Source: Microbispora hainanensis (GTDB taxonomy: Bacteria; Actinomycetota; Actinomycetes; Streptosporangiales; Streptosporangiaceae). From it: a stretch of DNA of 64,000 nucleotides. Under the pieces are notes generated by a model. That model saw only the letters and a list, made by a program, of their open reading frames with translations, did not search any database and had not been told where the DNA came from. The DNA is taken from contig NZ_CP108086.1 of assembly GCF_036186745.1 (NCBI RefSeq), positions 3,534,001-3,598,000 on the forward strand, read 5' to 3'. Positions 1-64,000 of the stretch are shown one piece after another. Both the position numbers and the translations under genes were made by a program. Each line of letters begins with the position of its first letter. Positions within the stretch are counted from its first letter, which is position 1.

Positions 1-464
1 CAGACGGGGCGGGGGGCCTCGTCCGGGACGGATGGCGCGTAGCCGGCGTTCACGAGGTGGGGGAACAGGTGCTCGGCCAGGACGGCCCGATGCGTGGGGG
101 TCGCCTCCGCGTGCCGTCGCCGTCCCTCCTCGGTGAGCTGCACGAAGACCCCGCGCCGGTCCGCCTCGCACAGCGCGCGGCCGACCAGGCCCTCGCGTTC
201 CAGCCGGGCGATGAGGCGTGACAGCGCGCTCTGGCTCAGGTGAACCTGGCCGGCGAGCTCCTGCACGCGGAACTTGGCCCCGTCCGGCCCGTCGCAGAGA
301 GAGGACCGGTCTGCCTCCACGAGGCGCTCAAGCACCTCGAACTCGCTCACGCCGAGCCCGTGCTTGTCGCTCAGCTCACGCTCCAGCGCGCACGACACCT
401 CCGCGTGCCGGGCGAGCAGCTCGCGCCAGGCCATCACCACAAAGCCGGTGTCGATGTCGTTCAT
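1..464 (-). CDS. MarR-family transcriptional regulator (3' end just outside window)
   Basis: Winged-helix repressor, probably controlling the divergent MFS exporter. The product begins MNDIDTGFVVMAWRELLARH and contains the MarR-type wHTH: a helix of the form VQELAGQVHLSQSALSRLI at about residues 76-94, followed by the wing segment LCEADRRGVFVQLTEEGR. An AAAGGCGG-like Shine-Dalgarno lies upstream of the ATG at 464. The frame is open to base 1, where the next two bases read TG, so a TGA stop may be one base outside; 154 residues is already the normal MarR length. It is divergent from the exporter gene with the operator array between them. Family assignment is secure; the ligand is unknown. Confidence 0.88.
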   Translation of the reverse strand, partial: MNDIDTGFVVMAWRELLARHAEVSCALERELSDKHGLGVSEFEVLERLVEADRSSLCDGPDGAKFRVQELAGQVHLSQSALSRLIARLEREGLVGRALCEADRRGVFVQLTEEGRRRHAEATPTHRAVLAEHLFPHLVNAGYAPSVPDEAPRPV

Positions 465-495
465 GCGAGACCGCCTTTCTCGGCGCGACCATACC

Positions 496-552
496 ATGCA
501 CACACATTAGATGCAAACGCATTATTTGCTTGTGCATTGAATGCGTGTGCAT
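496..552. promoter_or_regulatory. Four-copy operator array with 15-bp pitch between marR and MFS genes
   Basis: Four 12-mers start at 496, 511, 526 and 541: ATGCACACACAT, ATGCAAACGCAT, TTGCTTGTGCAT and ATGCGTGTGCAT. Copies 2 and 4 are perfect ATGC-N4-GCAT inverted repeats. Each is separated by 3 bp, giving an exact 15-bp period. The array fills the divergent intergenic region, so it is the probable binding site of the MarR-type protein (inference). The local A+T content is higher than in flanking genes, as expected for the promoters. Confidence 0.7.
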
Positions 553-567
553 GTAAGTTCCCCTGTC

Positions 568-1986
568 ATGACTTCCTCCACTAGGGACGAGCGCTGGGGG
601 GCCCGCCTGTGGGGTGCCCTCACCGTTCTCTGCGCCGTCGTGTTCCTCGATGCTCTTGACGTGTCGATGGTCGGGGTGGCGCTCCCGTCCATCCAGGCCG
701 ATCTCGGGATGTCCACCTCGTCACTGCAGTGGGTGGTGAGCGGTTACGTGCTGGGATACGGCGGTCTGCTGCTGCTCGGGGGCCGGACCGCCGACCTGCT
801 CGGCCGCCGCAGGGTGTTCCTGACCGCCCTCGTCGTCTTCGCCGCCGCCTCGCTGCTCGGCGGGCTGATGACCGACGGAACCCTGCTGATCGCGGCCCGC
901 TTCGTGAAGGGCGTCAGCGCCGCGTTCACCGCGCCCGCCGCGTTGTCCATCATCACCACGACATTCGCCGAAGGGCCCGCACGCAACCGGGCCCTGAGCA
1001 TCTTCACCGCCTGCGGCGCCTGCGGCTTCTCGCTCGGGCTGGTCCTGTCCGGCCTGCTCACCGAGATCGGATGGCGCTGGACGTTCTTCATGCCGGTGCC
1101 CGTCGCGATCATCGCCCTCATCGCCGGAACGCGGCTGCTCCAGCGGGGCGAGGAACGCGGTGAAGGCGGCCACGACCTCCTCGGGGCCGCGACCATCACG
1201 GCGGCCATGCTGCTCCTGGTCTTCGCCGTCGTGGAGGCGCCCAAGGTGAGCGCGGTGCGCACCGTGCTGTCCCTCGCCGGGGCCGCCGCCCTGATCGGGC
1301 TGTTCGTCTGGCTGGAGCGCCGGGTGCGGCACCCGCTGGTCCGGCTCGGCATCCTGCGCTCCGCGCCACTCGTCCGGGCCAACATCGGCCTGGTCATCCT
1401 GTTCGGGTCGTACGTCGGCTTCCAGTTCGTGGCGATGCAGTACTTCCAGAACCTGCTGGGCTGGAGCGCGTTGCAGACCGCCCTCGCGTTCCTGCCTGCG
1501 GGACTGCTGGTCGCGCTCACCTCCACCACGATGGGCGGGTTCGCCGACCGCTTCGGCACCGCGCGGCTGATCGTGGTGGGCTCGGTGGCGCTGCTCGCGG
1601 GGTACGCGGTGTTCCTGCGGGTGGATCTTCACCCCAGCCTGCTCGCGATGGTGCTGCCGGGCATGGTCCTGCTGGGCATCGCCTTCGCGCTGTCGTTCCC
1701 GTCGCTCAACATCCAGGCGACCGCCGGGGTCGACGACGAGGAGCAGGGACTCGCCTCGGGCCTGCTGAACACCTCAGGCCAGGTCGGCGGAGCCGTGGTG
1801 CTGGCGATCGTCACCGCCGTCCTGACCTCGGGGGCGGACGGCGGCGACCCGATCGGCCACTTCCGCGCAGCGATCCTGGTCTCGGCCGGGTTCGCCCTTG
1901 TCGGCCTGGCCATCGCCCTCACCGGGCTCCGGTCCCGGCGGCGGCCGGCCGAGGCGCGGGAGGAGGCGGTGCTGGAGACGGTCTGA
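568..1986 (+). CDS. MFS drug-type transporter (DHA2-like)
   Basis: A proton-coupled efflux transporter of the inner membrane. The sequence shows a long run of hydrophobic helices. It starts after a polar N-terminus with a helix ending LDVSMVGVALPSIQADLG, which carries the D(V)xxV-A-LP motif of DHA2 exporters, and the loop between helices 2 and 3 has the MFS motif A form GGRTADLLGRRR. About 472 residues is the usual family size. An upstream ATG at 541 is in frame but lies inside the last operator repeat, so the ATG at 568 (MTSSTRDERW) is preferred; neither has a strong Shine-Dalgarno. Divergent from the MarR regulator, which suggests a ligand-induced efflux pair. Substrate cannot be told from sequence. 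Confidence 0.87.
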   Translation: MTSSTRDERWGARLWGALTVLCAVVFLDALDVSMVGVALPSIQADLGMSTSSLQWVVSGYVLGYGGLLLLGGRTADLLGRRRVFLTALVVFAAASLLGGLMTDGTLLIAARFVKGVSAAFTAPAALSIITTTFAEGPARNRALSIFTACGACGFSLGLVLSGLLTEIGWRWTFFMPVPVAIIALIAGTRLLQRGEERGEGGHDLLGAATITAAMLLLVFAVVEAPKVSAVRTVLSLAGAAALIGLFVWLERRVRHPLVRLGILRSAPLVRANIGLVILFGSYVGFQFVAMQYFQNLLGWSALQTALAFLPAGLLVALTSTTMGGFADRFGTARLIVVGSVALLAGYAVFLRVDLHPSLLAMVLPGMVLLGIAFALSFPSLNIQATAGVDDEEQGLASGLLNTSGQVGGAVVLAIVTAVLTSGADGGDPIGHFRAAILVSAGFALVGLAIALTGLRSRRRPAEAREEAVLETV

Positions 1987-2094
1987 CCCGCCCTACGTTT
2001 CCCACCGCCGTCAGAGGAAGGGGCGTCCCGGTCGCGCCGGGGCGCCCCTTCCCGCACGCCCGGCCGCCACCTTCCTGGTCAGGGCGGCTGAGCC

Positions 2095-2286
2095 GGTGCG
2101 CATCCGGGGACACCATGTCCGGGCGCGCCGGGGCCACCGCGTGTCCGGGCCAGTGCGTGCCGAGGGGGGTGTATGTCGGGGCCAGTGCGTGTCGAGGGCG
2201 GTGCGCATCCGGGGACACCATGTCCGGGCGCGCCGGGGCCACCGCGTGATCGGGCCAGTGCGTGTCGAGGGCGGTGCGCGTCCGGG
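2095..2286. repeat. 105-bp tandem repeat, about 1.8 copies, in intergenic DNA
   Basis: A block beginning GGTGCGCATCCGGGGACACC starts at 2095 and again at 2200 (105-bp period), nearly identical for about 49 bp and then partly conserved (CAGTGCGTG and CGAGGGCGGTG elements). A third, shortened copy, GAGGGCGGTGCGCGTCCGGG, starts at about 2266 and runs into the stop codon of the next gene. The 300 bp between 1987 and 2286 contain no gene that I can support. Confidence 0.75.
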
Positions 2287-4671
2287 TCAGCGCATCGTGC
2301 CGGGGACCCAGAGGGCGGGCACACCGCCCGCCTCGTCCAGCTCTATCGGCCGCGCGGCTCCGGTGCGCACGTCGATGGCGTAGACCGAATATTCCGCGTC
2401 GTCCTCGTCGTCGTCGCTGATCCGCTCCGCCTCCACGATCACCTCGTGCTCGTCCGCCCAGCCGCGTACGGCGAAGATGTGCGTGTCCTCGGGGAGGGCC
2501 GCCTCACGCCGGGTGAGCACCTTGCCGGTGACGGAGTCGATCGTGACCAACTGGCCGTGGTCGCCCTCGGCCGGGTGGGCGCGCTCGGCCGCCACGGCGA
2601 CGGCGCGTCCGTCCGGGGAGACCGCGGTGCCTGCCTCGAACAGCGCGGAGTCGATCGGCGTACGGCTCAGCATGCGCCCGTCGGGCCGCATCCGCAGCAG
2701 GACGGTCGTGGTGAGCCGCCCGGGAACCGTGTCGGTGTCCCATGCGGCCGTGCCCGTCACCGTGCCGTTGTCCGAGACGGCCAGGACCCGCATCCGGCGG
2801 GGCAACGTCCGGACGTGATAGTTCGTGAGGTTCTGCACCCGTGGATGGAGCGCCCCCGCGGCCGGGCCGAAGTCGGCGGCCATCCACCGCCCGCTGGGCG
2901 AGATGACGACGTGGGTCTCCTCCGGCGAGACCTCCTCGGCGAGCGGGACCAGGTCGGTCCTCCTCGTCGTGGTGTCGCGCCGGTCGATCATGACGAAGTC
3001 GGACGAGGCCGCGCTGAAGTAGACCAGGCGGTTGCCGTCCCCGCTGATCGCGAGGAGGGGCTGCCATCCGTCGCTGAGGGCGGGGGACACGTCCGCCACA
3101 CGCCACTGACCGCCCGTGGTCGCCACAACTCGCCATTGGGCGCAGCCGTTTTCCGCGAACTCCTGGGTGAACGCGTCCCAGTCGTCCGCTGTGCAGAACC
3201 CCCGGTAGGCGAAGCGTACGGGGGCGGGCAGGGACGGCGGGAGCGTGGGAGCCGCGTCGCTCTCGTCCAGCACGCCGGGGGAGGCGCCGTCCGTGCTGTG
3301 CGCGGCGCGCCCGAGCAGGCCGGCCGCGCCGAAGGCGAGGGGGACGATGACCAGAGCGGAGAGTGTGACGCTCATGGTGGTGACCAGGGCGCGCCGTCGC
3401 GTGCCCTGCCGCCGCCCGGTCCGTGCGGCCTCGGCGGTGAGAGGGACGGGATCGAGCGCGGGCATCTGCGCGGACAGGACGGCCAGTTCCCTGCGCAGCG
3501 CCGCTTCCCACGGACCGTCGCCGCGGTCGCCGGGACCGCTGCTCCCCGGCGGTACGGCAGGGGTGGCGGGCGGGGCGAACGGCGTCGCGGAAGGCGTGTT
3601 CCCCCCGGACCAGGTCTCCGGGGGTGCGCCGTAGGACGCGGGCCCGGCGGGCGGCCCGGCGGCGTGGCCCGGCTGCCACGGCGAGCTCCAAGGTGTGGAC
3701 GCGGAGCCGGACGCCTGAGAGGGCGACGCCCATGAGGTTGGAGTGGCGCTGGATGCCTGGGACGGTGACGTCCATGGGGTCGGTGTGGGGGTGGGTGCCT
3801 GGGACGGTGACGTCCATGGGGTCGGTGTGGGGGTGGGTGCCTGGGACGGCGACGCCCACGAGGTCGGCGACGGGCCGGGGGCCGTGCCACGCGCGCCGCC
3901 ACCGGTCTCCGCATCGTCGTCCGGCGCGGTGTGGCACCGGTCCGCCTCCGGCGGCATCTGCTGGGAAGCGGCATTCTCTGAAACGGCCCTCTCCAGAGCG
4001 GAGCCCTCGCAAGCGGAGTCCGCGAAAGCGGAGCCTTCTGAAGTGGGGCTCTCCGATGCGCGGGCCTCCGATGCGCGGGCCTCCGATGCGCGGGCCTCCG
4101 ATGCGGGCGCTTCTGGGGGCGGGGCGCTTACGGCGGGTTTCGAGGGCGTCTCGTCGGGGGCCGCCTCCATCGCCCGCTCCGCCGCTGCGGGATCCGCCGG
4201 CTTCGGCGGGCTTACCTCCACGAAGGAGGCGGGAAGGCGACTGCGCAGCTCGGCGACGGCGAGCACGGTCTCGGTGTTGGCCGTCCGGGCGTCCACGCGG
4301 CACAGATTCGCCGCCTGCCAGGTGGTGTCCCCGTCGTGGAAGCACGCCACGACAAGGGCGCGGCGGCGCGGTGTCAGCGCGGTCAGCGCCTCCGCGAGGG
4401 CCGCCGCGTCCGAGCCGGGATCGAGGCGCCCGGTCCCGGGTGCCGCCTTCCGGGCACGCGGACGCTTCAGATAGGCCGCGTACAGCGCCTCACGGGCGGC
4501 GTGGGCGGGAAACGACCAGCGTACGGTGCGCCATCTGGCCGCCACGACCGAGAGCGCGGTCACCACGAGGGCGCGGGCGGCCTCCGGGTCACCCGTCAGC
4601 GACAGGGCCGTACGGGCGAGCGGCTGGGCCTGGTCCGCCGCGAAGGCGTCGAATCCCGGCAGATCTCTCAC
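2287..4671 (-). CDS. Sigma-70-like/transmembrane/beta-propeller-like fusion protein
   Basis: The roughly 794-residue product has three parts. Residues about 1-160 resemble a degenerate SigE-type ECF sigma factor: a region-2-like helix set ([20 protein letters not shown], then [10 protein letters not shown]) and a region-4-like segment ([20 protein letters not shown]). A 250-residue Pro/Ser/Thr-rich linker follows, then one membrane helix at about 428-452, and a C-terminal half with repeated strand patterns (for example [29 protein letters not shown]) like WD40/PD40 propellers. The GTG at 4671 is chosen because GAGGAG lies 5 nt upstream; the longer frame from 4746 has no such site. The sigma-like part would be cytosolic and the propeller outside. 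Function is unknown; a sensor or anti-sigma-like role is only inference. Confidence 0.75.
3755..3880. repeat. 42-bp tandem repeats in the linker of the fusion protein
   Basis: Near-identical 42-bp units start at 3755, 3797 and 3839 (the third diverged). They encode reiterated [18 protein letters not shown] segments of the linker. This looks like slippage expansion in frame. Confidence 0.8.
4051..4107. repeat. 15-bp tandem repeats coding for ASEAR pentapeptides
   Basis: The unit CTCCGATGCGCGGGC starts at 4051, 4066 and 4081, with a fourth degenerate copy at 4096. It encodes three to four ASEAR repeats in the linker of the same protein. Confidence 0.8.
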
Positions 4672-4804
4672 CGCGGCTCCTCGTCCGTACGGCTTCACGT
4701 TCGCACTCCCGGCCCGGCGGTCTCGTCCGCCTCTGCAGCCGCTCAAGCGTAGTGCGGATGGGCCTATATGACGCTATTTCGGATCTACTGACACACTGGG
4801 CGGC

Positions 4805-5158
4805 ATGGTCAGGAGGATCGACGGCCCCACCCGCATTCCGGTGCCGGGCGGCAAGGTCATTGACGAATACGTGGGCCGCGTCAACAGCGGCGACGAGCAG
4901 CTCTCCATCGCGCACATGGTCGCCCCGCCCGGCTGGGAGGAGCCCGCGCAGACCCCGGAGTTCGCCGAGTACACGCTCGTGCTCAAGGGGTCGGTCATCG
5001 TGGAGCACGCGGGCGGCACCACCGTGGTCGAGGCGGGCCAGGCGTTCGTCAGCGAGCCCGGCGAGAAGATCCGCTACAGCTCCGGGCCGTCCGGCGCGGA
5101 GTACGTCGCCGTCTGCCTGCCCGCGTTCTCCCCGGACACCGCCAACCGCGACGAGTAG
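4805..5158 (+). CDS. Small cupin-domain protein
   Basis: A 117-residue single-domain cupin. The barrel strands show as [20 protein letters not shown] and [18 protein letters not shown], matching cupin motifs 1 and 2, with glycine at the expected turns. The usual HxH metal ligands of motif 1 are not obvious ([10 protein letters not shown] instead), so it may bind no metal or a different ligand. It lies 47 bp before the adenosine deaminase gene on the same strand, so they may share a transcript. No specific substrate can be assigned. Confidence 0.8.
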
Positions 5159-5207
5159 GACGGCCAGCTTAGGATTGCCGGAAGAACGACGGCGGCGAGG
5201 AGGGGGC

Positions 5208-6296
5208 ATGACCAGGCTGCCCACGCTGGAGGAGATTCGCAGGGCGCCCAAGGTGCTCCTGCACGACCATCTCGACGGCGGGCTGCGTCCGGAGACGATC
5301 ATCGACCTCGCCCGTGACTGCGGCCACACCCTGCCGACGTACGACCCCGGCGAGCTGGCGGCCTGGTTCAGGGACGCCGCCGACTCCGGGTCGCTGGAGC
5401 GCTACCTGGAGACGTTCTCGCACACGGTCGGCGTGATGCAGACCCGCGAGGGGCTGGTCAGGGTGGCCGCGGAGTGCGCCGAGGACCTGGCGGACGACGG
5501 CGTGATGTACGCCGAGGTCCGGTATGCCCCGGAGCAGCACACCTCGCGGGGGCTGTCGCTCGATCAGGTCGTGGAGGCCGTGCTCGAAGGCTTCCGGCTC
5601 GGCTCGGCCGGGCCCGACGGCAAGCCGCGGATCCGGGTGGGCACCCTGCTGACGGCCATGCGCCACCAGGCCCGCTCGATGGAGATCGCCGAGCTCGCCG
5701 TACGCTATCGGGACCTCGGCGTGGTCGGGTTCGACATCGCCGGGGCCGAGGCCGGCTATCCGCCCACACGGCACCTGGACGCGTTCGAGTATCTCCAGCG
5801 GGAGAACGCCCATTTCACGATCCACGCGGGGGAGGGCTTCGGGCTCCCGTCGATCTGGCAGGCCATCCAGTGGTGCGGCGCCGACCGGCTCGGCCACGGT
5901 GTGCGGATCATCGACGACATCACGGTGCCGGACGACGGCGAGGCCAAGCTCGGCAGGCTGGCGGCGTACGTCCGCGACAAGCGGATCCCGCTGGAGATGT
6001 GCCCGACGTCGAACCTGCAGACCGGGGCCGCCCCGTCGATCGCCGAGCATCCGATCGGCCTGCTGCGCCGCCTGCACTTCCGGGTGACGGTCAACACCGA
6101 CAACCGGCTGATGAGCGACACGAGCCTGTCGCAGGAGTTCGCGAAGCTCGTGGACGCCTTCGGCTACGACTGGGACGACCTGCAGTGGTTCACGGTCAAC
6201 GCGATGAAGTCGGCCTTCATCCCGTTCGACGAACGGCTCGCGCTGATCAACGGCGTGATCAAGCCCGGCTACGCGCAGATGAAGTGGCACGCGTGA
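5208..6296 (+). CDS. add: Adenosine deaminase
   Basis: Zinc amidohydrolase converting adenosine (and deoxyadenosine) to inosine in purine salvage; cytosolic. The 362 residues carry the expected ligands and catalytic motifs in order: [12 protein letters not shown] (HxH) near residue 20, HAGEGFG near 205 (His ligand and proton-donor Glu), LGHGVRI near 232, CPTSNLQTG near 266 and NTDNRLMS near 300 (Asp ligand). ATG 5208 follows a strong GGCGAGGAGGGGG Shine-Dalgarno. The stop codon overlaps the GTG start of the next gene by GTGA, so translation is coupled. A purine nucleoside phosphorylase at 13.2 kb works in the same pathway. Confidence 0.95.
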
Positions 6297-6874
6297 AGCC
6301 GCAGGTCTACCGATCGAAAGCGGCCTGGCTCCTCGGCTGGCTCTGGATGCTGTTCGCCGCGTGGAACGTGTGGGACCTGACGGCCCACGGCCACCTGCCG
6401 AGCGCGCTGATCGCGGGCGCGGTGCTCGGCGTCATCACGGCGCTGGTCTTCGTGATGGCGCTGCGGCCCGCCGTCATCGTGGAGGAGGGCGGTGTCCGCG
6501 TGCGCAACGTGCTGCGGAACGCCTACGTCCCCTGGAGCGGCGTGGACGACGTGTCCGTGACCAACGCCATCGTGATCGAGTCGGGCGACACGACCGTGCG
6601 CTGCTGGACGCCCCAGGCGACGGCCCGTGAGCGGGTCAGGGCCGCTGGACGGGCCGCCAAGGCGGCCAAGTCGGCGAACAAGGCCGAGCGGGCGGCGGCC
6701 GAGGCCGTCGGCGCCCGCACCCACGCCGACTGGGTGGCCGACCAGCTCACCGAGATGAGCCGGTCCCGCCGCGAGAGCTCGTCCGGCGAGACCCGTGTCA
6801 CCTGGTCGCCGTCCGCCCTGGCGGCCGTCGCCGCCGCGATCGTCCTGGTCGTGGCCGCCTTCGTCGTCTCCTGA
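6293..6874 (+). CDS. PH-domain-like small membrane protein
   Basis: A 193-residue protein with two N-terminal membrane helices (about residues 9-25 and 32-52), a short beta-rich segment ([20 protein letters not shown] followed by VPWSGVDDV) typical of bacterial PH-like domains, an Ala/Lys-rich helical stretch ([17 protein letters not shown]) and a final membrane helix near the C-terminus. GTG 6293 overlaps the adenosine deaminase stop codon. Such proteins commonly follow unrelated enzyme genes in actinomycetes; their role is unknown. Confidence 0.8.
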
Positions 6875-6947
6875 TCACGTAGCCGGACCGGGAGCAAAGG
6901 CCGCCCGTGCGACGCCGGGGCGGCAATCGTCTGCCGGAGGGGTCTGA

Positions 6948-7376
6948 GTGCGTCTGGAACGAGTGATCGTCGTCGTTGTGCTCGCCGCGCTCGCGAGCGT
7001 CTACGTGATCGCCGGCGCTCCGATCGCGCTGGCGGTGCTCGGCGTGCAGGTCCTCTATCTGCTGAAGGTCAGGACGTGGTGGCTGCTCGCCGTGCAGGCC
7101 GTCCTCGTCTACACGGCGACCGTCGCGGGCGGGGTCTCGACCGGGATCCTCGGCTTCCTGGCCGGTGCGCTGCTGCTGACCCGTGCCCATCGCGATACCG
7201 CGCGCGTGCTCGCGTCGTTCGTGGTGGCGAGCGCGGCGCTGATCGACGCCGCCCGCGGCGGGGCGACGGCCGACGCGACGATCACCGTGGTGCTGATCTC
7301 GCTGGTCGTCTTCGGCCTCACCCGGCTCGTGCAGCGCGCGATGTTCGTCCTCGAACCCCTGTGGGTGGGACCCTGA
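6948..7376 (+). CDS. Polytopic membrane protein, possible N-terminal remnant of a sensor histidine kinase
   Basis: A 142-residue protein made almost wholly of four to five hydrophobic helices, starting GTG 6948 (a purine-rich GGAGGGGTCTGA precedes it). The pattern, ending in a helix such as TITVVLISLVVFGLTRLVQR, resembles the membrane domain of DesK-type sensor kinases, where a dimerisation helix with the phospho-His would follow. Instead it ends after AMFVLEPLWVGP. The gene borders a transposon-rich segment with an FtsX-permease stub on the far side, and kinase, regulator and ABC/FtsX genes often cluster, so truncation is a reasonable inference. It could equally be a complete small membrane protein. 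Confidence 0.6.
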   Translation: MRLERVIVVVVLAALASVYVIAGAPIALAVLGVQVLYLLKVRTWWLLAVQAVLVYTATVAGGVSTGILGFLAGALLLTRAHRDTARVLASFVVASAALIDAARGGATADATITVVLISLVVFGLTRLVQRAMFVLEPLWVGP

Positions 7377-7499
7377 CGGTTGAGCAGGCCAAGAACGCGC
7401 CGGCCCCTACGCTGCTGGATACCGTACGGCTCCGCGACGAAGTGTTCGGCGGCCAGCCCTGAAAGCGAACAGCGCCTAGCGGCACCAGCACGGGCGGCC

Positions 7500-7607
7500 T
7501 CAGCCTGTGTATCCGAATGCCCGCAGGACCTTGGCGACCAAAGTGCCGATCCAGAACAGGGCCACAGTGACGAAGAATATCCTCTTCGTGATTTGCCAAA
7601 CTGCCAC
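7500..7607 (-). CDS. Small single-helix membrane protein (35 aa)
   Basis: A short reading frame from GTG 7607 to TGA 7500, with GGGAAGGGAA just upstream as Shine-Dalgarno. The product begins MAVWQITKRI and continues with one hydrophobic helix (FFVTVALFWIGTLVAKVL). Codon use and the good ribosome site support it, but 35 codons is short. It sits in the less GC-biased accessory segment next to the mobile elements. No family recognised. Confidence 0.45.
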   Translation of the reverse strand: MAVWQITKRIFFVTVALFWIGTLVAKVLRAFGYTG

Positions 7608-7865
7608 GATTCCCTTCCCTTCGCGATCGGAATGTCGTTGTTCAGTTGCCAGGTCATGAGTTCTCGGCGCAACTCCTCGGCGGGCTCCACGTAAGCTAGG
7701 CGGCCCTCCGCCTGCCGCAGGTGGCCCAGCCCTCGTCTGCGTGGTGAGATCGAGGCGCTTCCTGGCCAGCTTGTAAGTGCTGCTCCGCTTCCGCCTGGCC
7801 GTCCTATGTACATCCGGAGCGCCCGTCCAGGACTGCCATGTGCTGAGCGGTGAGTTTCCCCATCG
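7608..7865. other. 258-bp stretch with no confident gene; a 19-codon ORF at 7863-7804
   Basis: A tiny minus-strand frame (MGKLTAQHMAVLDGRSGCT) starts at 7863, 2 nt after the stop of the upstream gene and behind an AGGAGCGGG site. Beyond it, another frame reads as plausible but startless protein (EPAEELRRELMTWQLNND). This looks like a gene decayed by indels; I cannot assign it. Confidence 0.35.
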
Positions 7866-8489
7866 CTACCCGCTCCTCTCTTCGGGAAAGCCTAGGTTGA
7901 GGACCGCCGCCGAGGACCGCAGGTCTTTCTCGGTGTAAAACACCTTGCCACGATGAGCGACCTCGATGCCGTACGCCGTGCGTCCACTCGGGACCGTGGC
8001 AATGAATAGAAAACTACAGGGCTGCTCGGATATTGGTTCGTCTCCATTCAGCACTAGAGCCCCTACAGTGAGTTTGCTAAGGGAGATTATTTCTCCCGAT
8101 TGGTCGGTAACGATGACCTGAGTGCCCGCGTGGATGTCTTCATAGCCCGCACCCATGGTGCATTCCTGAACCTCTTTAGCCAGGTCGATGTTGACTGCTT
8201 CGCTGGCGGGAAGCCGAATTGCCCCGATAAGCTTGAAAGGCGCGAGGGCTGGTTTCTTAGTGAAGGCTCGTGACGGTACGTGCGCAATGGGCGGGGATGG
8301 TGCTTGTGTAGGGATTAGGGGCGGTTCATCTGCCGGAGTGGGTGCCGGTTCATCCGTGGGGATGGGGGGCGGCGTAGAGGTAAGCGCTCGAGGTCGGGAC
8401 GGGACGAACGCGACCCATTCATCAAATGCGGCGATTGCTAAAATTACGACCAGAACGGCCGCAACTATGAGATCCCGAAGTACGCGCAT
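7866..8489 (-). CDS. Membrane-anchored secreted protein of unknown function
   Basis: The 207-residue product has an N-terminal signal-anchor (about residues 5-25, VAAVLVVILAIAAF), a Pro-rich linker (PPPIPTDEPAPTPADEPP) and a C-terminal domain of about 110 residues. That domain has conserved-looking features ECTMGAGYEDIHAGTQVIV and PCSFLFIATVP, followed by IEVAHRGKVFYT. Small beta domains of this kind (two cysteines, a T-V-x-D-x-S-G turn, a VSHRG-like strand) recur in actinomycetes as extracytoplasmic proteins of unknown role (recalled pattern, not searched). ATG 8489 is preceded by GGAGAAG. A+T content is higher than in the surrounding housekeeping genes, consistent with accessory DNA. Confidence 0.7.
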   Translation of the reverse strand: MRVLRDLIVAAVLVVILAIAAFDEWVAFVPSRPRALTSTPPPIPTDEPAPTPADEPPLIPTQAPSPPIAHVPSRAFTKKPALAPFKLIGAIRLPASEAVNIDLAKEVQECTMGAGYEDIHAGTQVIVTDQSGEIISLSKLTVGALVLNGDEPISEQPCSFLFIATVPSGRTAYGIEVAHRGKVFYTEKDLRSSAAVLNLGFPEERSG

Positions 8490-8523
8490 TAGCTTCTCCG
8501 TTCATTGGCGGGACTACGGTAAA

Positions 8524-8547
8524 GCCCCCGGCATCACTGCCGGGGGC
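8524..8547. terminator. Strong hairpin terminator
   Basis: A 10-bp perfect stem, GCCCCCGGCA and its complement, closed by a TCAC loop. It separates the small ORF at 8593-8730 from the secreted-protein gene, so it probably ends transcription of the former. The T tract is short, as usual in actinobacteria. Confidence 0.75.
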
Positions 8548-8592
8548 TGTTCTGTGCATGTCAGCAGATTTTGCTGATACTCAGTCCGCGAT

Positions 8593-8730
8593 TCATTCCT
8601 GGTAGCGGATCAGCGCCCGCTCGTACGAAGCGCAGTAGATCCCGCCCGTCGCATGCCACAGCCCGTCGCGATAGCAGACCCGCCATACCGCGTACGGCAT
8701 GGACACGGTGATGTTCTCGGTGCTCCACAT
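8593..8730 (-). CDS. Small protein (45 aa) of unknown function
   Basis: Frame from ATG 8730 to TGA 8593 coding for 45 residues rich in Trp, Tyr and Cys (MWSTENITVSMPYAVW, then CYRDGLWHATGG). It begins 3 nt after the stop codon of the fragment upstream, which suggests coupling in the ancestral operon, and is followed by a strong hairpin. No family recognised; conserved-looking composition rather than homology is the evidence. Confidence 0.5.
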   Translation of the reverse strand: MWSTENITVSMPYAVWRVCYRDGLWHATGGIYCASYERALIRYQE

Positions 8731-8733
8731 GGC

Positions 8734-8857
8734 CTAACCCCACGCGTGCTGCTCCGGCTGCGGGTCCTCCTTATGGGTGTACTGGAGTACCTTCGCGCCG
8801 TTCGCGAGAACAGCCGGCGGTTCGGGGTACCGGGGCCGCTCCTCGAACTCGCCAGGT
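8734..8857 (-). pseudogene. C-terminal fragment of an unidentified gene fused to the IS630 remnant
   Basis: Reads EFEERPRYPEPPAVLANGAK to a TAG at 8734, with no start of its own. It continues directly, but in another frame, from the transposase sequence ending at about 8857, so the boundary is the junction where the IS630 element was truncated. Fragment identity unknown. Confidence 0.5.
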
Positions 8858-9044
8858 CGAGCGCAGCGATCATGTGCATGACGCCGTTGTAGCGGTTGTA
8901 GGTGGCCCGCAGCCGGGCTGGCGACCTCGCCGGACGCCATCGCTTGCCCCGGCGCGGCATCAGGTTCAACGGCCCGAACTCATCCAGGCAGATCACCCGC
9001 CCATCAGCGGGCGGGTGATCGTATAACTGAAGGACGCGTTGCAT
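8858..9044 (-). pseudogene. IS630-family transposase, catalytic-domain fragment
   Basis: Encodes DGRVICLDEFGPLNLMPRRG and then RYNGVMHMIAALDLA, the first catalytic-Asp strand and following strand of an IS630/Tc1-type DDE transposase. The later catalytic residues are missing because the sequence changes identity at about 8857. It is the downstream half of the gene whose N-terminal half lies at 10455-10957; an IS701-type element separates them. Confidence 0.8.
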
Positions 9045-9048
9045 CTAG
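9045..9048. repeat. Left CTAG target-site duplication
   Basis: CTAG here and at 10451-10454 flank the IS701-type element exactly. A 4-bp YTAR duplication is characteristic of the IS701 family. Confidence 0.85.
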
Positions 9049-9069
9049 TACTCCAGTGACACATTGAGA

Positions 9070-10293
9070 TCATGGGTGGGATCTGCGCTGGTAGTGGCAT
9101 CGGCGGGCGGTGGCTTGATGGCGGCGTCGCCAGTGTGACCAGTGCAGGATCTCCTCGGTGCGGCGGTGTCGGGTAAGGGTGAGGGCGGCCAGTAGGCGGC
9201 GGATCTCGGGCATGGTCAAGGGCAGATGCGCGTGGTCGTCGTCGGGCTGGGAGGCGGCCAGGGCCGCGAGGAAGGCCAGGGCGAGCATCGCCAACGTGAT
9301 GTGGCGGTGCCAGCCGTCCCAACTGCGGACCTGGTAGTGGTCCAGCCCGACCTGGCCTTTGGCGGCCTGGAAGGACTCCTCCACCGTCCATCGGATGCCG
9401 GCGATGCGCACCAGGGCGGCCAGCGGCATCGGGGTGGGTGCGTAGCAGCGGTAGAAAGCCAGTTCCCCGGTGACCGGATTGCGGCGGATCAGCAGCCACC
9501 GGTGACCGGGCCGGTGGGTGTCGATGCGGGTCCAGGCCCAGGCGTACCAGCGGTGTCCCTTGGCGCCACGCCCGGCGCTGTAGCGGTGCCAGTGCCCATC
9601 TGGGACGTGCGCGGCGATCTGGGCGGCCTTCCAGTCGAGGCCCTCGCACCGGATGCGGGCCGTGCCCGCGATCACCAGCACATACCCCACCTGCCGCGCT
9701 TCCAGCAGGGCGCGCAGGCGCGGATCTTGGCCGTAGACCTCATCGCCGGTCACCCAGGGTGCGTCGATCCCGGCGTCCAACGCGGCGGCGATCATCTGCG
9801 CGGCCAGGGCGGGTTTGTTGGCGAAGGCGATCTCGTCCGGGACGCCGGCGGAGCGGCAGCGGGACTGGTCGGCCCGCCAGGAGTGCTCGGGCAGGTACAG
9901 ACGGCGATCGATCAAGGCGCGGCCGCGCGGGGTGGCGTAGGCCAAGAACACGCCGACCTGGCTGTTTTCGATCCGGCCGGCGGTACCGGTGTACTGGCGT
10001 TGCACGCCGGCCGATCGGAGGCCCTTTTTGAGGAAGCCGGTCTCATCCACGATCAGGACACCGCCCGCGCCGAGGTGCTCGCTCACGTAGCCGCGGACGT
10101 CGTCGCGGACGGCCTCGGCGTCCCAGCGCGCGGTGCGCAGCAGGCGCTGCATGGTCTGCGGGCCGTTCAGCCCGGCGTGTTCGGCCAGGTTCCAGCAGTT
10201 CTTCCGCTCGACGCCGGACAACAGGCCCCGGACGTAGGCGTTCGCCGCGCGACGTGGCTCGATGCGGCCGAACCGGTGCGCGATCCGCGTCAT
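9070..10293 (-). CDS. IS701-family transposase
   Basis: A 407-residue DDE transposase. The catalytic residues can be placed in VLIVDETGFLKKG (first Asp, about residue 82), WVTGDEVYGQDP (second Asp, about 183) and RWTVEESFQAAKGQ (Glu, about 306). The C-terminal region is basic. The ATG at 10293 is used because the N-terminal helices (GRIEPRRAANAYVRGLLSG) begin just after it. The length fits functional members of the family, and no frameshift or stop is seen. Confidence 0.92.
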   Translation of the reverse strand: MTRIAHRFGRIEPRRAANAYVRGLLSGVERKNCWNLAEHAGLNGPQTMQRLLRTARWDAEAVRDDVRGYVSEHLGAGGVLIVDETGFLKKGLRSAGVQRQYTGTAGRIENSQVGVFLAYATPRGRALIDRRLYLPEHSWRADQSRCRSAGVPDEIAFANKPALAAQMIAAALDAGIDAPWVTGDEVYGQDPRLRALLEARQVGYVLVIAGTARIRCEGLDWKAAQIAAHVPDGHWHRYSAGRGAKGHRWYAWAWTRIDTHRPGHRWLLIRRNPVTGELAFYRCYAPTPMPLAALVRIAGIRWTVEESFQAAKGQVGLDHYQVRSWDGWHRHITLAMLALAFLAALAASQPDDDHAHLPLTMPEIRRLLAALTLTRHRRTEEILHWSHWRRRHQATARRCHYQRRSHP

Positions 10294-10436
10294 CAGAGCT
10301 CATTGAGGGTGACGATCCAGCGGTCGGGGTCTACGCTGTCGGCCACGGCCATCACGCGATCTTCAGATGTCTTCACAAACTCCGAATGATCACGTGGTGG
10401 CCGTTCCCATGCCACCTCAACCGCGAAGATCGCGAA
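10294..10436. other. Non-coding right end of the IS701 element
   Basis: About 140 bp between the transposase start and the terminal repeat. No gene seen; it presumably carries the transposase promoter. Confidence 0.5.
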
Positions 10437-10454
10437 GTGTCACTGGAGTACTAG

Positions 10455-10957
10455 GCGATGAAGTCGGGGTCGGTGGAGGCTTTCCACGTCGTGGTGGTCT
10501 GCCAGCTCACCCCGCCCGCGCGCAGGATCCGCCTCAGGTGCTCGCGGCTGATCGCCGCCGCCACCCCGCGCGTGATGAGGTGCTCGGCCAGCGTGCGCAG
10601 GCTCCAGGTGGACTGCCCGCTGATACCCCATTCGGCGGGGACCGTCGTGGCGATCAGGCAGATGTGCTTACGCACCCGCTCACTGATCGCTCGCGGATGG
10701 TCCCCGCTCCATTTTGGGTCCAGCGCCTCAAACCCCCGCTCGTTGAAAGCGTGGATGACATCACGGACGTAGCCGTCGCTGACCTGCATCAACGAGGTGA
10801 TGTCCGGGACCGATTGACCCTGGCCGGACATCATCACCACGATCGCGCGCCGCAGCTTCACCGGATCCTTCGCGGTCCTGGTGATCCGCTGCAGTCTGCG
10901 GCCTTCCTCCATCGTCAACGGCCGGACGAACACCTCCGGTCGGCGAGCCACGACCAC
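10455..10957 (-). pseudogene. IS630-family transposase, N-terminal half
   Basis: Starts at GTG 10957 or, better placed behind GGGAGG, GTG 10951. It reads through a helix-turn-helix pair (GQGQSVPDITSLMQVSDGYV) and a winged segment (GISGQSTWSLRTLAEHLI) before stopping at a TAG formed at the insertion site. The rest of the gene is at 8858-9044. Because the target CTAG already supplies an in-frame TAG, the gene may have carried a stop before the IS701 insertion. Confidence 0.82.
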
Positions 10958-11042
10958 CTCCCAACATCGCAGAGGCAGCCAGCCTGACGGGTACACCCAC
11001 CGAGATCAATTACCCGACCGAGGTTCGGTGATGGGCCACTAG

Positions 11043-11417
11043 GTGGCCATGGGCCTGATCATCGCGTTCAGCGCGATCGCCGTGGTCAACACGCTGGCGA
11101 TGTCCACCACGGACCGGTCGCGCGAGCTCGCCCTGCTGCGCCTGGTCGGCGCGACCCGGCGGCAGGTGCTGCGCATGCTCCGCCTGGAGACCCTGACCGC
11201 GCTGATCGTCTCCGTGTTCGCCGGGACCGGCATCACGCTGGTCACGCTGTCGGCCTTCGGCAGGGGCATGACCGGGTCGGCCCTGTCGTACATCCCGCCG
11301 GCCGGCTACGCACTGGTGATCGCCGCGGTGGCCGCGCTCGCCCTGGTCGCCACGAGCCTCCCCGCGCGTCTCGCTCTGCGCGCCCGCCCGGCCGAAGCCG
11401 TGGGCGCCCGCCAGTAG
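11043..11417 (+). pseudogene. C-terminal stub of an FtsX-type ABC transporter permease
   Basis: The 124 codons encode the end of a MacB/FtsX permease: a helix GLIIAFSAIAVVNTLAMSTT, the coupling segment RSRELALLRLVGATRRQVLR, two further helices and the terminal RPAEAVGARQ. All upstream helices and the periplasmic domain are missing, and the frame begins immediately beside the transposase remnant, so the gene was cut by insertion or deletion. The stop is followed 11 bp later by a second copy of CCCGCCAGTAG. Confidence 0.85.
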
Positions 11418-11466
11418 GAGGCCGTCGCGGCCCGCCAGTAGCCGGTGTGGCCCCCGGCGGGTCCGT

Positions 11467-11500
11467 GTTTCCGGCCGGTGGCACGCCACCGGCCGGAAAC
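11467..11500. terminator. Bidirectional hairpin terminator
   Basis: A perfect 16-bp stem (GTTTCCGGCCGGTGGC and its complement) with a 2-nt apex, between the convergent permease stub and phosphohexomutase gene. A+T-rich ends suit termination from both sides. Confidence 0.8.
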
Positions 11501-11516
11501 TGCGTCTTCGGACGGG

Positions 11517-13151
11517 TCACAGACCGAGGGCGAGGGAGAGGTCCTTCTTCAGGTCCTCCAGGTCCCGCGCGGCCCGCGCCCGGGCGGCTGCGACGTCGTC
11601 GCCCTCGACCGGCACGACGACCTCCAGGTAGCACTTGAGCTTGGGCTCGGTGCCGCTGGGCCGTACGACGATCCGGGCGTCGCCCGACAGGCGGTAGCGC
11701 AGCCCCTCGGTCGGCGGCAGTCCCGCCACCCCCTGGGACAGGTCCTCGGCCGACTCCACCGTACGGCCCGCCAGGTGCACGGGTGGGTGCGTACGGAGGC
11801 GCTCGATGGCCTTGGCGATCAACGAGAGGTCCTCGACCCGGACGGAGAGCTGGGTGGTCGCGTGGAGGCCATAGCGGCGGGCCTGGTCGTCCAGCAGGTC
11901 GAGCAGCGACCTGCCGTCACGCTTGGCCATGGCGGCCATCCCGGCCACGGTGAGGGCGGCGCCCACGCCGTCCTTGTCGTGGACCGGCAGCCCGGCGTCC
12001 GAGCCCACGCTGTAGCCCAGCGCCTCCTCGTAGCCGAAGACCAGCCCCGGGCCCGACTTCATGATCCACTTGAAGCCGGTCAGCGTCTCGGCGTGCCGCA
12101 CGCCGTGGGCGGCGGCGATCTTGGCGAGCAGCGACGACGACACGATCGACGTGGCGACCAGCCGGTCGCCGCCCGAGGTGTGCCGCAGCACGTGCTCGGC
12201 CAGCAGGCCGCCCACCTCGTCGCCGGTCAGCATGCGATAACCGCCGTCCGGCAGCGGCGTGCCCACGGCGCAGCGGTCCGCGTCCGGGTCGTTGGCGATC
12301 ACCAGGTCGGCGTGGGTCGCGGCGGCGAGTTCGAGCACGAGGTCCATGGCGCCCGGTTCCTCCGGGTTGGGGAACGCCACGGTGGGGAAGTCGGGGTCGG
12401 GCATCGCCTGCCGGCTCACCATGACCGGCACCTCGAAGCCCGCCACGCGGAACGCCTCGGACACGGTCGCGCCGCCGACGCCGTGCAGCGGCGTGTACGC
12501 GACCGAGATCTCGCGGGCGTCGCCGATCGGGAGCGTGGTCAGGGCCCGCAGGTAGGGCACGACGATGTCGTCGTGCCCGAGGGTCTGCCAGCCGTCGCCC
12601 AGCGGCAGTGCGTCCACCCGGCCGACCGCGTCGATGGCCTCGGAGATCTCCCGGTCGATCGGCGGCACGATCTGCGCGCCGTCGCCCCAGTAGACCTTGT
12701 AGCCGTTGTCCTGGGGAGGGTTGTGCGAGGCGGTGACCATGACGCCCGCGTCCGCGCCCAGGTGGCGTACGGCGAACGCCAGCACAGGGGTGGGCCACTT
12801 GCCGGCCATGACCGAGGCGCGCAGGCCCGCCCCGGTCAGCACGCGGGCCGTGTCGGCGGCGAACACGTCGGACTTGTGCCGCCCGTCGTAGCCGATCACC
12901 ACGTGGCGTCCCGGCCCGAGGACGCGGGCCAGGCCGGCGGCCGCCCGCATCACGGTGACCCGGTTCATCCGGTTGGGCCCGGCTCCGAGCGCGCCGCGCA
13001 GGCCCGCCGTGCCGAACTCCAGCTTCGCGCCGAAGCGGGCCTCCAGCTCGGCCCGATCGTCACGTTCCAGGATCGCGTCGAGCTCGGCCCGCGTCTCGGG
13101 GTCGGGGTCCTGGTCGCGCCACTCTTCGGCGAGCCGTACGAGATCGGACAT
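11517..13151 (-). CDS. Phosphomannomutase/phosphoglucomutase (phosphohexomutase superfamily)
   Basis: Interconverts hexose 1- and 6-phosphates through a phosphoserine enzyme; cytosolic. The 544 residues show all four family signatures: TASHNP (phosphoserine loop, about residue 139), DPDADR (Mg2+ site, about 287), the sugar-specificity loop GYEEALGYS (about 375) and RPSGTEPK (phosphate binding, about 500). EEALG-type loops suit glucose/mannose specificity, and the length matches the actinobacterial two-specificity group. It is transcribed with the purine nucleoside phosphorylase 10 bp upstream; a similar linkage (pentose-phosphate-type mutase with nucleoside phosphorylase) suggests possible use of sugar phosphates from nucleosides, which is inference. 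Confidence 0.92.
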   Translation of the reverse strand: MSDLVRLAEEWRDQDPDPETRAELDAILERDDRAELEARFGAKLEFGTAGLRGALGAGPNRMNRVTVMRAAAGLARVLGPGRHVVIGYDGRHKSDVFAADTARVLTGAGLRASVMAGKWPTPVLAFAVRHLGADAGVMVTASHNPPQDNGYKVYWGDGAQIVPPIDREISEAIDAVGRVDALPLGDGWQTLGHDDIVVPYLRALTTLPIGDAREISVAYTPLHGVGGATVSEAFRVAGFEVPVMVSRQAMPDPDFPTVAFPNPEEPGAMDLVLELAAATHADLVIANDPDADRCAVGTPLPDGGYRMLTGDEVGGLLAEHVLRHTSGGDRLVATSIVSSSLLAKIAAAHGVRHAETLTGFKWIMKSGPGLVFGYEEALGYSVGSDAGLPVHDKDGVGAALTVAGMAAMAKRDGRSLLDLLDDQARRYGLHATTQLSVRVEDLSLIAKAIERLRTHPPVHLAGRTVESAEDLSQGVAGLPPTEGLRYRLSGDARIVVRPSGTEPKLKCYLEVVVPVEGDDVAAARARAARDLEDLKKDLSLALGL

Positions 13152-13160
13152 GGATACCCC

Positions 13161-13958
13161 CTACAGCTTGTCGACGACCTGGGCGAGCAGGACGCCCATG
13201 CGGGCGGCCGTGGCCCGGCCGACCTCCAGGACCTCCTCGTGGTTGAGCGGCTCGCCCACCAGGCCCGCGCCGGGGTTGGTGACCAGGGAGATCCCGAGCA
13301 CCTCGGCCCCGGCCTCCCGGGCGGCGATCGCCTCCAGCACGGTGGACATGCCCACCAGGTCGCCGCCGAGCGTGCGCAGCATGCGGATCTCGGCGGGCGT
13401 CTCGTACGTCGGGCCGCGGAAGGCGACGTACACGCCCTCGGACAGCGTGGGGTCGACCGCGCGGGCGAGGTCGCGCAGGCGCTTGGAGTAGACCTCGGTG
13501 AGGTCGATGAACGTCGCACCCGTGATCGGGTTGCTGCCGGTGAGGTTGATGTGGTCGCTGATCAGGACCGGGTCGCCGACCTTCTGGGTCTCCGGCCGCA
13601 GCCCGCCCGCCGCGTTGGTCAGCACCACCGTGCGCACCCCGGCCGCGACGGCCGTGCGCACCCCGTGGACCACCGGCTCCACCCCGCGGCCCTCATAGAG
13701 GTGCGTACGCCCGAGGAAGATCAGGGCGTTGAGCCCGGCGGCGGTGCGCACCGCGCGGACCGTTCCGGCGTGACCGGCGACCGCGGGAGGCGAGAACCCG
13801 GGCAGTTTCGTCACCGCGAGCTCGATGACCGTCTCGCCGATCGCGTCCGCGGCCGGGACCCAGCCCGAGCCCATGACGAGGGCGACGTCGAAGGAAGGGA
13901 TGCCGGTCAGGTTCCTCAGCGTGGTCGCGGCCTCGGCCGCCAGGTCATATGGGGTCAC
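13161..13958 (-). CDS. Purine nucleoside phosphorylase
   Basis: Phosphorolyses purine (deoxy)nucleosides to base and (deoxy)ribose 1-phosphate. The roughly 265 residues match the trimeric class: VALVMGSGWVPAADAIGE at the N-terminus (phosphate loop), GRTHLYEGRG, VLTNAAGGL, the substrate-binding GPTYETPAEIRMLRTLGGDL and the catalytic-loop Asn in LVTNPGAGL. GTG 13958 (VTPYDLAAEA) is chosen by family length; a TACCCT -10-like element lies close upstream, so the message may be leaderless. ATG 13982 would add eight residues. It acts after the adenosine deaminase at 5.2 kb in purine salvage. Confidence 0.92.
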   Translation of the reverse strand: MTPYDLAAEAATTLRNLTGIPSFDVALVMGSGWVPAADAIGETVIELAVTKLPGFSPPAVAGHAGTVRAVRTAAGLNALIFLGRTHLYEGRGVEPVVHGVRTAVAAGVRTVVLTNAAGGLRPETQKVGDPVLISDHINLTGSNPITGATFIDLTEVYSKRLRDLARAVDPTLSEGVYVAFRGPTYETPAEIRMLRTLGGDLVGMSTVLEAIAAREAGAEVLGISLVTNPGAGLVGEPLNHEEVLEVGRATAARMGVLLAQVVDKL

Positions 13959-14011
13959 TTTGCTGAGGGTACAGAAGTGCATGAACCCGGCGGATAAGTG
14001 CCGGGCTCGTG

Positions 14012-14464
14012 TCAGTCGCCGAGCTTCTTGCAGGGGCGGGTGCGCAGCCACGCGACGTAGTCGTCGGGTGCGCCCGCCTTCTCGGCGGCGTCGGCCAGGA
14101 TGCCGATGTATCGCGCCGACGGCAGCCCGCCCTCGTAGGAGTCCAGCACGTACGACCAGGCGAGCACGTCGCCCTCCAGGGTCGCGACCCGGAGCCGGAG
14201 CTTGCGGTAGAGGCCGAGGTCGGTGCCCATCCACCGGTCGAGGGACGCCTCGTCCCACTCCGGCACGTCGTACAGGACGACGAATACCTGCTCGTCGGCG
14301 TCCTCGACTATCGTGGCGAGAGCGCCCTCCCAGCTGACGTCCTCGCCGCCGAAGGTGAGCCGCCAGCCCGAGAGCCAGCCCGTTCCTCGCATGGGCGAGT
14401 GGGGAGCCCACTCCGCCATCTGCTTGGGGTCCATGTTGCTGCCGTAGGCCGCATAAACAGGCAC
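14012..14464 (-). CDS. Gamma-glutamylcyclotransferase-like protein
   Basis: The 150-residue protein has the start motif VYAAYGSNMDPKQM of the GGCT fold, with YGSN binding the gamma-glutamyl group. GLPSARYIGIL and ADAAEKAGAPDDYVAWL lie toward the C-terminus. A catalytic Glu typical of the family would be in the middle; ALATIVEDADEQVFVVLYDV is the corresponding strand-loop-strand. Starts at GTG 14464. Whether it acts on glutathione-like peptides or mycothiol-related substrates cannot be told. Confidence 0.85.
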   Translation of the reverse strand: MPVYAAYGSNMDPKQMAEWAPHSPMRGTGWLSGWRLTFGGEDVSWEGALATIVEDADEQVFVVLYDVPEWDEASLDRWMGTDLGLYRKLRLRVATLEGDVLAWSYVLDSYEGGLPSARYIGILADAAEKAGAPDDYVAWLRTRPCKKLGD

Positions 14465-14593
14465 GGCTCACAAGCCTAAACCAAGATCCCGAAAGTTGGA
14501 CGGGTACGCGCGCACGGGGATGCGGCGAGAAAATCCGCGTAGTCGGCCCGTTACGCGTACCTCGCCGGGAATACGTAATCAGGATGCGGGACA

Positions 14594-15994
14594 ATGGAGC
14601 ACGTGACAAGGATCGTGATCATCGGTGGCGGCCCCGGCGGATACGAGGCGGCTCTGGTCGCCGCGCAACTGGGCGCTCAGGTCACCGTCGTGGAGGAGGA
14701 AGGCCCCGGCGGGGCGTGCGTGCTCACCGACTGCGTGCCGTCCAAGACCCTGATCGCCTCCTCCGTCCGCAAGCAGGCGCTTCTCGACGCGTCGTCGCTG
14801 GGTGTCCGATTCGACGGCGGCTCCGGCCACGAGACCGGCGGCGTCCACGTGGACATGATCGACGTGAACAAGCGCGTCAAGGAGCTCGCGCTCGCCCAGT
14901 CGAACGACATCGCCGCCCGGCTGGCCGCCGAGGGCGTCGAGGTCATCCGCGCCCGGGGCCGGCTGGTCGATCCCCAGGTGGTGCGCGCGGGGGACCGTAC
15001 GATCCGGGCCGACGTGGTCATCGTGGCGACCGGCGCCCACCCGCGCGTGCTGCCCGGGGCCGAGCCCGACGGCGAGCGCATCCTGAGCTGGCGCCAGCTG
15101 TACGACCTGGAGGAGCTGCCCGAGCACCTGATCGTGGTCGGCTCCGGCGTCACCGGCGCCGAGTTCGCCGGCGCCTACCGGTCGCTCGGGTCGGAGGTCA
15201 CGCTGGTCTCCTCGCGCGACCGGATGATGCCCAACGAGGACGCCGACGCGGCCGAGGTGCTCGAAGGGGTCTACCGGCGCCGCGGCATGAACGTCATGGG
15301 CCGTTCGCGCGCCGCCTCGGTCAAGCGCACCGAGCACGGCGTCGTCGTGACCCTGGAGGACGGCCGTACGGCCGAGGGCAGCCACTGCCTCATGACCGTA
15401 GGCATGGTGCCCAACACCTCCGGGCTCGGGCTCGAGGACAACGGCGTGCGGCTCGACCGCAACGGCTTCATCGAGGTCGACAAGGTGTCGCGGACCTCCG
15501 CGCCCGGCGTGTACGCCGCGGGAGACTGCACCGGCGTCCTGATGCTCGCCTCCGTCGCCGCCATGCAGGGCAGGATCGCGGTCTGGCACGCGCTCGGCGA
15601 GGCCGTGCAGCCGATCCGGCTGGCCACCGTCGCCGCCAACATCTTCACCGACCCGGAGATCGCCGCCGTGGGCGTGTCGCAGCGGCAGATCGAGGCGGGC
15701 GAGATCGAGGCGAACGTCGTCAAGCTGCCGCTGGCCACCAACGCCCGGGCCAAGATGCAGGGCTTCAACGACGGTTTCGTGAAGCTGTTCTGCCGCCCGA
15801 ACACCGGCATCGTGCTCGGCGGCGTGGTGGTCGCGCCCCGGGCGTCGGAGCTGATCCTGGCCGTGTCGGTGGCCGTGCAGCACCGCCTGACCGTGGACCA
15901 GCTCGCCCACACCTTCGCCGTCTATCCGTCGCTGTCGGGCTCGATCACCGAGGCGGCCCGCCGTCTCATGTCCCCGCAGACCGCCGGCATCTGA
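14594..15994 (+). CDS. NAD(P)H-dependent flavoprotein disulfide-reductase family, LpdA-type quinone reductase
   Basis: FAD-dependent oxidoreductase of 466 residues. FAD fold GGGPGGYEAAL at the N-terminus, redox-region motif GGACVLTDCVPSKT (spacing as in mycobacterial LpdA, Rv3303c, rather than the CxxxxC of lipoamide dehydrogenase with GGTCLN), NAD(P)-binding GSGVTGAEFAG at about residue 183, FAD-binding VYAAGDCTG at about 310. The C-terminal His-Glu pair of true lipoamide dehydrogenases is not evident (YPSLSGSITEAARR), supporting a quinone reductase role. Start ATG 14594; GTG 14603 is possible. Convergent with the MFS gene; 17 bp separates the stops. Confidence 0.88.
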   Translation: MEHVTRIVIIGGGPGGYEAALVAAQLGAQVTVVEEEGPGGACVLTDCVPSKTLIASSVRKQALLDASSLGVRFDGGSGHETGGVHVDMIDVNKRVKELALAQSNDIAARLAAEGVEVIRARGRLVDPQVVRAGDRTIRADVVIVATGAHPRVLPGAEPDGERILSWRQLYDLEELPEHLIVVGSGVTGAEFAGAYRSLGSEVTLVSSRDRMMPNEDADAAEVLEGVYRRRGMNVMGRSRAASVKRTEHGVVVTLEDGRTAEGSHCLMTVGMVPNTSGLGLEDNGVRLDRNGFIEVDKVSRTSAPGVYAAGDCTGVLMLASVAAMQGRIAVWHALGEAVQPIRLATVAANIFTDPEIAAVGVSQRQIEAGEIEANVVKLPLATNARAKMQGFNDGFVKLFCRPNTGIVLGGVVVAPRASELILAVSVAVQHRLTVDQLAHTFAVYPSLSGSITEAARRLMSPQTAGI

Positions 15995-16011
15995 CCTCTG
16001 TCGAGGCCGGA

Positions 16012-17181
16012 TCAGTCGGCGCATGCCGCGCCCTCGGGGACGCGGGCGGCGGCAGGGCGCGGGCGCAGCGCGCGCGCCGGCCGGATCATCGCCCCGACCA
16101 TGCACGTCACCAGGGCGAAGGCGAACGGGAAGGCGAACGTGGCCGCCAGCCAGCCGATGACGGAGGGTGCCACGAGCCCCGACATCCAGGTGATCGTGGC
16201 GACCCCCGCGACGCCCTCCGCAGGCGTACGGGCGACCTGGCCCGCCGCCGCGAACACCAGCGGGACGACGACGGCGAGACCGGCGCCGAACAACGCGAAC
16301 CCCACGATCACCGGCGCGGGCGTGCGGAACGCGACCACGATCACCCCACCGATCACGGCGGTGACCGCCCCGGCGCGTACGGTCAGGACCGGCCCGAGCC
16401 TGCGCACCACGAAGTCTCCGCCGAGCCGCACGGTGACCATGCACGCGGTGAACACGGCGTAGCCGGTCGCGGCGAGGCCCGCGCCCGCCCCCGCGACGTT
16501 CGTGAGGTAGATCGCCGCCCACTGGCCGCTGGCCCGCTCGGCGAAGGTGCCGAAGAAGCCGATCAGGCCGATCAGCAGGACGGCCCTCGGCGGCAGCGCG
16601 AATCGCTTCGGCGGCTTCTCGTCCGGCGCGGGCTCGTCGTCGAGGAGCGCGCGGCTGCCCACCACGCCCAGGACGACCAGCGCCGCCGCCATGAGGGCGA
16701 GGTGCGCCCGCGCGTCCAGGCCCGACTGCGCCGCCACGGCCCCGATGCCCGCGCCGGCCAGGTTGCCGACGCTCCACATGCCGTGCAGGCCGGACATGAC
16801 CGACCTGCCCAGCCGCCGTTCGACGAGCACGCCCTGGGCGTTCATGGCCAGGTCGGACATCCCGGCGGCGGCGCCGGACGTGAGGAACACGGGGACCAGC
16901 CACAGCGGGCCCGGCGCCAGCACGGGGAGGGCCAGGGAGGCGCACCACAGGGCGAGCAGGACCCGGGTCGTCGCCCTGGGCCCGAACCGGTAGGCCAGCC
17001 GGGCCGTCACCGGCATCGTGAGGAACGAGCCGATCGGCGGGCAGAGCAGGACGAGCCCGAGAGCGGCCGTGCCCAGGCCGAAGTGGTCCTGAAGCCAGGG
17101 CATGCGGGTGGCGATGGTGCCCGCCACCGCGCCGTGAACGGCGAAGACGAGGGCGGTGGCCCGTTGATGTCTGTCTCGCAT
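16012..17181 (-). CDS. MFS transporter
   Basis: A 389-residue protein with about twelve predicted helices and no large soluble domain. Characteristic elements are VFAVHGAVAGTIATRMPWL in helix 1, the motif A region near residue 60 (TARLAYRFGPRAT), and GMSDLAMNAQGVLVERRLGR near 110, a signature of the YbjJ/FucP-like branch. It is divergent from a ROK repressor with a palindromic site between them, so sugar or sugar-derivative transport regulated by that repressor is a reasonable inference. Confidence 0.85.
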   Translation of the reverse strand: MRDRHQRATALVFAVHGAVAGTIATRMPWLQDHFGLGTAALGLVLLCPPIGSFLTMPVTARLAYRFGPRATTRVLLALWCASLALPVLAPGPLWLVPVFLTSGAAAGMSDLAMNAQGVLVERRLGRSVMSGLHGMWSVGNLAGAGIGAVAAQSGLDARAHLALMAAALVVLGVVGSRALLDDEPAPDEKPPKRFALPPRAVLLIGLIGFFGTFAERASGQWAAIYLTNVAGAGAGLAATGYAVFTACMVTVRLGGDFVVRRLGPVLTVRAGAVTAVIGGVIVVAFRTPAPVIVGFALFGAGLAVVVPLVFAAAGQVARTPAEGVAGVATITWMSGLVAPSVIGWLAATFAFPFAFALVTCMVGAMIRPARALRPRPAAARVPEGAACAD

Positions 17182-17190
17182 ACGGCTAAA

Positions 17191-17213
17191 TTAACAGGCA
17201 GGGTTCCTGATAA
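17191..17213. promoter_or_regulatory. Operator palindrome between MFS and ROK genes
   Basis: TTAACAGG, seven bases, then CCTGATAA: an inverted repeat with one mismatch, in the 46-bp divergent promoter region. The form suits a ROK/NagC-type repressor that regulates both directions. Confidence 0.7.
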
Positions 17214-17227
17214 AAAGAGGTTTTTCC

Positions 17228-18256
17228 GTGAAGACCGCGACACCCCAGCTCGCGCGGGCCATCAACGACCGGCTCGCGCTCGATCTGCTCCTGGAACGGG
17301 GCCCGCTGACGGCGCCCCAGCTTCGCGCGCTCACCGGCCTGTCCCGCCCGACCGTGTCGGACCTGATCGAACGCCTGCAGGTCAACGGGCTGATCCGGGT
17401 CACCGGGGAGAGCGGCGGCGACCGGCGCGGTCCCAACGCCCGCCTCTACGGGATCGTCGCCGACCGGGCCTTCGTGGGCGGGGTGGACGTGCGGCGCGAC
17501 GTGGTCCACGTCACGGTCGCCGACATCACCGGCGCCACCGTGGGCACGGCGACGCGGCCCGTGGGGGAGAACCTCCCCGGGCTGGTCGCGGAGGCGCTCA
17601 CCGAGGCGGCCGGCTCACGCCCGCTGCACGCCGTCGTCATCGGCGCGCCCGGGATGGTCGATCCGCAGACCGGAGACCTCGCGGCCGGGAACGTCGAGCC
17701 CGCGTGGCGGCCCGGGCTTCTCCCGGCCCTGCGCACACTGGTCGACGCGCCGGTCACCGTGGAGAACGAGGTCAACCTGGCCGCCGTCGCCGAGCACGCC
17801 ACCGGCGCGGCCGCCGGGCGGGACGACTTCGTCCTGCTCTGGCTGGACGACGGCGTCGGCGCGGCCGTCGTGCTGGACGGCAGGCTCCGCCGGGGAGCCT
17901 CCGGAGGAGCCGGGGAGATCGGCTTCCTCGGCCGGCTCGACATCGAGGTGTGCGCCCTGCTGGGCACCGATGCCGTACGCGGACTGGACCTCCCGGCCCT
18001 GGCGGACCGGGTCACGACGGCCGCTTTCACGCTCGTGGCCGTGCTCGACCCCGGCCTCGTCGTCCTCGGCGGCGCCACCAGCATGGCGGGCGGCGAGCCG
18101 CTGGCGGCCCTGGTCACCGAGCGGCTGGCCGAGGTCTCGCCCGTGCCCGTACACGTCCGCGTGAGCGGCATCCCGGACAACCCCGTGCTGCGGGGCGCGG
18201 TCTCCACCGCCCTCTCGATCGCCCGCGACGCCGTCTTCGGCCAGGGCCGCCCGTGA
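17228..18256 (+). CDS. ROK-family transcriptional regulator
   Basis: Residues about 1-60 form a winged helix (LTAPQLRALTGLSRPTVSDL, then IERLQVNGLI), followed by a ROK sugar-kinase-like domain with PGMVDPQTG, NEVNLAAVAE and the ASGGAGEIGFLG signature. The zinc-binding Cys cluster (CxCGxxGCxE) usual after this signature is absent: the sequence passes straight to RLDIEVCALLG, so the protein is a shortened, probably zinc-free ROK regulator of 342 residues. GTG 17228 is used. The adjacent operator and divergent MFS gene suggest control of uptake of a sugar ligand. Confidence 0.88.
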   Translation: MKTATPQLARAINDRLALDLLLERGPLTAPQLRALTGLSRPTVSDLIERLQVNGLIRVTGESGGDRRGPNARLYGIVADRAFVGGVDVRRDVVHVTVADITGATVGTATRPVGENLPGLVAEALTEAAGSRPLHAVVIGAPGMVDPQTGDLAAGNVEPAWRPGLLPALRTLVDAPVTVENEVNLAAVAEHATGAAAGRDDFVLLWLDDGVGAAVVLDGRLRRGASGGAGEIGFLGRLDIEVCALLGTDAVRGLDLPALADRVTTAAFTLVAVLDPGLVVLGGATSMAGGEPLAALVTERLAEVSPVPVHVRVSGIPDNPVLRGAVSTALSIARDAVFGQGRP

Positions 18257-18260
18257 CGGC

Positions 18261-18371
18261 GCCGTGGTCAGCGGGTGCCGCCCGTGAGGTGTTCGTGAAC
18301 CTGCCGTGGTCAGCGGGTGCCGTCCGTGAGCCGCTCGTGAACCTGCCGAGGTCAGTGGCTGCCGCCCGTGG
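18261..18371. repeat. 42-bp tandem repeats ending in the stop region of the next gene
   Basis: Units start at 18261, 18303 and 18345 with the core GTGGTCAGCGGGTGCCG. The third, partial unit contains the stop codon (18352-18354, read on the minus strand) and the last codons of the pentapeptide-repeat gene. The 95-bp intergenic region holds nothing else recognisable. Confidence 0.8.
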
Positions 18372-19638
18372 CGGACAGCCGTGACCTGACCTCATGCAGG
18401 GCCTGCCGCCCCCGCCCGATGGCCATGGCCGCCGCCTGCAGGTCGTACGGCGTCTGGGCGACGTGCAACGCCTGCTTGGCCGCCTCGTACGCGTCGAGCG
18501 CCGCCCGCCACTCGTGCGTGGGCCCGCTGACCTGGTTGATCTTCATCTCGAAGTCGAGGGCGTCGATCTCCTCGCCGAAGCGGGTCACGTCCTCCTCGGC
18601 GGCGTGCCGGGCCACCGCCATCTCGGCCACGAAACGCTCCCTGCGCCGGTGTGCGACGCCCCACATGATCAGCGTCAGGCTCAGGCCGAGACCGGACACG
18701 ATGACGAGGATGAGCGCGGGCGACGGGCCCTTCGGGCGTACGGCGTTCGGGGGCACGTCCTGGTCCCAGGTGGACGGCGAGGCGTCATCGACCGGTTCCT
18801 CCCCGGCGGAGCCGGGTGCGACGGCGTCGTCCGGCAGGTCCTTCGGCGTGCCCTTCGCCCCGGTCAGGTTCACGTCGTCGGCCTGGGTGAAGGAGGCCTT
18901 GTCGACGTTCGCCCCGTGGAAGTCCGCGCCGTCGAGCTCGGCCTGGGTGAACTCGGCCTCGGACAGGTCGGCGTCCCGCAGCACGGCGTGCTCCAGGTGG
19001 GCCTGGCCGAGCTTGGCCTCGCCGAGCTTGGCCCGGGTGAAGTCGGCCGTACGGCCCTTGATCTGCCCGAGCGTGGCGTCCTTCAGGTCGGCGTCCACGA
19101 GTTTCGCGTCGGTGAGGTTGGCCTGGGTGAGCACGGCCCGGGTGAGGACCGCGCCGGTCAGGTCGGAGTGCGGAAACTCGGCCTGTACGGCGTCCGCGTC
19201 GGTGAGGATCGCCCCGCGCAGGTTCGCCTGCTTGGCCTGCATCTGGCCCAGGTCGGCCTCGCTGAAGTCGGCGCCGCGCAGGTCGGCATAGTCGAGACGC
19301 GCCTGACCGAGATCGGCCTCCTTCAGCGAGGCCTTGCGCAGGATGGCTCCGGTGAGGTCCTTGCCCGTGAGGTCCACCCCGTCGAGCTTCGCGCCGGTCA
19401 GGTCGGCGCACCGCATGGCGTACGGAAGCGTGGCGCTGGTGAGGTCCTTGCCGCGAAGCTTGACGCCGCTGCCCGGCTTGCAGGGAGCGGAGGCCGCGTG
19501 CACGGCGGTCGCGGGGAGTGCCACGAACGCGAGTGACACAGACGCGAGCAACGTGAGCGACAGGAGCCGCGACAGGGACCGCGACGAGAACCGTGACAAG
19601 GGCAGCGCGGCGGCGGGCAGGGGGGTGAAGCGACGCAC
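18352..19638 (-). CDS. Secreted/membrane-anchored pentapeptide-repeat protein
   Basis: GTG 19638 follows AGGAGG. A signal peptide (residues about 20-48, LLSLTLLASVSLAFVALP to AVHAA) precedes about 180 residues of A(D/N)LxX pentapeptide repeats (for example ADLTGAKLDGVDLTGKDLTG), predicted to form a right-handed beta-helix outside the membrane. A membrane helix near residue 310 (PALILVIVSGLGLSLTLIM) is followed by a cytoplasmic helical domain (EEDVTRFGEEIDALDFEMK) of about 100 residues. That domain is shared with the TPM protein encoded upstream on the same strand. Function unknown; the pair may sense or scaffold at the membrane. Confidence 0.85.
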   Translation of the reverse strand: MRRFTPLPAAALPLSRFSSRSLSRLLSLTLLASVSLAFVALPATAVHAASAPCKPGSGVKLRGKDLTSATLPYAMRCADLTGAKLDGVDLTGKDLTGAILRKASLKEADLGQARLDYADLRGADFSEADLGQMQAKQANLRGAILTDADAVQAEFPHSDLTGAVLTRAVLTQANLTDAKLVDADLKDATLGQIKGRTADFTRAKLGEAKLGQAHLEHAVLRDADLSEAEFTQAELDGADFHGANVDKASFTQADDVNLTGAKGTPKDLPDDAVAPGSAGEEPVDDASPSTWDQDVPPNAVRPKGPSPALILVIVSGLGLSLTLIMWGVAHRRRERFVAEMAVARHAAEEDVTRFGEEIDALDFEMKINQVSGPTHEWRAALDAYEAAKQALHVAQTPYDLQAAAMAIGRGRQALHEVRSRLSATGGSH

Positions 19639-20008
19639 GGGGGGCCTCCTGGGGGGAACGCTCCCGAGTCTCCCACGCGGTCTTTAATCCCACTTGCAAT
19701 CCGCTGACCGGCCATCATCCCGGTATTTCCCGGGATGGTGCACCACCCGGCCGAGCCCGCATACGACGAAGGGGCGGACCATCAGGTCCGCCCCTCGTCT
19801 GTGTCCACCGCAAGCGCTCAAGCGCTTCTGCGCCATCGAAAGCGCTCGGGTGCTGTGCCGGAGGCGCTGAGGAGATGTGCCGACACAGAGGTGCCCGGGC
19901 GCTTCCGTGTCCGTCGCGGTGGCGCTCACACGCTTCTGCGGTGGCTGGGAGCGCTGCGGTGCTTCTGCGCCGTGCCGGAAGCCACGCTGTGCCGGAGGCG
20001 CTGAGGCG
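19639..20008. other. 370-bp intergenic region with hairpins and degenerate repeats
   Basis: It holds a hairpin at 19771-19794 (GGGGCGGACC, ATCA, complement), a weaker dyad at about 19713-19738, and many dispersed GCGCTT/AAGCGC elements. The 21-bp element at 19852-19872 recurs at 19986-20006, next to the stop of the TPM gene. No gene supported. Confidence 0.6.
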
Positions 20009-21409
20009 TTACCAGTCGCCGCCGCCGAAGTCCCCTCCGCCGAAGTCGCCGCCGCCCCAATCGCCACCGCCGCCGCCACCCCAGTCGCCGCCGCCGAAGC
20101 CGCCACCGCCCCAGTCGCCGCCGCCGGCCTCCACGCCCGCGGCGTAGCCGGAGTCGTACCCGGCGCCGTATCCGCCGTGGCCCCAGCCGCCGAACGCGTT
20201 GCCGAGCATGGTGCCGACGAGCATGCCGGTCAGCAGGTCGCCGCCGCCGAAGCCGCCGTAGTAGCCGTACGCGTAGGGCTGGTAGGCGGGACCGGCGTCC
20301 CAGTAGGGCCTGCGCTGGCCGTCCACCATGACCTCGCGCATCTGCGGGTCGAAGCCGCGCTCCACCGCCTCGGCGTCCGCCGCGCAGGCGGGGACGTCGC
20401 GCACCGCGCCGCCGGGGGGCGCCCACCGGACGTTGCGCACCGACGGGCCGTGCTGCGGGTTGAAGAAGCACGGGGGCAGCCGCTCGGGCAGCGGCTGGTT
20501 GTTCACGCGCGCCTTGACGCAGGCCAGCGCGTAGCGGCCGTCCTCCAGCGTGGAGGTCACCGTGCGCAGGTCCTCCGGGCGCTTGATCGCGGCGAGCTCG
20601 ACCTTGGCCCGCTCGTAGGAGTCGAGGGCCCGCTGCCAGTCGGTGGTCGTCTCGCTCTGCGGGAGCATCCTGACGTCCATGTCGAGCGCGGTGATCTCCT
20701 CACCGAACTTCGTGACGTCCTCCTCGACCGTCTGCTTGACGGCGGCGAGCTCGGCGGCCTCGCGCTCCTCGCGCTTGCGCTTGTTGCGGCGTCCGACGAT
20801 CCACAAACCGGCACCTCCGACAACCGCGATGCCCAGAATGCCCAGCAGCACACCCGAACCGCCACCGCCGCCGACCGTGCTGCCCTTGGCACGGGCACCA
20901 TTGACGTCGCCCTCGCGCACCAGGTTCACCCGGTTGATGAAGTCCTTCATGCCGGTGACCACGTCGTTGTTGGCGCTGGTGGACAGCCGGGCCAGCACGC
21001 CCGGAGCGTTCCTGGGCAGCTCGGTCGACCCCGCGAAGAGGCTGTTGCCGTCGAGGAGGGCCACGGTCGCGCTCGACCGGCCCGCCTTGTCGAGCTCGGA
21101 CAGCAACTGCGGGATGTAGGTGCTCACCTGGCTCGTGCTCACGGTGCCGTCGGGCATGGCGACCACGTAGATCTTGGACTTCGAGTCCTTCAGCGCCTGG
21201 CGGATCTCGCTCTGCTGACTCGACGAGAGCGGAGACCCACTCTGGACGAACAGCGGGTCTTTGGCGTTCTTCCAGGACGACAGGACCGTGGCGGGGTCCG
21301 GGGGAGCAGCCGCCATGGCGGACGGCGCGAGAGCGAGCAGAGTGATGAGTCCGGCGAGCAGCGCCGCAAGGGCGGCCCCCACCCGGCCGAGCGGTGTCTT
21401 CATGGTCAC
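20009..21409 (-). CDS. TPM-domain secreted/membrane protein with Gly-Asp-Trp-rich tail
   Basis: Start at GTG 21409 (GGAGG 9 nt upstream) or ATG 21403. Signal peptide (about residues 8-34, ending PSAMAAAPPDP). A TPM-type extracytoplasmic domain (SSSQQSEIRQALKDSKSKIY, then VVAMPDGTVS) spans residues about 40-180. A membrane helix near 190-210 (GVLLGILGIAVVGGAGLWIV) precedes a cytosolic helical domain, EEDVTKFGEEITALDMDVRM, homologous to that in the pentapeptide protein. The C-terminus has about eight GGGDWGGG/GGGDFGGG blocks after a glycine-tyrosine-rich stretch. TPM domains occur with photosystem or membrane-protein assembly factors; the role here is unknown. Confidence 0.85.
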   Translation of the reverse strand: MTMKTPLGRVGAALAALLAGLITLLALAPSAMAAAPPDPATVLSSWKNAKDPLFVQSGSPLSSSQQSEIRQALKDSKSKIYVVAMPDGTVSTSQVSTYIPQLLSELDKAGRSSATVALLDGNSLFAGSTELPRNAPGVLARLSTSANNDVVTGMKDFINRVNLVREGDVNGARAKGSTVGGGGGSGVLLGILGIAVVGGAGLWIVGRRNKRKREEREAAELAAVKQTVEEDVTKFGEEITALDMDVRMLPQSETTTDWQRALDSYERAKVELAAIKRPEDLRTVTSTLEDGRYALACVKARVNNQPLPERLPPCFFNPQHGPSVRNVRWAPPGGAVRDVPACAADAEAVERGFDPQMREVMVDGQRRPYWDAGPAYQPYAYGYYGGFGGGDLLTGMLVGTMLGNAFGGWGHGGYGAGYDSGYAAGVEAGGGDWGGGGFGGGDWGGGGGGDWGGGDFGGGDFGGGDW

Positions 21410-21627
21410 GGCTTCAAGCCTCCTTCGCCCTACAGGACGAACGGCAGGGCGTGATGGTTCCTCCACAAAAACCTATCGTTCCGCACCCGGCTGCCGGCAT
21501 GCGTCTTCTTGCCGGTGAATGACGGCGGCGTCGGCCGCCGAACCGTCCGCCGTGACCGCGTTCGCCCGATGAGATCGCTGTCGGCGGGGCACCAAGATCA
21601 CCCTCGGTGAGCCCCCGCCAGGGGAGA

Positions 21628-21650
21628 CCGCCGGCCTTCAGGGCCGGCGG
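21628..21650 (-). terminator. Hairpin terminator of the carboxylase gene
   Basis: A 9-bp GC stem (CCGCCGGCC, then complement) with a 5-nt loop directly after the stop codon of the minus-strand carboxylase gene. Confidence 0.75.
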
Positions 21651-21651
21651 C

Positions 21652-23433
21652 TCAGGCGTCCTTGATCTCGCAGAGGACCGCCCCGGCGGTGACCGTCTGG
21701 CCGACGGCGGCCGCGAGGCCGGTGATCGTGCCGCCCTTGTGTGCGGTCAGCGGCTGCTCCATCTTCATGGCTTCCAGGACGACGATCGTGTCGCCGGGCT
21801 CGACGGCGTCGCCGTCGGCGACGACGACCTTCACGATCGTGCCCTGCATCGGGCTGACGAGGGAGTCGCCGCTCGCCGCGGCCTTCTTGGCACCGCCGCC
21901 GGACCGCCGAGGCGCGGCCTTCCTGGCCGGGCCGGAGCCGGTCGCGCCCGACCCCGATCCCCAGGAGCCCGATCCAGACGGGCCCAGCCCGGCGGGCAGG
22001 ACGACCTCCAGGCGCTTGCCGCCGACCTCGACGGTGATCCGTTCACGCTCGGCGGGCTCGGCCGCCTCCACGGCACCCTCGTACGGCGTGATCGTGTTGT
22101 CGAACTCGGTCTCGATCCACCGGGTGTGCACGGAGAACGGCTCGCCGGTGAAGGCGGGGTCGTTCACCACGGCCCGGTGGAACGGCACCACGGTCGGCAT
22201 TCCGCCGATCTCGAACTCGGCCAGGGCCCGGCGCGACCGCTCCAGCGCCTGCTTACGCGTCGCGCCGGTGACGATCAGCTTGGCCACGAGCGAGTCGAAC
22301 GCCTGCGGCACGCTCATCCCGGCCTCGTACCCCGCGTCCAGCCGTACGCCGGGGCCGGACGGGACGCGCATCGAGGTGATCGTTCCCGGCGCGGGCAGGA
22401 AGCCCCGGCCCGCGTCTTCGGCGTTGATCCGGAACTCGATGGAGTGGCCGCGCAGCTCCGGGTCGTCGTAGCCCAGGGCCTCGCCGTCGGCGATGCGGAA
22501 CATCTCGCGCACCAGATCGATGCCCGCGACCTCCTCGCTGACCGGGTGCTCGACCTGCAGCCGGGTGTTGACCTCGAGGAAGGAGATCGTGCCGTCCTGG
22601 CCGACGAGGAACTCGCACGTGCCCGCGCCGACGTAGCCCGCCTCGCGCAGGATCGCCTTGGAAGAGGAGTAGAGGAGTTCGAGCTGCTCGCCGGTCAGGA
22701 ACGGGGCCGGGGCCTCCTCCACCAGCTTCTGGTGGCGGCGCTGGAGGGAGCAGTCGCGGGTGGAGACCACGACGACGTTGCCGTGGGAGTCGGCCAGGCA
22801 CTGGGTCTCGACGTGCCGGGGCTTGTCGAGGTAGCGCTCGACGAAGCACTCGCCGCGCCCGAAGGCGGTGACGGCCTCGCGCACGGCCGACTCGTACAGG
22901 TCGGGGATCTCCTCCATGGTGCGGGCCACCTTGAGCCCGCGCCCGCCGCCGCCGAACGCCGCCTTGATGGCGATCGGCAGGCCGTGCTGCCGCGCGAAGG
23001 CGACGACCTCGTCCACCCCGGAGACGGGATCGGGGGTTCCGGCCACGAGCGGGGCGCCCACGCGCTGCGCGATGTGCCGGGCCTGGACCTTGTCGCCCAG
23101 CGCGGTGATCGCCGCCGGCGGCGGGCCGATCCAGATCAGGCCGGCGTCGAGCACGGCCTGGGCGAAGCCGGCGTTCTCGGCGAGGAAGCCATATCCGGGA
23201 TGGACGGCGTCCGCGCCGGTCTTCCGGGCGACGGAAAGGAGTTTGTCGATGTCGAGGTAGGTCTCGGCCGGGCTCTGCCCGCCGAGTGCGTGCGCCTCGT
23301 CGGCCACCCGCACGTGCAGCGCGTCCAGATCCTGGTCCGCGTAGACCGCGACGCTGGACAGCCCGGCGTCTGCGCAGGCCCGGGCGATCCGTACGGCGAT
23401 CTCACCGCGATTGGCGATCAGGACCTTGTGCAC
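21652..23433 (-). CDS. Acetyl-/propionyl-CoA carboxylase alpha subunit (biotin carboxylase plus BCCP)
   Basis: Carboxylates a biotin on its own C-terminal domain with ATP and bicarbonate, feeding an acyl-CoA carboxyltransferase beta subunit (fatty-acid or polyketide precursor supply). [17 protein letters not shown] at the start, ATP-grasp motif [14 protein letters not shown] near 160, [18 protein letters not shown] near 290, and the biotin site EAMKMEQPL near 560 in the BCCP domain. A Gly/Ser-rich linker joins the two halves. GTG 23433 has AGGGAAGG 9 nt upstream, whereas the in-frame ATG 23442 abuts that site, so GTG is preferred. No beta subunit lies nearby. Confidence 0.92.
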
Positions 23434-23644
23434 CGCGTGCATCCTTCCCTCGGGCCCCCTGGGTTATGAGCTGTGGTGGATTTTATGCACCTGCCGGCTC
23501 TGGACGGCGTCCGGCCCCTTACTGAGTGGGATCGCCGCCGTGCCTCGTCTCCCTGCACTTCCCTGCCCCATCGCCGGTATGTCCGGGTTGAAGCGGCATA
23601 TTGTGAAGTGGCACCACCGGTCGGGTTCGTTAGGCTGATCGCTT

Positions 23645-24799
23645 ATGCGGGGACCCGGCCTTCTGGCGACCGTGCTGGCTCTGCTTCTCGTGGCGCCGCC
23701 CGCGCCGCCCGCCGAGGCGCGCGTCGCGCCGGCTCGGTGCGCGCCGCGCAAGGGCAGCATGCAGGTGGCCGAGCCGTGGGCGCAGCGCAGGCTCGACCCC
23801 AAGCGGGTGTGGCCGCTCACCAGGGGCGAGGGCGTCACGGTCGCGATCATCGACAGCGGCGTGGACCTGACGCACCCGCAGATCCGGGTGGCCAAAGAGG
23901 TGGACTACACCGGCACGGGCCACCGTGACTGCGTCGGGCACGGCACGGCGGTCGCCGGGATCATCGCCGCCCAGTATCTGAAGGGCGTCCCCTTCCATGG
24001 GGTCGCGCCCGGCGTACGGCTGATCTCGCTCAAGCAGACGAACGAGGAGCGCGGCGACCCGGACACGCTGGCCAGGGCCATCGTGGACGCGGCCGACTTC
24101 GGCGCCGACGTGATCAACGTGTCGATCGACGCCCGCGACGATCCGAAGCTCAGGCAGGCCGTCGCGTACGCGGTCGGCAAGGACGCGGTGATCGTGGCGG
24201 CGGCCGGCAACACGACCGCGGAGGACGGCACGCCGGAGGCCTCCTATCCCGCCGCGTATCCGGATGTGCTCGCCGTGGGGTCGGCCACCCCGGACGGCCG
24301 GCGTGCCGACTTCTCCAACACGGTCACTCCCGTCTCCGTCCTGGGTCCGGGCCAGGACATCACCTCCACCTGGCCAGGGCGGTCGTACATGAGCGGGCTC
24401 GAAGGCACGAGCTTCGCCACGCCGTACGTCGCGGGGGTGGCGGCGCTGGTGCGTGCCCGCCATCCGGAGCTGAACCAGGAGCAGGTGCGCGGGCGCATCA
24501 CCGCCACGGCGGACGGCGGACTGGGGACGGGCACGGGAGCCGGGATGGTCAACCCGATGCTTGCCGTCACCGCGATCCTGCCGATGGAGGTCGGCGGCGC
24601 CCCCGTCATCGCGCCGCCGGCGCCTGCCCCCTTGTCGCAGGACGCGGTGAGCAAACCGGCTCCGGTGGACCAGGAGGCGATCGACCTGGCGCTGACGATC
24701 GCGGCGGCGGCGTTGTGCGCGGTGGGGCTGATCGTGGCCGTACGGGTGTTCGTGCCGATGGGCAGACGGAGAAGGTGGCGTCCCGGCCGTGAAGGTTGA
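23645..24799 (+). CDS. mycP: Mycosin: type VII secretion-associated subtilisin-like serine protease
   Basis: Membrane-anchored subtilase of ESX systems, required for secretion and for processing of some substrates. Signal peptide (residues 1-25), then catalytic triad: Asp in VAIIDSGVDLTHPQ (about 70), His in CVGHGTAVAGIIA (about 99), Ser in EGTSFATPYVAGVAAL (about 256). The oxyanion Asn lies in VAAAGNTTAED. A Pro-rich segment leads to a C-terminal membrane helix (about 350-372) with a basic tail, the usual mycosin topology. It lies 8 kb from the ESX core genes with unrelated genes between, but is the only mycosin in the window. Confidence 0.9.
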   Translation: MRGPGLLATVLALLLVAPPAPPAEARVAPARCAPRKGSMQVAEPWAQRRLDPKRVWPLTRGEGVTVAIIDSGVDLTHPQIRVAKEVDYTGTGHRDCVGHGTAVAGIIAAQYLKGVPFHGVAPGVRLISLKQTNEERGDPDTLARAIVDAADFGADVINVSIDARDDPKLRQAVAYAVGKDAVIVAAAGNTTAEDGTPEASYPAAYPDVLAVGSATPDGRRADFSNTVTPVSVLGPGQDITSTWPGRSYMSGLEGTSFATPYVAGVAALVRARHPELNQEQVRGRITATADGGLGTGTGAGMVNPMLAVTAILPMEVGGAPVIAPPAPAPLSQDAVSKPAPVDQEAIDLALTIAAAALCAVGLIVAVRVFVPMGRRRRWRPGREG

Positions 24800-24916
24800 C
24801 TCTTCGGCTTTGGGTAATTGACGTTTCAATGTTTTGTGCCTGCCGGAAACTGATGCTTTGCCCCATGTCCTCTTGGTTGAATGATCCTTATCAGGTCACT
24901 TCCAGAAAGGACTGAG

Positions 24917-27208
<2,292 letters not shown>

Positions 27209-27302
27209 CGCTGCGACCGGCACCACAGCCGCACTGCGACTGGCACCCCCGGCTGGCACTTCCGGCCGACAGCCGGCTGACAGCCGGCTGACCGGTTCAC
27301 AC

Positions 27303-27332
27303 GAAGGCCGGGCGGACATCCGCCCGGCCTTC
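27303..27332 (+). terminator. Hairpin terminator after the pseudokinase gene
   Basis: A perfect 14-bp stem, GAAGGCCGGGCGGA with its complement, around a CA apex. The 27209-27505 interval also has CAGCCGGCTGA repeats (27265-27290); no gene was found there. Confidence 0.8.
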
Positions 27333-27505
27333 CATCTGCGCGGCCCGTCTGCGCGGCTCTGCCGGTGCCACTCTGGGGAGGCGATCCCGGCTCGATCTCA
27401 GGCCGGGATCAGGCCGCGCCTCCGGCCGGCTCGGGACCGTGCCGCCCTGCCTGGATCACCGTGCCCGGATCGCTGCGCCCGGGACGAGCTCGCGCGGCTC
27501 GCTCG

Positions 27506-27985
27506 TCACGCTGAGCCGTTGACCTGCAGCAGGTTGTCGAAGTCCCCGGGTCCGGCGACGGCCCGCGTGTCCCCTGCCCCGATGGACTCTCCGCAGTGGG
27601 AGCAGGTCATGGTCGCCTCGACCGTCTCCCCGCAGCCCTTGTGCACCATCTGGAGCGGCGGCCCGTCGGGGGCGGCGTGCCGGTCCCCCCACTGCCTCAT
27701 GGCGGTGACCACCCCCCACAGGTCACGGCCCTTGTCCGTGAGGCGGTACTCGTATCGCGCCGGACGGTCACTGTAGGGGACCTTCCGCATGACGCCGTGC
27801 TCGATCAGGTGGCCGAGCCGCTGGTTGAGGATGTTGCGGGAGATGCCCAGGCGCTGCTGGAACTCGTCGAACCGGGTGACGCCCAGGAAGGCGTCACGCA
27901 CGATCAGCATCGTCCACCACTCACCGACCACCTCAAGGCACTGGGCCACCGAGCAGTGCATGTCGGCGAAGCTTTTGCGTTCCAC
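27506..27985 (-). CDS. HxlR-family transcriptional regulator
   Basis: A 159-residue winged-helix regulator. It has the family signature MHCSVAQCLEVVGEWWTMLI with the conserved Cys, then RDAFLGVTRFDEFQQRLGIS and ISRNILNQRLGHLIEHGVM for the recognition helix, and a wing RYEYRLTDKG. The C-terminus carries a CxxC-type zinc-ribbon-like segment (CGETVEATMTCSHCG), an addition to the basic fold. GTG 27985 begins VERKSFADMHC. Divergent from an efflux transporter over a long inverted repeat, which makes it the probable local regulator. Confidence 0.85.
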   Translation of the reverse strand: MERKSFADMHCSVAQCLEVVGEWWTMLIVRDAFLGVTRFDEFQQRLGISRNILNQRLGHLIEHGVMRKVPYSDRPARYEYRLTDKGRDLWGVVTAMRQWGDRHAAPDGPPLQMVHKGCGETVEATMTCSHCGESIGAGDTRAVAGPGDFDNLLQVNGSA

Positions 27986-28000
27986 ACACCCAAGACTACA

Positions 28001-28050
28001 AGTTGCGTAATAGAACTGACCAGCATTAGCGTGCGTTCTATGACGCAACT
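28001..28050. promoter_or_regulatory. Long inverted repeat operator of the HxlR/MFS pair
   Basis: AGTTGCGTAATAGAAC at 28001-28016 and GTTCTATGACGCAACT at 28035-28050: 16-bp arms with one mismatch and an 18-bp spacer. The right arm contains the ATG of the MFS gene, so binding would block both transcription and the start region. The two arm centres are 34 bp apart, about three helical turns. Confidence 0.75.
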
Positions 28051-29764
28051 CAGGGGGGATTCGTCCGAATCACAGGACCCATCCCAGAAGTCACACGAGG
28101 GAACCGCGCTCACGGGCGCAACGGAGCTACCGCCGTCGGCGCCGGCCACGACCGGGACCACGACCGGAACCGCGACCGCGACCGGAACCGCGACCGCGAC
28201 CGGAACCGCGACCGCGACCGGGACCGCGGTTGGGACCACGACTGGGATTGGGACCGGGATTGGGACCGGGCGGCCGTGGCTCGCGCTGGCCGCGGCCTGC
28301 CTCGGGATGATGATGACCTTCATCAACATCACCGCGACGATCGGGTCTCTCGGCTTCATCCAGTCGGGACTGCATACGTCCACCACGACCCTGGTATGGG
28401 TCAGCAGCGCGTACACCCTGGCGGTGGCAGGTCTGACGCTGTCCGCCGGCACTCTCGGCGATCTCGCCGGCCGGCGCACCGTCTTCCTCATCGGCACCGT
28501 CGTCATGGGCGTGGGCAGTCTTGTCGCGTTCGGCGCGGGCGACGGCGGGACGCTGATCGCCGCCGAGGCGGTGATGGGCGTCGGCGGCGCGATGATCCTG
28601 CCCAACAGCCTGACCATCGTCAGCCACATCTTCCCGGACCCCCGCAAGCGCACCGAGGCGATCAGCATCTGGGCGGGCTGCTCGGGCGTCGGCCTGGCCG
28701 GAGGTCCTCTGGTGGCCGGCGTGCTGCTCAACCACTTCTCCTGGCACAGCGTGTTCCTCGTCAACGCCGCGATGTCGCTGGTCGTCCTGGCCGTCACGCC
28801 GATCCTGGTGAAGAACAGCCGTCACCTCGGCCGTCGTATCGACATCCCCGGCCTCGTGCTGACCACCGTGTCCCTGCTGGCCCTGACGTACGGCGTGATC
28901 GAGGGCGGGCACGTCGGGTACGGCGATACGCGCATCCTGGTCGCGTTCCTCGTCTTCCTCGTCACCCTTGTCCTGTTTGTCCGTGTGGAACTTCGCAGCG
29001 CGGACCCGATGCTCAACCTGACGCTGTTCCGTTCGGCGTCGTTCAGCACCGTCATGGGCGTGGCCCTGGTGATGATGTTCGGATTCGGCGGGGTGCCCCT
29101 GCTGATGGTGCTGTATTTCCAGCGCGTCCAGCACGCGTCGGCCCTGGACACCGGATGGCGCCTGCTGCCGATGTTCGCCGTCTATGTGGCCGTCAGCGCG
29201 GTGGCGGGACGCCTGATCCGCCGATTCGGCACCCGATCGATGCTCACGGCCGGGCTCGTCATCGCGGCGGCCGGGACGGCGCTGCTCATGGCGTCGCCGC
29301 CGGACGACTCCTACGCCTGGGTGTGGCCCGGAATGGTGCTGTTCGGTCTCGGTGCCGGCTTCGTGCTGGCACCGAGCACCGCCGCCTCCATCTCCAGCGT
29401 CCCCCACGAAGCCGCAGGCATGGCCAGCGCGTCCGTGAACATGTTCCGCCAGCTCGGAAACGTGCTGGGCGCCAGCGTGCTGGGCACCATCCTGACCGCG
29501 CACTTCTCGGCGGTGCTTCCCGAGCGTCTGGCCGGGGCCGGAGTGCCCTCCGGTGTCGCCGCCCAGGTCGAGAGCGCGGTCGCGCACGGCGGCCACGCGC
29601 CGGCGGGCGCCGGGGCGATGGGCGCCACGATCGCACGCGGTGTCGCGGGCGCTTTCACCGATTCTCTGCGGCCCGGGTTGATCGTCACGGTGTGCGCTCT
29701 CGTGCTCGCCGCCGTCCTGACGTTCGTCCTCTTCGCCGAGAAGTCGGCGGGCCACCGGAAGTGA
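28040..29764 (+). CDS. MFS DHA2-family efflux transporter
   Basis: The 574-residue protein begins MTQLRGDSSESQDP, then a low-complexity Thr/Gly/Ala region (about residues 34-78, built of 18-bp DNA repeats near 28160-28230), and then 13-14 predicted helices. Helix 2/3 carries the DHA2 marker AGTLGDLAGRRTVFLIG. Motif C-like GPLVAGVLLNHFSWHS lies near 225. Substrate unknown; multidrug-type efflux under HxlR control is inferred. ATG 28040 overlaps the inverted-repeat operator, so the message may be leaderless; GTG 28031 is also possible. Confidence 0.85.
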   Translation: MTQLRGDSSESQDPSQKSHEGTALTGATELPPSAPATTGTTTGTATATGTATATGTATATGTAVGTTTGIGTGIGTGRPWLALAAACLGMMMTFINITATIGSLGFIQSGLHTSTTTLVWVSSAYTLAVAGLTLSAGTLGDLAGRRTVFLIGTVVMGVGSLVAFGAGDGGTLIAAEAVMGVGGAMILPNSLTIVSHIFPDPRKRTEAISIWAGCSGVGLAGGPLVAGVLLNHFSWHSVFLVNAAMSLVVLAVTPILVKNSRHLGRRIDIPGLVLTTVSLLALTYGVIEGGHVGYGDTRILVAFLVFLVTLVLFVRVELRSADPMLNLTLFRSASFSTVMGVALVMMFGFGGVPLLMVLYFQRVQHASALDTGWRLLPMFAVYVAVSAVAGRLIRRFGTRSMLTAGLVIAAAGTALLMASPPDDSYAWVWPGMVLFGLGAGFVLAPSTAASISSVPHEAAGMASASVNMFRQLGNVLGASVLGTILTAHFSAVLPERLAGAGVPSGVAAQVESAVAHGGHAPAGAGAMGATIARGVAGAFTDSLRPGLIVTVCALVLAAVLTFVLFAEKSAGHRK

Positions 29765-29766
29765 CA

Positions 29767-30672
29767 TCAGCGGGCACGGTCGTCGGTGCCGGTACGCAGG
29801 TCGTATGGTGAGGCGGCGTCGGCGCCCGGGCCGGAGAGGGTCCAGCTCGCGAGAAGGTCCAGGGCGAGTTTCGAGCACGAGCCGGCTTCCGCGGTGTAGA
29901 GGAAGAGCGTCACGTCGGGGTCACCGGGCAGGCAGAGCGTCTCGAACTCGACGGTCAGCTCACCGACGAGCGGGTGGCGCAGCCGCTTGGAGCCGTGGGT
30001 GCGCTGGTGGACGCGGTGCTGCTCCCACCAGTGGGCGAACTGGCGGCTGTGCTCGCGCAGCTCGGCGATGAGGGCGGCGGTGGCATGGTCGTCCGGGTCG
30101 CGACCGGCGTCGAGCCGCAGGCTCTCGACCGCGGCCCGCGCCTGGACCTCCCAGTCGACGAACAGCGATCGGGCGGCGTCGTCGAGGAACATCCACCGCG
30201 CGTAGTTGCGCTGCCGGGGCGGCATCCGTTCGAAGTCGGCGAACAGCGCCTTCGCCATCCGGTTGGCGGCGAGCACGTCGGTGCGGCGGCCGAGTACGAG
30301 GGCGGGCTCGCCGTCGAAGGCGTCGAGGAGCTGGTAGAGCCCGGGGCGTACGCGCTGGACGCCGCGGGTGCGCCGCCGTACGGGCATCGTGGTCACGCCG
30401 GTGAGGTCGTGCAGATGCACGCGTCCCGCGTCGTCGAGGCCGAGGGCGCGGCCGATGGCCTCGACGACCGACGGCGACGGGGTGATGCGCCGGCCCTGTT
30501 CGAGGCGGGCGTAGTAGTCGGCCGAGACTCCGGCCAGGAAGGCGACCTCCTCGCGACGCAGGCCGGGGACCCGCCGGACGCGGCCGTCGGGGGGTAGACC
30601 GGCCCGTGACGGGTCCACCTGGCTCCGGGCGCGTCGCAGGAAGTCGGCGAGTTCGCGGTTGGTCTCTGCCAT
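29767..30672 (-). CDS. XRE-family helix-turn-helix regulator (MmyB-like)
   Basis: 301 residues, ATG 30672 behind GGAGGG. The HTH near residues 37-66 reads LRREEVAFLAGVSADYYARLEQGRRITPSP, as two segments: LRREEVAFLAGVS and ADYYARLEQGRR. The C-terminal MmyB-type ligand-binding domain has LYQLLDAFDGEPALVLGRR and NYARWMFLDDAARSLF. Convergent with the MFS gene with only 2 bp between stops. Divergent from the SDR gene: such regulators usually control the neighbouring oxidoreductase, probably autoregulated. Confidence 0.88.
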   Translation of the reverse strand: MAETNRELADFLRRARSQVDPSRAGLPPDGRVRRVPGLRREEVAFLAGVSADYYARLEQGRRITPSPSVVEAIGRALGLDDAGRVHLHDLTGVTTMPVRRRTRGVQRVRPGLYQLLDAFDGEPALVLGRRTDVLAANRMAKALFADFERMPPRQRNYARWMFLDDAARSLFVDWEVQARAAVESLRLDAGRDPDDHATAALIAELREHSRQFAHWWEQHRVHQRTHGSKRLRHPLVGELTVEFETLCLPGDPDVTLFLYTAEAGSCSKLALDLLASWTLSGPGADAASPYDLRTGTDDRAR

Positions 30673-30877
30673 GCCCTCCAGTGTCTCTCTTGCCGTTCGA
30701 ATCCTGCCTGGTCCTATTACTCCTAGGTTGCCCGGTGCGCGGTCGCACAGGGCGTGATATGGGCCTCCGCAGCGGGTCGAGGCGACCGATGCTGGTGCTG
30801 TGCCGGTCTCCGGGACCTCCGGGCCGGCGCCACCGCCGAATCCGGCAAGCACCGCCTCCTACCCGCAGAGGATGATC

Positions 30878-31735
30878 ATGAGCTTTCCCGCTAGCCGACC
30901 GGCCGTATGGTTCGTGACCGGCACCTCCCGGGGCCTGGGCCTCGACTGGTCAAGCAGCTGCTCGATCGCGGTGACCGCGTCGCCGCGACGACCCGGTCGT
31001 CCGAGCGGCTGCTCGCCGCGCTCGGCGACGAGACCGACGTCTCGCGCCTTCTCGCTCACCGTCGACCTGCGCGACGAGGCGGAGGTCGCGTGGGCCGTCC
31101 AGGAGGCCACCGAACGCTTGGGCGGCCTGGACGTCGTCGTGAACAACGCGGGCTACGGCTTCCTGGCCGCGGTGGAGGAGACCGGCGACCGTGAGGTCCG
31201 CGACATGCTCGACGTCCAGGTCGTGGGCGTGTGGAACGTGCTGCGCGCCGCCCTGCCCGTCCTCCGCGAGCGGCGCGGGGGCCACATCGTCAACGTGTCC
31301 TCGATCCTCGGCCTGACCGCCGTGCCGGGCTGGGCGCTCTACTGCGCCGGGAAGTTCGCGTTGGAAGGGCTGAGCGAGGCCCTCGCCGCCGAGGTGGCGG
31401 ACTTCGGCATCGGGGTCACGATCGTGGAGCCCGGCTACTTCCGCACCGAGTTCCTCACCGAGGACTCGCTCGCCCTGCCCGCCGAGACGACCGCGCACTA
31501 CCCGGGCATCCGCGAGATGGTGCGCGATCACCTCAAGCTCCAGGGCGGCCAGCTCGGCGACCCGGTCAAGGGCGCCCGTGCGATCATCGACCGGGTCGTG
31601 ACCGGGAAGGGCCCGTTGCGGCTGCTGCTCGGATCCGACGCCCACTCCTACGCCACGGCCAAGGTCGAGGCCCTGCGGGCGAACGTCGAGGCCGCCGCGC
31701 TCACCGCGCCCGCCACCGACTTTCCCGCCGCCTGA
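30878..31735 (+). CDS. Short-chain dehydrogenase with compensating frameshifts
   Basis: ATG 30878 follows AGAGG. The frame has TGTSRGLG (NAD(P) site, about residue 15), NNAGYGFLAAVEET (about 93), the catalytic VNVSSILGL and YCAGKFAL (YxxxK, about 155-159), and a normal C-terminus. Residues about 24-57, however, are out of register: another frame gives the expected LVKQLLDRGDRVAATTR, ending SRFSLTVDLRD. One base is missing near 30944 and one extra near 31047. Read literally, the protein would have lost part of its Rossmann beta-alpha-beta unit; it may be a pseudogene, or two sequencing errors. Confidence 0.75.
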   Translation: MSFPASRPAVWFVTGTSRGLGLDWSSSCSIAVTASPRRPGRPSGCSPRSATRPTSRAFSLTVDLRDEAEVAWAVQEATERLGGLDVVVNNAGYGFLAAVEETGDREVRDMLDVQVVGVWNVLRAALPVLRERRGGHIVNVSSILGLTAVPGWALYCAGKFALEGLSEALAAEVADFGIGVTIVEPGYFRTEFLTEDSLALPAETTAHYPGIREMVRDHLKLQGGQLGDPVKGARAIIDRVVTGKGPLRLLLGSDAHSYATAKVEALRANVEAAALTAPATDFPAA

Positions 31736-31791
31736 ACGGCCGCCCTTCCCCGCCGCCGCGAAAGCACGTCGTTCAGATAGGGGCTGCCGGG

Positions 31792-32910
31792 TCAGTATCC
31801 GCGATATCCGGTGCCGGTCTTCATGCCCACCACGCCGGGGACGGCCGAGACCGACCCGTAGCGCGCGATGGCGTAGCGGACGCCCGCGATGATGTTGTCC
31901 ACCGGGTTCCAGATGTCCTTGTGCCCGGGCAGCGACCAGCGGTCGAACGTCGGGTCGATGGTCTGCATCAGGCCCTTCGACGGGGTTCCGGCGGCCGCGT
32001 TCGAGTCCCAGTTGTTGATCGCGTGAGGGTTGCCGCCCGACTCGTGCCGGATGATCATCCAGATGTCGTCCCGGTTCATCTTGTCGGCGGGGTAGCCCTG
32101 GGCCCTGAGGATCGCGATGGCCTGGTCGATCCAGTCCTTGACCTGTCCCGTGGGCGCGGGCCCGCCGCCGGCCGGCGGCGGGCCGCTGGGGCCGTAGCCG
32201 CCGAAGCCGCCGCCCGTGCCGTTCGCGCCGCTCAGGTTCGTCGGGTTGTACGAGGCGAGCGTCGGGCGCGGGTCACCGGAGGCGCCCGTGTAGCCGGGGG
32301 TGCGCTGCCAGTCGACGGTGTGCCCGTGCCGGGGCACGAACTCCTGCTTGCCCGGGTCGGGGATCTTGGCGAAGGTGAGCGCGCCGTCCCGGTAGTCGCC
32401 GCCGAGGCGGTCGCCCAGCGTCTTGGTGGCGTCGCCGACGGCCGTGTTCACCTGCTCCAGATGGGGCCGGGCGTCCTCGACGCCCCGGGAGACGATGGCC
32501 CGCAGCCCGCTGTCCAGCTCCTCGTCGGTGGCGTCCTGGTGCCGGCTGCGGTAGGTGGCCGCCTCGGCGACCACGTCACCACAGATGCCGTCGATCTTCG
32601 ACTTGGCGCTCTCCAGGGCGGTGGCGACCTTCTCCAGCGCGCCCGCGCACGCGACCAGGGCGTCGTGGAGGCCGTCGGCCGCCTTGCCGTACCTGTTCAT
32701 GTACGTGACGAAGGCGTCGGCGGAGCGGCCCTGCCACGCGGCGTCCACGGTGCGTACGGCGCGGCTCACCCCGCCCGCGTAGTCCTGCGCGTTGCCGGCC
32801 GCGCCGCGCCACTTCCCGGCGATGTCGCGGATCGCGCCGGGATCGCCGCTCACCTTCCGCAACATGGAGGCCAGCTCCGCACCCCCCGGCAGGTCGGCGA
32901 CGCCACTCAT
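31792..32910 (-). CDS. WXG-type domain fused to a soluble lytic transglycosylase (SLT)
   Basis: 372 residues. The N-terminal 100 residues are a WXG100 helical hairpin (VRTVDAAWQGRSADAFVTYM, turn WQG) and residues about 100-190 continue helical. A glycine/proline linker follows, and the final 100 residues are an SLT domain: MIIRHESGGNPHAINNWDS (catalytic Glu), GTPSKGLMQTIDPTF, and NIIAGVRYAIARYG. It would be exported through the ESX channel and cleave peptidoglycan, possibly opening the wall for the machine (inference). ATG 32910 overlaps the previous gene by 4 nt (ATGA). Its position last in the eccC operon suits such a role. Confidence 0.88.
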   Translation of the reverse strand: MSGVADLPGGAELASMLRKVSGDPGAIRDIAGKWRGAAGNAQDYAGGVSRAVRTVDAAWQGRSADAFVTYMNRYGKAADGLHDALVACAGALEKVATALESAKSKIDGICGDVVAEAATYRSRHQDATDEELDSGLRAIVSRGVEDARPHLEQVNTAVGDATKTLGDRLGGDYRDGALTFAKIPDPGKQEFVPRHGHTVDWQRTPGYTGASGDPRPTLASYNPTNLSGANGTGGGFGGYGPSGPPPAGGGPAPTGQVKDWIDQAIAILRAQGYPADKMNRDDIWMIIRHESGGNPHAINNWDSNAAAGTPSKGLMQTIDPTFDRWSLPGHKDIWNPVDNIIAGVRYAIARYGSVSAVPGVVGMKTGTGYRGY

Positions 32911-33212
32911 GCCCGCATCGAGGTGGACGTGGCCTCGTTGGCCGTACGGACGTTGTCCTGCACGGTCTCCAGCGCCCGCTCGACGCCTTTCAGCTTGGTC
33001 CTCGCGTCGGCCGCCTCGGAGGTCAGCGCGGAGTAGGCCGTGTCGACGGCCGCGGCCAGCGCCGCCGCGCCGTCCACGTGCCCGAAGTCGGCCGCGCGGG
33101 CGCCGGGCGTCTCGGGCAGGCCGCCGTGCAGGCTCTCGTACTGGCCCCAGGCCTTGCGGACCGCCGTACGGCAGCTTTCGAGCGCCTGGAAGTGGATGTC
33201 GAAACCGGTCAC
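32907..33212 (-). CDS. Small ESX-associated helical protein
   Basis: About 101 residues, GTG 33212 chosen because AAGGAG stands 6 nt upstream; GTG 33236 overlaps the eccC stop but lacks such a site. Helical, with AWGQYESLHGGLPET in the turn where WXG100 proteins carry WXG, and a polar C-terminus. It lies between eccC and the WXG-SLT gene, overlapping the latter by 4 nt, so it is probably co-expressed and may pair with it as a heterodimer partner, as EsxA/EsxB pairs do. No stronger identity can be given. Confidence 0.65.
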   Translation of the reverse strand: MTGFDIHFQALESCRTAVRKAWGQYESLHGGLPETPGARAADFGHVDGAAALAAAVDTAYSALTSEAADARTKLKGVERALETVQDNVRTANEATSTSMRA

Positions 33213-33232
33213 GTGCTGCTCCTTTCCGTCCG

Positions 33233-36200
33233 TCACTCACCGTCCGGAGGAGGCAGGAACGCGGTCTGGGCGAGCCGCGCCCCGAACCTCCTGTCCACGT
33301 GGTAGCCCCGGCCGGGTGGCAGCGGATGCGCCCGGACGTTGCCGAACAGGTAGCCCTCGTCCTTGTTGCCGGAGAGGATGACGGCGGGGCTGGCCATGTC
33401 CTTCAGCTTCTGGATGACCGGGTCGTACATGGCCCGGCCGGCGCCGCCCATCTGGCGCGACAACACCAGGTGGAGCCCGATGTCCCGCGCCTGCGGCAGC
33501 AGGTCCACCAGAGGCAGCAGCGGGTTGGACGAGGTGGCGACCAGGTCGTAGTCGTCCACCACGATGTAGACGTCCGAGCCCTGCCACCAGCTCCGCGTCC
33601 GGAGCTGCTCGGGCGTGAGGTCGGCCGGAGGAAGCCGCTTGAGCAGAGCGCCGCGTACGTCGTTGACCAGCTCGGCGGCGGCGGTGCTCGACGCCGCGTA
33701 GCCGATGCGGTGGGCGGTCGCGGCCGAGTCGAGCAGCGACCTGCGGTAGTCGACGACGATCATCATCGCCTCGTGCGGCTCCCGCCTGGCCACCAGGCCC
33801 TCGGCGATCAGCCGCAGCAGGTTCGACTTGCCGCTCTCGGTGTCGCCCAGGACGACGAAGTGCGGGTCGGCGTCGAAGTCGAGCAGCACGGGCGAGAGTG
33901 TCGCCTCGTCGATGCCGATGGGGATCTTCGGGCCGGTCTCCTCGGGGCTCGGCAACGACGCCGCGGGCAGCACCGGAGGCAGCAGCCGGATCGGCTGCGC
34001 GGGCGGCCCCTGCCACGCCTCCCTGATCGCGTGCACGAGCCCGCGGACGCCCGCCGCGAGGTCTTCGGAGCTCTGCACGCCGTCGATGCGCGGCAGCGCG
34101 GACAGGAAGTGCAGCCCCTCCTTGGTGAGGCCGCGTCCCGGCACGCCCTCGGGGACCGCCAGCGACGCCTTCCTGTTCACCTCGGACTCGTACGCGTCGC
34201 CGAGCTTGAGCTCGACCCTCGTGCCGAACAGGTCGCGGATGCTCGACCGGAACTCCGACCACTTGTTGGTGGCCGCCACCACGTGGATGCCGTAGCCGAG
34301 GCCACGTGCGGCGATGTCGGTGATGACCGGTTCGAGCGACTCGAACTCCTGCCTGAGCGTCAGCCAGCCGTCCACGACCAGGAACACGTCGCCCCAGCCG
34401 TCGCCGTCGCGGCCGGACTCGGCCCGCATCCGCCGGTAGGCCGCGATCGACTCGATGCCGTGCTCGGCGAAGTCCGCCTCGCGCCGCTCCAGGATCGTGG
34501 AGATCTCGGCGACCGTACGGCGCACGCGGTCGGCGTCGAGGCGGCTCGCGACGCCGCCCACGTGGGGCAGCCCCTCCAGTGAGGCCAGGGAGCCGCCGCC
34601 GAAGTCGAGGCAGTAGAACTGCACCTCGCGCGGCGTGTGCATCAGGGCCATGCTCGTGATCAGCGTGCGCAGCACGGTGCTCTTGCCGCTCTGCGTGCCG
34701 CCCGCGACGCCGACGTGGCCCGCGCCGCCCGACAGGTCCAGCCAGTAGGGGTCGCGGCGCTGCTCGAACGGCCGGTCGACGATGCCGACGACCGCGTGGA
34801 GCATCCCCCGGCCGCCCCAGGTCGCGGTGGTCAGGCCGTGTTGCGGGGTGACGGACAGCGGCGGCAGCAGGTGGGCCAGCGTCGGCGGCTCGGCCAGCGG
34901 GGGCAGCCAGATCCGGTGCGCTGGGGGGCCGTGGCCGGTGAGGCGGCCGACGACGACGTCGAGCAGGCTGTGCCGCGGGCCGGCCTGCTCATCGGCGGGT
35001 GCCAGCTCCTTGGGCGTCTCGGTCACCTCGACCGGCGCGAAGGCGGTGCCGTACTCGACCACGTCGCGCATCGGACGGCCCGGCTCGCCGGACGCGGACC
35101 GCGTGGGGTCGGCGTGGTGCGGCCCGGACACGTAGGCGGCCTTGAACCGGGTCATGCCCGTCGTGTCGTACTTCAGGTAGCCGTTGCCCGGCGCGGGCGG
35201 CAGCTCGTACGCGTCGGCGACGCCGAGCACGACCCGGCTCTCCATGGCGGAGAACGTGCGCAGACCGATCCGGTACGACAGGTGGGTGTCGAGGCCGCGC
35301 AGCCTGCCCTCCTCAAGGCGCTGGGAGGCCAGGAGGAGGTGCACGCCGAGCGAGCGGCCGAGCCGTCCGATCATCACGAACAGGTCGATGAACTCCGGCT
35401 TGGCCGTCAGCAGCTCGCTGAACTCGTCGATCACGACGAACAGGGTCGGCATCGGCTTGAGATCGGCGCCCTGCTCCCTGGCCCGCTCGTAGTCGCGCAG
35501 CGAGGCGTAGTTTCCCGCGGCCCGCAGCAGCTCCTGGCGACGCACCATCTCGCCGTGCAGCGCGTCGTGCATGCGGTCGACGAGCGGCAGCTCGTCCTCC
35601 AGGTTGGTGATGACCGCCGACACGTGCGAGAGGGACTCCAGGCCGAGGAACGTCGCGCCGCCCTTGAAGTCGACCAGCACGAAGTTGAGGATCTCGGAGG
35701 AGTGCGTGATGGCCAGGCCGAGGACGAGCGTGCGCAGCAGCTCGCTCTTGCCGGAGCCGGTCGCCCCGATGACCAGGCCGTGCGGCCCCATGCCGCCCTG
35801 CGCCGACTCCTTGATGTCGAGCTCGACGATCCGCCCGTCGGCGCCCAGGCCGATCGGCACCCGCAGCCGGTTGCGCCCGGCGCGGGGCTGCCAGATCACC
35901 GCGGGATCGAGCCGTACGGGGTCGCCCACGCCGAGCAGGTCGGTGAGCGAGGTGTTGACGCCGAGCACGTCCTGCGCCTCGCCCTGGGCGCCCGCGGAGG
36001 CGCGCAGCGGCGCGAGCTGCCGGGCCAGGCCCTCCGCCTGGGGATAACCGAGCCGGTCGGGGTCGCCGAGCCGGTTGCTCGACCGCCGTCCCGTGTGGTC
36101 GATCTTGACCATGTGGAAGCCGTCGGGCTGGACGTCCAGCCGGAGCGTGATCGCCTCGGGCACCGGCCCGGTCACCGCGGACAGGTCGATCACGGTCACG

Positions 36201-37213
36201 CCCTGGATGGCGTCGGAGCCGAGCTGGCTGTCGTGCGGCACGTGCCCGCCGTCCACGATCACCACGTGGTACGGCAGGGCATCCGCGGAGGCGCCGGGAC
36301 GGAACCTGGCCCGCTCCCTGAGCTCCTCCCCGACCAGCGCGTCGAGGTGGCCGAGGTTCTCCGCCATGAGCCTGACCTGGCCCGCGGCGTCGTTCTGCTC
36401 CGGGTGCAGGGCGTGCGGCAGCCACTTCACCCACTCCCAGTGGGGCATCCACTCCTTGCTCGCGCAGATCATGATCCGCATGTCGTCGGGGGAGTGGAAG
36501 ACGACGAGCTGCGCGATCATGGCACGCACCAGCTCGCGCATCGCGGTGGGGTCGCCGGTGAGGTGGATGCGCGCGAAGGAGTGCAGGGCGACCGCGACGG
36601 GCAGCCCCGAGACCGTGGCGTGCGCCCGGACGAACCGGCGCAGCGCCCCGGCCGACAGGGCGTCGAGGTCCTCCACCGGCTTGGTGTCCGGCGGGACGAG
36701 CTGGATGGCCAGCTTCTGCACGCCGGTGCCGAGCCGTACGGTCGCGAAGTCGTCGTCGCGCGGCCTGCGCTCCCACAGGCGCGGCCCCATCGCGAGCCAC
36801 CACAGCGAGTCGGGCGGCGGCCCGCTCCACTCCAGCGCCTCCCGCTGCTGCACGGCGGCCCTGCGGACCTTCCTGCGGATCTGCGACAGATAGCGGAAGT
36901 AGTCGCGGCGCAGCCCGTTGAGCCGGTTCCTGCGCTCACCGGAGTTGCGGCCGAGCTGGCCGACGCTCATGCCGACCATGGAGACGGCGAACAGTCCGCT
37001 GGCCACGTACATGAGGGGGTTGCCGTTGCCGCCCGCCGTGAACATCAGCGCCATCGCGGCGCCGCCGGCCAGCATCGGCACGTACGTGAGCATGGACATC
37101 AGGCCCTGCGGCTGGACCTCGGGAATCTCCGGCGGGGATTCCAGGAGGATCTCGCCACGGGGCGGCTTGGGGCCCGGGCGGCGCTCGGGACGCGAGACCA
37201 CGACAATGCTCAT
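33233..37213 (-). CDS. eccC: EccC: FtsK/SpoIIIE-type ATPase motor of the type VII secretion system
   Basis: 1,326 residues, single-chain EccC. Two N-terminal membrane helices (about 38-85) lead to a stalk and three P-loop domains. Walker A of D1 is GATGSGKSE (about 484), D2 GGTQSGKST (about 838), D3 GDTESGKSN (about 1124). Walker B of D1 is LFVVIDEFSELL, intact for hydrolysis. D2 has FLVVDGWLTLR, where a Gly replaces the catalytic Glu, so hydrolysis should depend on D1; D3 has IVVDDYDLV. It drives WXG substrates through the EccB-EccE membrane complex. The stop overlaps the next gene and 73 bp separates it from divergent eccD. Confidence 0.95.
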   Translation of the reverse strand: MSIVVVSRPERRPGPKPPRGEILLESPPEIPEVQPQGLMSMLTYVPMLAGGAAMALMFTAGGNGNPLMYVASGLFAVSMVGMSVGQLGRNSGERRNRLNGLRRDYFRYLSQIRRKVRRAAVQQREALEWSGPPPDSLWWLAMGPRLWERRPRDDDFATVRLGTGVQKLAIQLVPPDTKPVEDLDALSAGALRRFVRAHATVSGLPVAVALHSFARIHLTGDPTAMRELVRAMIAQLVVFHSPDDMRIMICASKEWMPHWEWVKWLPHALHPEQNDAAGQVRLMAENLGHLDALVGEELRERARFRPGASADALPYHVVIVDGGHVPHDSQLGSDAIQGVTVIDLSAVTGPVPEAITLRLDVQPDGFHMVKIDHTGRRSSNRLGDPDRLGYPQAEGLARQLAPLRASAGAQGEAQDVLGVNTSLTDLLGVGDPVRLDPAVIWQPRAGRNRLRVPIGLGADGRIVELDIKESAQGGMGPHGLVIGATGSGKSELLRTLVLGLAITHSSEILNFVLVDFKGGATFLGLESLSHVSAVITNLEDELPLVDRMHDALHGEMVRRQELLRAAGNYASLRDYERAREQGADLKPMPTLFVVIDEFSELLTAKPEFIDLFVMIGRLGRSLGVHLLLASQRLEEGRLRGLDTHLSYRIGLRTFSAMESRVVLGVADAYELPPAPGNGYLKYDTTGMTRFKAAYVSGPHHADPTRSASGEPGRPMRDVVEYGTAFAPVEVTETPKELAPADEQAGPRHSLLDVVVGRLTGHGPPAHRIWLPPLAEPPTLAHLLPPLSVTPQHGLTTATWGGRGMLHAVVGIVDRPFEQRRDPYWLDLSGGAGHVGVAGGTQSGKSTVLRTLITSMALMHTPREVQFYCLDFGGGSLASLEGLPHVGGVASRLDADRVRRTVAEISTILERREADFAEHGIESIAAYRRMRAESGRDGDGWGDVFLVVDGWLTLRQEFESLEPVITDIAARGLGYGIHVVAATNKWSEFRSSIRDLFGTRVELKLGDAYESEVNRKASLAVPEGVPGRGLTKEGLHFLSALPRIDGVQSSEDLAAGVRGLVHAIREAWQGPPAQPIRLLPPVLPAASLPSPEETGPKIPIGIDEATLSPVLLDFDADPHFVVLGDTESGKSNLLRLIAEGLVARREPHEAMMIVVDYRRSLLDSAATAHRIGYAASSTAAAELVNDVRGALLKRLPPADLTPEQLRTRSWWQGSDVYIVVDDYDLVATSSNPLLPLVDLLPQARDIGLHLVLSRQMGGAGRAMYDPVIQKLKDMASPAVILSGNKDEGYLFGNVRAHPLPPGRGYHVDRRFGARLAQTAFLPPPDGE

Positions 37214-37286
37214 CTGACTGACTTTTCTACCAGGTTTGCCGATATTTTCGGGCTGTCAGAGAGATCTCCGGGAGAGGATTCCCGCT

Positions 37287-38780
37287 GTGTCATCGCCGGT
37301 CCCCCTCCACGTCCAGCAAGGTGTGGTCCAGCAGGGCATGGTTCAGCCCGGCCCGGGCCCGCACGGCCCGGCCCAGCAGGGCGCGTTGCCGCAGGCGACC
37401 GTGCCGCTGCCGCCCCTGTGCCACGTCACGGTGGTCGCCCCGCGCAAGAAGGCGGACCTCGCGCTGCCGTCGGACATCCCGCTGCCGCACGTCATGCCCG
37501 GACTGCTCCGGGCGGTCGGCGAGGTCGGCGGCGAGGCCGCCGCGGCCCCCGGCTGGGTGCTCCAGCGTCTCGGCGGGCCGCCGCTCGACCTCGGCCAGAG
37601 TCTGGGGGCGCTGGGCGTCCTCGACGGCGAGGTCCTCTACCTGCGCCCGCGCGACGCGGTCATGCCGCCCGCGGTGTTCGACGACGTGGCCGACGTCGTC
37701 GCCACCGGCACCAAGGAGGGCGGCGGCAGGTGGGAGCCGCGGCACACGCGGCTGCTCGGCATGGGCGTGGCCGCCGCGCTGCTCGCGCTCGGCGCCGTCG
37801 TCCTCGCCCTCGCGGCGGCCCCGCCGCGGCTCACCGCGGGGGTGGCCGGAGCAGTCGCGGTGCTCCTCGTCGCCGCCGGGGCCGTGGTGTCGAGGGCCGT
37901 CGGCCAGCCCACCGCAGGCGCGCTCGTCGGTTACGCGGCGCTGCCGCACGCCTTCCTCGCCGGTCTGTTCACGCCCGGGGCCTCGGGCGCCGTGCTGATC
38001 CTCGGGGCGCCGAACCTGCTGGCCGGGCTCGCGTACACCGCGCTGGTGGCGACGGTCGGCGGCGTGCTGATCGCCGACGGCGTGGCCGGCTTCCTCGGCG
38101 TCGCGGTGGCGTCCGTCGCCGGGGCCGTGGGCGCCGCGTGCGTGATGGTCTTCGGGGGACCGGGCGCCGGGGCGGCGGCCGTGGTCGCCACGGCCCTGCT
38201 GGCGCTGAGCCCCCTCATCCCCACGCTGTCGTTCCGGATGGCCAGAGTGCCGCTGCCGCCGCTGCCCACCAGCGCCGAGGAGCTGCGCAGCGACAACCAG
38301 CGGATCGACGGCCCGCTGGTGCTCCAGCGGACCGCGCAGGCTCACCGGTACGCCACCGGCATGGTCATCGCGATCGCGCTCGCCGGCGTGGCGGCCGAGC
38401 TGCTGCTCGTACGGCACGGCGGCTGGGTCGCCGACACCACGGCGGCGACGCTGGCGCTGGCGCTGGCCATGCGGGCGCGGGTCTTCGCGGGGGTCGCCCA
38501 GCGGCTGTGGATGGTCCTCACGGCGGTGGCCGGGGCCGCCACCCTGGCGTTCGCGGTGGGCACCGGCGCCGACGCCGTCGGCGAGGTGGCCGTGACGATC
38601 GGGGTGCTGTGGACGGCCCTGCTCGCGCTCGGTCTCGGCCTCTGGCTGCCCGCGGGCAGGCCCTCGCCGTTCTGGGGGCGGGCGGCCGACATCCTCGACG
38701 CGCTGCTCATCGTCGCGCTGGTGCCGCTCACGCTGGGCGTGCTCGACCTGTACTCCTGGGTGCGCGGCCTGTCGGGCTGA
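37287..38780 (+). CDS. eccD: EccD: ESX channel membrane protein with ubiquitin-like N-terminus
   Basis: 497 residues. After a Gln/Pro-rich leader, a ubiquitin-like fold (CHVTVVAPRKKADLALPSDIP, residues about 46-66, as two adjacent segments CHVTVVAPRKK and ADLALPSDIP) extends to about 130. About eleven membrane helices follow, ending in LGVLDLYSWVRGLSG. GTG 37287 is preferred because GGGAGAGG stands 9 nt upstream; an ATG at 37236 has none. It dimerises to build the transmembrane pore. EccB and EccE partners do not occur in this window. Confidence 0.9.
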   Translation: MSSPVPLHVQQGVVQQGMVQPGPGPHGPAQQGALPQATVPLPPLCHVTVVAPRKKADLALPSDIPLPHVMPGLLRAVGEVGGEAAAAPGWVLQRLGGPPLDLGQSLGALGVLDGEVLYLRPRDAVMPPAVFDDVADVVATGTKEGGGRWEPRHTRLLGMGVAAALLALGAVVLALAAAPPRLTAGVAGAVAVLLVAAGAVVSRAVGQPTAGALVGYAALPHAFLAGLFTPGASGAVLILGAPNLLAGLAYTALVATVGGVLIADGVAGFLGVAVASVAGAVGAACVMVFGGPGAGAAAVVATALLALSPLIPTLSFRMARVPLPPLPTSAEELRSDNQRIDGPLVLQRTAQAHRYATGMVIAIALAGVAAELLLVRHGGWVADTTAATLALALAMRARVFAGVAQRLWMVLTAVAGAATLAFAVGTGADAVGEVAVTIGVLWTALLALGLGLWLPAGRPSPFWGRAADILDALLIVALVPLTLGVLDLYSWVRGLSG

Positions 38781-38782
38781 CC

Positions 38783-38830
38783 GTCCCTGTCGTGGGCCGC
38801 CCCTGTCGTGGGCCGTCTCGGTCGTGGGCC
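38783..38830. repeat. Three 16-bp tandem repeats after eccD
   Basis: Units GTCCCTGTCGTGGGCC, GCCCCTGTCGTGGGCC and GTCTCGGTCGTGGGCC follow the eccD stop by 2 bp. The end of eccD (GGCCTGTCGGGCTGACC) resembles the unit, so the array may have arisen from it. Confidence 0.75.
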
Positions 38831-38849
38831 GTCTCGCGGGGCGTGTGGG

Positions 38850-39629
38850 TCACGCCGTCGGCCGTACGGGCAGCAGGGCGGGGCGCTTGGCGGTCCGGCC
38901 GTCGCCGGACGACCTGCCGAGGAGGCGCCGCACCAGCCACGGGCCGAGGAACGTGCCCGCCCAGCGCACCTCGGCGCCCACGGCCCGCCAGCCGGCCGGA
39001 TCGATCGGGGGATACAGAGGCAGCGTCCAGCCGTCGTCGCTGCCGGGCAGGCCGAGGGCGTGGGCCACGGCCGCGGCGATGCGCTCGTGGCCGAGCGGAC
39101 TCGCGTGGAGCCGGTCGGCGCTCCAGAGCCGGGGGTCGGTGGAGACGGCGTGGTCCGCCGTTTCGGCGACCACGACCCCGTGCCGCGCCGCCGCCACCCG
39201 GATGCGGTCGTTGAGGTCGAACACCCGCGAGCGGAGCGGCCGGGCGATAGGTGCGATCTTCCCGACGTCCGGGAACGTGAGGGTCGCGACGCGGGCGCCC
39301 GCCGTCGTGAGAGCGGCGAACATCGCCTCCAGGTGCCCGGCCACCTCGGCGGCGTCGAAGCGGGGCCTGATCAGGTCGTTGACGCCCGCGACGACGGTGA
39401 CCAGATGGGGGCGCAGGGCCAGGGCCGGCGCGAGCTGCTCCGCCCGCACCTCCCCGGCGAGCCGCCCGCGCACCGCGAGATTGGCATAGGTGACCTCCGG
39501 GTCGACGGCCGTGAGCCGCTCGGCGAGCCGGTCGGCCCAGCCCCGCGGGTGGGCGGGATCGCCGTCGCCGAGCCCTTCGGTCTGGCTGTCGCCGAGGGCG
39601 ACGTAACGCAGGCGCTCATCGGTCGGCAC
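38850..39629 (-). CDS. SGNH/GDSL-type hydrolase
   Basis: A 259-residue esterase/lipase fold: VALGDSQTEGLGDGDP (catalytic Ser, block I), NLAVRGRL (block II), VTVVAGVNDLI (block III, oxyanion Asn) and SADRLHASPLGH (block V, Asp and His). GTG 39629 behind a perfect GGAGGT. It overlaps the PadR gene upstream by 14 bp, so the two are co-transcribed. Substrate unknown. Confidence 0.9.
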   Translation of the reverse strand: MPTDERLRYVALGDSQTEGLGDGDPAHPRGWADRLAERLTAVDPEVTYANLAVRGRLAGEVRAEQLAPALALRPHLVTVVAGVNDLIRPRFDAAEVAGHLEAMFAALTTAGARVATLTFPDVGKIAPIARPLRSRVFDLNDRIRVAAARHGVVVAETADHAVSTDPRLWSADRLHASPLGHERIAAAVAHALGLPGSDDGWTLPLYPPIDPAGWRAVGAEVRWAGTFLGPWLVRRLLGRSSGDGRTAKRPALLPVRPTA

Positions 39630-40257
39630 GGGCCACCTCCGGACGGCGAGAAGCCGGTGCGGCCCCTTCGCCTGCCACGGCCGGGGTGTCTTCGCCCGCG
39701 ACGGCCGCGTTCCTGGCCCGGAGGATCGCGGCGGTTCGCCGGCACCAGTCGCGGTTTCCCTCCTCGAAGGCCAGGCCGCGCAGGCAGGTCAGGTATGGCC
39801 CTATGCGCCGGCCCACGCGAAGGAACTCCTCCTCGCCCAGGTCGCCGCGCATCTTCCGCAGGATCCGCCGGAACAGGTCGATCTTGGCCTCAGCCATGGC
39901 GGCCCGCTCCTCGACCTGCCGGATCAGCGCTTCGGCGTCGACGTGGTCGGCCGCCTGCACCTTGACGAGCAGATCGTCGCGGATGAACGACGGCTTCGAC
40001 GTGTCGGCCGCGAACCGCTCCAGCTCGGCGAGCCCGGCGTCGGTGACGTGGAAGAGGCGCTTGGCAGGCCGGGTCTCCTGGACCACCCGCCGCCCCGCGA
40101 CCAGCCCCTCCTTCTCCAGCCTGGCCAGCTCGGCGTACAGCTGCTGGGGCAGGGCGTGCCAGAAGTTCGCCACGCCGACATCGAACGCCTTGGCCAGCTG
40201 ATAACCGCTGAGCTCCCCGTCGAGCAATGCCGCGAGGACGGCGTGCCGCAAGGCCAT
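39616..40257 (-). CDS. PadR-family transcriptional regulator
   Basis: 213 residues. N-terminal winged helix: MALRHAVLAALLDGELSGYQ and YQLAKAFDVGVANFWH, wing LYAELARLEKEGLVAGR; helical C-terminal dimerisation domain (residues about 100-180) and a loosely charged Pro/Ala tail. The start ATG 40257 lies just beside palindromic TGACT sites, which suggests autoregulation, as is normal for this family. The operon partner is the SGNH hydrolase. Confidence 0.88.
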   Translation of the reverse strand: MALRHAVLAALLDGELSGYQLAKAFDVGVANFWHALPQQLYAELARLEKEGLVAGRRVVQETRPAKRLFHVTDAGLAELERFAADTSKPSFIRDDLLVKVQAADHVDAEALIRQVEERAAMAEAKIDLFRRILRKMRGDLGEEEFLRVGRRIGPYLTCLRGLAFEEGNRDWCRRTAAILRARNAAVAGEDTPAVAGEGAAPASRRPEVARADR

Positions 40258-40279
40258 GAACCGCTCCCTTCTCTCCGTT

Positions 40280-40311
40280 AGTCAAGGATATGACTCTTCA
40301 ACGATCTGACT
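40280..40311. promoter_or_regulatory. Probable PadR operator
   Basis: AGTCA (40280) and TGACT (40291) form a palindrome with a 6-bp centre; another TGACT follows at 40307. Placed immediately upstream of padR. Confidence 0.55.
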
Positions 40312-40365
40312 ATCAGGAGATTGACGAGGCCCTGGGGAGGGGGTTCGAGCGGCGGCGACTTCGGC

Positions 40366-40590
40366 TGGAAGCGGAGTGACACCCGCTCGTCGAAGACGCG
40401 GCGGGTGTCCTGGGCCAGGGCTGGTAGGTGCCGTGGGGTGGCTCCCGTTCTCCGGAGGCGCGTGGGGTGTCTTGGGTTAGGGCCGGTGGGTGCCGTGGGG
40501 TGGCTCCCGTTCTCCGGAGGCGCGTGGGGTGTCTTGGGTTAGGGCCGGTGGGTGCCGTGAGGTGACGCCCGTTCGTCGAAGGCGCGGCGG
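40366..40590. repeat. 62-bp tandem repeats containing the end of a YbaB gene
   Basis: GTGCCGTGGGGTGGCTCCCG (or a close variant) starts at 40428, 40490 and 40552, exactly 62 bp apart. The TTA at 40539-40541 in the last full unit is the stop codon (read on the minus strand) of the YbaB gene, and the same TTA-containing segment is copied in the other units. No gene lies in 40312-40538. Confidence 0.85.
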
Positions 40591-40925
40591 GCGTCGCCGA
40601 GGAGATCGGCCACATGGGGCAGGCCCGCCGCCTCCAGCCCGCCGCGCATCAGCTCCTCCTTGGCCGCCTCCGCCGCCGCCTCGGCCCGCCGTACGGCCTT
40701 GAGGACGGCTTCGGCGAGTCCGCGGCCGTCGAGCCTGCGCATGCTGAGCGGGTGGATGTCGAGGGCGAGCAGCGTGCCCACGGCATCGACGGTCGCGGTG
40801 ATCCTGCCCTCGTCGGCCCTGCCGATGTGCTTCCGCGTGCTCCACTCGGCGGCGAGCTCGTCCATCAGGGCGGCCGCGGCCGTCAGCCGCTCAATGCGCG
40901 CCCGGAGCTCACGCATCTCGTTCAC
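40539..40925 (-). CDS. YbaB/EbfC-family protein (copy 1)
   Basis: 128 residues. Helical N-terminus (MRELRARIERLTAAAALMD), beta-sheet with GRITATVDAVGTLLALDIH, and a second helix bundle (LAEAVLKAVRRAEAAAEAAK), the YbaB dimer fold. GTG 40925 has GAGGAG 5 nt upstream; GTG 40931 would overlap the previous stop. In enterobacteria YbaB binds nucleoid DNA; here four copies sit in an ESX locus, where a binding or chaperone role toward WXG partners is the more likely reading (inference). It is coupled to copy 2. Confidence 0.8.
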   Translation of the reverse strand: MNEMRELRARIERLTAAAALMDELAAEWSTRKHIGRADEGRITATVDAVGTLLALDIHPLSMRRLDGRGLAEAVLKAVRRAEAAAEAAKEELMRGGLEAAGLPHVADLLGDARRAFDERASPHGTHRP

Positions 40926-40927
40926 CG

Positions 40928-41317
40928 TCACTCCTCGCGAAGCAGGGCCTGGACGTAGGGCACGAGCGGGTCGCCGGACGGGGGCGCGTCGCCGAAGTCC
41001 GCCGTGAACTCCTCCATGGCCTTGGTCAGCCGCTCGCCGGTCGCGCCGCGCGCGGCGCCGATCGCGCCCTGGATCGCGGCTGACATCGCGACGTGGTCGA
41101 GGTCGCGCATCGCCCGCGGGTCGATGCTCAGCCCGAGCAGGTGACCCGCGCCGGTGACCCGGGCCGTCACGGCGCCCGTGGCGTCGGTGCCCTCGATCAC
41201 CTCCTCGCTCAGGGTGTGGAGCAGGTCGGCGAGCGCGCCGACGCGGCCCTGCACCTCCCGCACCAGGCCGGCGACGTCGCCCTCCCTGCCCTCGTTGAAC
41301 GCGGCCGTGTTCCTCAT
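40928..41317 (-). CDS. YbaB/EbfC-family protein (copy 2)
   Basis: 129 residues; coiled N-terminus (VREVQGRVGALADLLHTLSE), sheet GAVTARVTGAGHLLGLSIDP, then MSAAIQGAIGAARGATGERL. Shares the [V/I]TGAGHLLGLSIDP-type strand with copy 1's VDAVGTLLALDIHP. ATG 41317 overlaps the upstream stop by 4 nt. Part of the minus-strand ESX sub-operon. Confidence 0.8.
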   Translation of the reverse strand: MRNTAAFNEGREGDVAGLVREVQGRVGALADLLHTLSEEVIEGTDATGAVTARVTGAGHLLGLSIDPRAMRDLDHVAMSAAIQGAIGAARGATGERLTKAMEEFTADFGDAPPSGDPLVPYVQALLREE

Positions 41318-42195
41318 CGCAGGTCCCTGTTCGCCGGCTGCCAGTAGTCGTGGATGTTCGCCCGCTCCGCCACGGCGGGGGTGAGCGTGAGGTCACGGCG
41401 GCCCCGCGCCGGGTCGCCCTGGTGGTAGAAGGCGGCCCGCACGTCGTTGAGCTTCTGCTCCATCTTGTTGAGGTCGCTCTCGTACGCCATGTAGATGTCG
41501 GCGAACTGCTTGACGAGGTTGCCCAGCGCGCTGACGAACGCACCGGCCTGCGAGATCAGCGCGACCCGGCCGACCGGGTGCGCGCTCATCGCCGCCAGCG
41601 AACGGAGGACCGGCGCCGAGGTCGCGTAGAGGCCGAACACCGACAGGTCGTACTCAAGGACCTCCTTGAACTGGCTGTGCATCGCACCGCTCATCTCACC
41701 GGTGATCCCGTGGAGCTTCTCGTACAGGACCGTGGTGTTGAAGCGCACCCGCCGCCCGAGCAGGTCCGCCGCCTGGCCCTTCCAGTTGGGGCTGACGTCC
41801 TGGAAGTAGGAGAACCAGATGTCCGACCTGCCGCTCTCCAGCCGGCCTCCCATCTCCTTCCAGGTCTCCCGCCTGTCGTAGAAGAGGAAGGGGTTGCCGA
41901 GGTTCAGCGTGGCGGCCACGTCCAGGGCGAGTGCCGCGACTCCCAGACCGGACATGGCCGAGGCCGCACGCGTCTGCTGCCGCAGCGGGTTCAACCCCTT
42001 GACCAGGCTCTTGAAGAAGCCGGGGTCGGTGCGGGTGGCGGCGGAGGCGGCAGCCGTGTCGGCGGAGCCGGCCGGTGCCACGGAGACGGTCCGCTGGACG
42101 TTGCCACTCGAATCGGTGATGTAGAGCTCCTTGGGGCCCGAAGTGGGCCGGCCGGGAACGAACAGCGTGCCCGGCTCGCTGGGCGGAGTCGACAT
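41314..42195 (-). CDS. ESX-associated WXG-type protein with hydrophobic core
   Basis: 293 residues. A W-x-G turn lies at FQDVSPNWKGQAADLLGRRV (about residue 150) in a helical hairpin with an adjacent coil (LYEKLHGITGEMSGAMHSQF). Hydrophobic runs at AALALDVAATLNLG and RVALISQAGAFVSALGNLV suggest membrane contact. C-terminal 60 residues are helical and charged. No close named family. It sits between two YbaB genes and the Pro-rich WXG gene, so it is a probable substrate or secretion accessory of this locus. Confidence 0.65.
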   Translation of the reverse strand: MSTPPSEPGTLFVPGRPTSGPKELYITDSSGNVQRTVSVAPAGSADTAAASAATRTDPGFFKSLVKGLNPLRQQTRAASAMSGLGVAALALDVAATLNLGNPFLFYDRRETWKEMGGRLESGRSDIWFSYFQDVSPNWKGQAADLLGRRVRFNTTVLYEKLHGITGEMSGAMHSQFKEVLEYDLSVFGLYATSAPVLRSLAAMSAHPVGRVALISQAGAFVSALGNLVKQFADIYMAYESDLNKMEQKLNDVRAAFYHQGDPARGRRDLTLTPAVAERANIHDYWQPANRDLR

Positions 42196-42378
42196 GCGGG
42201 TCCTAATCGGTTCTTGGAGTGAGCCGTGCGGCAGACTCCTGGTGGCAGCCGCCGGCAGGTGAGCACTTGTGGTTCCTGGACGTTGAGCCCTGCTGAAAGA
42301 CCGTGCCCCTGCCGGTCGGCCGGGAGAGTCGATCGCTGATGGGATGTCGCGCCCGCTGGGCCGGCGTGAGCACGGCTT
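42196..42378. other. 183-bp intergenic region, no gene seen
   Basis: Reads with no supported gene. It contains the promoter region for the WXG-type gene at 41314-42195 and the tail region of the Pro-rich gene. Confidence 0.5.
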
Positions 42379-43155
42379 TCAGGGGCGCGGCTGCTGGATC
42401 GTGGCCTTGCTCGCCTTCTCCGCCGCGACGTAATTGTCGGCCGCCCTGACCAGCGTCTCGCCGTCCGTGTGCAGGGCGTCGCCGAGGATGGCCGCGGCGC
42501 CCGACCAGGTGTCGGAGATCGTGTTGAACCGGTGGACGACGGTGAGCCCGACGATGGGGATCCCGGCGAGCGGGGCGAGGCTCCAGCCCCGGAAGCGGGG
42601 CGTCGCGTCCCCCAGCCGCCGGACACCGTCGGCGGAGCCGCTCACCGTGCCGGCGAACTTCCTGATGAAGCTCGCGGCCACCTCGTAGCCGGGCATGGCG
42701 CCTGAGCCGCCAGAGGGTGCGGCCGGGGCCGCCGGCGACCGCGGGGCCCGCTGTGGGGCCTGCTGCGTCCCCGGCTGCGTCCCCGGCGGTGTCCCCGGCG
42801 GTGTCCCCGGCTGCCGTACGCGCAGCGAGTCGGGCAGGCAGGGGCCCGGCGGCGGGCAGGGCGGCGTGTGCGGGCACGGGCTGACCATCGACGGCACGGA
42901 CGGAGCCGGGGAAGCGGGGGACGTCGGTGTCGCCGCCGCCGTGGGCGCGCCGGTCGGCGGTGCTGCCGATGGTGCGGTGGACGGTGTGGCGGGCGGCGTG
43001 GTGGACGGTGTAGCGGACGGCCCCGGCGAGGGCGGTGCCGTGGACGCCGGTGGGGTCGTCGGCGGTGTGGCCGAGGTGGGCGGAGCCGGGGAAGCGGTGG
43101 GCGACGCCGTGGCGGGGACCGGTGACTGACTTGACGAGGGTGCACCGTAGGACAC
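42379..43155 (-). CDS. Pro/Thr-rich WXG-type protein
   Basis: 258 residues. The first about 155 residues are Pro/Thr/Ala-rich with repeated PPxxTPPxT elements; the C-terminal 90 residues carry a helical WXG-type hairpin with the turn FNTISDTWSGAAAILGDAL. GTG 43155. Reversed order (WXG at the C-terminus) is unusual; the disordered part may be surface-exposed or linker-like after export. Divergent from YbaB copy 3 over an A+T-rich 186-bp control region that probably holds both promoters. Confidence 0.65.
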   Translation of the reverse strand: MSYGAPSSSQSPVPATASPTASPAPPTSATPPTTPPASTAPPSPGPSATPSTTPPATPSTAPSAAPPTGAPTAAATPTSPASPAPSVPSMVSPCPHTPPCPPPGPCLPDSLRVRQPGTPPGTPPGTQPGTQQAPQRAPRSPAAPAAPSGGSGAMPGYEVAASFIRKFAGTVSGSADGVRRLGDATPRFRGWSLAPLAGIPIVGLTVVHRFNTISDTWSGAAAILGDALHTDGETLVRAADNYVAAEKASKATIQQPRP

Positions 43156-43341
43156 GTGATCTTGCCTATCACCGGGTTTCGGGTCCCTGCCATGCGTCGG
43201 GGATACGTTTCCGCAGGTAGAAAGCGGAAATTCGGCGGATGTTCACTGATGCGTAACGGGTGAGCCGATAAAACCCGTACGCCTCGGTTTGAATGCGTTA
43301 ACTTGCCGATGTTCCGAATATCGCGGGGAAAAGGGGCTCAG

Positions 43342-43782
43342 ATGGCCGACGGCGGGTTCGACGACTTCGACGTGGAGCGTTTCCAGCAGCGAGTGGACGC
43401 CAGGATCACGGCCGTCGAACGGCTCCAGACCACCCTGTCCTCGCTGGTCGGCCGGGCCCGCGACGAGGACGGCCTGGTCAGCGTGGAGGTCTCCGCCCGA
43501 GGGCTGAGCGAGCTGGAGCTGCATCCCAAGGCCATGCGGCTGAGCTCGGGGGAGCTGGCCGAGCGGATCAAGGAGACGATGCGGGCCGCGTCCGACGACC
43601 TGTATCGGCAGATGAACCGGGCCATGGCCGACGCGCTCGGGCCGGAGGGCGACCAGTCGAAGTTCCTGGACGACCCGGAGGCCGTGCTCGCCCAGGTCAG
43701 AGAGGCGGAGTCCGCCTTCGACCGGACAGCGAAGGACGTGCTGGGCGAGCTCGACCGCATCAGCCGCAGCCTGGGCCTGTAA
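43342..43782 (+). CDS. YbaB/EbfC-family protein (copy 3)
   Basis: 146 residues, ATG 43342 behind AAGGGG. Coil VDARITAVERLQTTLSSLVG, sheet GLVSVEVSARGLSELELHPK, then RIKETMRAASDDLYRQMNRA; the C-terminal helix is longer than in copies 1 and 2. It is alone on its transcript, with a hairpin terminator at 43788-43808. Confidence 0.8.
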   Translation: MADGGFDDFDVERFQQRVDARITAVERLQTTLSSLVGRARDEDGLVSVEVSARGLSELELHPKAMRLSSGELAERIKETMRAASDDLYRQMNRAMADALGPEGDQSKFLDDPEAVLAQVREAESAFDRTAKDVLGELDRISRSLGL

Positions 43783-43787
43783 CCCGC

Positions 43788-43808
43788 CGCCCGCTCCACA
43801 GCGGGCGG
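43788..43808. terminator. Hairpin terminator between convergent genes
   Basis: CGCCCGCT, CCAC loop and complement, just after the YbaB stop; about 150 bp before the convergent gene's stop. Confidence 0.65.
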
Positions 43809-43963
43809 GCCCTGGGCCGGGCATGACCACGCGCGCTGCGACCACCGGCGCCATGCTGTCTGTGCGGCCCGGCCCCGCGCCCGCTGCGACCACCGGCACC
43901 GTGGCGCTCGTCGTGGTGGCGAGCGCCGCGAAGCCCGATGCGGCTGATGTGGTCGCGGCGGGG

Positions 43964-45364
43964 TCAGCCGATGCGGTCGGGGCTGGTGGTGCCGGTCACG
44001 CGCCAGACGTCCGGCTCGGGGTCGTAGATCTCCCGCTGACGCTCCTCCCGGCCCTCCGATCCGGCCGCGCCTGCCGGGCCGTAGGGCATGAAGGAGGAAC
44101 CTCCGCCGGCCTGGCCCGGCCGCAGGGCGCCGAGGACGGACTCGCCCGCCTGCACGCCGCCGACGCCGAAGCCGGTCCCGAAGCCGCCGCGCTGCCCGCC
44201 GTACGTGCCGATCACCCCGCCGGGCGGGAGCGTGCCGGTGGGGCCGGTCGTCGTGACGGGAAGGTGCGTGTCCGGATAGCCGGTGAGCCCGTTGGGGATG
44301 GTGCCCGCGGGGTTCGTGCCGGTGGGCAGGGGATGGGCGTTGGCCAGGTCGGTCCTGTCGGAGCCGCCGATCACGGGCGGAGCGGTGCCCGACCCGTCGC
44401 CGGAACCACCCGGCTGCCCCGCGTTCTGCCCGGAACCGTTCTGCCCGGAACCGTTCTGCCCGGAACCGTTCTGCCCGGAACCGTTCTGCCCTGTGCCGTT
44501 TTGTCCTGTGCCGTCCTGGCCAGGGCCGTTCTGCCCGGGGTCCGACGAGCCGGAGTCGCCCGACCCGTCCGTGCCGCCGCCGCCCGAGCCGCTGCCGTCG
44601 GAGCCGGGGCCGCCCGTGCCGCCGCCCCCGCCGGAGCCCGAACCGCTCGACCCGGAACCCGAGCCCCCCGAGCCGGACGTGCCATAACCGGACGTGCCGT
44701 CACCGGTGGAGCCGCCGTGCCACGTGTCGGTGGTCGTGACGGGCGCCCCCGTCCCGCCCACCTGGATGCGCGGCGACCGGGTGAGGTCGATGCTCGTCGG
44801 CTCGATGGCGGGCAGCTCGAAGGCCAGCCCCTCGGCGAAGGCGTTGTTCGCCTGCTGGATGTCCTCGTTGAGCTTGCGGAAGTGTCTGCGCGCGGCCTCG
44901 TCCGCGTCGGTGGGCGGGCTGCCCGTGGTGCCGCCCCCGGCGCCCTCGTTGCTGGTGTCCGTGGCGGCGGGGAAGTTGGCCTGCGCGTTCTTCACCACGG
45001 TCGCGTACCAGGACATGGCGGCTCCGCTGGACGCCATGGCGTCACCCAGCGCGCCCGCCGTGGCGTACAGTGCGCGGAGCGCCGACTGCACCTGGACCGC
45101 GGCCGGGCCGCGCCACACCTGGGCGAGCTCCTTGGCCGTCCTGCTGAGCGCGGCCTGGATGCCGCTCTCGGACGGGCCGTTCCCGCCGATCGTCCCGCCC
45201 ATGAGGTCGGCGGCGTCGAGGAACGCCTGGCCGGCCCTGCCCATGTCGTCCGGCTTGGCGGCGTCGAGCTTCTGCTTGATCTGTTCCCGGGTCAGATTGC
45301 CCTGGTCGAGACCGTAGAGGGTCTCGTAGATCTTGATCAGCTCCCAGCCGGAGTCGGATCCCAT
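43964..45364 (-). CDS. Gly/Ser-rich large WXG-type secreted protein with acidic/aromatic C-terminal signature
   Basis: 466 residues, probable ESX substrate. N-terminal 160 residues are helical, with the turn ELAQVWRGPAAVQVQSAL. A Ser/Gly then GSGQN-repeat region (18 or 15-bp DNA repeats near 44407-44520) spans residues about 215-400. The C-terminus carries SFMPYGPAGAAGSEGREERQ, then REIYDPEPDVWRVTG. That last signature (Met-Pro-Tyr-x-Pro, charged stretch, acidic-Trp) recurs in two neighbours. ATG 45364 follows GGGAGAT. An exported protein with a disordered tail is the likely reading; a role is not assignable. Confidence 0.75.
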   Translation of the reverse strand: MGSDSGWELIKIYETLYGLDQGNLTREQIKQKLDAAKPDDMGRAGQAFLDAADLMGGTIGGNGPSESGIQAALSRTAKELAQVWRGPAAVQVQSALRALYATAGALGDAMASSGAAMSWYATVVKNAQANFPAATDTSNEGAGGGTTGSPPTDADEAARRHFRKLNEDIQQANNAFAEGLAFELPAIEPTSIDLTRSPRIQVGGTGAPVTTTDTWHGGSTGDGTSGYGTSGSGGSGSGSSGSGSGGGGGTGGPGSDGSGSGGGGTDGSGDSGSSDPGQNGPGQDGTGQNGTGQNGSGQNGSGQNGSGQNGSGQNAGQPGGSGDGSGTAPPVIGGSDRTDLANAHPLPTGTNPAGTIPNGLTGYPDTHLPVTTTGPTGTLPPGGVIGTYGGQRGGFGTGFGVGGVQAGESVLGALRPGQAGGGSSFMPYGPAGAAGSEGREERQREIYDPEPDVWRVTGTTSPDRIG

Positions 45365-45390
45365 CGAGGTCTATCTCCCTGCCCTCTGGC

Positions 45391-45816
45391 TCACGCGCTG
45401 CTGCTCTCGTGGCCCTTTTGGTAGTTGGCGACCGCCTGCTCGACGGCCGTGACCAGCGCCTCGACCCGGTCGATCAGCAGTTGGTACTTGCCGCTGAGCA
45501 CCTCGTGGGCCTGCTCGGCGTTCAGTCCGAAATATCGGGCCGTGTCCCACGGACCGGCCTCGGCCGGGCCGACGTTGGTCAGGCCCTGGACCTCGCCCGC
45601 GGTGCCCGGGCCGCTCCAGGTGGCGCTCATGCTCGCCGGAGCGCGACCGCGCAGTGTCCCGAGCTCCTCCCGCAGCCCCTTGAGGACCTGGAGGACCCGG
45701 GTGTGCTCGATGTACGGCCCGCCCGCCGCGCCGTCCGGGCTCCCGTCGAGACCCGGCCAGTCCGCGGGCAGGCGCAGCTTCGGTGGCGGCGAACCGCCGC
45801 CGGAGTCAAGGGACAC
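45391..45816 (-). CDS. WXG-type ESX substrate
   Basis: 141 residues; Pro-rich first 30 residues, then a helical hairpin with turn MSATWSGPGTAGEVQGL and a C-terminal helix RVEALVTAVEQAVANYQKGH. GTG 45816 behind AAAGG. It is 26 bp upstream of the 466-residue substrate gene on the same strand and could be its secretion partner, as WXG proteins commonly pair. Confidence 0.7.
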   Translation of the reverse strand: MSLDSGGGSPPPKLRLPADWPGLDGSPDGAAGGPYIEHTRVLQVLKGLREELGTLRGRAPASMSATWSGPGTAGEVQGLTNVGPAEAGPWDTARYFGLNAEQAHEVLSGKYQLLIDRVEALVTAVEQAVANYQKGHESSSA

Positions 45817-45832
45817 GTCACACCTTTCTCGA

Positions 45833-47317
45833 TCATGCCCTGTCGATGCGGGGGGAGGTGGTCGGCTGGTCGCTCATGAAGAAGTCCTCGTCCTCCAGCA
45901 ACCAGGTGGTCCGCTCGCGTTCCTCGCGCTCCTCGCCCTTGCCCGTGCCGTGCGGCGCGATCGGGAGCATCGAGCCTCCGGCGGAGGATCGCAGACCCGC
46001 CGCGTTCACGCCGGTCACGCCGCCAGTCACGCCGCCGGTCCCGGCTCCGGCACCTGCGCCGCCGCCCGCTCCGGCTCCGCCGTAGCCGCTGCCGCCGAAG
46101 CCCGTGCCGTACCCCGCGCCCGCGCCACCGCCGGAGCCGCCCGATGCGCCGAACGCGTCGAGCCCCGGCGTGTGGCCGGCCAGGCTGGTGCCCGGACCCG
46201 CGCCGTACTGTCCGTTGCCGGCGCCGTTGCCGCCCGCGCCGTTGAGACCGCTCCCGTCCAGCCCGCTCCCGTTCAAGCCGCCGTTCAGTCCGGCGCCGTT
46301 CAGGCCCGAGCCGTCGAGCCCGTCGAGGCCCGTCCCGTTCGGTCCGCCGTCGAGCCCGTTCCCGAACCGCCCGTCGCCGCCCGCCGCCGATCCGGGCCCG
46401 CCCCCGAGCCCGTACGGCGGGTAGCCGGTGTCGAAGCCGAGCCCGTCGCCGGAAGGGTCGTTTCCGAGGTCGCCGAGCGACCCGAGATCGCCCAGGCCGT
46501 TCACGTTCGTGCGGACGTTCCCGTTCGGGAGGCTCCCGCCGGGCCCGGTGACGGGGTTGAACGGGGGAGGCGTCATGTCGAACTTCGGCACGTCGGTGTC
46601 GAGTGAGGCGGGGAACATGTCGTTGGCGGCCTTCGTCGCCTGGGTGAGCTTCTTGAGGTGCTCCTCGGCCGCCTTCATGTCCTTCTCTTCCTTCGACTCC
46701 CCGAAGATGTTGAGGAAGGGGCCGTCGCCGAAGATCGAGCCGATGGCGCCGCCGATGCCGCCGACGATGAACCCGCCGACGCCGCCGATGACGGCTCCGG
46801 GGATGGCTCCGACACCCGCGAAGGGGGAGCCGGCGATGGCGCCGCCCGCGGCGCCGACCGCCCCGGCCTCCAGGGCGGCGTCATACCAGTCGATGTCGCT
46901 CTTGGTGGGCTTCGGGACGTTCTCGCCCCGGAACTGGTTGAGCGAGCTGGCGTACACGTCCAGCGCGGGGACCACGCCGCGCGGTGTGGAGGGCGGTCCG
47001 GAGCGGCCGTCGGGCAGGGAGGTCTCCACGATCGCGTTCATCACGGCGAGCGTGGAGGTCCTGAGCCGGTGGAGCTGCTCCTTCACCTGCTTGGCGTCGT
47101 CGCCCGTGGTCCAGTGCTTGTCGAGGGCGTCCAGGTGCTTGTCGAGGGTGTCGACCACGGTCTTCAGCTTGTCGTGCACACCCTTGAACTCGCCCGAGGC
47201 CGCCCTGATCAGCTCGGGGTCGGTCTTCCCGAGCGCGTCGCGCAGGGTGTCGAGCATGACGACGCCCGGGTCGGACGCGTCGATCGCCGCCCTGATCGGC
47301 ATCTTTCTCTCGGCCAA
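45833..47317 (-). CDS. Gly-rich large WXG-type secreted protein with acidic/aromatic C-terminal signature
   Basis: 494 residues from TTG 47317, which has a perfect AAGGAGG 4 nt upstream; ATG 47302 lacks it. N-terminal helical part with DKHWTTGDDAKQVKEQL (WXXG variant), a Gly/Ala hydrophobic centre (residues about 150-195, GAIAGSPFAGVGAIPGAVIG) of membrane-spanning character, and a Gly/Asn/Ser-rich C-terminal half. The end reads GSMLPIAPHGTGKGEEREER, TTWLLEDEDFFMSDQ, matching the signature in 43964-45364 and 48726-49886. Probable ESX substrate; function unknown. Confidence 0.75.
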   Translation of the reverse strand: MAERKMPIRAAIDASDPGVVMLDTLRDALGKTDPELIRAASGEFKGVHDKLKTVVDTLDKHLDALDKHWTTGDDAKQVKEQLHRLRTSTLAVMNAIVETSLPDGRSGPPSTPRGVVPALDVYASSLNQFRGENVPKPTKSDIDWYDAALEAGAVGAAGGAIAGSPFAGVGAIPGAVIGGVGGFIVGGIGGAIGSIFGDGPFLNIFGESKEEKDMKAAEEHLKKLTQATKAANDMFPASLDTDVPKFDMTPPPFNPVTGPGGSLPNGNVRTNVNGLGDLGSLGDLGNDPSGDGLGFDTGYPPYGLGGGPGSAAGGDGRFGNGLDGGPNGTGLDGLDGSGLNGAGLNGGLNGSGLDGSGLNGAGGNGAGNGQYGAGPGTSLAGHTPGLDAFGASGGSGGGAGAGYGTGFGGSGYGGAGAGGGAGAGAGTGGVTGGVTGVNAAGLRSSAGGSMLPIAPHGTGKGEEREERERTTWLLEDEDFFMSDQPTTSPRIDRA

Positions 47318-47347
47318 GACGCCTCCTTAACCGTTCCCCGTGTACGG

Positions 47348-47704
47348 CTAGACCTGCGCCGTGCCCGCCTGCTGCACGCCCGCCTGCTCGCCGGCGTCGA
47401 GATTCCTGATCGCCAGCTCCAGACGCTCGGCGGCGATGCCCAGGGTCGCGGCGATCTCCGCGTAGATGGCGGTGACCGCGCTCTCCGCGCTGGTCACGCT
47501 CGTGTGGAAGCCCATGGCCGCGGGCCAGAACCCGCCGATGGCGTCACGCTGCGCGATCAGCTTCTTCACCGCGCCGCCCTCGGCGAAGGCGACCGGAGTC
47601 ACCTCGCGCTTGGACGCCCCGGGCGCCAGCAGTTCGAGCGCCTCCTCGAAGTCCTTGCGGGCGTTCCTGAGGGCCGTACGGCTGACCTCCACGCCTCGGG
47701 ACAT
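47348..47704 (-). CDS. Small helical ESX-associated protein
   Basis: 118 residues, all helix, with GFWPAAMGFHTSVTSAES between the helices where WXG proteins have their turn (FWPA replaces WXG). ATG 47704 is coupled within the minus-strand group. Possible partner of the large Gly-rich protein at 45833-47317. Not recognised further. Confidence 0.6.
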   Translation of the reverse strand: MSRGVEVSRTALRNARKDFEEALELLAPGASKREVTPVAFAEGGAVKKLIAQRDAIGGFWPAAMGFHTSVTSAESAVTAIYAEIAATLGIAAERLELAIRNLDAGEQAGVQQAGTAQV

Positions 47705-47796
47705 GCGTCACCCTCCCGTTCACGGCCGAAGACGGCGCCGACGAGGGATCGCCGGTGCCGCCGGCCGTACGTCGGACGTTCGCTCTGCCTGCCGTC

Positions 47797-48096
47797 CTAC
47801 TTGCCGTCGAACATGGCGGCGTTGATGCGCTCGACGTCCTTCATGTTCATGTTCGTGATGTTGATGTTCTTGGCCAGCAGGGACACGATGTCCGCCAGGC
47901 CCTTGGCCTCCTGCTGCCAGATCCGCCGGGTCTGGTCGTAGGCGTCCTTGGCGCTGCCCTGCCAGATCGCGGTCTTGGTGTTGAGCTTGTTCTCCAGGTT
48001 CTCCAGCTCCGTGACCAGCCTGTTGAAGGCGTTCTGGAACTCGGTCTCGCCCGTGTCGAGACCGCTGAAGTTGACCTTTGTGATGTCGAAGTCCAC
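47797..48096 (-). CDS. WXG100 protein, EsxA-like
   Basis: 99 residues with the canonical hairpin turn TAIWQGSAKDAYDQTRRIW and polar helices on both sides; the C-terminal tail has ...KDVERINAAMFDGK. GTG 48096. It forms a pair with the next gene, 39 bp upstream on the same strand, which is the typical arrangement of EsxA and EsxB heterodimers. Such dimers are secreted by EccC and carry the C-terminal secretion signal. Confidence 0.85.
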   Translation of the reverse strand: MDFDITKVNFSGLDTGETEFQNAFNRLVTELENLENKLNTKTAIWQGSAKDAYDQTRRIWQQEAKGLADIVSLLAKNINITNMNMKDVERINAAMFDGK

Positions 48097-48135
48097 CGTC
48101 GCGCTCTCCGTCCGTTGCTGGTGGTCGTCTCGGGC

Positions 48136-48486
48136 TCAGCGGCTGTACGAGGCGGGCGGGGCCTGGTTGATGAGCGCCTCGATCTTGTTGATCTCGGCGG
48201 TCACCTGCGTGTTGAACTCGGCGTAGTTCTTGTTGTTCGCCCGGATGCTCTCCGCGAGGGTCTGCAGGCTGCCCAGGATGACGTCCATGCGCTCGTGCCA
48301 CAGCAGGTGCACCTTGTTGAACGCGTGGTGCGACTCACCCTGCCAGTGCACCTTGAGGTTCTCACCGGCGCTGTCCAGGTAACGCTGGATGCCGCGGATG
48401 TTCTCGGCCGCGTCGCCGATCCAGGTGATCGCCTCCTCCAGGTCGTGCCGGCTTACTTGGGCCTGGCTTGCGCCAGAGTGCGACAT
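48136..48486 (-). CDS. WXG100 protein, EsxB-like
   Basis: 116 residues, ATG 48486 behind a GGAGGTG-type site. Turn NLKVHWQGESHHAFNKVHLL; helix 2 ends with a stretch SIRANNKNYAEFNTQV that contains the Y-x-x-[E/D]-like C-terminal secretion pattern. Likely partner of the gene above. Divergent from the secreted protein at 48726 over a 239-bp control region, which is A+T-richer than the genes. Confidence 0.85.
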   Translation of the reverse strand: MSHSGASQAQVSRHDLEEAITWIGDAAENIRGIQRYLDSAGENLKVHWQGESHHAFNKVHLLWHERMDVILGSLQTLAESIRANNKNYAEFNTQVTAEINKIEALINQAPPASYSR

Positions 48487-48725
48487 GGTCACCTCCACTG
48501 ATCCTGTCGAATTCCCCCGACCAGGAGGGTCGGGTGATGACCCAAAAGTCACAGTAATGGATCAGAAGGGGGCTTGCCGGGACTGTCCCAGATTAAGATT
48601 TTGTCACGTCGCTTACGCATTTGTCAGACGGCAGGTTAGGGGTTTCATACGATTTGCGAGCTTTGTGGTGACTCGGCCGTAAGTAGTTGAAAACGCAATC
48701 TGTCGGCAACCGGCTGGAGGGTGCT

Positions 48726-49886
48726 GTGACCGATACGAGCGGCGGCGGGAATCCTTTCGCCGGCCTGGCGAACACGATGAACACGGGCGGCGTGGTGGAC
48801 CCCCGCCTGGTGGACCCCGAGTTCAAGATGGACTACCCCGAGGTCACGAAGTTCGGCAACGACGTGGCCGGCCGGGGACAGGTCCTGGGGGCCACGAGCG
48901 GGCGGATCAAGAACATTCACCTTCCGATGCTGACCTTCGGCGTGATCGGCGGCAGCCTGAACGGCGTGCACAGCCGGGTGCGGGACCAGACGGCCGAGGC
49001 CGTGGCGAAGGGCCAGGAGGTCCTGGAGTCCTACCGGCCGGCCATCGACCAGGCGGTCGAGAACGCCAAGGAAGCCGAGAAGCAGAGCTCCGGCGGCCCC
49101 GGGGACCCCCATCAGCCCGGCCTGCCGGGCGGCCCGAAGGCCCCCGGGTTCGACCCCAAGAAGCTCGGGCTCGACGGTGGCGGGCTGCCGAAGACCGACC
49201 CCGGCGCCGACCTCGGCAAGGACCTCACGCTGCCCAAGGACAAGCTCGGCAACGGCCTCGACGACGACCTGCCGCGCCCGGACGTGCCGGACGGCAGCTC
49301 GCTGCCCGATCCAGGCGACATCGGCGATGGCCTGCCCGGCCCCGGTGACCCGGACGGCAACGGCCCCGGCGGCAGCGGCCTCGACCCGAACGGCGGTCTC
49401 GGTCAGAACGGCCTCGGCTCCACGGGCCTCGACGGGCTCGGCCAGAACGGTGCGAACGCCCTGGAGACCCCCAAGCTGAACAACCCGGGCGACACCTCCC
49501 TCTCCTCGTACAACCCGAACCCGTTGCAGACGCCGACGCCGCCGTCGGTCCCCGACCTCGGCACGACCGGCTACGGGCCGGGCGACTACTCCCTGAACCG
49601 GCCGGGGAGCGGCGGCTACGGCTCGGGCGGCTACGGCTCCGGGGGCGCGTCGTACGGCTCCGGAGCGAGCGGCGCGGGCGGCGGGCTGGGCTCCGGCGCC
49701 GGGCGGGCCGGCGGCGGGTCCGGGGGGATCCCCGCCATGCCGTACGCCCCGATGGGCATGGGCGCGGGGAGCAACGACGACGGCAAGGAGCGCACGCGGG
49801 GCCCGGCGGTGCCGGAAGACGAGAGCACCTGGTTCGGCGACGAGGACGTGGCGCCTCCCGTCCTCGGGATGCAGGAGGACATCTAG
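48726..49886 (+). CDS. Gly-rich ESX-associated protein with acidic/aromatic C-terminal signature
   Basis: 386 residues, GTG 48726 after GGAGGGTG. N-terminal 130 residues are predicted helical (LTFGVIGGSLNGVHSRVRDQ, TAEAVAKGQEVLESYRPAID) with no WXG turn; the rest is Gly/Pro/Asp-rich (GGGSGGIPAMPYAPMGMGAG near the end). The C-terminus reads EDESTWFGDEDVAPPVLG, the third occurrence of the signature shared with 43964 and 45833. A stop lies 3 nt before the next gene. Probable exported substrate; no enzymatic feature. Confidence 0.7.
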   Translation: MTDTSGGGNPFAGLANTMNTGGVVDPRLVDPEFKMDYPEVTKFGNDVAGRGQVLGATSGRIKNIHLPMLTFGVIGGSLNGVHSRVRDQTAEAVAKGQEVLESYRPAIDQAVENAKEAEKQSSGGPGDPHQPGLPGGPKAPGFDPKKLGLDGGGLPKTDPGADLGKDLTLPKDKLGNGLDDDLPRPDVPDGSSLPDPGDIGDGLPGPGDPDGNGPGGSGLDPNGGLGQNGLGSTGLDGLGQNGANALETPKLNNPGDTSLSSYNPNPLQTPTPPSVPDLGTTGYGPGDYSLNRPGSGGYGSGGYGSGGASYGSGASGAGGGLGSGAGRAGGGSGGIPAMPYAPMGMGAGSNDDGKERTRGPAVPEDESTWFGDEDVAPPVLGMQEDI

Positions 49887-49889
49887 GCC

Positions 49890-50675
49890 ATGGTGAGCAT
49901 CGGCAACGTCGAGATCTGGAACGCGCAGAACAACTTCATCACCGGCGCCGGGCTGGCCGGCACGGCCTCCCTCCTGGAGCCGGCCGCCCGGCCGCTGGCG
50001 GCGGTGCTGCTCGCGATGGTCGCCGACCCCGACGCGATGGCGCGGGGCGCGCGCGAGTGGCGCAACGAGGGAGGCGACGACGCCAACGCGTCACCCGACA
50101 TCGGGCAGCTGCGCACTGATCTCCGCGGGCAGATCACCGCGCTCGAGTCGAACGGGCATCTGAAGGGGCAGATGCTGGCCACGATGAAGCAGAAGTTCGC
50201 CGAGCTGGACACGCAGCTCGACTCGCTGGACAGGGGAATGAAAGGCGTCGGCGACAGCCTCGACTCCGCGGCCCAGATCTACACCGCGGCCAGTTACATC
50301 TCGCTGTCGCTCGGCGGGGCGGCGATGACGCTGGCGTACGCCGGCGCCGCCGCCAAGGGCAACCCGATGACGCTGGCCGTAGTCGAGCCCATGGTGGTAG
50401 CGGTGATCGCCTCCCTGTCGAGGATCGCGGAGCGGGTGTTCGCGATCCTGGGGAGGGTGAGCTTCAAGGTCGCCGCGATCTTCATGGGAGTCTCCTATCT
50501 CACCGCCGGCGTCCAGCAGAAGTTCCCCGGCATGCAGGCCATCACCATGGAGGCGCCCGACTTCGCCAAGGCCAAGGTGGCCTTCGACCCGTCCACCGGA
50601 GGCCTCGCCGAGCCCCTCCCCGACCCCGACGACATGCCGAAGACGCCGTCCTTCATGCCTCCGTTCAGCCTCTGA
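49890..50675 (+). CDS. ESX-associated protein with transmembrane hairpin
   Basis: 261 residues. A helical N-terminal half (RTDLRGQITALESNGHLKGQ, then QKFAELDTQLDSLDRGMKG) is followed by two hydrophobic helices (YISLSLGGAAMTLAYAGAAA; VVAVIASLSRIAERVFAIL). ATG 49890, 3 bp after the previous stop. The stop overlaps the SseB gene (TGATG). No WXG motif; co-operonic with the secreted proteins, so a membrane accessory or late substrate. Confidence 0.6.
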   Translation: MVSIGNVEIWNAQNNFITGAGLAGTASLLEPAARPLAAVLLAMVADPDAMARGAREWRNEGGDDANASPDIGQLRTDLRGQITALESNGHLKGQMLATMKQKFAELDTQLDSLDRGMKGVGDSLDSAAQIYTAASYISLSLGGAAMTLAYAGAAAKGNPMTLAVVEPMVVAVIASLSRIAERVFAILGRVSFKVAAIFMGVSYLTAGVQQKFPGMQAITMEAPDFAKAKVAFDPSTGGLAEPLPDPDDMPKTPSFMPPFSL

Positions 50676-51991
50676 TGGAGTGGGCGGCCAGCGCGTTCGA
50701 GCGGCGGCTCGGGGCGGCGTACGACGCGGGGGACCTGGCGGTCTGCCTGAGCATGCTCAGGGACACCGAGCTGGCGCTGCCCGCGCCCCCGGAGGGAGAC
50801 GCCGCCTGGCCGACGATCACCGCGCCCGACCGGGTGTGGCTGCCCGCGTACACCTCGGTCGAGGCGATGCGGGCGGCCACCGGGTTGTCGCGGGTCAGGA
50901 TCACCTCGCTGGTCGAGCTGGCCGCGGGCTGGCCCGACCCGCGGTGGGGCCTGGCCGTCAACCCTGGCCTGCCGGTGCGCTTCCTGCTCGAACCGGGCAC
51001 CGTGGCCAGGCTCGCGGTCCCCACCCTCGCGCAGGACCGCAGGGCGGAGCCCGAGCCCGCGCTGCCGGTCGTGCAGAAGCCGCTCACGCCCCACGACCTG
51101 CGGTCATATCTCGGCGAGGGGGAGTCGCGCGTCTCGGGCTACTGCCACCACGCGCTCGACGTCGCACACCTGGCGACGCCGGCCGTGCTCGCCGACGCCA
51201 TCGGCCGGGGCGACGACGACGGTCTGCTCAGCCGCGAGGGCTCGCTGTTCCTGCTGCGGTGGCGCACGGTGGGGCTGAACCTCTACCGCACGCCGTACGG
51301 CGGGACCGACGAGGCGGGCATGGCGGCGGTCGCCGGGTGGGTCATCGAGGAGCCGCCGTTCGCCGGAATGGGCCTCGCGCCCAACGCGGACTCCCTTGTC
51401 CGTGAATACAAGGTGGACGCCGTACGGCTGCCGCACGCCTCTGAGATAGTCGAGCTGACCCTGGCCGGCACCGAGGTCGTACGCGCGGTCTACGACGGCG
51501 ACCTCGGCCGCTGGCTGCCGCCCGGCCCGGAACAGCCCCCGGAACAGGCCCTCGCACCGGCACCGGCACCGGCGTCGGCGTCGGCGAGCTCCTATCGGGC
51601 GCGCCGGCGCGGAGCCGAGTTCACGGCGAATCCGGACGCGGGACACGACGGGCTGCTGATCCGGCTGCTGAGCGACGGGCCTGCCGACGGGTTCGAGGAG
51701 CGGGCCCCGGGCCGCTTCGTCCGGCCGGTGCCCGCCGAGGAGTGCGAGGCGGTCTTCCACGTCACGCGGGTGTGCGAGTGGCGCGGCGCCCCCTGCCTCG
51801 TACGCGACGAACGCCCGGGCGAGCTGCTGCTCGAATACACCGGCGGGCGGCTGCCGGTCGCGCGGGCGCTCGGCATGGAGCGGATCGAGCGGGGCGTCCA
51901 CCGGCGGTGGGTGGGCCACGCCGAGGTCAGCGGCCTACGCGAGCACGCCGAGCCTCTCGACCTGGGCTCGGACGAAGGGAGCGGACGTTGA
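50675..51991 (+). CDS. SseB-domain protein of the ESX locus
   Basis: 438 residues. N-terminal domain (about 1-125) has the SseB-type pattern: AFERRLGAAYDAGDLAVCLS, then LPAYTSVEAMRAATG and WGLAVNPGLPVRFLLEPGT. SseB domains of this form occur in actinomycete ESX loci. A linker rich in Pro/Ala (near 290-305) precedes a C-terminal domain (RFVRPVPAEECEAVFHVTRV; CEWRGAPCLVRDERPGELLL). Suggested role: adaptor or chaperone for secretion (inference). Overlap with the previous gene is 1 nt. Confidence 0.75.
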   Translation: MEWAASAFERRLGAAYDAGDLAVCLSMLRDTELALPAPPEGDAAWPTITAPDRVWLPAYTSVEAMRAATGLSRVRITSLVELAAGWPDPRWGLAVNPGLPVRFLLEPGTVARLAVPTLAQDRRAEPEPALPVVQKPLTPHDLRSYLGEGESRVSGYCHHALDVAHLATPAVLADAIGRGDDDGLLSREGSLFLLRWRTVGLNLYRTPYGGTDEAGMAAVAGWVIEEPPFAGMGLAPNADSLVREYKVDAVRLPHASEIVELTLAGTEVVRAVYDGDLGRWLPPGPEQPPEQALAPAPAPASASASSYRARRRGAEFTANPDAGHDGLLIRLLSDGPADGFEERAPGRFVRPVPAEECEAVFHVTRVCEWRGAPCLVRDERPGELLLEYTGGRLPVARALGMERIERGVHRRWVGHAEVSGLREHAEPLDLGSDEGSGR

Positions 51992-52065
51992 CGAGCGAGA
52001 CCGATCCGCACATCCACGTCGCGCAGCGGTTCGCCGGCGGACGACCCGGCCGGGCCGGCTTTTGA
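51988..52065 (+). CDS. 25-codon ORF, possible truncated gene
   Basis: TTG 51988 overlaps the SseB stop by TTGA and reads MTSETDPHIHVAQRFAGGRP to a TGA at 52065. Too short to assign; position and overlap suggest a formerly longer downstream ESX gene cut off, or an unused frame. Confidence 0.3.
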   Translation: MTSETDPHIHVAQRFAGGRPGRAGF

Positions 52066-52130
52066 AGCACGCCGCGGAGACTCCTCGCCGCGCCGTCGCC
52101 CCAGCGGTCCCCGCCCTCGCCCGCGATCTC

Positions 52131-52511
52131 CTACAGGGGTTCGGCGGCCCTGGTCATCGGGCCGCCCGCGTCACCGGTGTTGAGCGTGCCGACCGGCTCC
52201 ACCAGCATCACGGCCGTCTCCTCCTCGGCCACGGGGCAGTGCTCGACGCCGCGGGGCACCACGTAGAGCTCGCCGGGCCCGAGGACGACGTCCCCCTCGC
52301 GATCCTCCTCGCGCAGCCGGATGGTGAGCCTGCCGCTGACGACCACGAACAGCTCGTCGGTCTCCGGGTGGGTGTGCCAGACGAACTCTCCCTTCAGCTT
52401 GGCGAGCTTGATCTCGTAGTCGTTGAGCCCGGCGATCGTTTTCTGCGTCCACAACTCGTCGATCCGGGAGAGCTTGTCGGCGATGTTGACGGGGTCGAGG
52501 GAAACGGACAT
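52131..52511 (-). CDS. Cupin-domain protein (metal-binding type)
   Basis: 126 residues, ATG 52511. Motif 1 reads VWHTHPETDELFVVVSGRL, with the HxH and Glu ligands of a metal cupin, and motif 2 reads LYVVPRGVEHCPVAEE with the last His. Resembles mannose-6-phosphate-isomerase-type small cupins. Divergent from an AraC regulator, which probably controls it. The function may be isomerase- or dioxygenase-like; not determined. Confidence 0.9.
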   Translation of the reverse strand: MSVSLDPVNIADKLSRIDELWTQKTIAGLNDYEIKLAKLKGEFVWHTHPETDELFVVVSGRLTIRLREEDREGDVVLGPGELYVVPRGVEHCPVAEEETAVMLVEPVGTLNTGDAGGPMTRAAEPL

Positions 52512-52611
52512 CGTGTGTGCCTCTCACTTCGGATGCACCGCCCGGAGCGGGCGATGACGCACGTGATGAGCGTGGCCCGGCCCGCTGTGGCCCGTCTTGT
52601 ACGTTCTTAGC

Positions 52612-53466
52612 GTGACGGCTCACCATCGTCCGCCGACGGTCAGTGCCTGGCGGCCGCCGGTGCCCGGCATCGCCGAGGTCTTCCACGCGCACTTCACCGA
52701 CCATGCCTATCCGGCCCACACTCACGACACGTGGGACCTGATGATCCTCGACGACGGCGCGGTCGACTTCGGACTGGACCGTCGCCGGCACGCCGCCGCC
52801 GACCTGTCCGCCGTACTGCTCCTGCCTCCCGGTGTCCGGCATGACGGCAGGACCGTCACCGCCGCGGGCTTCCGCAAGCGCGTGCTCTACCTGGACACCA
52901 CCGTGCTGCCGGAACGTCTCATCGGCAAGGCGGCGGACGCCCCGATCCTGGCCGACCCACTCCTGCGTGACCGGATCCACCGCCTGCATGCCGCTCTCGG
53001 GCATCCGGGAGAGGTGGTCGAGGGCGAATCACGCCTGTTCTTCGTCGCGGAGAGGCTGCGCTTCCACCTTGAGGCGTTCCGGCATCGGGAGCCCGGCCGG
53101 GAGGCGCACCGGCTGGCCGTCGAGCTGCGTGAACTGCTGGACGCCCGGGTCCGGGTGGGGCTGTCGCTGCGGGAGGCGGCCGCCGTCCTCCACTCTCATC
53201 CGACACACCTGATCCGCTGCTTCACGCGGACGTACGGCCTGCCGCCGCACACCTATCTCACGGGCAAGCGCATAGACCTGGCCCGCAGGCTCCTGCTGAG
53301 CGGTCAGCGGCCGGCCGATGTGGCGACGAGCGTGGGATTCCATGACCAGGCGCACCTGAACCGGCACTTCACCCGGCATGTCGGCATCACACCCGCGCGC
53401 TATGCGTCCGGTGGGCACGTGTCGCGTAGGGATGCCCGTCAGGCGTCCCGAGGGAATCGACACTAA
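52612..53466 (+). CDS. AraC-family transcriptional regulator with cupin-type N-terminus
   Basis: 284 residues from GTG 52612. An AraC-ligand cupin half (HAHFTDHAYPAHTHDTWDLM, then PPGVRHDGRTVTAAGF) and a C-terminal double helix-turn-helix: VGLSLREAAAVLHSHPTHLI and QRPADVATSVGFHDQAHLNR, with FTRHVGITPARYAS at the end. Divergent from the small cupin gene over about 100 bp. The usual arrangement for inducible catabolic or detoxification genes. Confidence 0.9.
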   Translation: MTAHHRPPTVSAWRPPVPGIAEVFHAHFTDHAYPAHTHDTWDLMILDDGAVDFGLDRRRHAAADLSAVLLLPPGVRHDGRTVTAAGFRKRVLYLDTTVLPERLIGKAADAPILADPLLRDRIHRLHAALGHPGEVVEGESRLFFVAERLRFHLEAFRHREPGREAHRLAVELRELLDARVRVGLSLREAAAVLHSHPTHLIRCFTRTYGLPPHTYLTGKRIDLARRLLLSGQRPADVATSVGFHDQAHLNRHFTRHVGITPARYASGGHVSRRDARQASRGNRH

Positions 53467-53551
53467 CCGGATGCCAAACGAAGATGTGATAATCCCCGAT
53501 ATTGGACGTTGATCGGCATTGGGGTGAACGCGGGCGATCGGGGTGATGAAC

Positions 53552-53968
53552 ATGGCCGGGGGACAGACGCCGGATGCCGCCGGAATGCGGGCGTACGCCG
53601 AGGAACTGCGGGCCACGTTCATGCGCCTGCAGGAGGAGGCGCCCGTGCTGCACGAGAAGGCGCGCGCCGTACAGGTGACGGAGAAGTCGCGTGACGGGCT
53701 CGTGGCGGCCACGGTCGGGGCGAACGGCGACCTGATCAGGCTCGACCTCGACCCACGCATCTATCGGCGGCAGGACGCGCGCGGCCTGGCCGACGCCATC
53801 ACGCGGACCATCCACGCCGCCGTGGCCAAGGCCCAGGACCGGGTCGTCGAGATCTTCGCGCCACTCGTTCCCCCTGAGCAGATGAGGGCGCACATCGAGG
53901 GTGACCTCGATGCGGTGCTCGAACAGATGTCGAGGCAGATGCCGAAGCGGACACCGGAGAGCCCATGA
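53552..53968 (+). CDS. YbaB/EbfC-family protein (copy 4)
   Basis: 138 residues. ATG 53552 has GGGGTGAT a few bases upstream, so the earlier GTG 53543 is less likely. N-terminal coil AEELRATFMRLQEEAPVLHE, sheet GLVAATVGANGDLIRLDLDP, then ADAITRTIHAAVAKAQDRVV. Overlaps the next WXG gene by ATGA, again linking a YbaB-fold protein with a WXG protein. Confidence 0.8.
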   Translation: MAGGQTPDAAGMRAYAEELRATFMRLQEEAPVLHEKARAVQVTEKSRDGLVAATVGANGDLIRLDLDPRIYRRQDARGLADAITRTIHAAVAKAQDRVVEIFAPLVPPEQMRAHIEGDLDAVLEQMSRQMPKRTPESP

Positions 53969-54315
53969 GCGAGCTGTTCGAGGTGAACTACGTCGACATC
54001 CGCCCGCAGCAGCTCGCGAAGGGCCTGTCGCAGTGGCACGCCACGGCGACCGACGTGGAGAGCGGCTACGGCGCCGCACTGCGGGAGATCCAGCGGCTCA
54101 ACGCCGCCGAGCCGTGGGGACACGACACGGCCGGCGCCGCCTTCCGCTCCGCGTACATGGAGGGCGGCGGGCCCGACACGCTGATGAAGAAGGGCGAGGA
54201 ACTCGCCGCGAAGGTGGTCGAGCTCGGCCCGACCGTACGGCGCAGTGCCGAGAACGCCCGCGGCATGGACGGAGAACGGGCCAGAGAGGTGCGCGAGATC
54301 CTGAAGCGGGTCTGA
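53965..54315 (+). CDS. WXG100-type ESX protein
   Basis: 116 residues; helical hairpin with EPWGHDTAGAAFRSAYM in the turn (a WGxDxxGxxF variant) and a charged C-terminal helix (NARGMDGERAREVREILKRV). ATG 53965. Only 2 bp separate it from the giant gene downstream, so it is probably the latter's secretion partner. Confidence 0.8.
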   Translation: MSELFEVNYVDIRPQQLAKGLSQWHATATDVESGYGAALREIQRLNAAEPWGHDTAGAAFRSAYMEGGGPDTLMKKGEELAAKVVELGPTVRRSAENARGMDGERAREVREILKRV

Positions 54316-54317
54316 CG

Positions 54318-57300
54318 ATGACGCACTCCTCCACCACCGGCACGGGCTCCGGTGCCAAGCCGGCCACGACGAACGGCGACGTCACCTCGAACGGCGACGG
54401 GCTGCCCGCGTTCGCCGACGGCGGCGGCTCGGTCGTCGACGTCACCCCCGCCTGGGGCGAGTCGCTGCCCGCCTGGGCCGACGACCTCATCGCCCTGCTC
54501 ACGGCGGGCCAGACCTGGCCGGAGGCGAGCGAGAGCCAGTTGTGGCAGCTCGCCCGCGCACACCGGTCCGCGACCGTGAACGTCGTGCAGTCCGTCGATC
54601 CCGTGGGAGCCGCCGCCGTCGCCGTGCTCAGCGGGATGCAGGGCCCGTCGATGCAGGCGTTCCTGAACCGGCTCGGCGAGCACTACTCGGAGGACACCGG
54701 CCTGCTCAAGGTGGCGAACAACCACTTCGCCTACGGTGCGCAGGCCGACAACTTCGCCCGGGAGACGCAGTATTCGAAGCTGTCGGTCAACGTGGTGTTC
54801 TGGATCGCGCTGATCGCCACGTTCATCGCGCTCGTCGCCGCCTTCTACTCCGCCGGGGCCTCCACCCGGGTCATCGGGCCGATCGCCGCCCGCGCCAGGG
54901 CCGAGACACAGAAGATCCTCGAACGGCTCGCCCTCATGGCCGGCCGCCCCGCCGCGGCCCAGGCGATCGCCAAGGGGACCATGCTGGCCTCGGTCCGGAC
55001 CGGCCTGCTCGGCCGCATCCTCGCCAGCCCCCTGGGCAGAGAGCTCGTCGAGGAGATCGGCGAGGAGGTCGCCGGCGACGCACTCGCCCAGTCCGAGCAG
55101 CGGAAGTCGGGCACCCGCAACGGCTGGGACTGGAAGATGACGAGCGCCACCGCCCTGGGCGCGGCGGGCGGCGCGGGCGTCGGCATGCGGGTCGCGCACC
55201 CGGTCAGCAAGCTGGTCAACAGGACGCCCCTGCTCAGAAGGCTGAACACCGACGCCCCCGGCTTCGGCAACGCGTTCAAGCGCTTCCCCGGCAGGGCGTT
55301 GACGACCGGCCTCACCAACGTGATCGCCTCCCCGGCCGGGAGCATGCTGGCCAACGGGCTCGTGTACGGCCAGTGGGAGCTGCCCGACGGGGAGTCGCTG
55401 GTCGGGGCCGCACTGTCCGGCGCCGGCCGTACGAACACGATCAGCCCGTTCAACCCTGACGTGATCCAGGCGGTCGCCAGTCCGCGTACGGCCCTGGCCT
55501 CGGCGTACGACACCAGCGTCCACACCGATCTGACCCGGGCCCTGTCCACTCCGTCTCCCAATCCCACGGCCGGGCAGCCTTCGGGTGGCGATCCCGGCTC
55601 GGCGAACACGAACACGGCGGGCAGCGGCCAGACCGCGACCGGCGGTGGAACCGCGGGCTCGGGCAGCACGACCACCGCGTCCGTCGCGGGGCACCCCTCC
55701 GGCGGTTCGGCCACCCCATCCGGTGCCGGCCAGACGGCAGCCGCGACGCCGAGCGGATCCGCCCAGACCTCCAGCTCCGCGCCGTCCAGCTCCGCGCCGT
55801 CCGGCCAGGTGACGGCCGCACCCCCCAGCGGCTCCAACCAGCCCTCCACCACCGGCCAGCCCGCCACCGCAGGGTCCTCCGCACAGTCCGGCGTGAGCCC
55901 GACGAACCCCGGCACAGCCACCACCGCCAACGCGGGCGCCACCACCTCTGGCACCTCGGGCTCCAGCACCGCCACGAACGTCACCAACGCGAACGCGACC
56001 GGCGCCACGAGCGCGACCAGCGCCACGAACGCAGGCAACGCGACGAACGCAGGCAACGCGACCAACGCCACGAGCGCGGCGGGTACTACCGCCGCGAATC
56101 CGGGTCAGGGTCAGGGCGCCTCGCCAAGCGCGTCCGGCCCGCAGACCACCGCCAGTTCTGCCCCGGGTGCGAGTGGCACCACCGGTGCGGCGGGCTCGAA
56201 CACCCCGGCCTCCGCAGCGACCCCGAGTGCGAGTACGTCCGGCCCGGCCAACGCGGCAAACACGACGAACGCGGGCAGCGCGAACCCGGGGCAGGCGTCG
56301 GCGGCTGCTTCCGCTGCCTCCCCATCGGCCGGCTCTGTGAGCACGCCCGCCGCGGCCATGCCCGCAGCCCCTGCGGCGACGCAGGCGTCCGCTTCGCCGT
56401 CGGCTGTTGCCTCCGGTGGCACCACGTCATCCAGCACTTCGTCCGCCACTTCGTCGGCCACATCGTCCGCTGCGGCGTCACCGGCCGCCCCGGCCTCCCC
56501 GGCGGCGTCCTCGGGAACGAACAGCGGCAGCGCTTCGGGAAGCACCTCCGCAGCACAGACGGCCGCACAGACGGCCGCACAGACGGCGGCGCAGGCGGCG
56601 GCTCGTACGGCGGTCTCCGACGTGCTGCTCACGATCGCGCCCGACACGCTCTTCCTGCGCGACGGTCGGGGCGCGAGGCTGACCGGCCCCGACGGCAGGC
56701 CGATGCAACTGTCGGGCGAGGACATCAAGACCGTTACGGAGCGGCTGGCGGCGCGTGCCGCCGAGGGCGTGGACACGCCTCGGCTCCATGCGGAGGCGGC
56801 GGCCCTGCTGGGGGCGAGGATCGCCGAGGAGAGCCTGGGACTCCCTGCCGAGGGGGCACTCGACGCGCTCGCCCGGCTCGCCGACGCGACGCCGGACAAC
56901 CGGGGCGCCGCTGCCGAGGTGGCCGGTGAGGTGCTGGAGGACAACCCGCGCGGCTGGCGGCCCGACCGGCTGAGCGACGCGGGGGCCAGGCTGGTGGAGG
57001 AGGCGACGGTCCCGCCGCACGGACCCGAGCACGCTCTGCGCGTCGGCCGCTCCTCCGACACCGCCTCCGACATCGTCCGCCGCGCCGAGGCTCTCGCCGG
57101 GATCACCTCCGCGACCGGCGCGAACGGAACGGCCAACCCGGCGAGCGGAGGCCAAACCGCCGCGCCCGCCTCCAACACCACGCCCGCCTCCAACACCGCC
57201 CCCGGAACCACTGCGCCCGGAGCCACCGCGCCCGGAGCCACTGCGCCCGGAACCACGGCGTCCCCGACCGCGGGAACCGCTCCGGCGACGAACTCCGCCC

Positions 57301-60300
57301 AGACGGCCAACCCCCAAGGCCCCAGGCGGTCCGGACCGCGTACGACCCGGGGGAACGGCCGGGTGACCGCCCGGCCGATCGCGCGGAGCCTGTTCGTCGC
57401 CGACGGCAGGGCGTCGCATCTGGCCGACCTGTCGTCGAGTGAGGCGGAGCAGGGCTTCCTGGCGCTCCAGCCGTCCGACGTGGGCCCGGACGTGACGGCG
57501 CTGGGCCTGGCCGGCGAGCGGACGGTCGTCGTGGACACGGGCCGGCTCGGCGGGCAGCACTTCCGGTACGAGATCGGCCGGGTTCGCGGCGGTCGTCTCG
57601 CCGAGACCAGGGTCAGGTCGGGCACGGCCGAGGACCCCCACGTCGTACGGCTGTCGCCGCGCCTGGCGAACGACATCCTGCCCCGGGTGTGGCTGCACGA
57701 GATCAGCGACGTCTTCCAGCGGATGTCCGGCCCACGGCAGGGCATGGTCCGCTCGTTCCTGAGCCGTACGGCCGAGCCGGACCCCACGGCCTGCGTGACC
57801 GCGCGCTATCGCGAGCACGCGCTCCTGGACAGGCTGTGGCGGGAAGCCCCGGAATCGGAGAGTCCCGCCATCGCGCACGAGATCGAGCAGATCGGACGGG
57901 AGATCGAGAGGCTCGGGCACACCGCCCCCGAGCCCCCCTGGTCGGCGCCCCGGCCACCCACCGTATCCCAGCAGGCCCCCGGCCCCGCGACGCAGACCGC
58001 GAACGCACCAAGCACCACCGGACAAGGCGCGACATCGTCCGATCCGGTGGCGGAGCTGCGCGGGCTGGCCCGCTCCCAGCGGGAGACGCTGACGGACGCC
58101 GCCGGCGAACTGCTCACGGCGGTCAAGGAGAAGATCCGCAGCACCAGGGCGGCCGCGGCCGATGCGAAGAAGGCCGAGGATGCCGCGGAGAAGGCGTCGC
58201 GGGAAGAGGACCTCGGCGCCGGGGAACGCCGCCGCAAGGCGCTGACGGACCGCGACGTCCACCGGGCGAGCGCCGAACGCGCCCGCCACAGCAAGGAGGC
58301 GTACGCGCGGGCGTTGCGGCGGGCGGTCGAGGCGCGCACGAAGTACGAGGCGCTGGAGAACGCCCTCGACGCCCTCCCCGCCAACCGTACGGGCCCGCTG
58401 CCGGCGGATGTCGCCCGGCTGGCCCGGGAGGCGGAGGAGGCCCACAGCGCGTACAAGGAGGCGCACGCGGACGCCCTGCCGCTGCCCGAGGTCCTGTCGG
58501 AGGCGACGCCGGCGGGCCGGCTGCCCCATCTCGAACGGCTCACACGGGTCGTCAACGAGATGCTCGAACGTGCCGGGGTCGACCACCGCTACGCGCCCGA
58601 CGAGCTGTCGCACGTGTTGCGGTCGAACTTCAGGTGGCTGGTGTCGGAGGACGGCGCGCTGCTGCGGGTGGGCCGCGGCACGCGGGGCGAGCTGCGGCTG
58701 CGGCTGAAGGTCACGGACCTGGTCGAGGTCTTCGGCCATCCGGTGCGGCACTCGCAGTCGATGCTCGGCCAGTTGCCGCAGGGCGGACGCTCGGCCTCCG
58801 TCACCGCGAACCGTTCGCTGCGCCTGGCGCCGAGCTTCGACCTCAACACCTTGAGCAAGCCGTTGCAGTACGTGCACTGGGTCGGGCTGCTGATGAAGTT
58901 CGGCGTGCTCAGGGCCGGCGTCACGTTCGGCAGGAGCGAGTCGTTCAACGGCAACGCCTCCGAGTTCGCGCTGGCCGGCGCGGTGCAGGACAACGCGGGC
59001 GAGGCGCTGGTGCTCGACGGGCTCGCCTCGGCCGAGGTCGAGCTGCGCACCGCGAACGGCACCGAGCGGGCGCAGGTGGACAGCGGCGCTCCCGGTGACG
59101 CCCGGAGCCTGCAGGTGTATCTGCCGCACACCCACGCGCAGCGGGGGCCGGCCGAGGTCACCCGGCTCCCCAGGGGCCAGTGGCAGCGGACGCCGCTCCC
59201 CGAGCACGCGGTCACCGGGCTGACCGGGCTGCAGGACCTCGCCGACCGCACCGCCGAGCGGATCGGCCGCCCGGAGATCGGCAGGATGACCCGCGACCAG
59301 ATCGTCACGATCATGACGAAGGAACTGCCCGCCCGGCTCGGCGAGGCGGTCAACGATCCCGAGGGGCTGCACCGTCCGATCACCGTCAACGGCCGGGTGG
59401 TCGGCTACGTGCGGATCAAGAGCGAGGTCGTGATGGACACGGCGCGGCCGGTCGGCACGCCGAGCATCAAGCACCGCCTGGAACGGCTGCGCGTGGGGTT
59501 CTCGGGCGCGTCGGGTTCGCGCTCGGCGGGCCGGTCGGTCGACGTCAAGGGCACCGCGGGAGCCCAGCTTCCCATCGGCGGCCCGCGTCTGCTCGGCCGT
59601 CTCCACCTCGGCGGATTCAAGGCCGCCGCACCGCGGATCACGGCGGGGCTCGGCCGTTCCTGGTCGCGGTCGCGGTCGATGAGCGCGGGCGGCACCGCCA
59701 TCCGGCCGAGCGTGCAGCGCTGGGCCGGCCACACCCAGGCGTACGCGCTGGAGCTGAAGCACACGGTGACGGTGCAGCTCAACACCGACGAGACGCCGCT
59801 TCCCGCCGTGCACGGCGAGAGCACGGGCCTGTTCCGCATGCCCGAGCCGCACGCGTACCGCTACGGCCTGCCGGTCGACCGGGCGGCCGTGGTGAACGCG
59901 GAGGAGGGCAGGCTCAGGGACGACCCGAAACCCGGCGTGCCGAAGGGCCGCCTGGCCCGGCTGCCCGGCTGGGCCCGCGGCACCGGGGCCGGGCCGGGGC
60001 TCGTGCAGGCGAGCGACCGTCCCGAAAGCGTCGAGAACTTCAACGAGGTGCGGGCGAAGGTCGTGGCGCAACTGCGTGCGCGCGGCCTGCTGCCGGGCGA
60101 GGACGGCCGGCTGTCCCGCGACCCGCTGACCCGGGCGAGCCAGATCGCCAACATGATCGAGGTGGCCGAGCAGCTCTCTCCGGCCCGCCTGCAGACCGGC
60201 TATGACCAGGCCATGCAGGACGGCATCATCCTCGACCTGGTGAGCCAGGGCATCGGCCGGGCCAGCCGGCATCTCACGGTGCGCATCCGGCTGGAGCAGT

Positions 60301-63300
60301 CGGGCCGGGAGGATTTCGTCGGCACCAGCGCCGCCGAGGTCGCGGCCGACCTCGACATCTCGTCGGAGACCTCCGGCCGCACGGTCAGCCGGTCGAGCGG
60401 CCGGTCCGTGGACGTCGGCCCCGCCCTCGGCCTTGAGCCGGGCGGGGTCGGCTCGACCGGCGCGGACGCGGGCGTCCACTGGAACAAGGGCAGCGCGGCC
60501 GGCCTGACCGTCAACGACACGGGCAACCTGGTCACGCTGATAGAGGGCACCGCTCCGGCGGCGATCTTCGAGGTTCCGCACACGCTCACCGTGGACCTGA
60601 TCGAGGACGGGAAGATCACGCCGCTGGCCCAGAGCGACGACGTGTGGATGCGGGTGCTGCTGCCCTCCGATCTCCTGCCCGAGGACCGGACCGGGGTCTC
60701 GCCCCGCCACCCGACGTCCCCGGAGGCGCTGAGCCTGGCCACTCTCCTGCACGTGGACGGGACCGGTGTGCTCGACGCCCTGCGATCGGTGCTGCCGAGG
60801 GCGATGCAGCCGGGCTCGGTGTCGTTCCACCACCTCGCCGAGGCGTTCAACACCCGCAGCCTCATCTCCCACCCGGAGTGGCTGCTCGCCGACCCCGCCA
60901 ACCCCGCCACGACGTACGGCACCGCCTTGGCGGTGCGCCCGCGCCGCCTGCGTACGCACCGGGCGTCGGCATGGGTCACGGCCAGGCCGGGCGAGTCGGA
61001 GTTCGTGACCGCGGCCGACCTGGTGATCGGCGACATCAACTTCACGATGGGCGCCTACACCGCACGGACGGAGGCGCGCGGCGGGCGGTCCATGGACGCC
61101 TCGACCGGCGTGAGCGGGGCGCTGCCCCGGGCGCTCGGCGGCAGGGCGGGGCTCGGCGGGTCCGCGGCGGGGAGCACGTCGTCATCGATCGCCGACACGG
61201 CGATCTGGGGCAGGGAACGGCTGGCCATCGACACCGGCAAGCACTACGTGTTCGCGATGAAGGCGGACATCACGGTCTCCGGCGACGAGGCGGGCAACCG
61301 GCGGGCCGACGCCGAGCCGCTGCGGGACAGGACGGTCGTCTACTCCCTCCCCGAGCGCGACGCCCTCGACCTCTACGGCAGGGGCGAGCTCAAGCTGCCC
61401 CTCGACCAGGTGGCCGACGCGGTGACGCGGCTGCTCGACGGCAACCTCCAGCTCGACCCGCGTACGGCCGTGCCGCTGGTGCGCAGATATCTGGCCGACC
61501 GGGCGCTGGCGCGAAGGGAGGGCAACCCCCGGCCCGACCTGGAGCAGAGGCACCCTCGCGACGTGCTCGCCGATCGGCTCGCCAAGGACTTCCCGATGCG
61601 CCTGGCCGCCGAGGGAAACCGGCTCAAGCGGATGCACGACAGGCTGCCGGACCTCGCCAGCCCCGTGGACGTCCCCGACCTCTATCGGGACTCCCTCGGC
61701 GAGAGCACCGTGAAGAAGACCGCCCTCAAGGCCCCGGACGGCACGCCGACCCACGTGCTCGACCAGGTGCTCGGCCAGATCGGCAAGGTCGCGCCCGGTG
61801 CGCTGAAGCGTGACCCCGTCCTGCTGCGCAGCCTGTTCGGCGACTTCGCCGGCAAACGCTGGTGGGGCAAGATCGACGCGATGAGCGGCGAGGAGGGCTT
61901 CGTCAAGACGTACTCGCTCAAGATCGGCCCCCACCTCACCGAGGAGGTCACGGTCAGGATCAGGGCGGTGCTCCACGGCGACGAGGCGAGCTACGGCGGG
62001 AACGTCCACAACTTCGGCCAGATCCTCCAGGACTACACGTACACGCAGGAGGACCGCACCGAGTCGTCGGGCAAGACGTTCGGCGGCAGCGGGAACGCCG
62101 GGGCGGGCCAGGCCGCAGGCAGCGGCGGCAGGGCGGCCGCCACCGACCGCTCGCACACCGGCACGGCCTCCACCGGCACCCAGCGGACCCGCATCCAGCG
62201 CGCGGCGGCGTTCCGCGGCGGGCAGCTCGTCGAGCACCCGGTGACCGTCATGATCGAGGTCGAACGCACGTCGGGCTCCCTGCGCGGCGCCGTGGCCGCG
62301 ACCACCCGCGTCCCCCGGACCAGCCATGTCACGCTGGACGGCACGATGGCCCGGGTGCTGCCGGACGGCATGGTGGCCAAGAAGGGCACGGTCGCCGAGC
62401 GGCCGCCCGCCCCGCCCGACGTGCGGCGGGTCGCGCCGCCCGAGGTCTTCGTGACCGAGCGGCTCAAGGCCGACGGGCTGCTGCGCGCCGTGTTCGACCG
62501 GCTCTCCCGGCAGGACCTGATCGGCGGGGCCGCCGCCATGGAGCACTACGCGGCGCTGGCCAAGACGCTCACCGGTCCCGGGCTCACGACCCGGCTTGAG
62601 CGGATGACCGGCCCCGACGGGCACCGGCTCCTCCGGCTGCCCATGCCGGGCCGGCCGGGCCAGATGGTTGACGTGCGCATCCACGCCGACCTGTCCGAGC
62701 CCGACCCGGTGGCGCTGGGCCTGCAGGACACCGAGCTGGGGCAGGTGGACCGCGAGCAGAACACGGCAGGCACGGCCACCGACCGAGGGCAGATGACGCC
62801 GCTCGGCCGCACGTACAGCGGGGGGAGCGCCGTGGGCGCCGGCGCCGACCTCGGTGCCGGGGACCAGACCGCGCAGTCGAGCTCGGGCAGCGGCGGCAAC
62901 CGCGACGAGACCAGCGTCTTCGAGAAGGGCACCGGGGCCAAGGTGCGGTTCCGGGTCGACTTCGACCTCCGGTTCGAGGTGCGCCAGGTGGCGCGCGACG
63001 GAGCGGAGACGGTGGTGCGGACCGTGGCCGTCCCCCGCGGCGCGACCGGCACGGCCCACCTGATCATGTTCCAGCACGCGCTGGAGGAGATGCTGGCGAA
63101 CCGCGAGGCCGGCGCCGCCCGGCCCCTGTGGGACTTCAACCGGCAGCACGCCACGACACCCGGCGTCTTCTTCTCCCACGACCGCGTGCGCGAGATGGCC
63201 ACGAGACATCCGTCGTACGACCCGGCGGAGCCCGCCACGCTCACCAAGGCGATGGCCGAGGCGCTCAGAGGGCGCACCGGGACGCGTCCCGTGGGCATCG

Positions 63301-64000
63301 TCGCCGACGCCGGCCAGACGGGTTCGACGGCTCTGGTGGAGGAGGCCAGGCTGCTCGCCCGCGACCTCGGCGCCGACGTCCACCTCCATCTCACGCTGCC
63401 CGACGGCACCGTCGAGCGCCACCGCGCCACGCCCGTGGGCGAGCTGTCCGGCAACCCCTTCGCCGAGGCGCTCGGCACGGTGCCGCCCGACCTGGTGGCG
63501 CTGGCCGAGCGGCACGGCCTCGACCTGCGCGACCTGTACGGCGGGCGGCCGAGCGGGTTCGCCGACCGGATCGCCGAACGGCTCGACTCCCTCGGCGTCG
63601 CCCGGCCCGCGCAGGCCGACCCGGGATGGCCGGTGCCCGAGACGGCCGCGGACGGCACCTGGGGCGGCAACCCCTCCATCACCTCGCCCGGCTCCGTGAC
63701 GGCCCAGCCCATCCCGAAGACCGCGTTCGTGGCCGACGGCCGGGCCCCGCACCTGCCCGACCTGTCGCACGCCGAGATCCCCGCGGCCGTCGCCGACCTG
63801 CGCCCGGCGGACTTCGGCCGGGGCCTGCACGCCCTGGGCGCGACGCCGGACGGCAAGGTCATCACCGCGGAGACCGTCAGGTCCGGCGCGGAAGGCTTCC
63901 TCGTGCTGATCGAGGACCCCGGCGGCGGCCGCCCCGCCCGTACGGAACTCGGGTCGGGCGGGCGTCCGAACGTGATCCGGCTGTCGCCGAGGCTGTCCCC
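54318..64000 (+). CDS. Giant modular CpnT-like WXG-type protein (C-terminus beyond window)
   Basis: Open for 3,227 codons from ATG 54318 to the window edge, without a stop in this frame. N-terminal WXG-like domain (about 35-150: QTWPEASESQLWQLARAHRS) and a hydrophobic helix at 157-180 (VNVVFWIALIATFIALVAAF); low-complexity Ala/Ser/Thr/Gly region 410-770; head module near 1023-1121 (LFVADGRASHLADLSSSEAE); coiled-coil region about 1235-1400; then six beta-rich cassettes from 1499 to 2905. The head module begins again at about 3135 (AFVADGRAPHLPDLSHAEIP). Only one in-frame Cys codon was noticed (57792). Likely exported as a large effector with its final domain outside the window. Confidence 0.85.
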   Translation, partial: MTHSSTTGTGSGAKPATTNGDVTSNGDGLPAFADGGGSVVDVTPAWGESLPAWADDLIALLTAGQTWPEASESQLWQLARAHRSATVNVVQSVDPVGAAAVAVLSGMQGPSMQAFLNRLGEHYSEDTGLLKVANNHFAYGAQADNFARETQYSKLSVNVVFWIALIATFIALVAAFYSAGASTRVIGPIAARARAETQKILERLALMAGRPAAAQAIAKGTMLASVRTGLLGRILASPLGRELVEEIGEEVAGDALAQSEQRKSGTRNGWDWKMTSATALGAAGGAGVGMRVAHPVSKLVNRTPLLRRLNTDAPGFGNAFKRFPGRALTTGLTNVIASPAGSMLANGLVYGQWELPDGESLVGAALSGAGRTNTISPFNPDVIQAVASPRTALASAYDTSVHTDLTRALSTPSPNPTAGQPSGGDPGSANTNTAGSGQTATGGGTAGSGSTTTASVAGHPSGGSATPSGAGQTAAATPSGSAQTSSSAPSSSAPSGQVTAAPPSGSNQPSTTGQPATAGSSAQSGVSPTNPGTATTANAGATTSGTSGSSTATNVTNANATGATSATSATNAGNATNAGNATNATSAAGTTAANPGQGQGASPSASGPQTTASSAPGASGTTGAAGSNTPASAATPSASTSGPANAANTTNAGSANPGQASAAASAASPSAGSVSTPAAAMPAAPAATQASASPSAVASGGTTSSSTSSATSSATSSAAASPAAPASPAASSGTNSGSASGSTSAAQTAAQTAAQTAAQAAARTAVSDVLLTIAPDTLFLRDGRGARLTGPDGRPMQLSGEDIKTVTERLAARAAEGVDTPRLHAEAAALLGARIAEESLGLPAEGALDALARLADATPDNRGAAAEVAGEVLEDNPRGWRPDRLSDAGARLVEEATVPPHGPEHALRVGRSSDTASDIVRRAEALAGITSATGANGTANPASGGQTAAPASNTTPASNTAPGTTAPGATAPGATAPGTTASPTAGTAPATNSAQTANPQGPRRSGPRTTRGNGRVTARPIARSLFVADGRASHLADLSSSEAEQGFLALQPSDVGPDVTALGLAGERTVVVDTGRLGGQHFRYEIGRVRGGRLAETRVRSGTAEDPHVVRLSPRLANDILPRVWLHEISDVFQRMSGPRQGMVRSFLSRTAEPDPTACVTARYREHALLDRLWREAPESESPAIAHEIEQIGREIERLGHTAPEPPWSAPRPPTVSQQAPGPATQTANAPSTTGQGATSSDPVAELRGLARSQRETLTDAAGELLTAVKEKIRSTRAAAADAKKAEDAAEKASREEDLGAGERRRKALTDRDVHRASAERARHSKEAYARALRRAVEARTKYEALENALDALPANRTGPLPADVARLAREAEEAHSAYKEAHADALPLPEVLSEATPAGRLPHLERLTRVVNEMLERAGVDHRYAPDELSHVLRSNFRWLVSEDGALLRVGRGTRGELRLRLKVTDLVEVFGHPVRHSQSMLGQLPQGGRSASVTANRSLRLAPSFDLNTLSKPLQYVHWVGLLMKFGVLRAGVTFGRSESFNGNASEFALAGAVQDNAGEALVLDGLASAEVELRTANGTERAQVDSGAPGDARSLQVYLPHTHAQRGPAEVTRLPRGQWQRTPLPEHAVTGLTGLQDLADRTAERIGRPEIGRMTRDQIVTIMTKELPARLGEAVNDPEGLHRPITVNGRVVGYVRIKSEVVMDTARPVGTPSIKHRLERLRVGFSGASGSRSAGRSVDVKGTAGAQLPIGGPRLLGRLHLGGFKAAAPRITAGLGRSWSRSRSMSAGGTAIRPSVQRWAGHTQAYALELKHTVTVQLNTDETPLPAVHGESTGLFRMPEPHAYRYGLPVDRAAVVNAEEGRLRDDPKPGVPKGRLARLPGWARGTGAGPGLVQASDRPESVENFNEVRAKVVAQLRARGLLPGEDGRLSRDPLTRASQIANMIEVAEQLSPARLQTGYDQAMQDGIILDLVSQGIGRASRHLTVRIRLEQSGREDFVGTSAAEVAADLDISSETSGRTVSRSSGRSVDVGPALGLEPGGVGSTGADAGVHWNKGSAAGLTVNDTGNLVTLIEGTAPAAIFEVPHTLTVDLIEDGKITPLAQSDDVWMRVLLPSDLLPEDRTGVSPRHPTSPEALSLATLLHVDGTGVLDALRSVLPRAMQPGSVSFHHLAEAFNTRSLISHPEWLLADPANPATTYGTALAVRPRRLRTHRASAWVTARPGESEFVTAADLVIGDINFTMGAYTARTEARGGRSMDASTGVSGALPRALGGRAGLGGSAAGSTSSSIADTAIWGRERLAIDTGKHYVFAMKADITVSGDEAGNRRADAEPLRDRTVVYSLPERDALDLYGRGELKLPLDQVADAVTRLLDGNLQLDPRTAVPLVRRYLADRALARREGNPRPDLEQRHPRDVLADRLAKDFPMRLAAEGNRLKRMHDRLPDLASPVDVPDLYRDSLGESTVKKTALKAPDGTPTHVLDQVLGQIGKVAPGALKRDPVLLRSLFGDFAGKRWWGKIDAMSGEEGFVKTYSLKIGPHLTEEVTVRIRAVLHGDEASYGGNVHNFGQILQDYTYTQEDRTESSGKTFGGSGNAGAGQAAGSGGRAAATDRSHTGTASTGTQRTRIQRAAAFRGGQLVEHPVTVMIEVERTSGSLRGAVAATTRVPRTSHVTLDGTMARVLPDGMVAKKGTVAERPPAPPDVRRVAPPEVFVTERLKADGLLRAVFDRLSRQDLIGGAAAMEHYAALAKTLTGPGLTTRLERMTGPDGHRLLRLPMPGRPGQMVDVRIHADLSEPDPVALGLQDTELGQVDREQNTAGTATDRGQMTPLGRTYSGGSAVGAGADLGAGDQTAQSSSGSGGNRDETSVFEKGTGAKVRFRVDFDLRFEVRQVARDGAETVVRTVAVPRGATGTAHLIMFQHALEEMLANREAGAARPLWDFNRQHATTPGVFFSHDRVREMATRHPSYDPAEPATLTKAMAEALRGRTGTRPVGIVADAGQTGSTALVEEARLLARDLGADVHLHLTLPDGTVERHRATPVGELSGNPFAEALGTVPPDLVALAERHGLDLRDLYGGRPSGFADRIAERLDSLGVARPAQADPGWPVPETAADGTWGGNPSITSPGSVTAQPIPKTAFVADGRAPHLPDLSHAEIPAAVADLRPADFGRGLHALGATPDGKVITAETVRSGAEGFLVLIEDPGGGRPARTELGSGGRPNVIRLSPRLS

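Follow-up and report, generated by a model that had tools for sequence, protein, structure and literature searches.

The gene that leaves the 64,000-nucleotide stretch of Microbispora hainanensis DNA analysed here (the window, 3534001-3598000 of an 8.8 Mb single-contig genome) encodes a giant protein whose core, some 1,900 residues long, stands between D1 and D2, a domain and its second copy, as between twin bookends. It lies inside a type VII secretion (ESX) locus, and the pairing of the domain is conserved among its relatives. We see roughly even chances that the product is a CpnT-like carrier, which would be exported by the adjacent ESX machine and whose predicted zincin-like pair would bracket a core of hairpins.

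The giant gene and its repeated domain

The frame opens with an ATG at 54318 and, as a preliminary description of this DNA had stated, stays open over 9.7 kb (3,227 codons, plus strand) until the window ends. That description also proposed a protein of more than 5,000 residues, a size that this gene does not reach: the downstream genomic sequence contains a stop codon at 64431-64433, 433 bases beyond the edge, and the protein therefore has 3,371 residues, the last 52 of them beyond D2 (Table 1). Such an early stop past the window is what the description itself had named as refuting its proposal. Its WXG-type character was borne out by a match to the WXG100_2 profile (PF25547; 42.2 bits against a curated cut-off of 27, E 1e-10), and hydropathy indicates one strongly hydrophobic segment in this domain, at residues about 152-183. 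The Pfam searches covered residues 1-3227 and, separately, D2: the former gave PF25547 only, with no TNT domain and no RHS or filamentous haemagglutinin repeats, and the latter no family above the cut-off. NCBIfam gave no family for the whole giant protein and none for D1 or D2, PADLOC gave no model for the giant or for three neighbour genes, and none of these searches returned a toxin family at the C-terminus.

Because BLASTP of the whole protein against itself returned trivial self-matches only, the two copies were aligned directly. FVADGR occurs at residues 1026 and 3137, a spacing of 2,111 codons, and RLSPRL at 1111 and 3221, a spacing of 2,110; D1 and D2 share 44% identity over 192 columns (BLASTP), and their Smith-Waterman score is 391, whereas the scores of 500 shuffles averaged 35 and never exceeded 59. 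The internal repeat that had been noticed is thus real, and the similarity does continue past residue 3227, to about 3319. However, what is repeated is a domain some 195 residues long and not a super-module of 2,110 codons. A weaker iteration, of about six diverged modules, was found in the core by profile comparison. A protein of more than 5,000 residues made of two super-modules, as the recurring FVADGR domain had suggested, can practically be dismissed at this locus in view of the stop codon and of the 12 Microbispora relatives, none of which has more than 500 residues after D2. The guess does fit some other relatives: four of 39 exceed 5,000 residues, P0014 (5,339 residues) has a full third copy of the domain, and the locus L040 holds five copies over two overlapping giant frames (1042-14694 and 12549-20000). 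A partial third copy is present in P0015.

Table 1. Features of the giant gene, its product and the surrounding locus (window coordinates; positions above 64000 lie past the window).
Feature	Position	Residues of the giant	Strand	Remarks
Subtilase gene	23645-24799		+	PF00082 E 1.9e-48
EccC-like ATPase gene, 1,326 aa	33233-37213		-	three FtsK/SpoIIIE stretches; PF01580 E 1.6e-93
EccD gene, 514 aa	37236-38780		+	PF19053 E 4.2e-91, PF08817
WXG100 gene pair	47797-48096 and 48136-48552		-	PF06013 E 3.6e-10 and 4.1e-11
SseB-like gene	50675-51991			upstream of giant
AraC-type regulator gene	52597-53466			upstream of giant
YbaB/EbfC-family gene, 141 aa	53543-53968		+	PF02575 E 1.8e-13
WXG100-like small gene, 116 aa	53965-54315		+	WG but no W-x-G; PF25547 E 0.11, below cut-off
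Giant gene, in-window part	54318-64000		+	stop 64431-64433; 3,371 aa in total
WXG100_2 (CpnT-like N-terminal) domain	54501-54866	62-183	+	PF25547
Low-complexity linker, Ala/Ser/Thr/Gly/Asn-rich	55515-56603	about 400-762	+	from the sequence
FVADGR domain copy D1	57363-57944	1016-1209	+	HEISD, Cys1159, R..E helix
Charged, probably helical region	57960-58457	about 1215-1380	+	sequence reading
Module H0	58605-59147	about 1430-1610	+	model mostly poor, pLDDT 34-54 mid-module
Module H1	59325-59897	about 1670-1860	+	strands of 41 and 49 residues in model
Module H2	60180-60707	about 1955-2130	+	strands of 26 and 24 residues, plus neighbours
Module H3	60870-61397	about 2185-2360	+	strands of 45, and 13 plus 24 residues
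Module H4	61755-62417	about 2480-2700	+	profile similarity to H2
Module H5	62565-63107	about 2750-2930	+	weakest; profile comparison
FVADGR domain copy D2	63696-64000, on to 64274	3127-3319	+	HEISD, Cys3268
170-aa gene	64433-64945 (L009:10934-11446)			ATG overlaps giant's stop by one base
179-aa gene, diverged paralogue of 170-aa gene	64956-65495			downstream
EccB gene	65497-66918			downstream
FtsK-type ATPase gene	67836-72593			downstream; sub-threshold FHA-like stretch

A type VII secretion locus around the giant gene

The locus comprises genes for EccC, EccD, a WXG100 pair, EccB and an FtsK-type ATPase, and the subtilase is perhaps the mycosin (MycP) of this ESX system, a name that we infer. 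Directly upstream of the giant, the WXG100-like gene overlaps the YbaB gene by 4 nt and ends 2 nt before the giant's ATG, and both genes precede the giant in all 11 loci of relatives examined. EccB lies 3′ of the giant in seven of these loci, three of the other four ending too early, and SseB was found in four of the 11, many of which do not extend far enough upstream to include it. N. gerenzanensis has the same order (SseB, YbaB, WXG-like, giant, 170-aa and 179-aa genes, as placed by tblastn); in L021, from a long-tailed Nonomuraea, a different gene follows the giant. The 170-aa protein carries CxCG and CxxCG motifs, had no Pfam or PADLOC match and has 408 homologues, of which the 120 listed belong mostly to Nonomuraea, Sphaerisporangium, Streptosporangium and metagenomes. 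The 170-aa and 179-aa genes, which hold the place of candidate immunity genes, are conserved and not tail-specific, and the 170-aa product is perhaps a conserved partner, such as a chaperone.

Export of the giant through the type VII machine is likely, judging from gene order and homology. The YxxxD/E signal, named for ESX-1 in a passage of PMC7810871, is absent from residues 1-300 of the giant (one occurs at 350) and from the WXG100-like partner; it lies within the first 300 residues in 10 of 40 family members. Two further features were observed at the locus: a gene at 31792-33240 (minus strand), beside EccC, in which a WXG100 domain is joined with a lytic transglycosylase (SLT) domain and whose product may be a type VII substrate that cuts the wall, and a set of Tad-pilus type genes (T2SSE, T2SSF, TadE) at 74399-78627 (L010:900-5128), just past the ESX genes.

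Relatives of the giant protein and their C-terminal regions

A search of about 5.8 billion proteins, with scoring limited to the 2,293 candidates that had the most words in common, yielded 39 relatives, among them proteins from Microbispora and, more distantly, from Nonomuraea, Sphaerisporangium and one strain named Actinomadura; the twelve nearest proteins and the eight nearest loci are all from Microbispora. The domain profile matched at least twice in 38 of them, with starts 2,068-2,495 residues apart, and the domain can therefore be regarded as a pair of bookends. The D1 match covers only the C-terminal part in P0020, P0022 and P0037, and P0039 has no D domain. Among genomes searched with an alignment of 17 chosen sequences (A1; a second alignment, A2, holds eight), domain matches occurred in 10 of 15 from the genus, 54 of 250 drawn from the family and 6 of 296 drawn from the class. 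All matches of the family search lay in frames of 2,099-4,551 residues, except two (91 and 409 residues); three faint matches in two other families fell in frames of 938-1,485 residues, and the single record from a plasmid collection was an 11.9 Mb replicon of N. gerenzanensis. Distant copies in L041 and L043 read HELGE, with no Cys in the stretch shown; their frames of 938 and 1,060 residues come from another family, and the domain may thus be part of a larger superfamily. In L044:1-8067 two copies directly adjoin each other, and HE and Cys are missing from the second. The literature searched contained nothing on the giant's family, nor any paper with both 'Microbispora' and 'type VII secretion'.

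As in polymorphic toxins, the family shows a constant N-terminal part with differing C-terminal regions. More than 500 residues follow D2 in 12 of 38 relatives, and 500 or fewer in the other 26. The family PF15644, called toxin glutamine deamidase by the source, is recorded in five of the 39, and Pfam found nothing in the tail, 1,181 residues long, of one from Nonomuraea. A CxC(x5)CxC cluster lies within the C-terminal 30-140 residues of P0024, P0027, P0030-P0034 and P0036-P0038, where the Microbispora proteins carry an acidic GWEPPDDED tail.

Evolution of the paired domains

A tree was built from 49 of the 76 copies (14 proteins, mostly near-copies, were left out), and in it D1 and D2 do not separate into two groups. 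The Microbispora D1 and D2 join each other (support 88/91), as do a protein's own two copies in P0017 (99/96) and P0013 (90/82) and the copies of a group headed by P0014 and P0019, most of whose members are long-tailed (97/94). Grouping all D1 by constraint cost 66.5 log units, and the model used rejected a single ancient D1/D2 duplication passed on by simple vertical descent (AU p 0.000893), a rejection weakened by the long branches of P0036, P0013 and P0017. Recent gene conversion was likewise discarded, since the D1 and D2 DNA of nine loci has no long identical run (the longest, 19 nt). At the protein level, P0009 shows a D1-like patch within D2. Repeated duplication, homogenisation or matched selection are possible origins of the likeness between the two copies.

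The core between the bookends

The core is predicted to be rich in long beta-hairpins. Modules H0-H3 come from profile comparison together with a structure model, in which the strand tips have low confidence, and H4 and H5 were placed by profile only; in the profile comparison the control pair of H3 with a helical slice scored 73%, because the two slices share 11 residues. The charged region after D1 has no profile similarity to these modules, and a sequence search of the PDB with the core profile gave no match up to E 1. The core model resembles perforin, pleurotolysin and CymA, weakly and partly over low-confidence segments: very long predicted strands with Gly/Ser-rich tips stand between helices, but in the giant they would all belong to one chain, with no sequence similarity to solved structures.

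A zincin-like motif and lone cysteines

The D domain is predicted from its model to be zincin-like or zincin-derived. VIA-align returned zincin-like neighbours including the zincin (gluzincin) metallopeptidases selecase, PprI and BepA, a list that does not speak against families absent from it; Foldseek gave no significant match. Both local copies read HEISD, and HExxH is absent from them. Among the 76 family copies that span most of the model (partial copies were left out), HExxH occurs in 14, the motif His in all, Glu beside it in 72 (Asp in the other four, all of them D2) and Asp at the second ligand position in 57. Another Glu, 38 residues beyond the His, is present in all 76; it sits in helix 141-159 of the model and is a candidate third zincin ligand, any metal binding being a prediction. 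Thus, the domain shares with the zincins named above an HE-helix and a second helix with Glu 38 residues later, but differs in being mostly HExxD and in an invariant Cys seven residues before that Glu. The label 'lonely Cys domain' was considered and abandoned: the phrase was not found in the literature searched, and NCBIfam returned no such match for the giant or for D1 and D2.

The HExxD form makes binding or clamp domains more likely than active peptidases. It seems unlikely that the bookends work as active, variant metallopeptidases which, once the giant has been exported, cleave it on either side of the core and so set the core free: the zincin-like neighbours, the His and later Glu of all copies and the Glu beside the His in most agree with this idea, as do the processing peptidases that precede toxin tips in polymorphic toxins according to Zhang et al. 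2012 (PMC3482391), but the prevailing Asp at the second ligand position and the four D2 copies with Asp in place of the catalytic Glu do not. Repeats of caspase-like peptidase domains without catalytic residues are described in a passage of the same source.

The only two Cys of the giant, Cys1159 and Cys3268, occupy equivalent sites of D1 and D2, where about 18 would be expected in the whole protein at the rate of 25 neighbouring genes (Poisson P 1.8e-6), a scarcity that is no test of a disulfide, since exported proteins may avoid Cys. Within the stretch that runs from D1 to D2, 34 of the 39 relatives have a single Cys in each copy and none in the intervening sequence; in 16 relatives, two of them partial proteins, these are the only Cys of the protein. 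Besides P0039, the exceptions are P0019, with three additional Cys between the copies, P0037, with none in D1 and one between, and P0020 and P0022, with none in the partial D1 and one in D2. Further loci, some encoding the same proteins as the relatives, have one Cys in 21 of 23 copies. This pattern would suit a disulfide linking D1 to D2, by which the core would become a closed loop, an improbable reading nonetheless: an obligate bridge is weakened by P0020 and P0022, whose retained D2 Cys favours a role inside each domain, and the third copy of P0014 also has the Cys.

A possible exported carrier

By its family name, the N-terminus of CpnT is a WXG100_2 member. The giant resembles CpnT, encoded in the EsxE/EsxF-CpnT-IFT operon of M. 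tuberculosis according to a passage of PMC7810871, in its N-terminus of this kind, in the WXG100-like gene directly upstream, in the link to ESX secretion and, in some relatives, in a C-terminal toxin. It differs in its 3,371 residues, in the twin domains on either side of its core of about 1,900 residues, in the lack of a toxin domain, in the YbaB gene of the upstream pair and in the ESX genes next door. With polymorphic toxins it shares a constant N-terminal trafficking part, an internal peptidase-like domain and, in its relatives, a C-terminal toxin, whereas its peptidase-like domain forms a fixed pair around a long core and no toxin is present locally. In a CpnT-like pathway, the WXG100-like N-terminus and the small partner encoded upstream would be recognised by the EccB/C/D machine, leading to export. 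After export, the low-complexity linker would allow the core to extend to a neighbouring membrane. There the hairpin modules, predicted with low confidence at their tips, would act as a beta-sheet rod or pore, while D1 and D2 would keep the two ends of the core joined or else bind and process peptides next to it. About a third of relatives have an extra C-terminal region after D2, a predicted toxin in five, and in these tailed proteins D2 occupies the position of the releasing peptidase of other polymorphic toxins. The architecture, the gene order and the conserved pairing of the domain are observations; export, rod or pore activity and any killing function are proposals. The local short form may be a toxin-less, pore-only, adhesive or stalk version.

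On the other hand, the giant could be a structural protein or adhesin of the cell or spore surface, with a stiff beta-rich stalk and binding domains D1 and D2, the short forms involving neither pore nor toxin delivery. This reading, although rather unlikely, gains from the missing local toxin tip and the short ends of 26 of 38 relatives, from HExxD in both copies, from the low-confidence tips of the core and from a neighbour gene that is conserved, unlike variable immunity genes; it is opposed by the occurrence of PF15644 in relatives with the same bracket and by an N-terminal domain and preceding WXG100-like gene that recall CpnT. More doubtful still is a more specific version of the carrier, a single-chain pore in which six fused hairpin modules, with about twelve strands, would form one beta-barrel, delivered by type VII secretion and clamped by zincin-derived lone-Cys twins that evolve in concert. 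If true, one polypeptide would do what perforin and aerolysin do by assembly of many subunits.

Returning to the CpnT-like carrier, the lone paired Cys and the lineage-wise likeness of D1 and D2 suggest that the bookends may have to match, which predicts a contact between points 2,100 residues apart. The conserved cassette of YbaB, WXG100-like protein, giant and 170-aa partner, in which the core between the twin domains is constant, offers a defined object for studying how type VII substrates of very large size pass through envelopes and arrive at target membranes.
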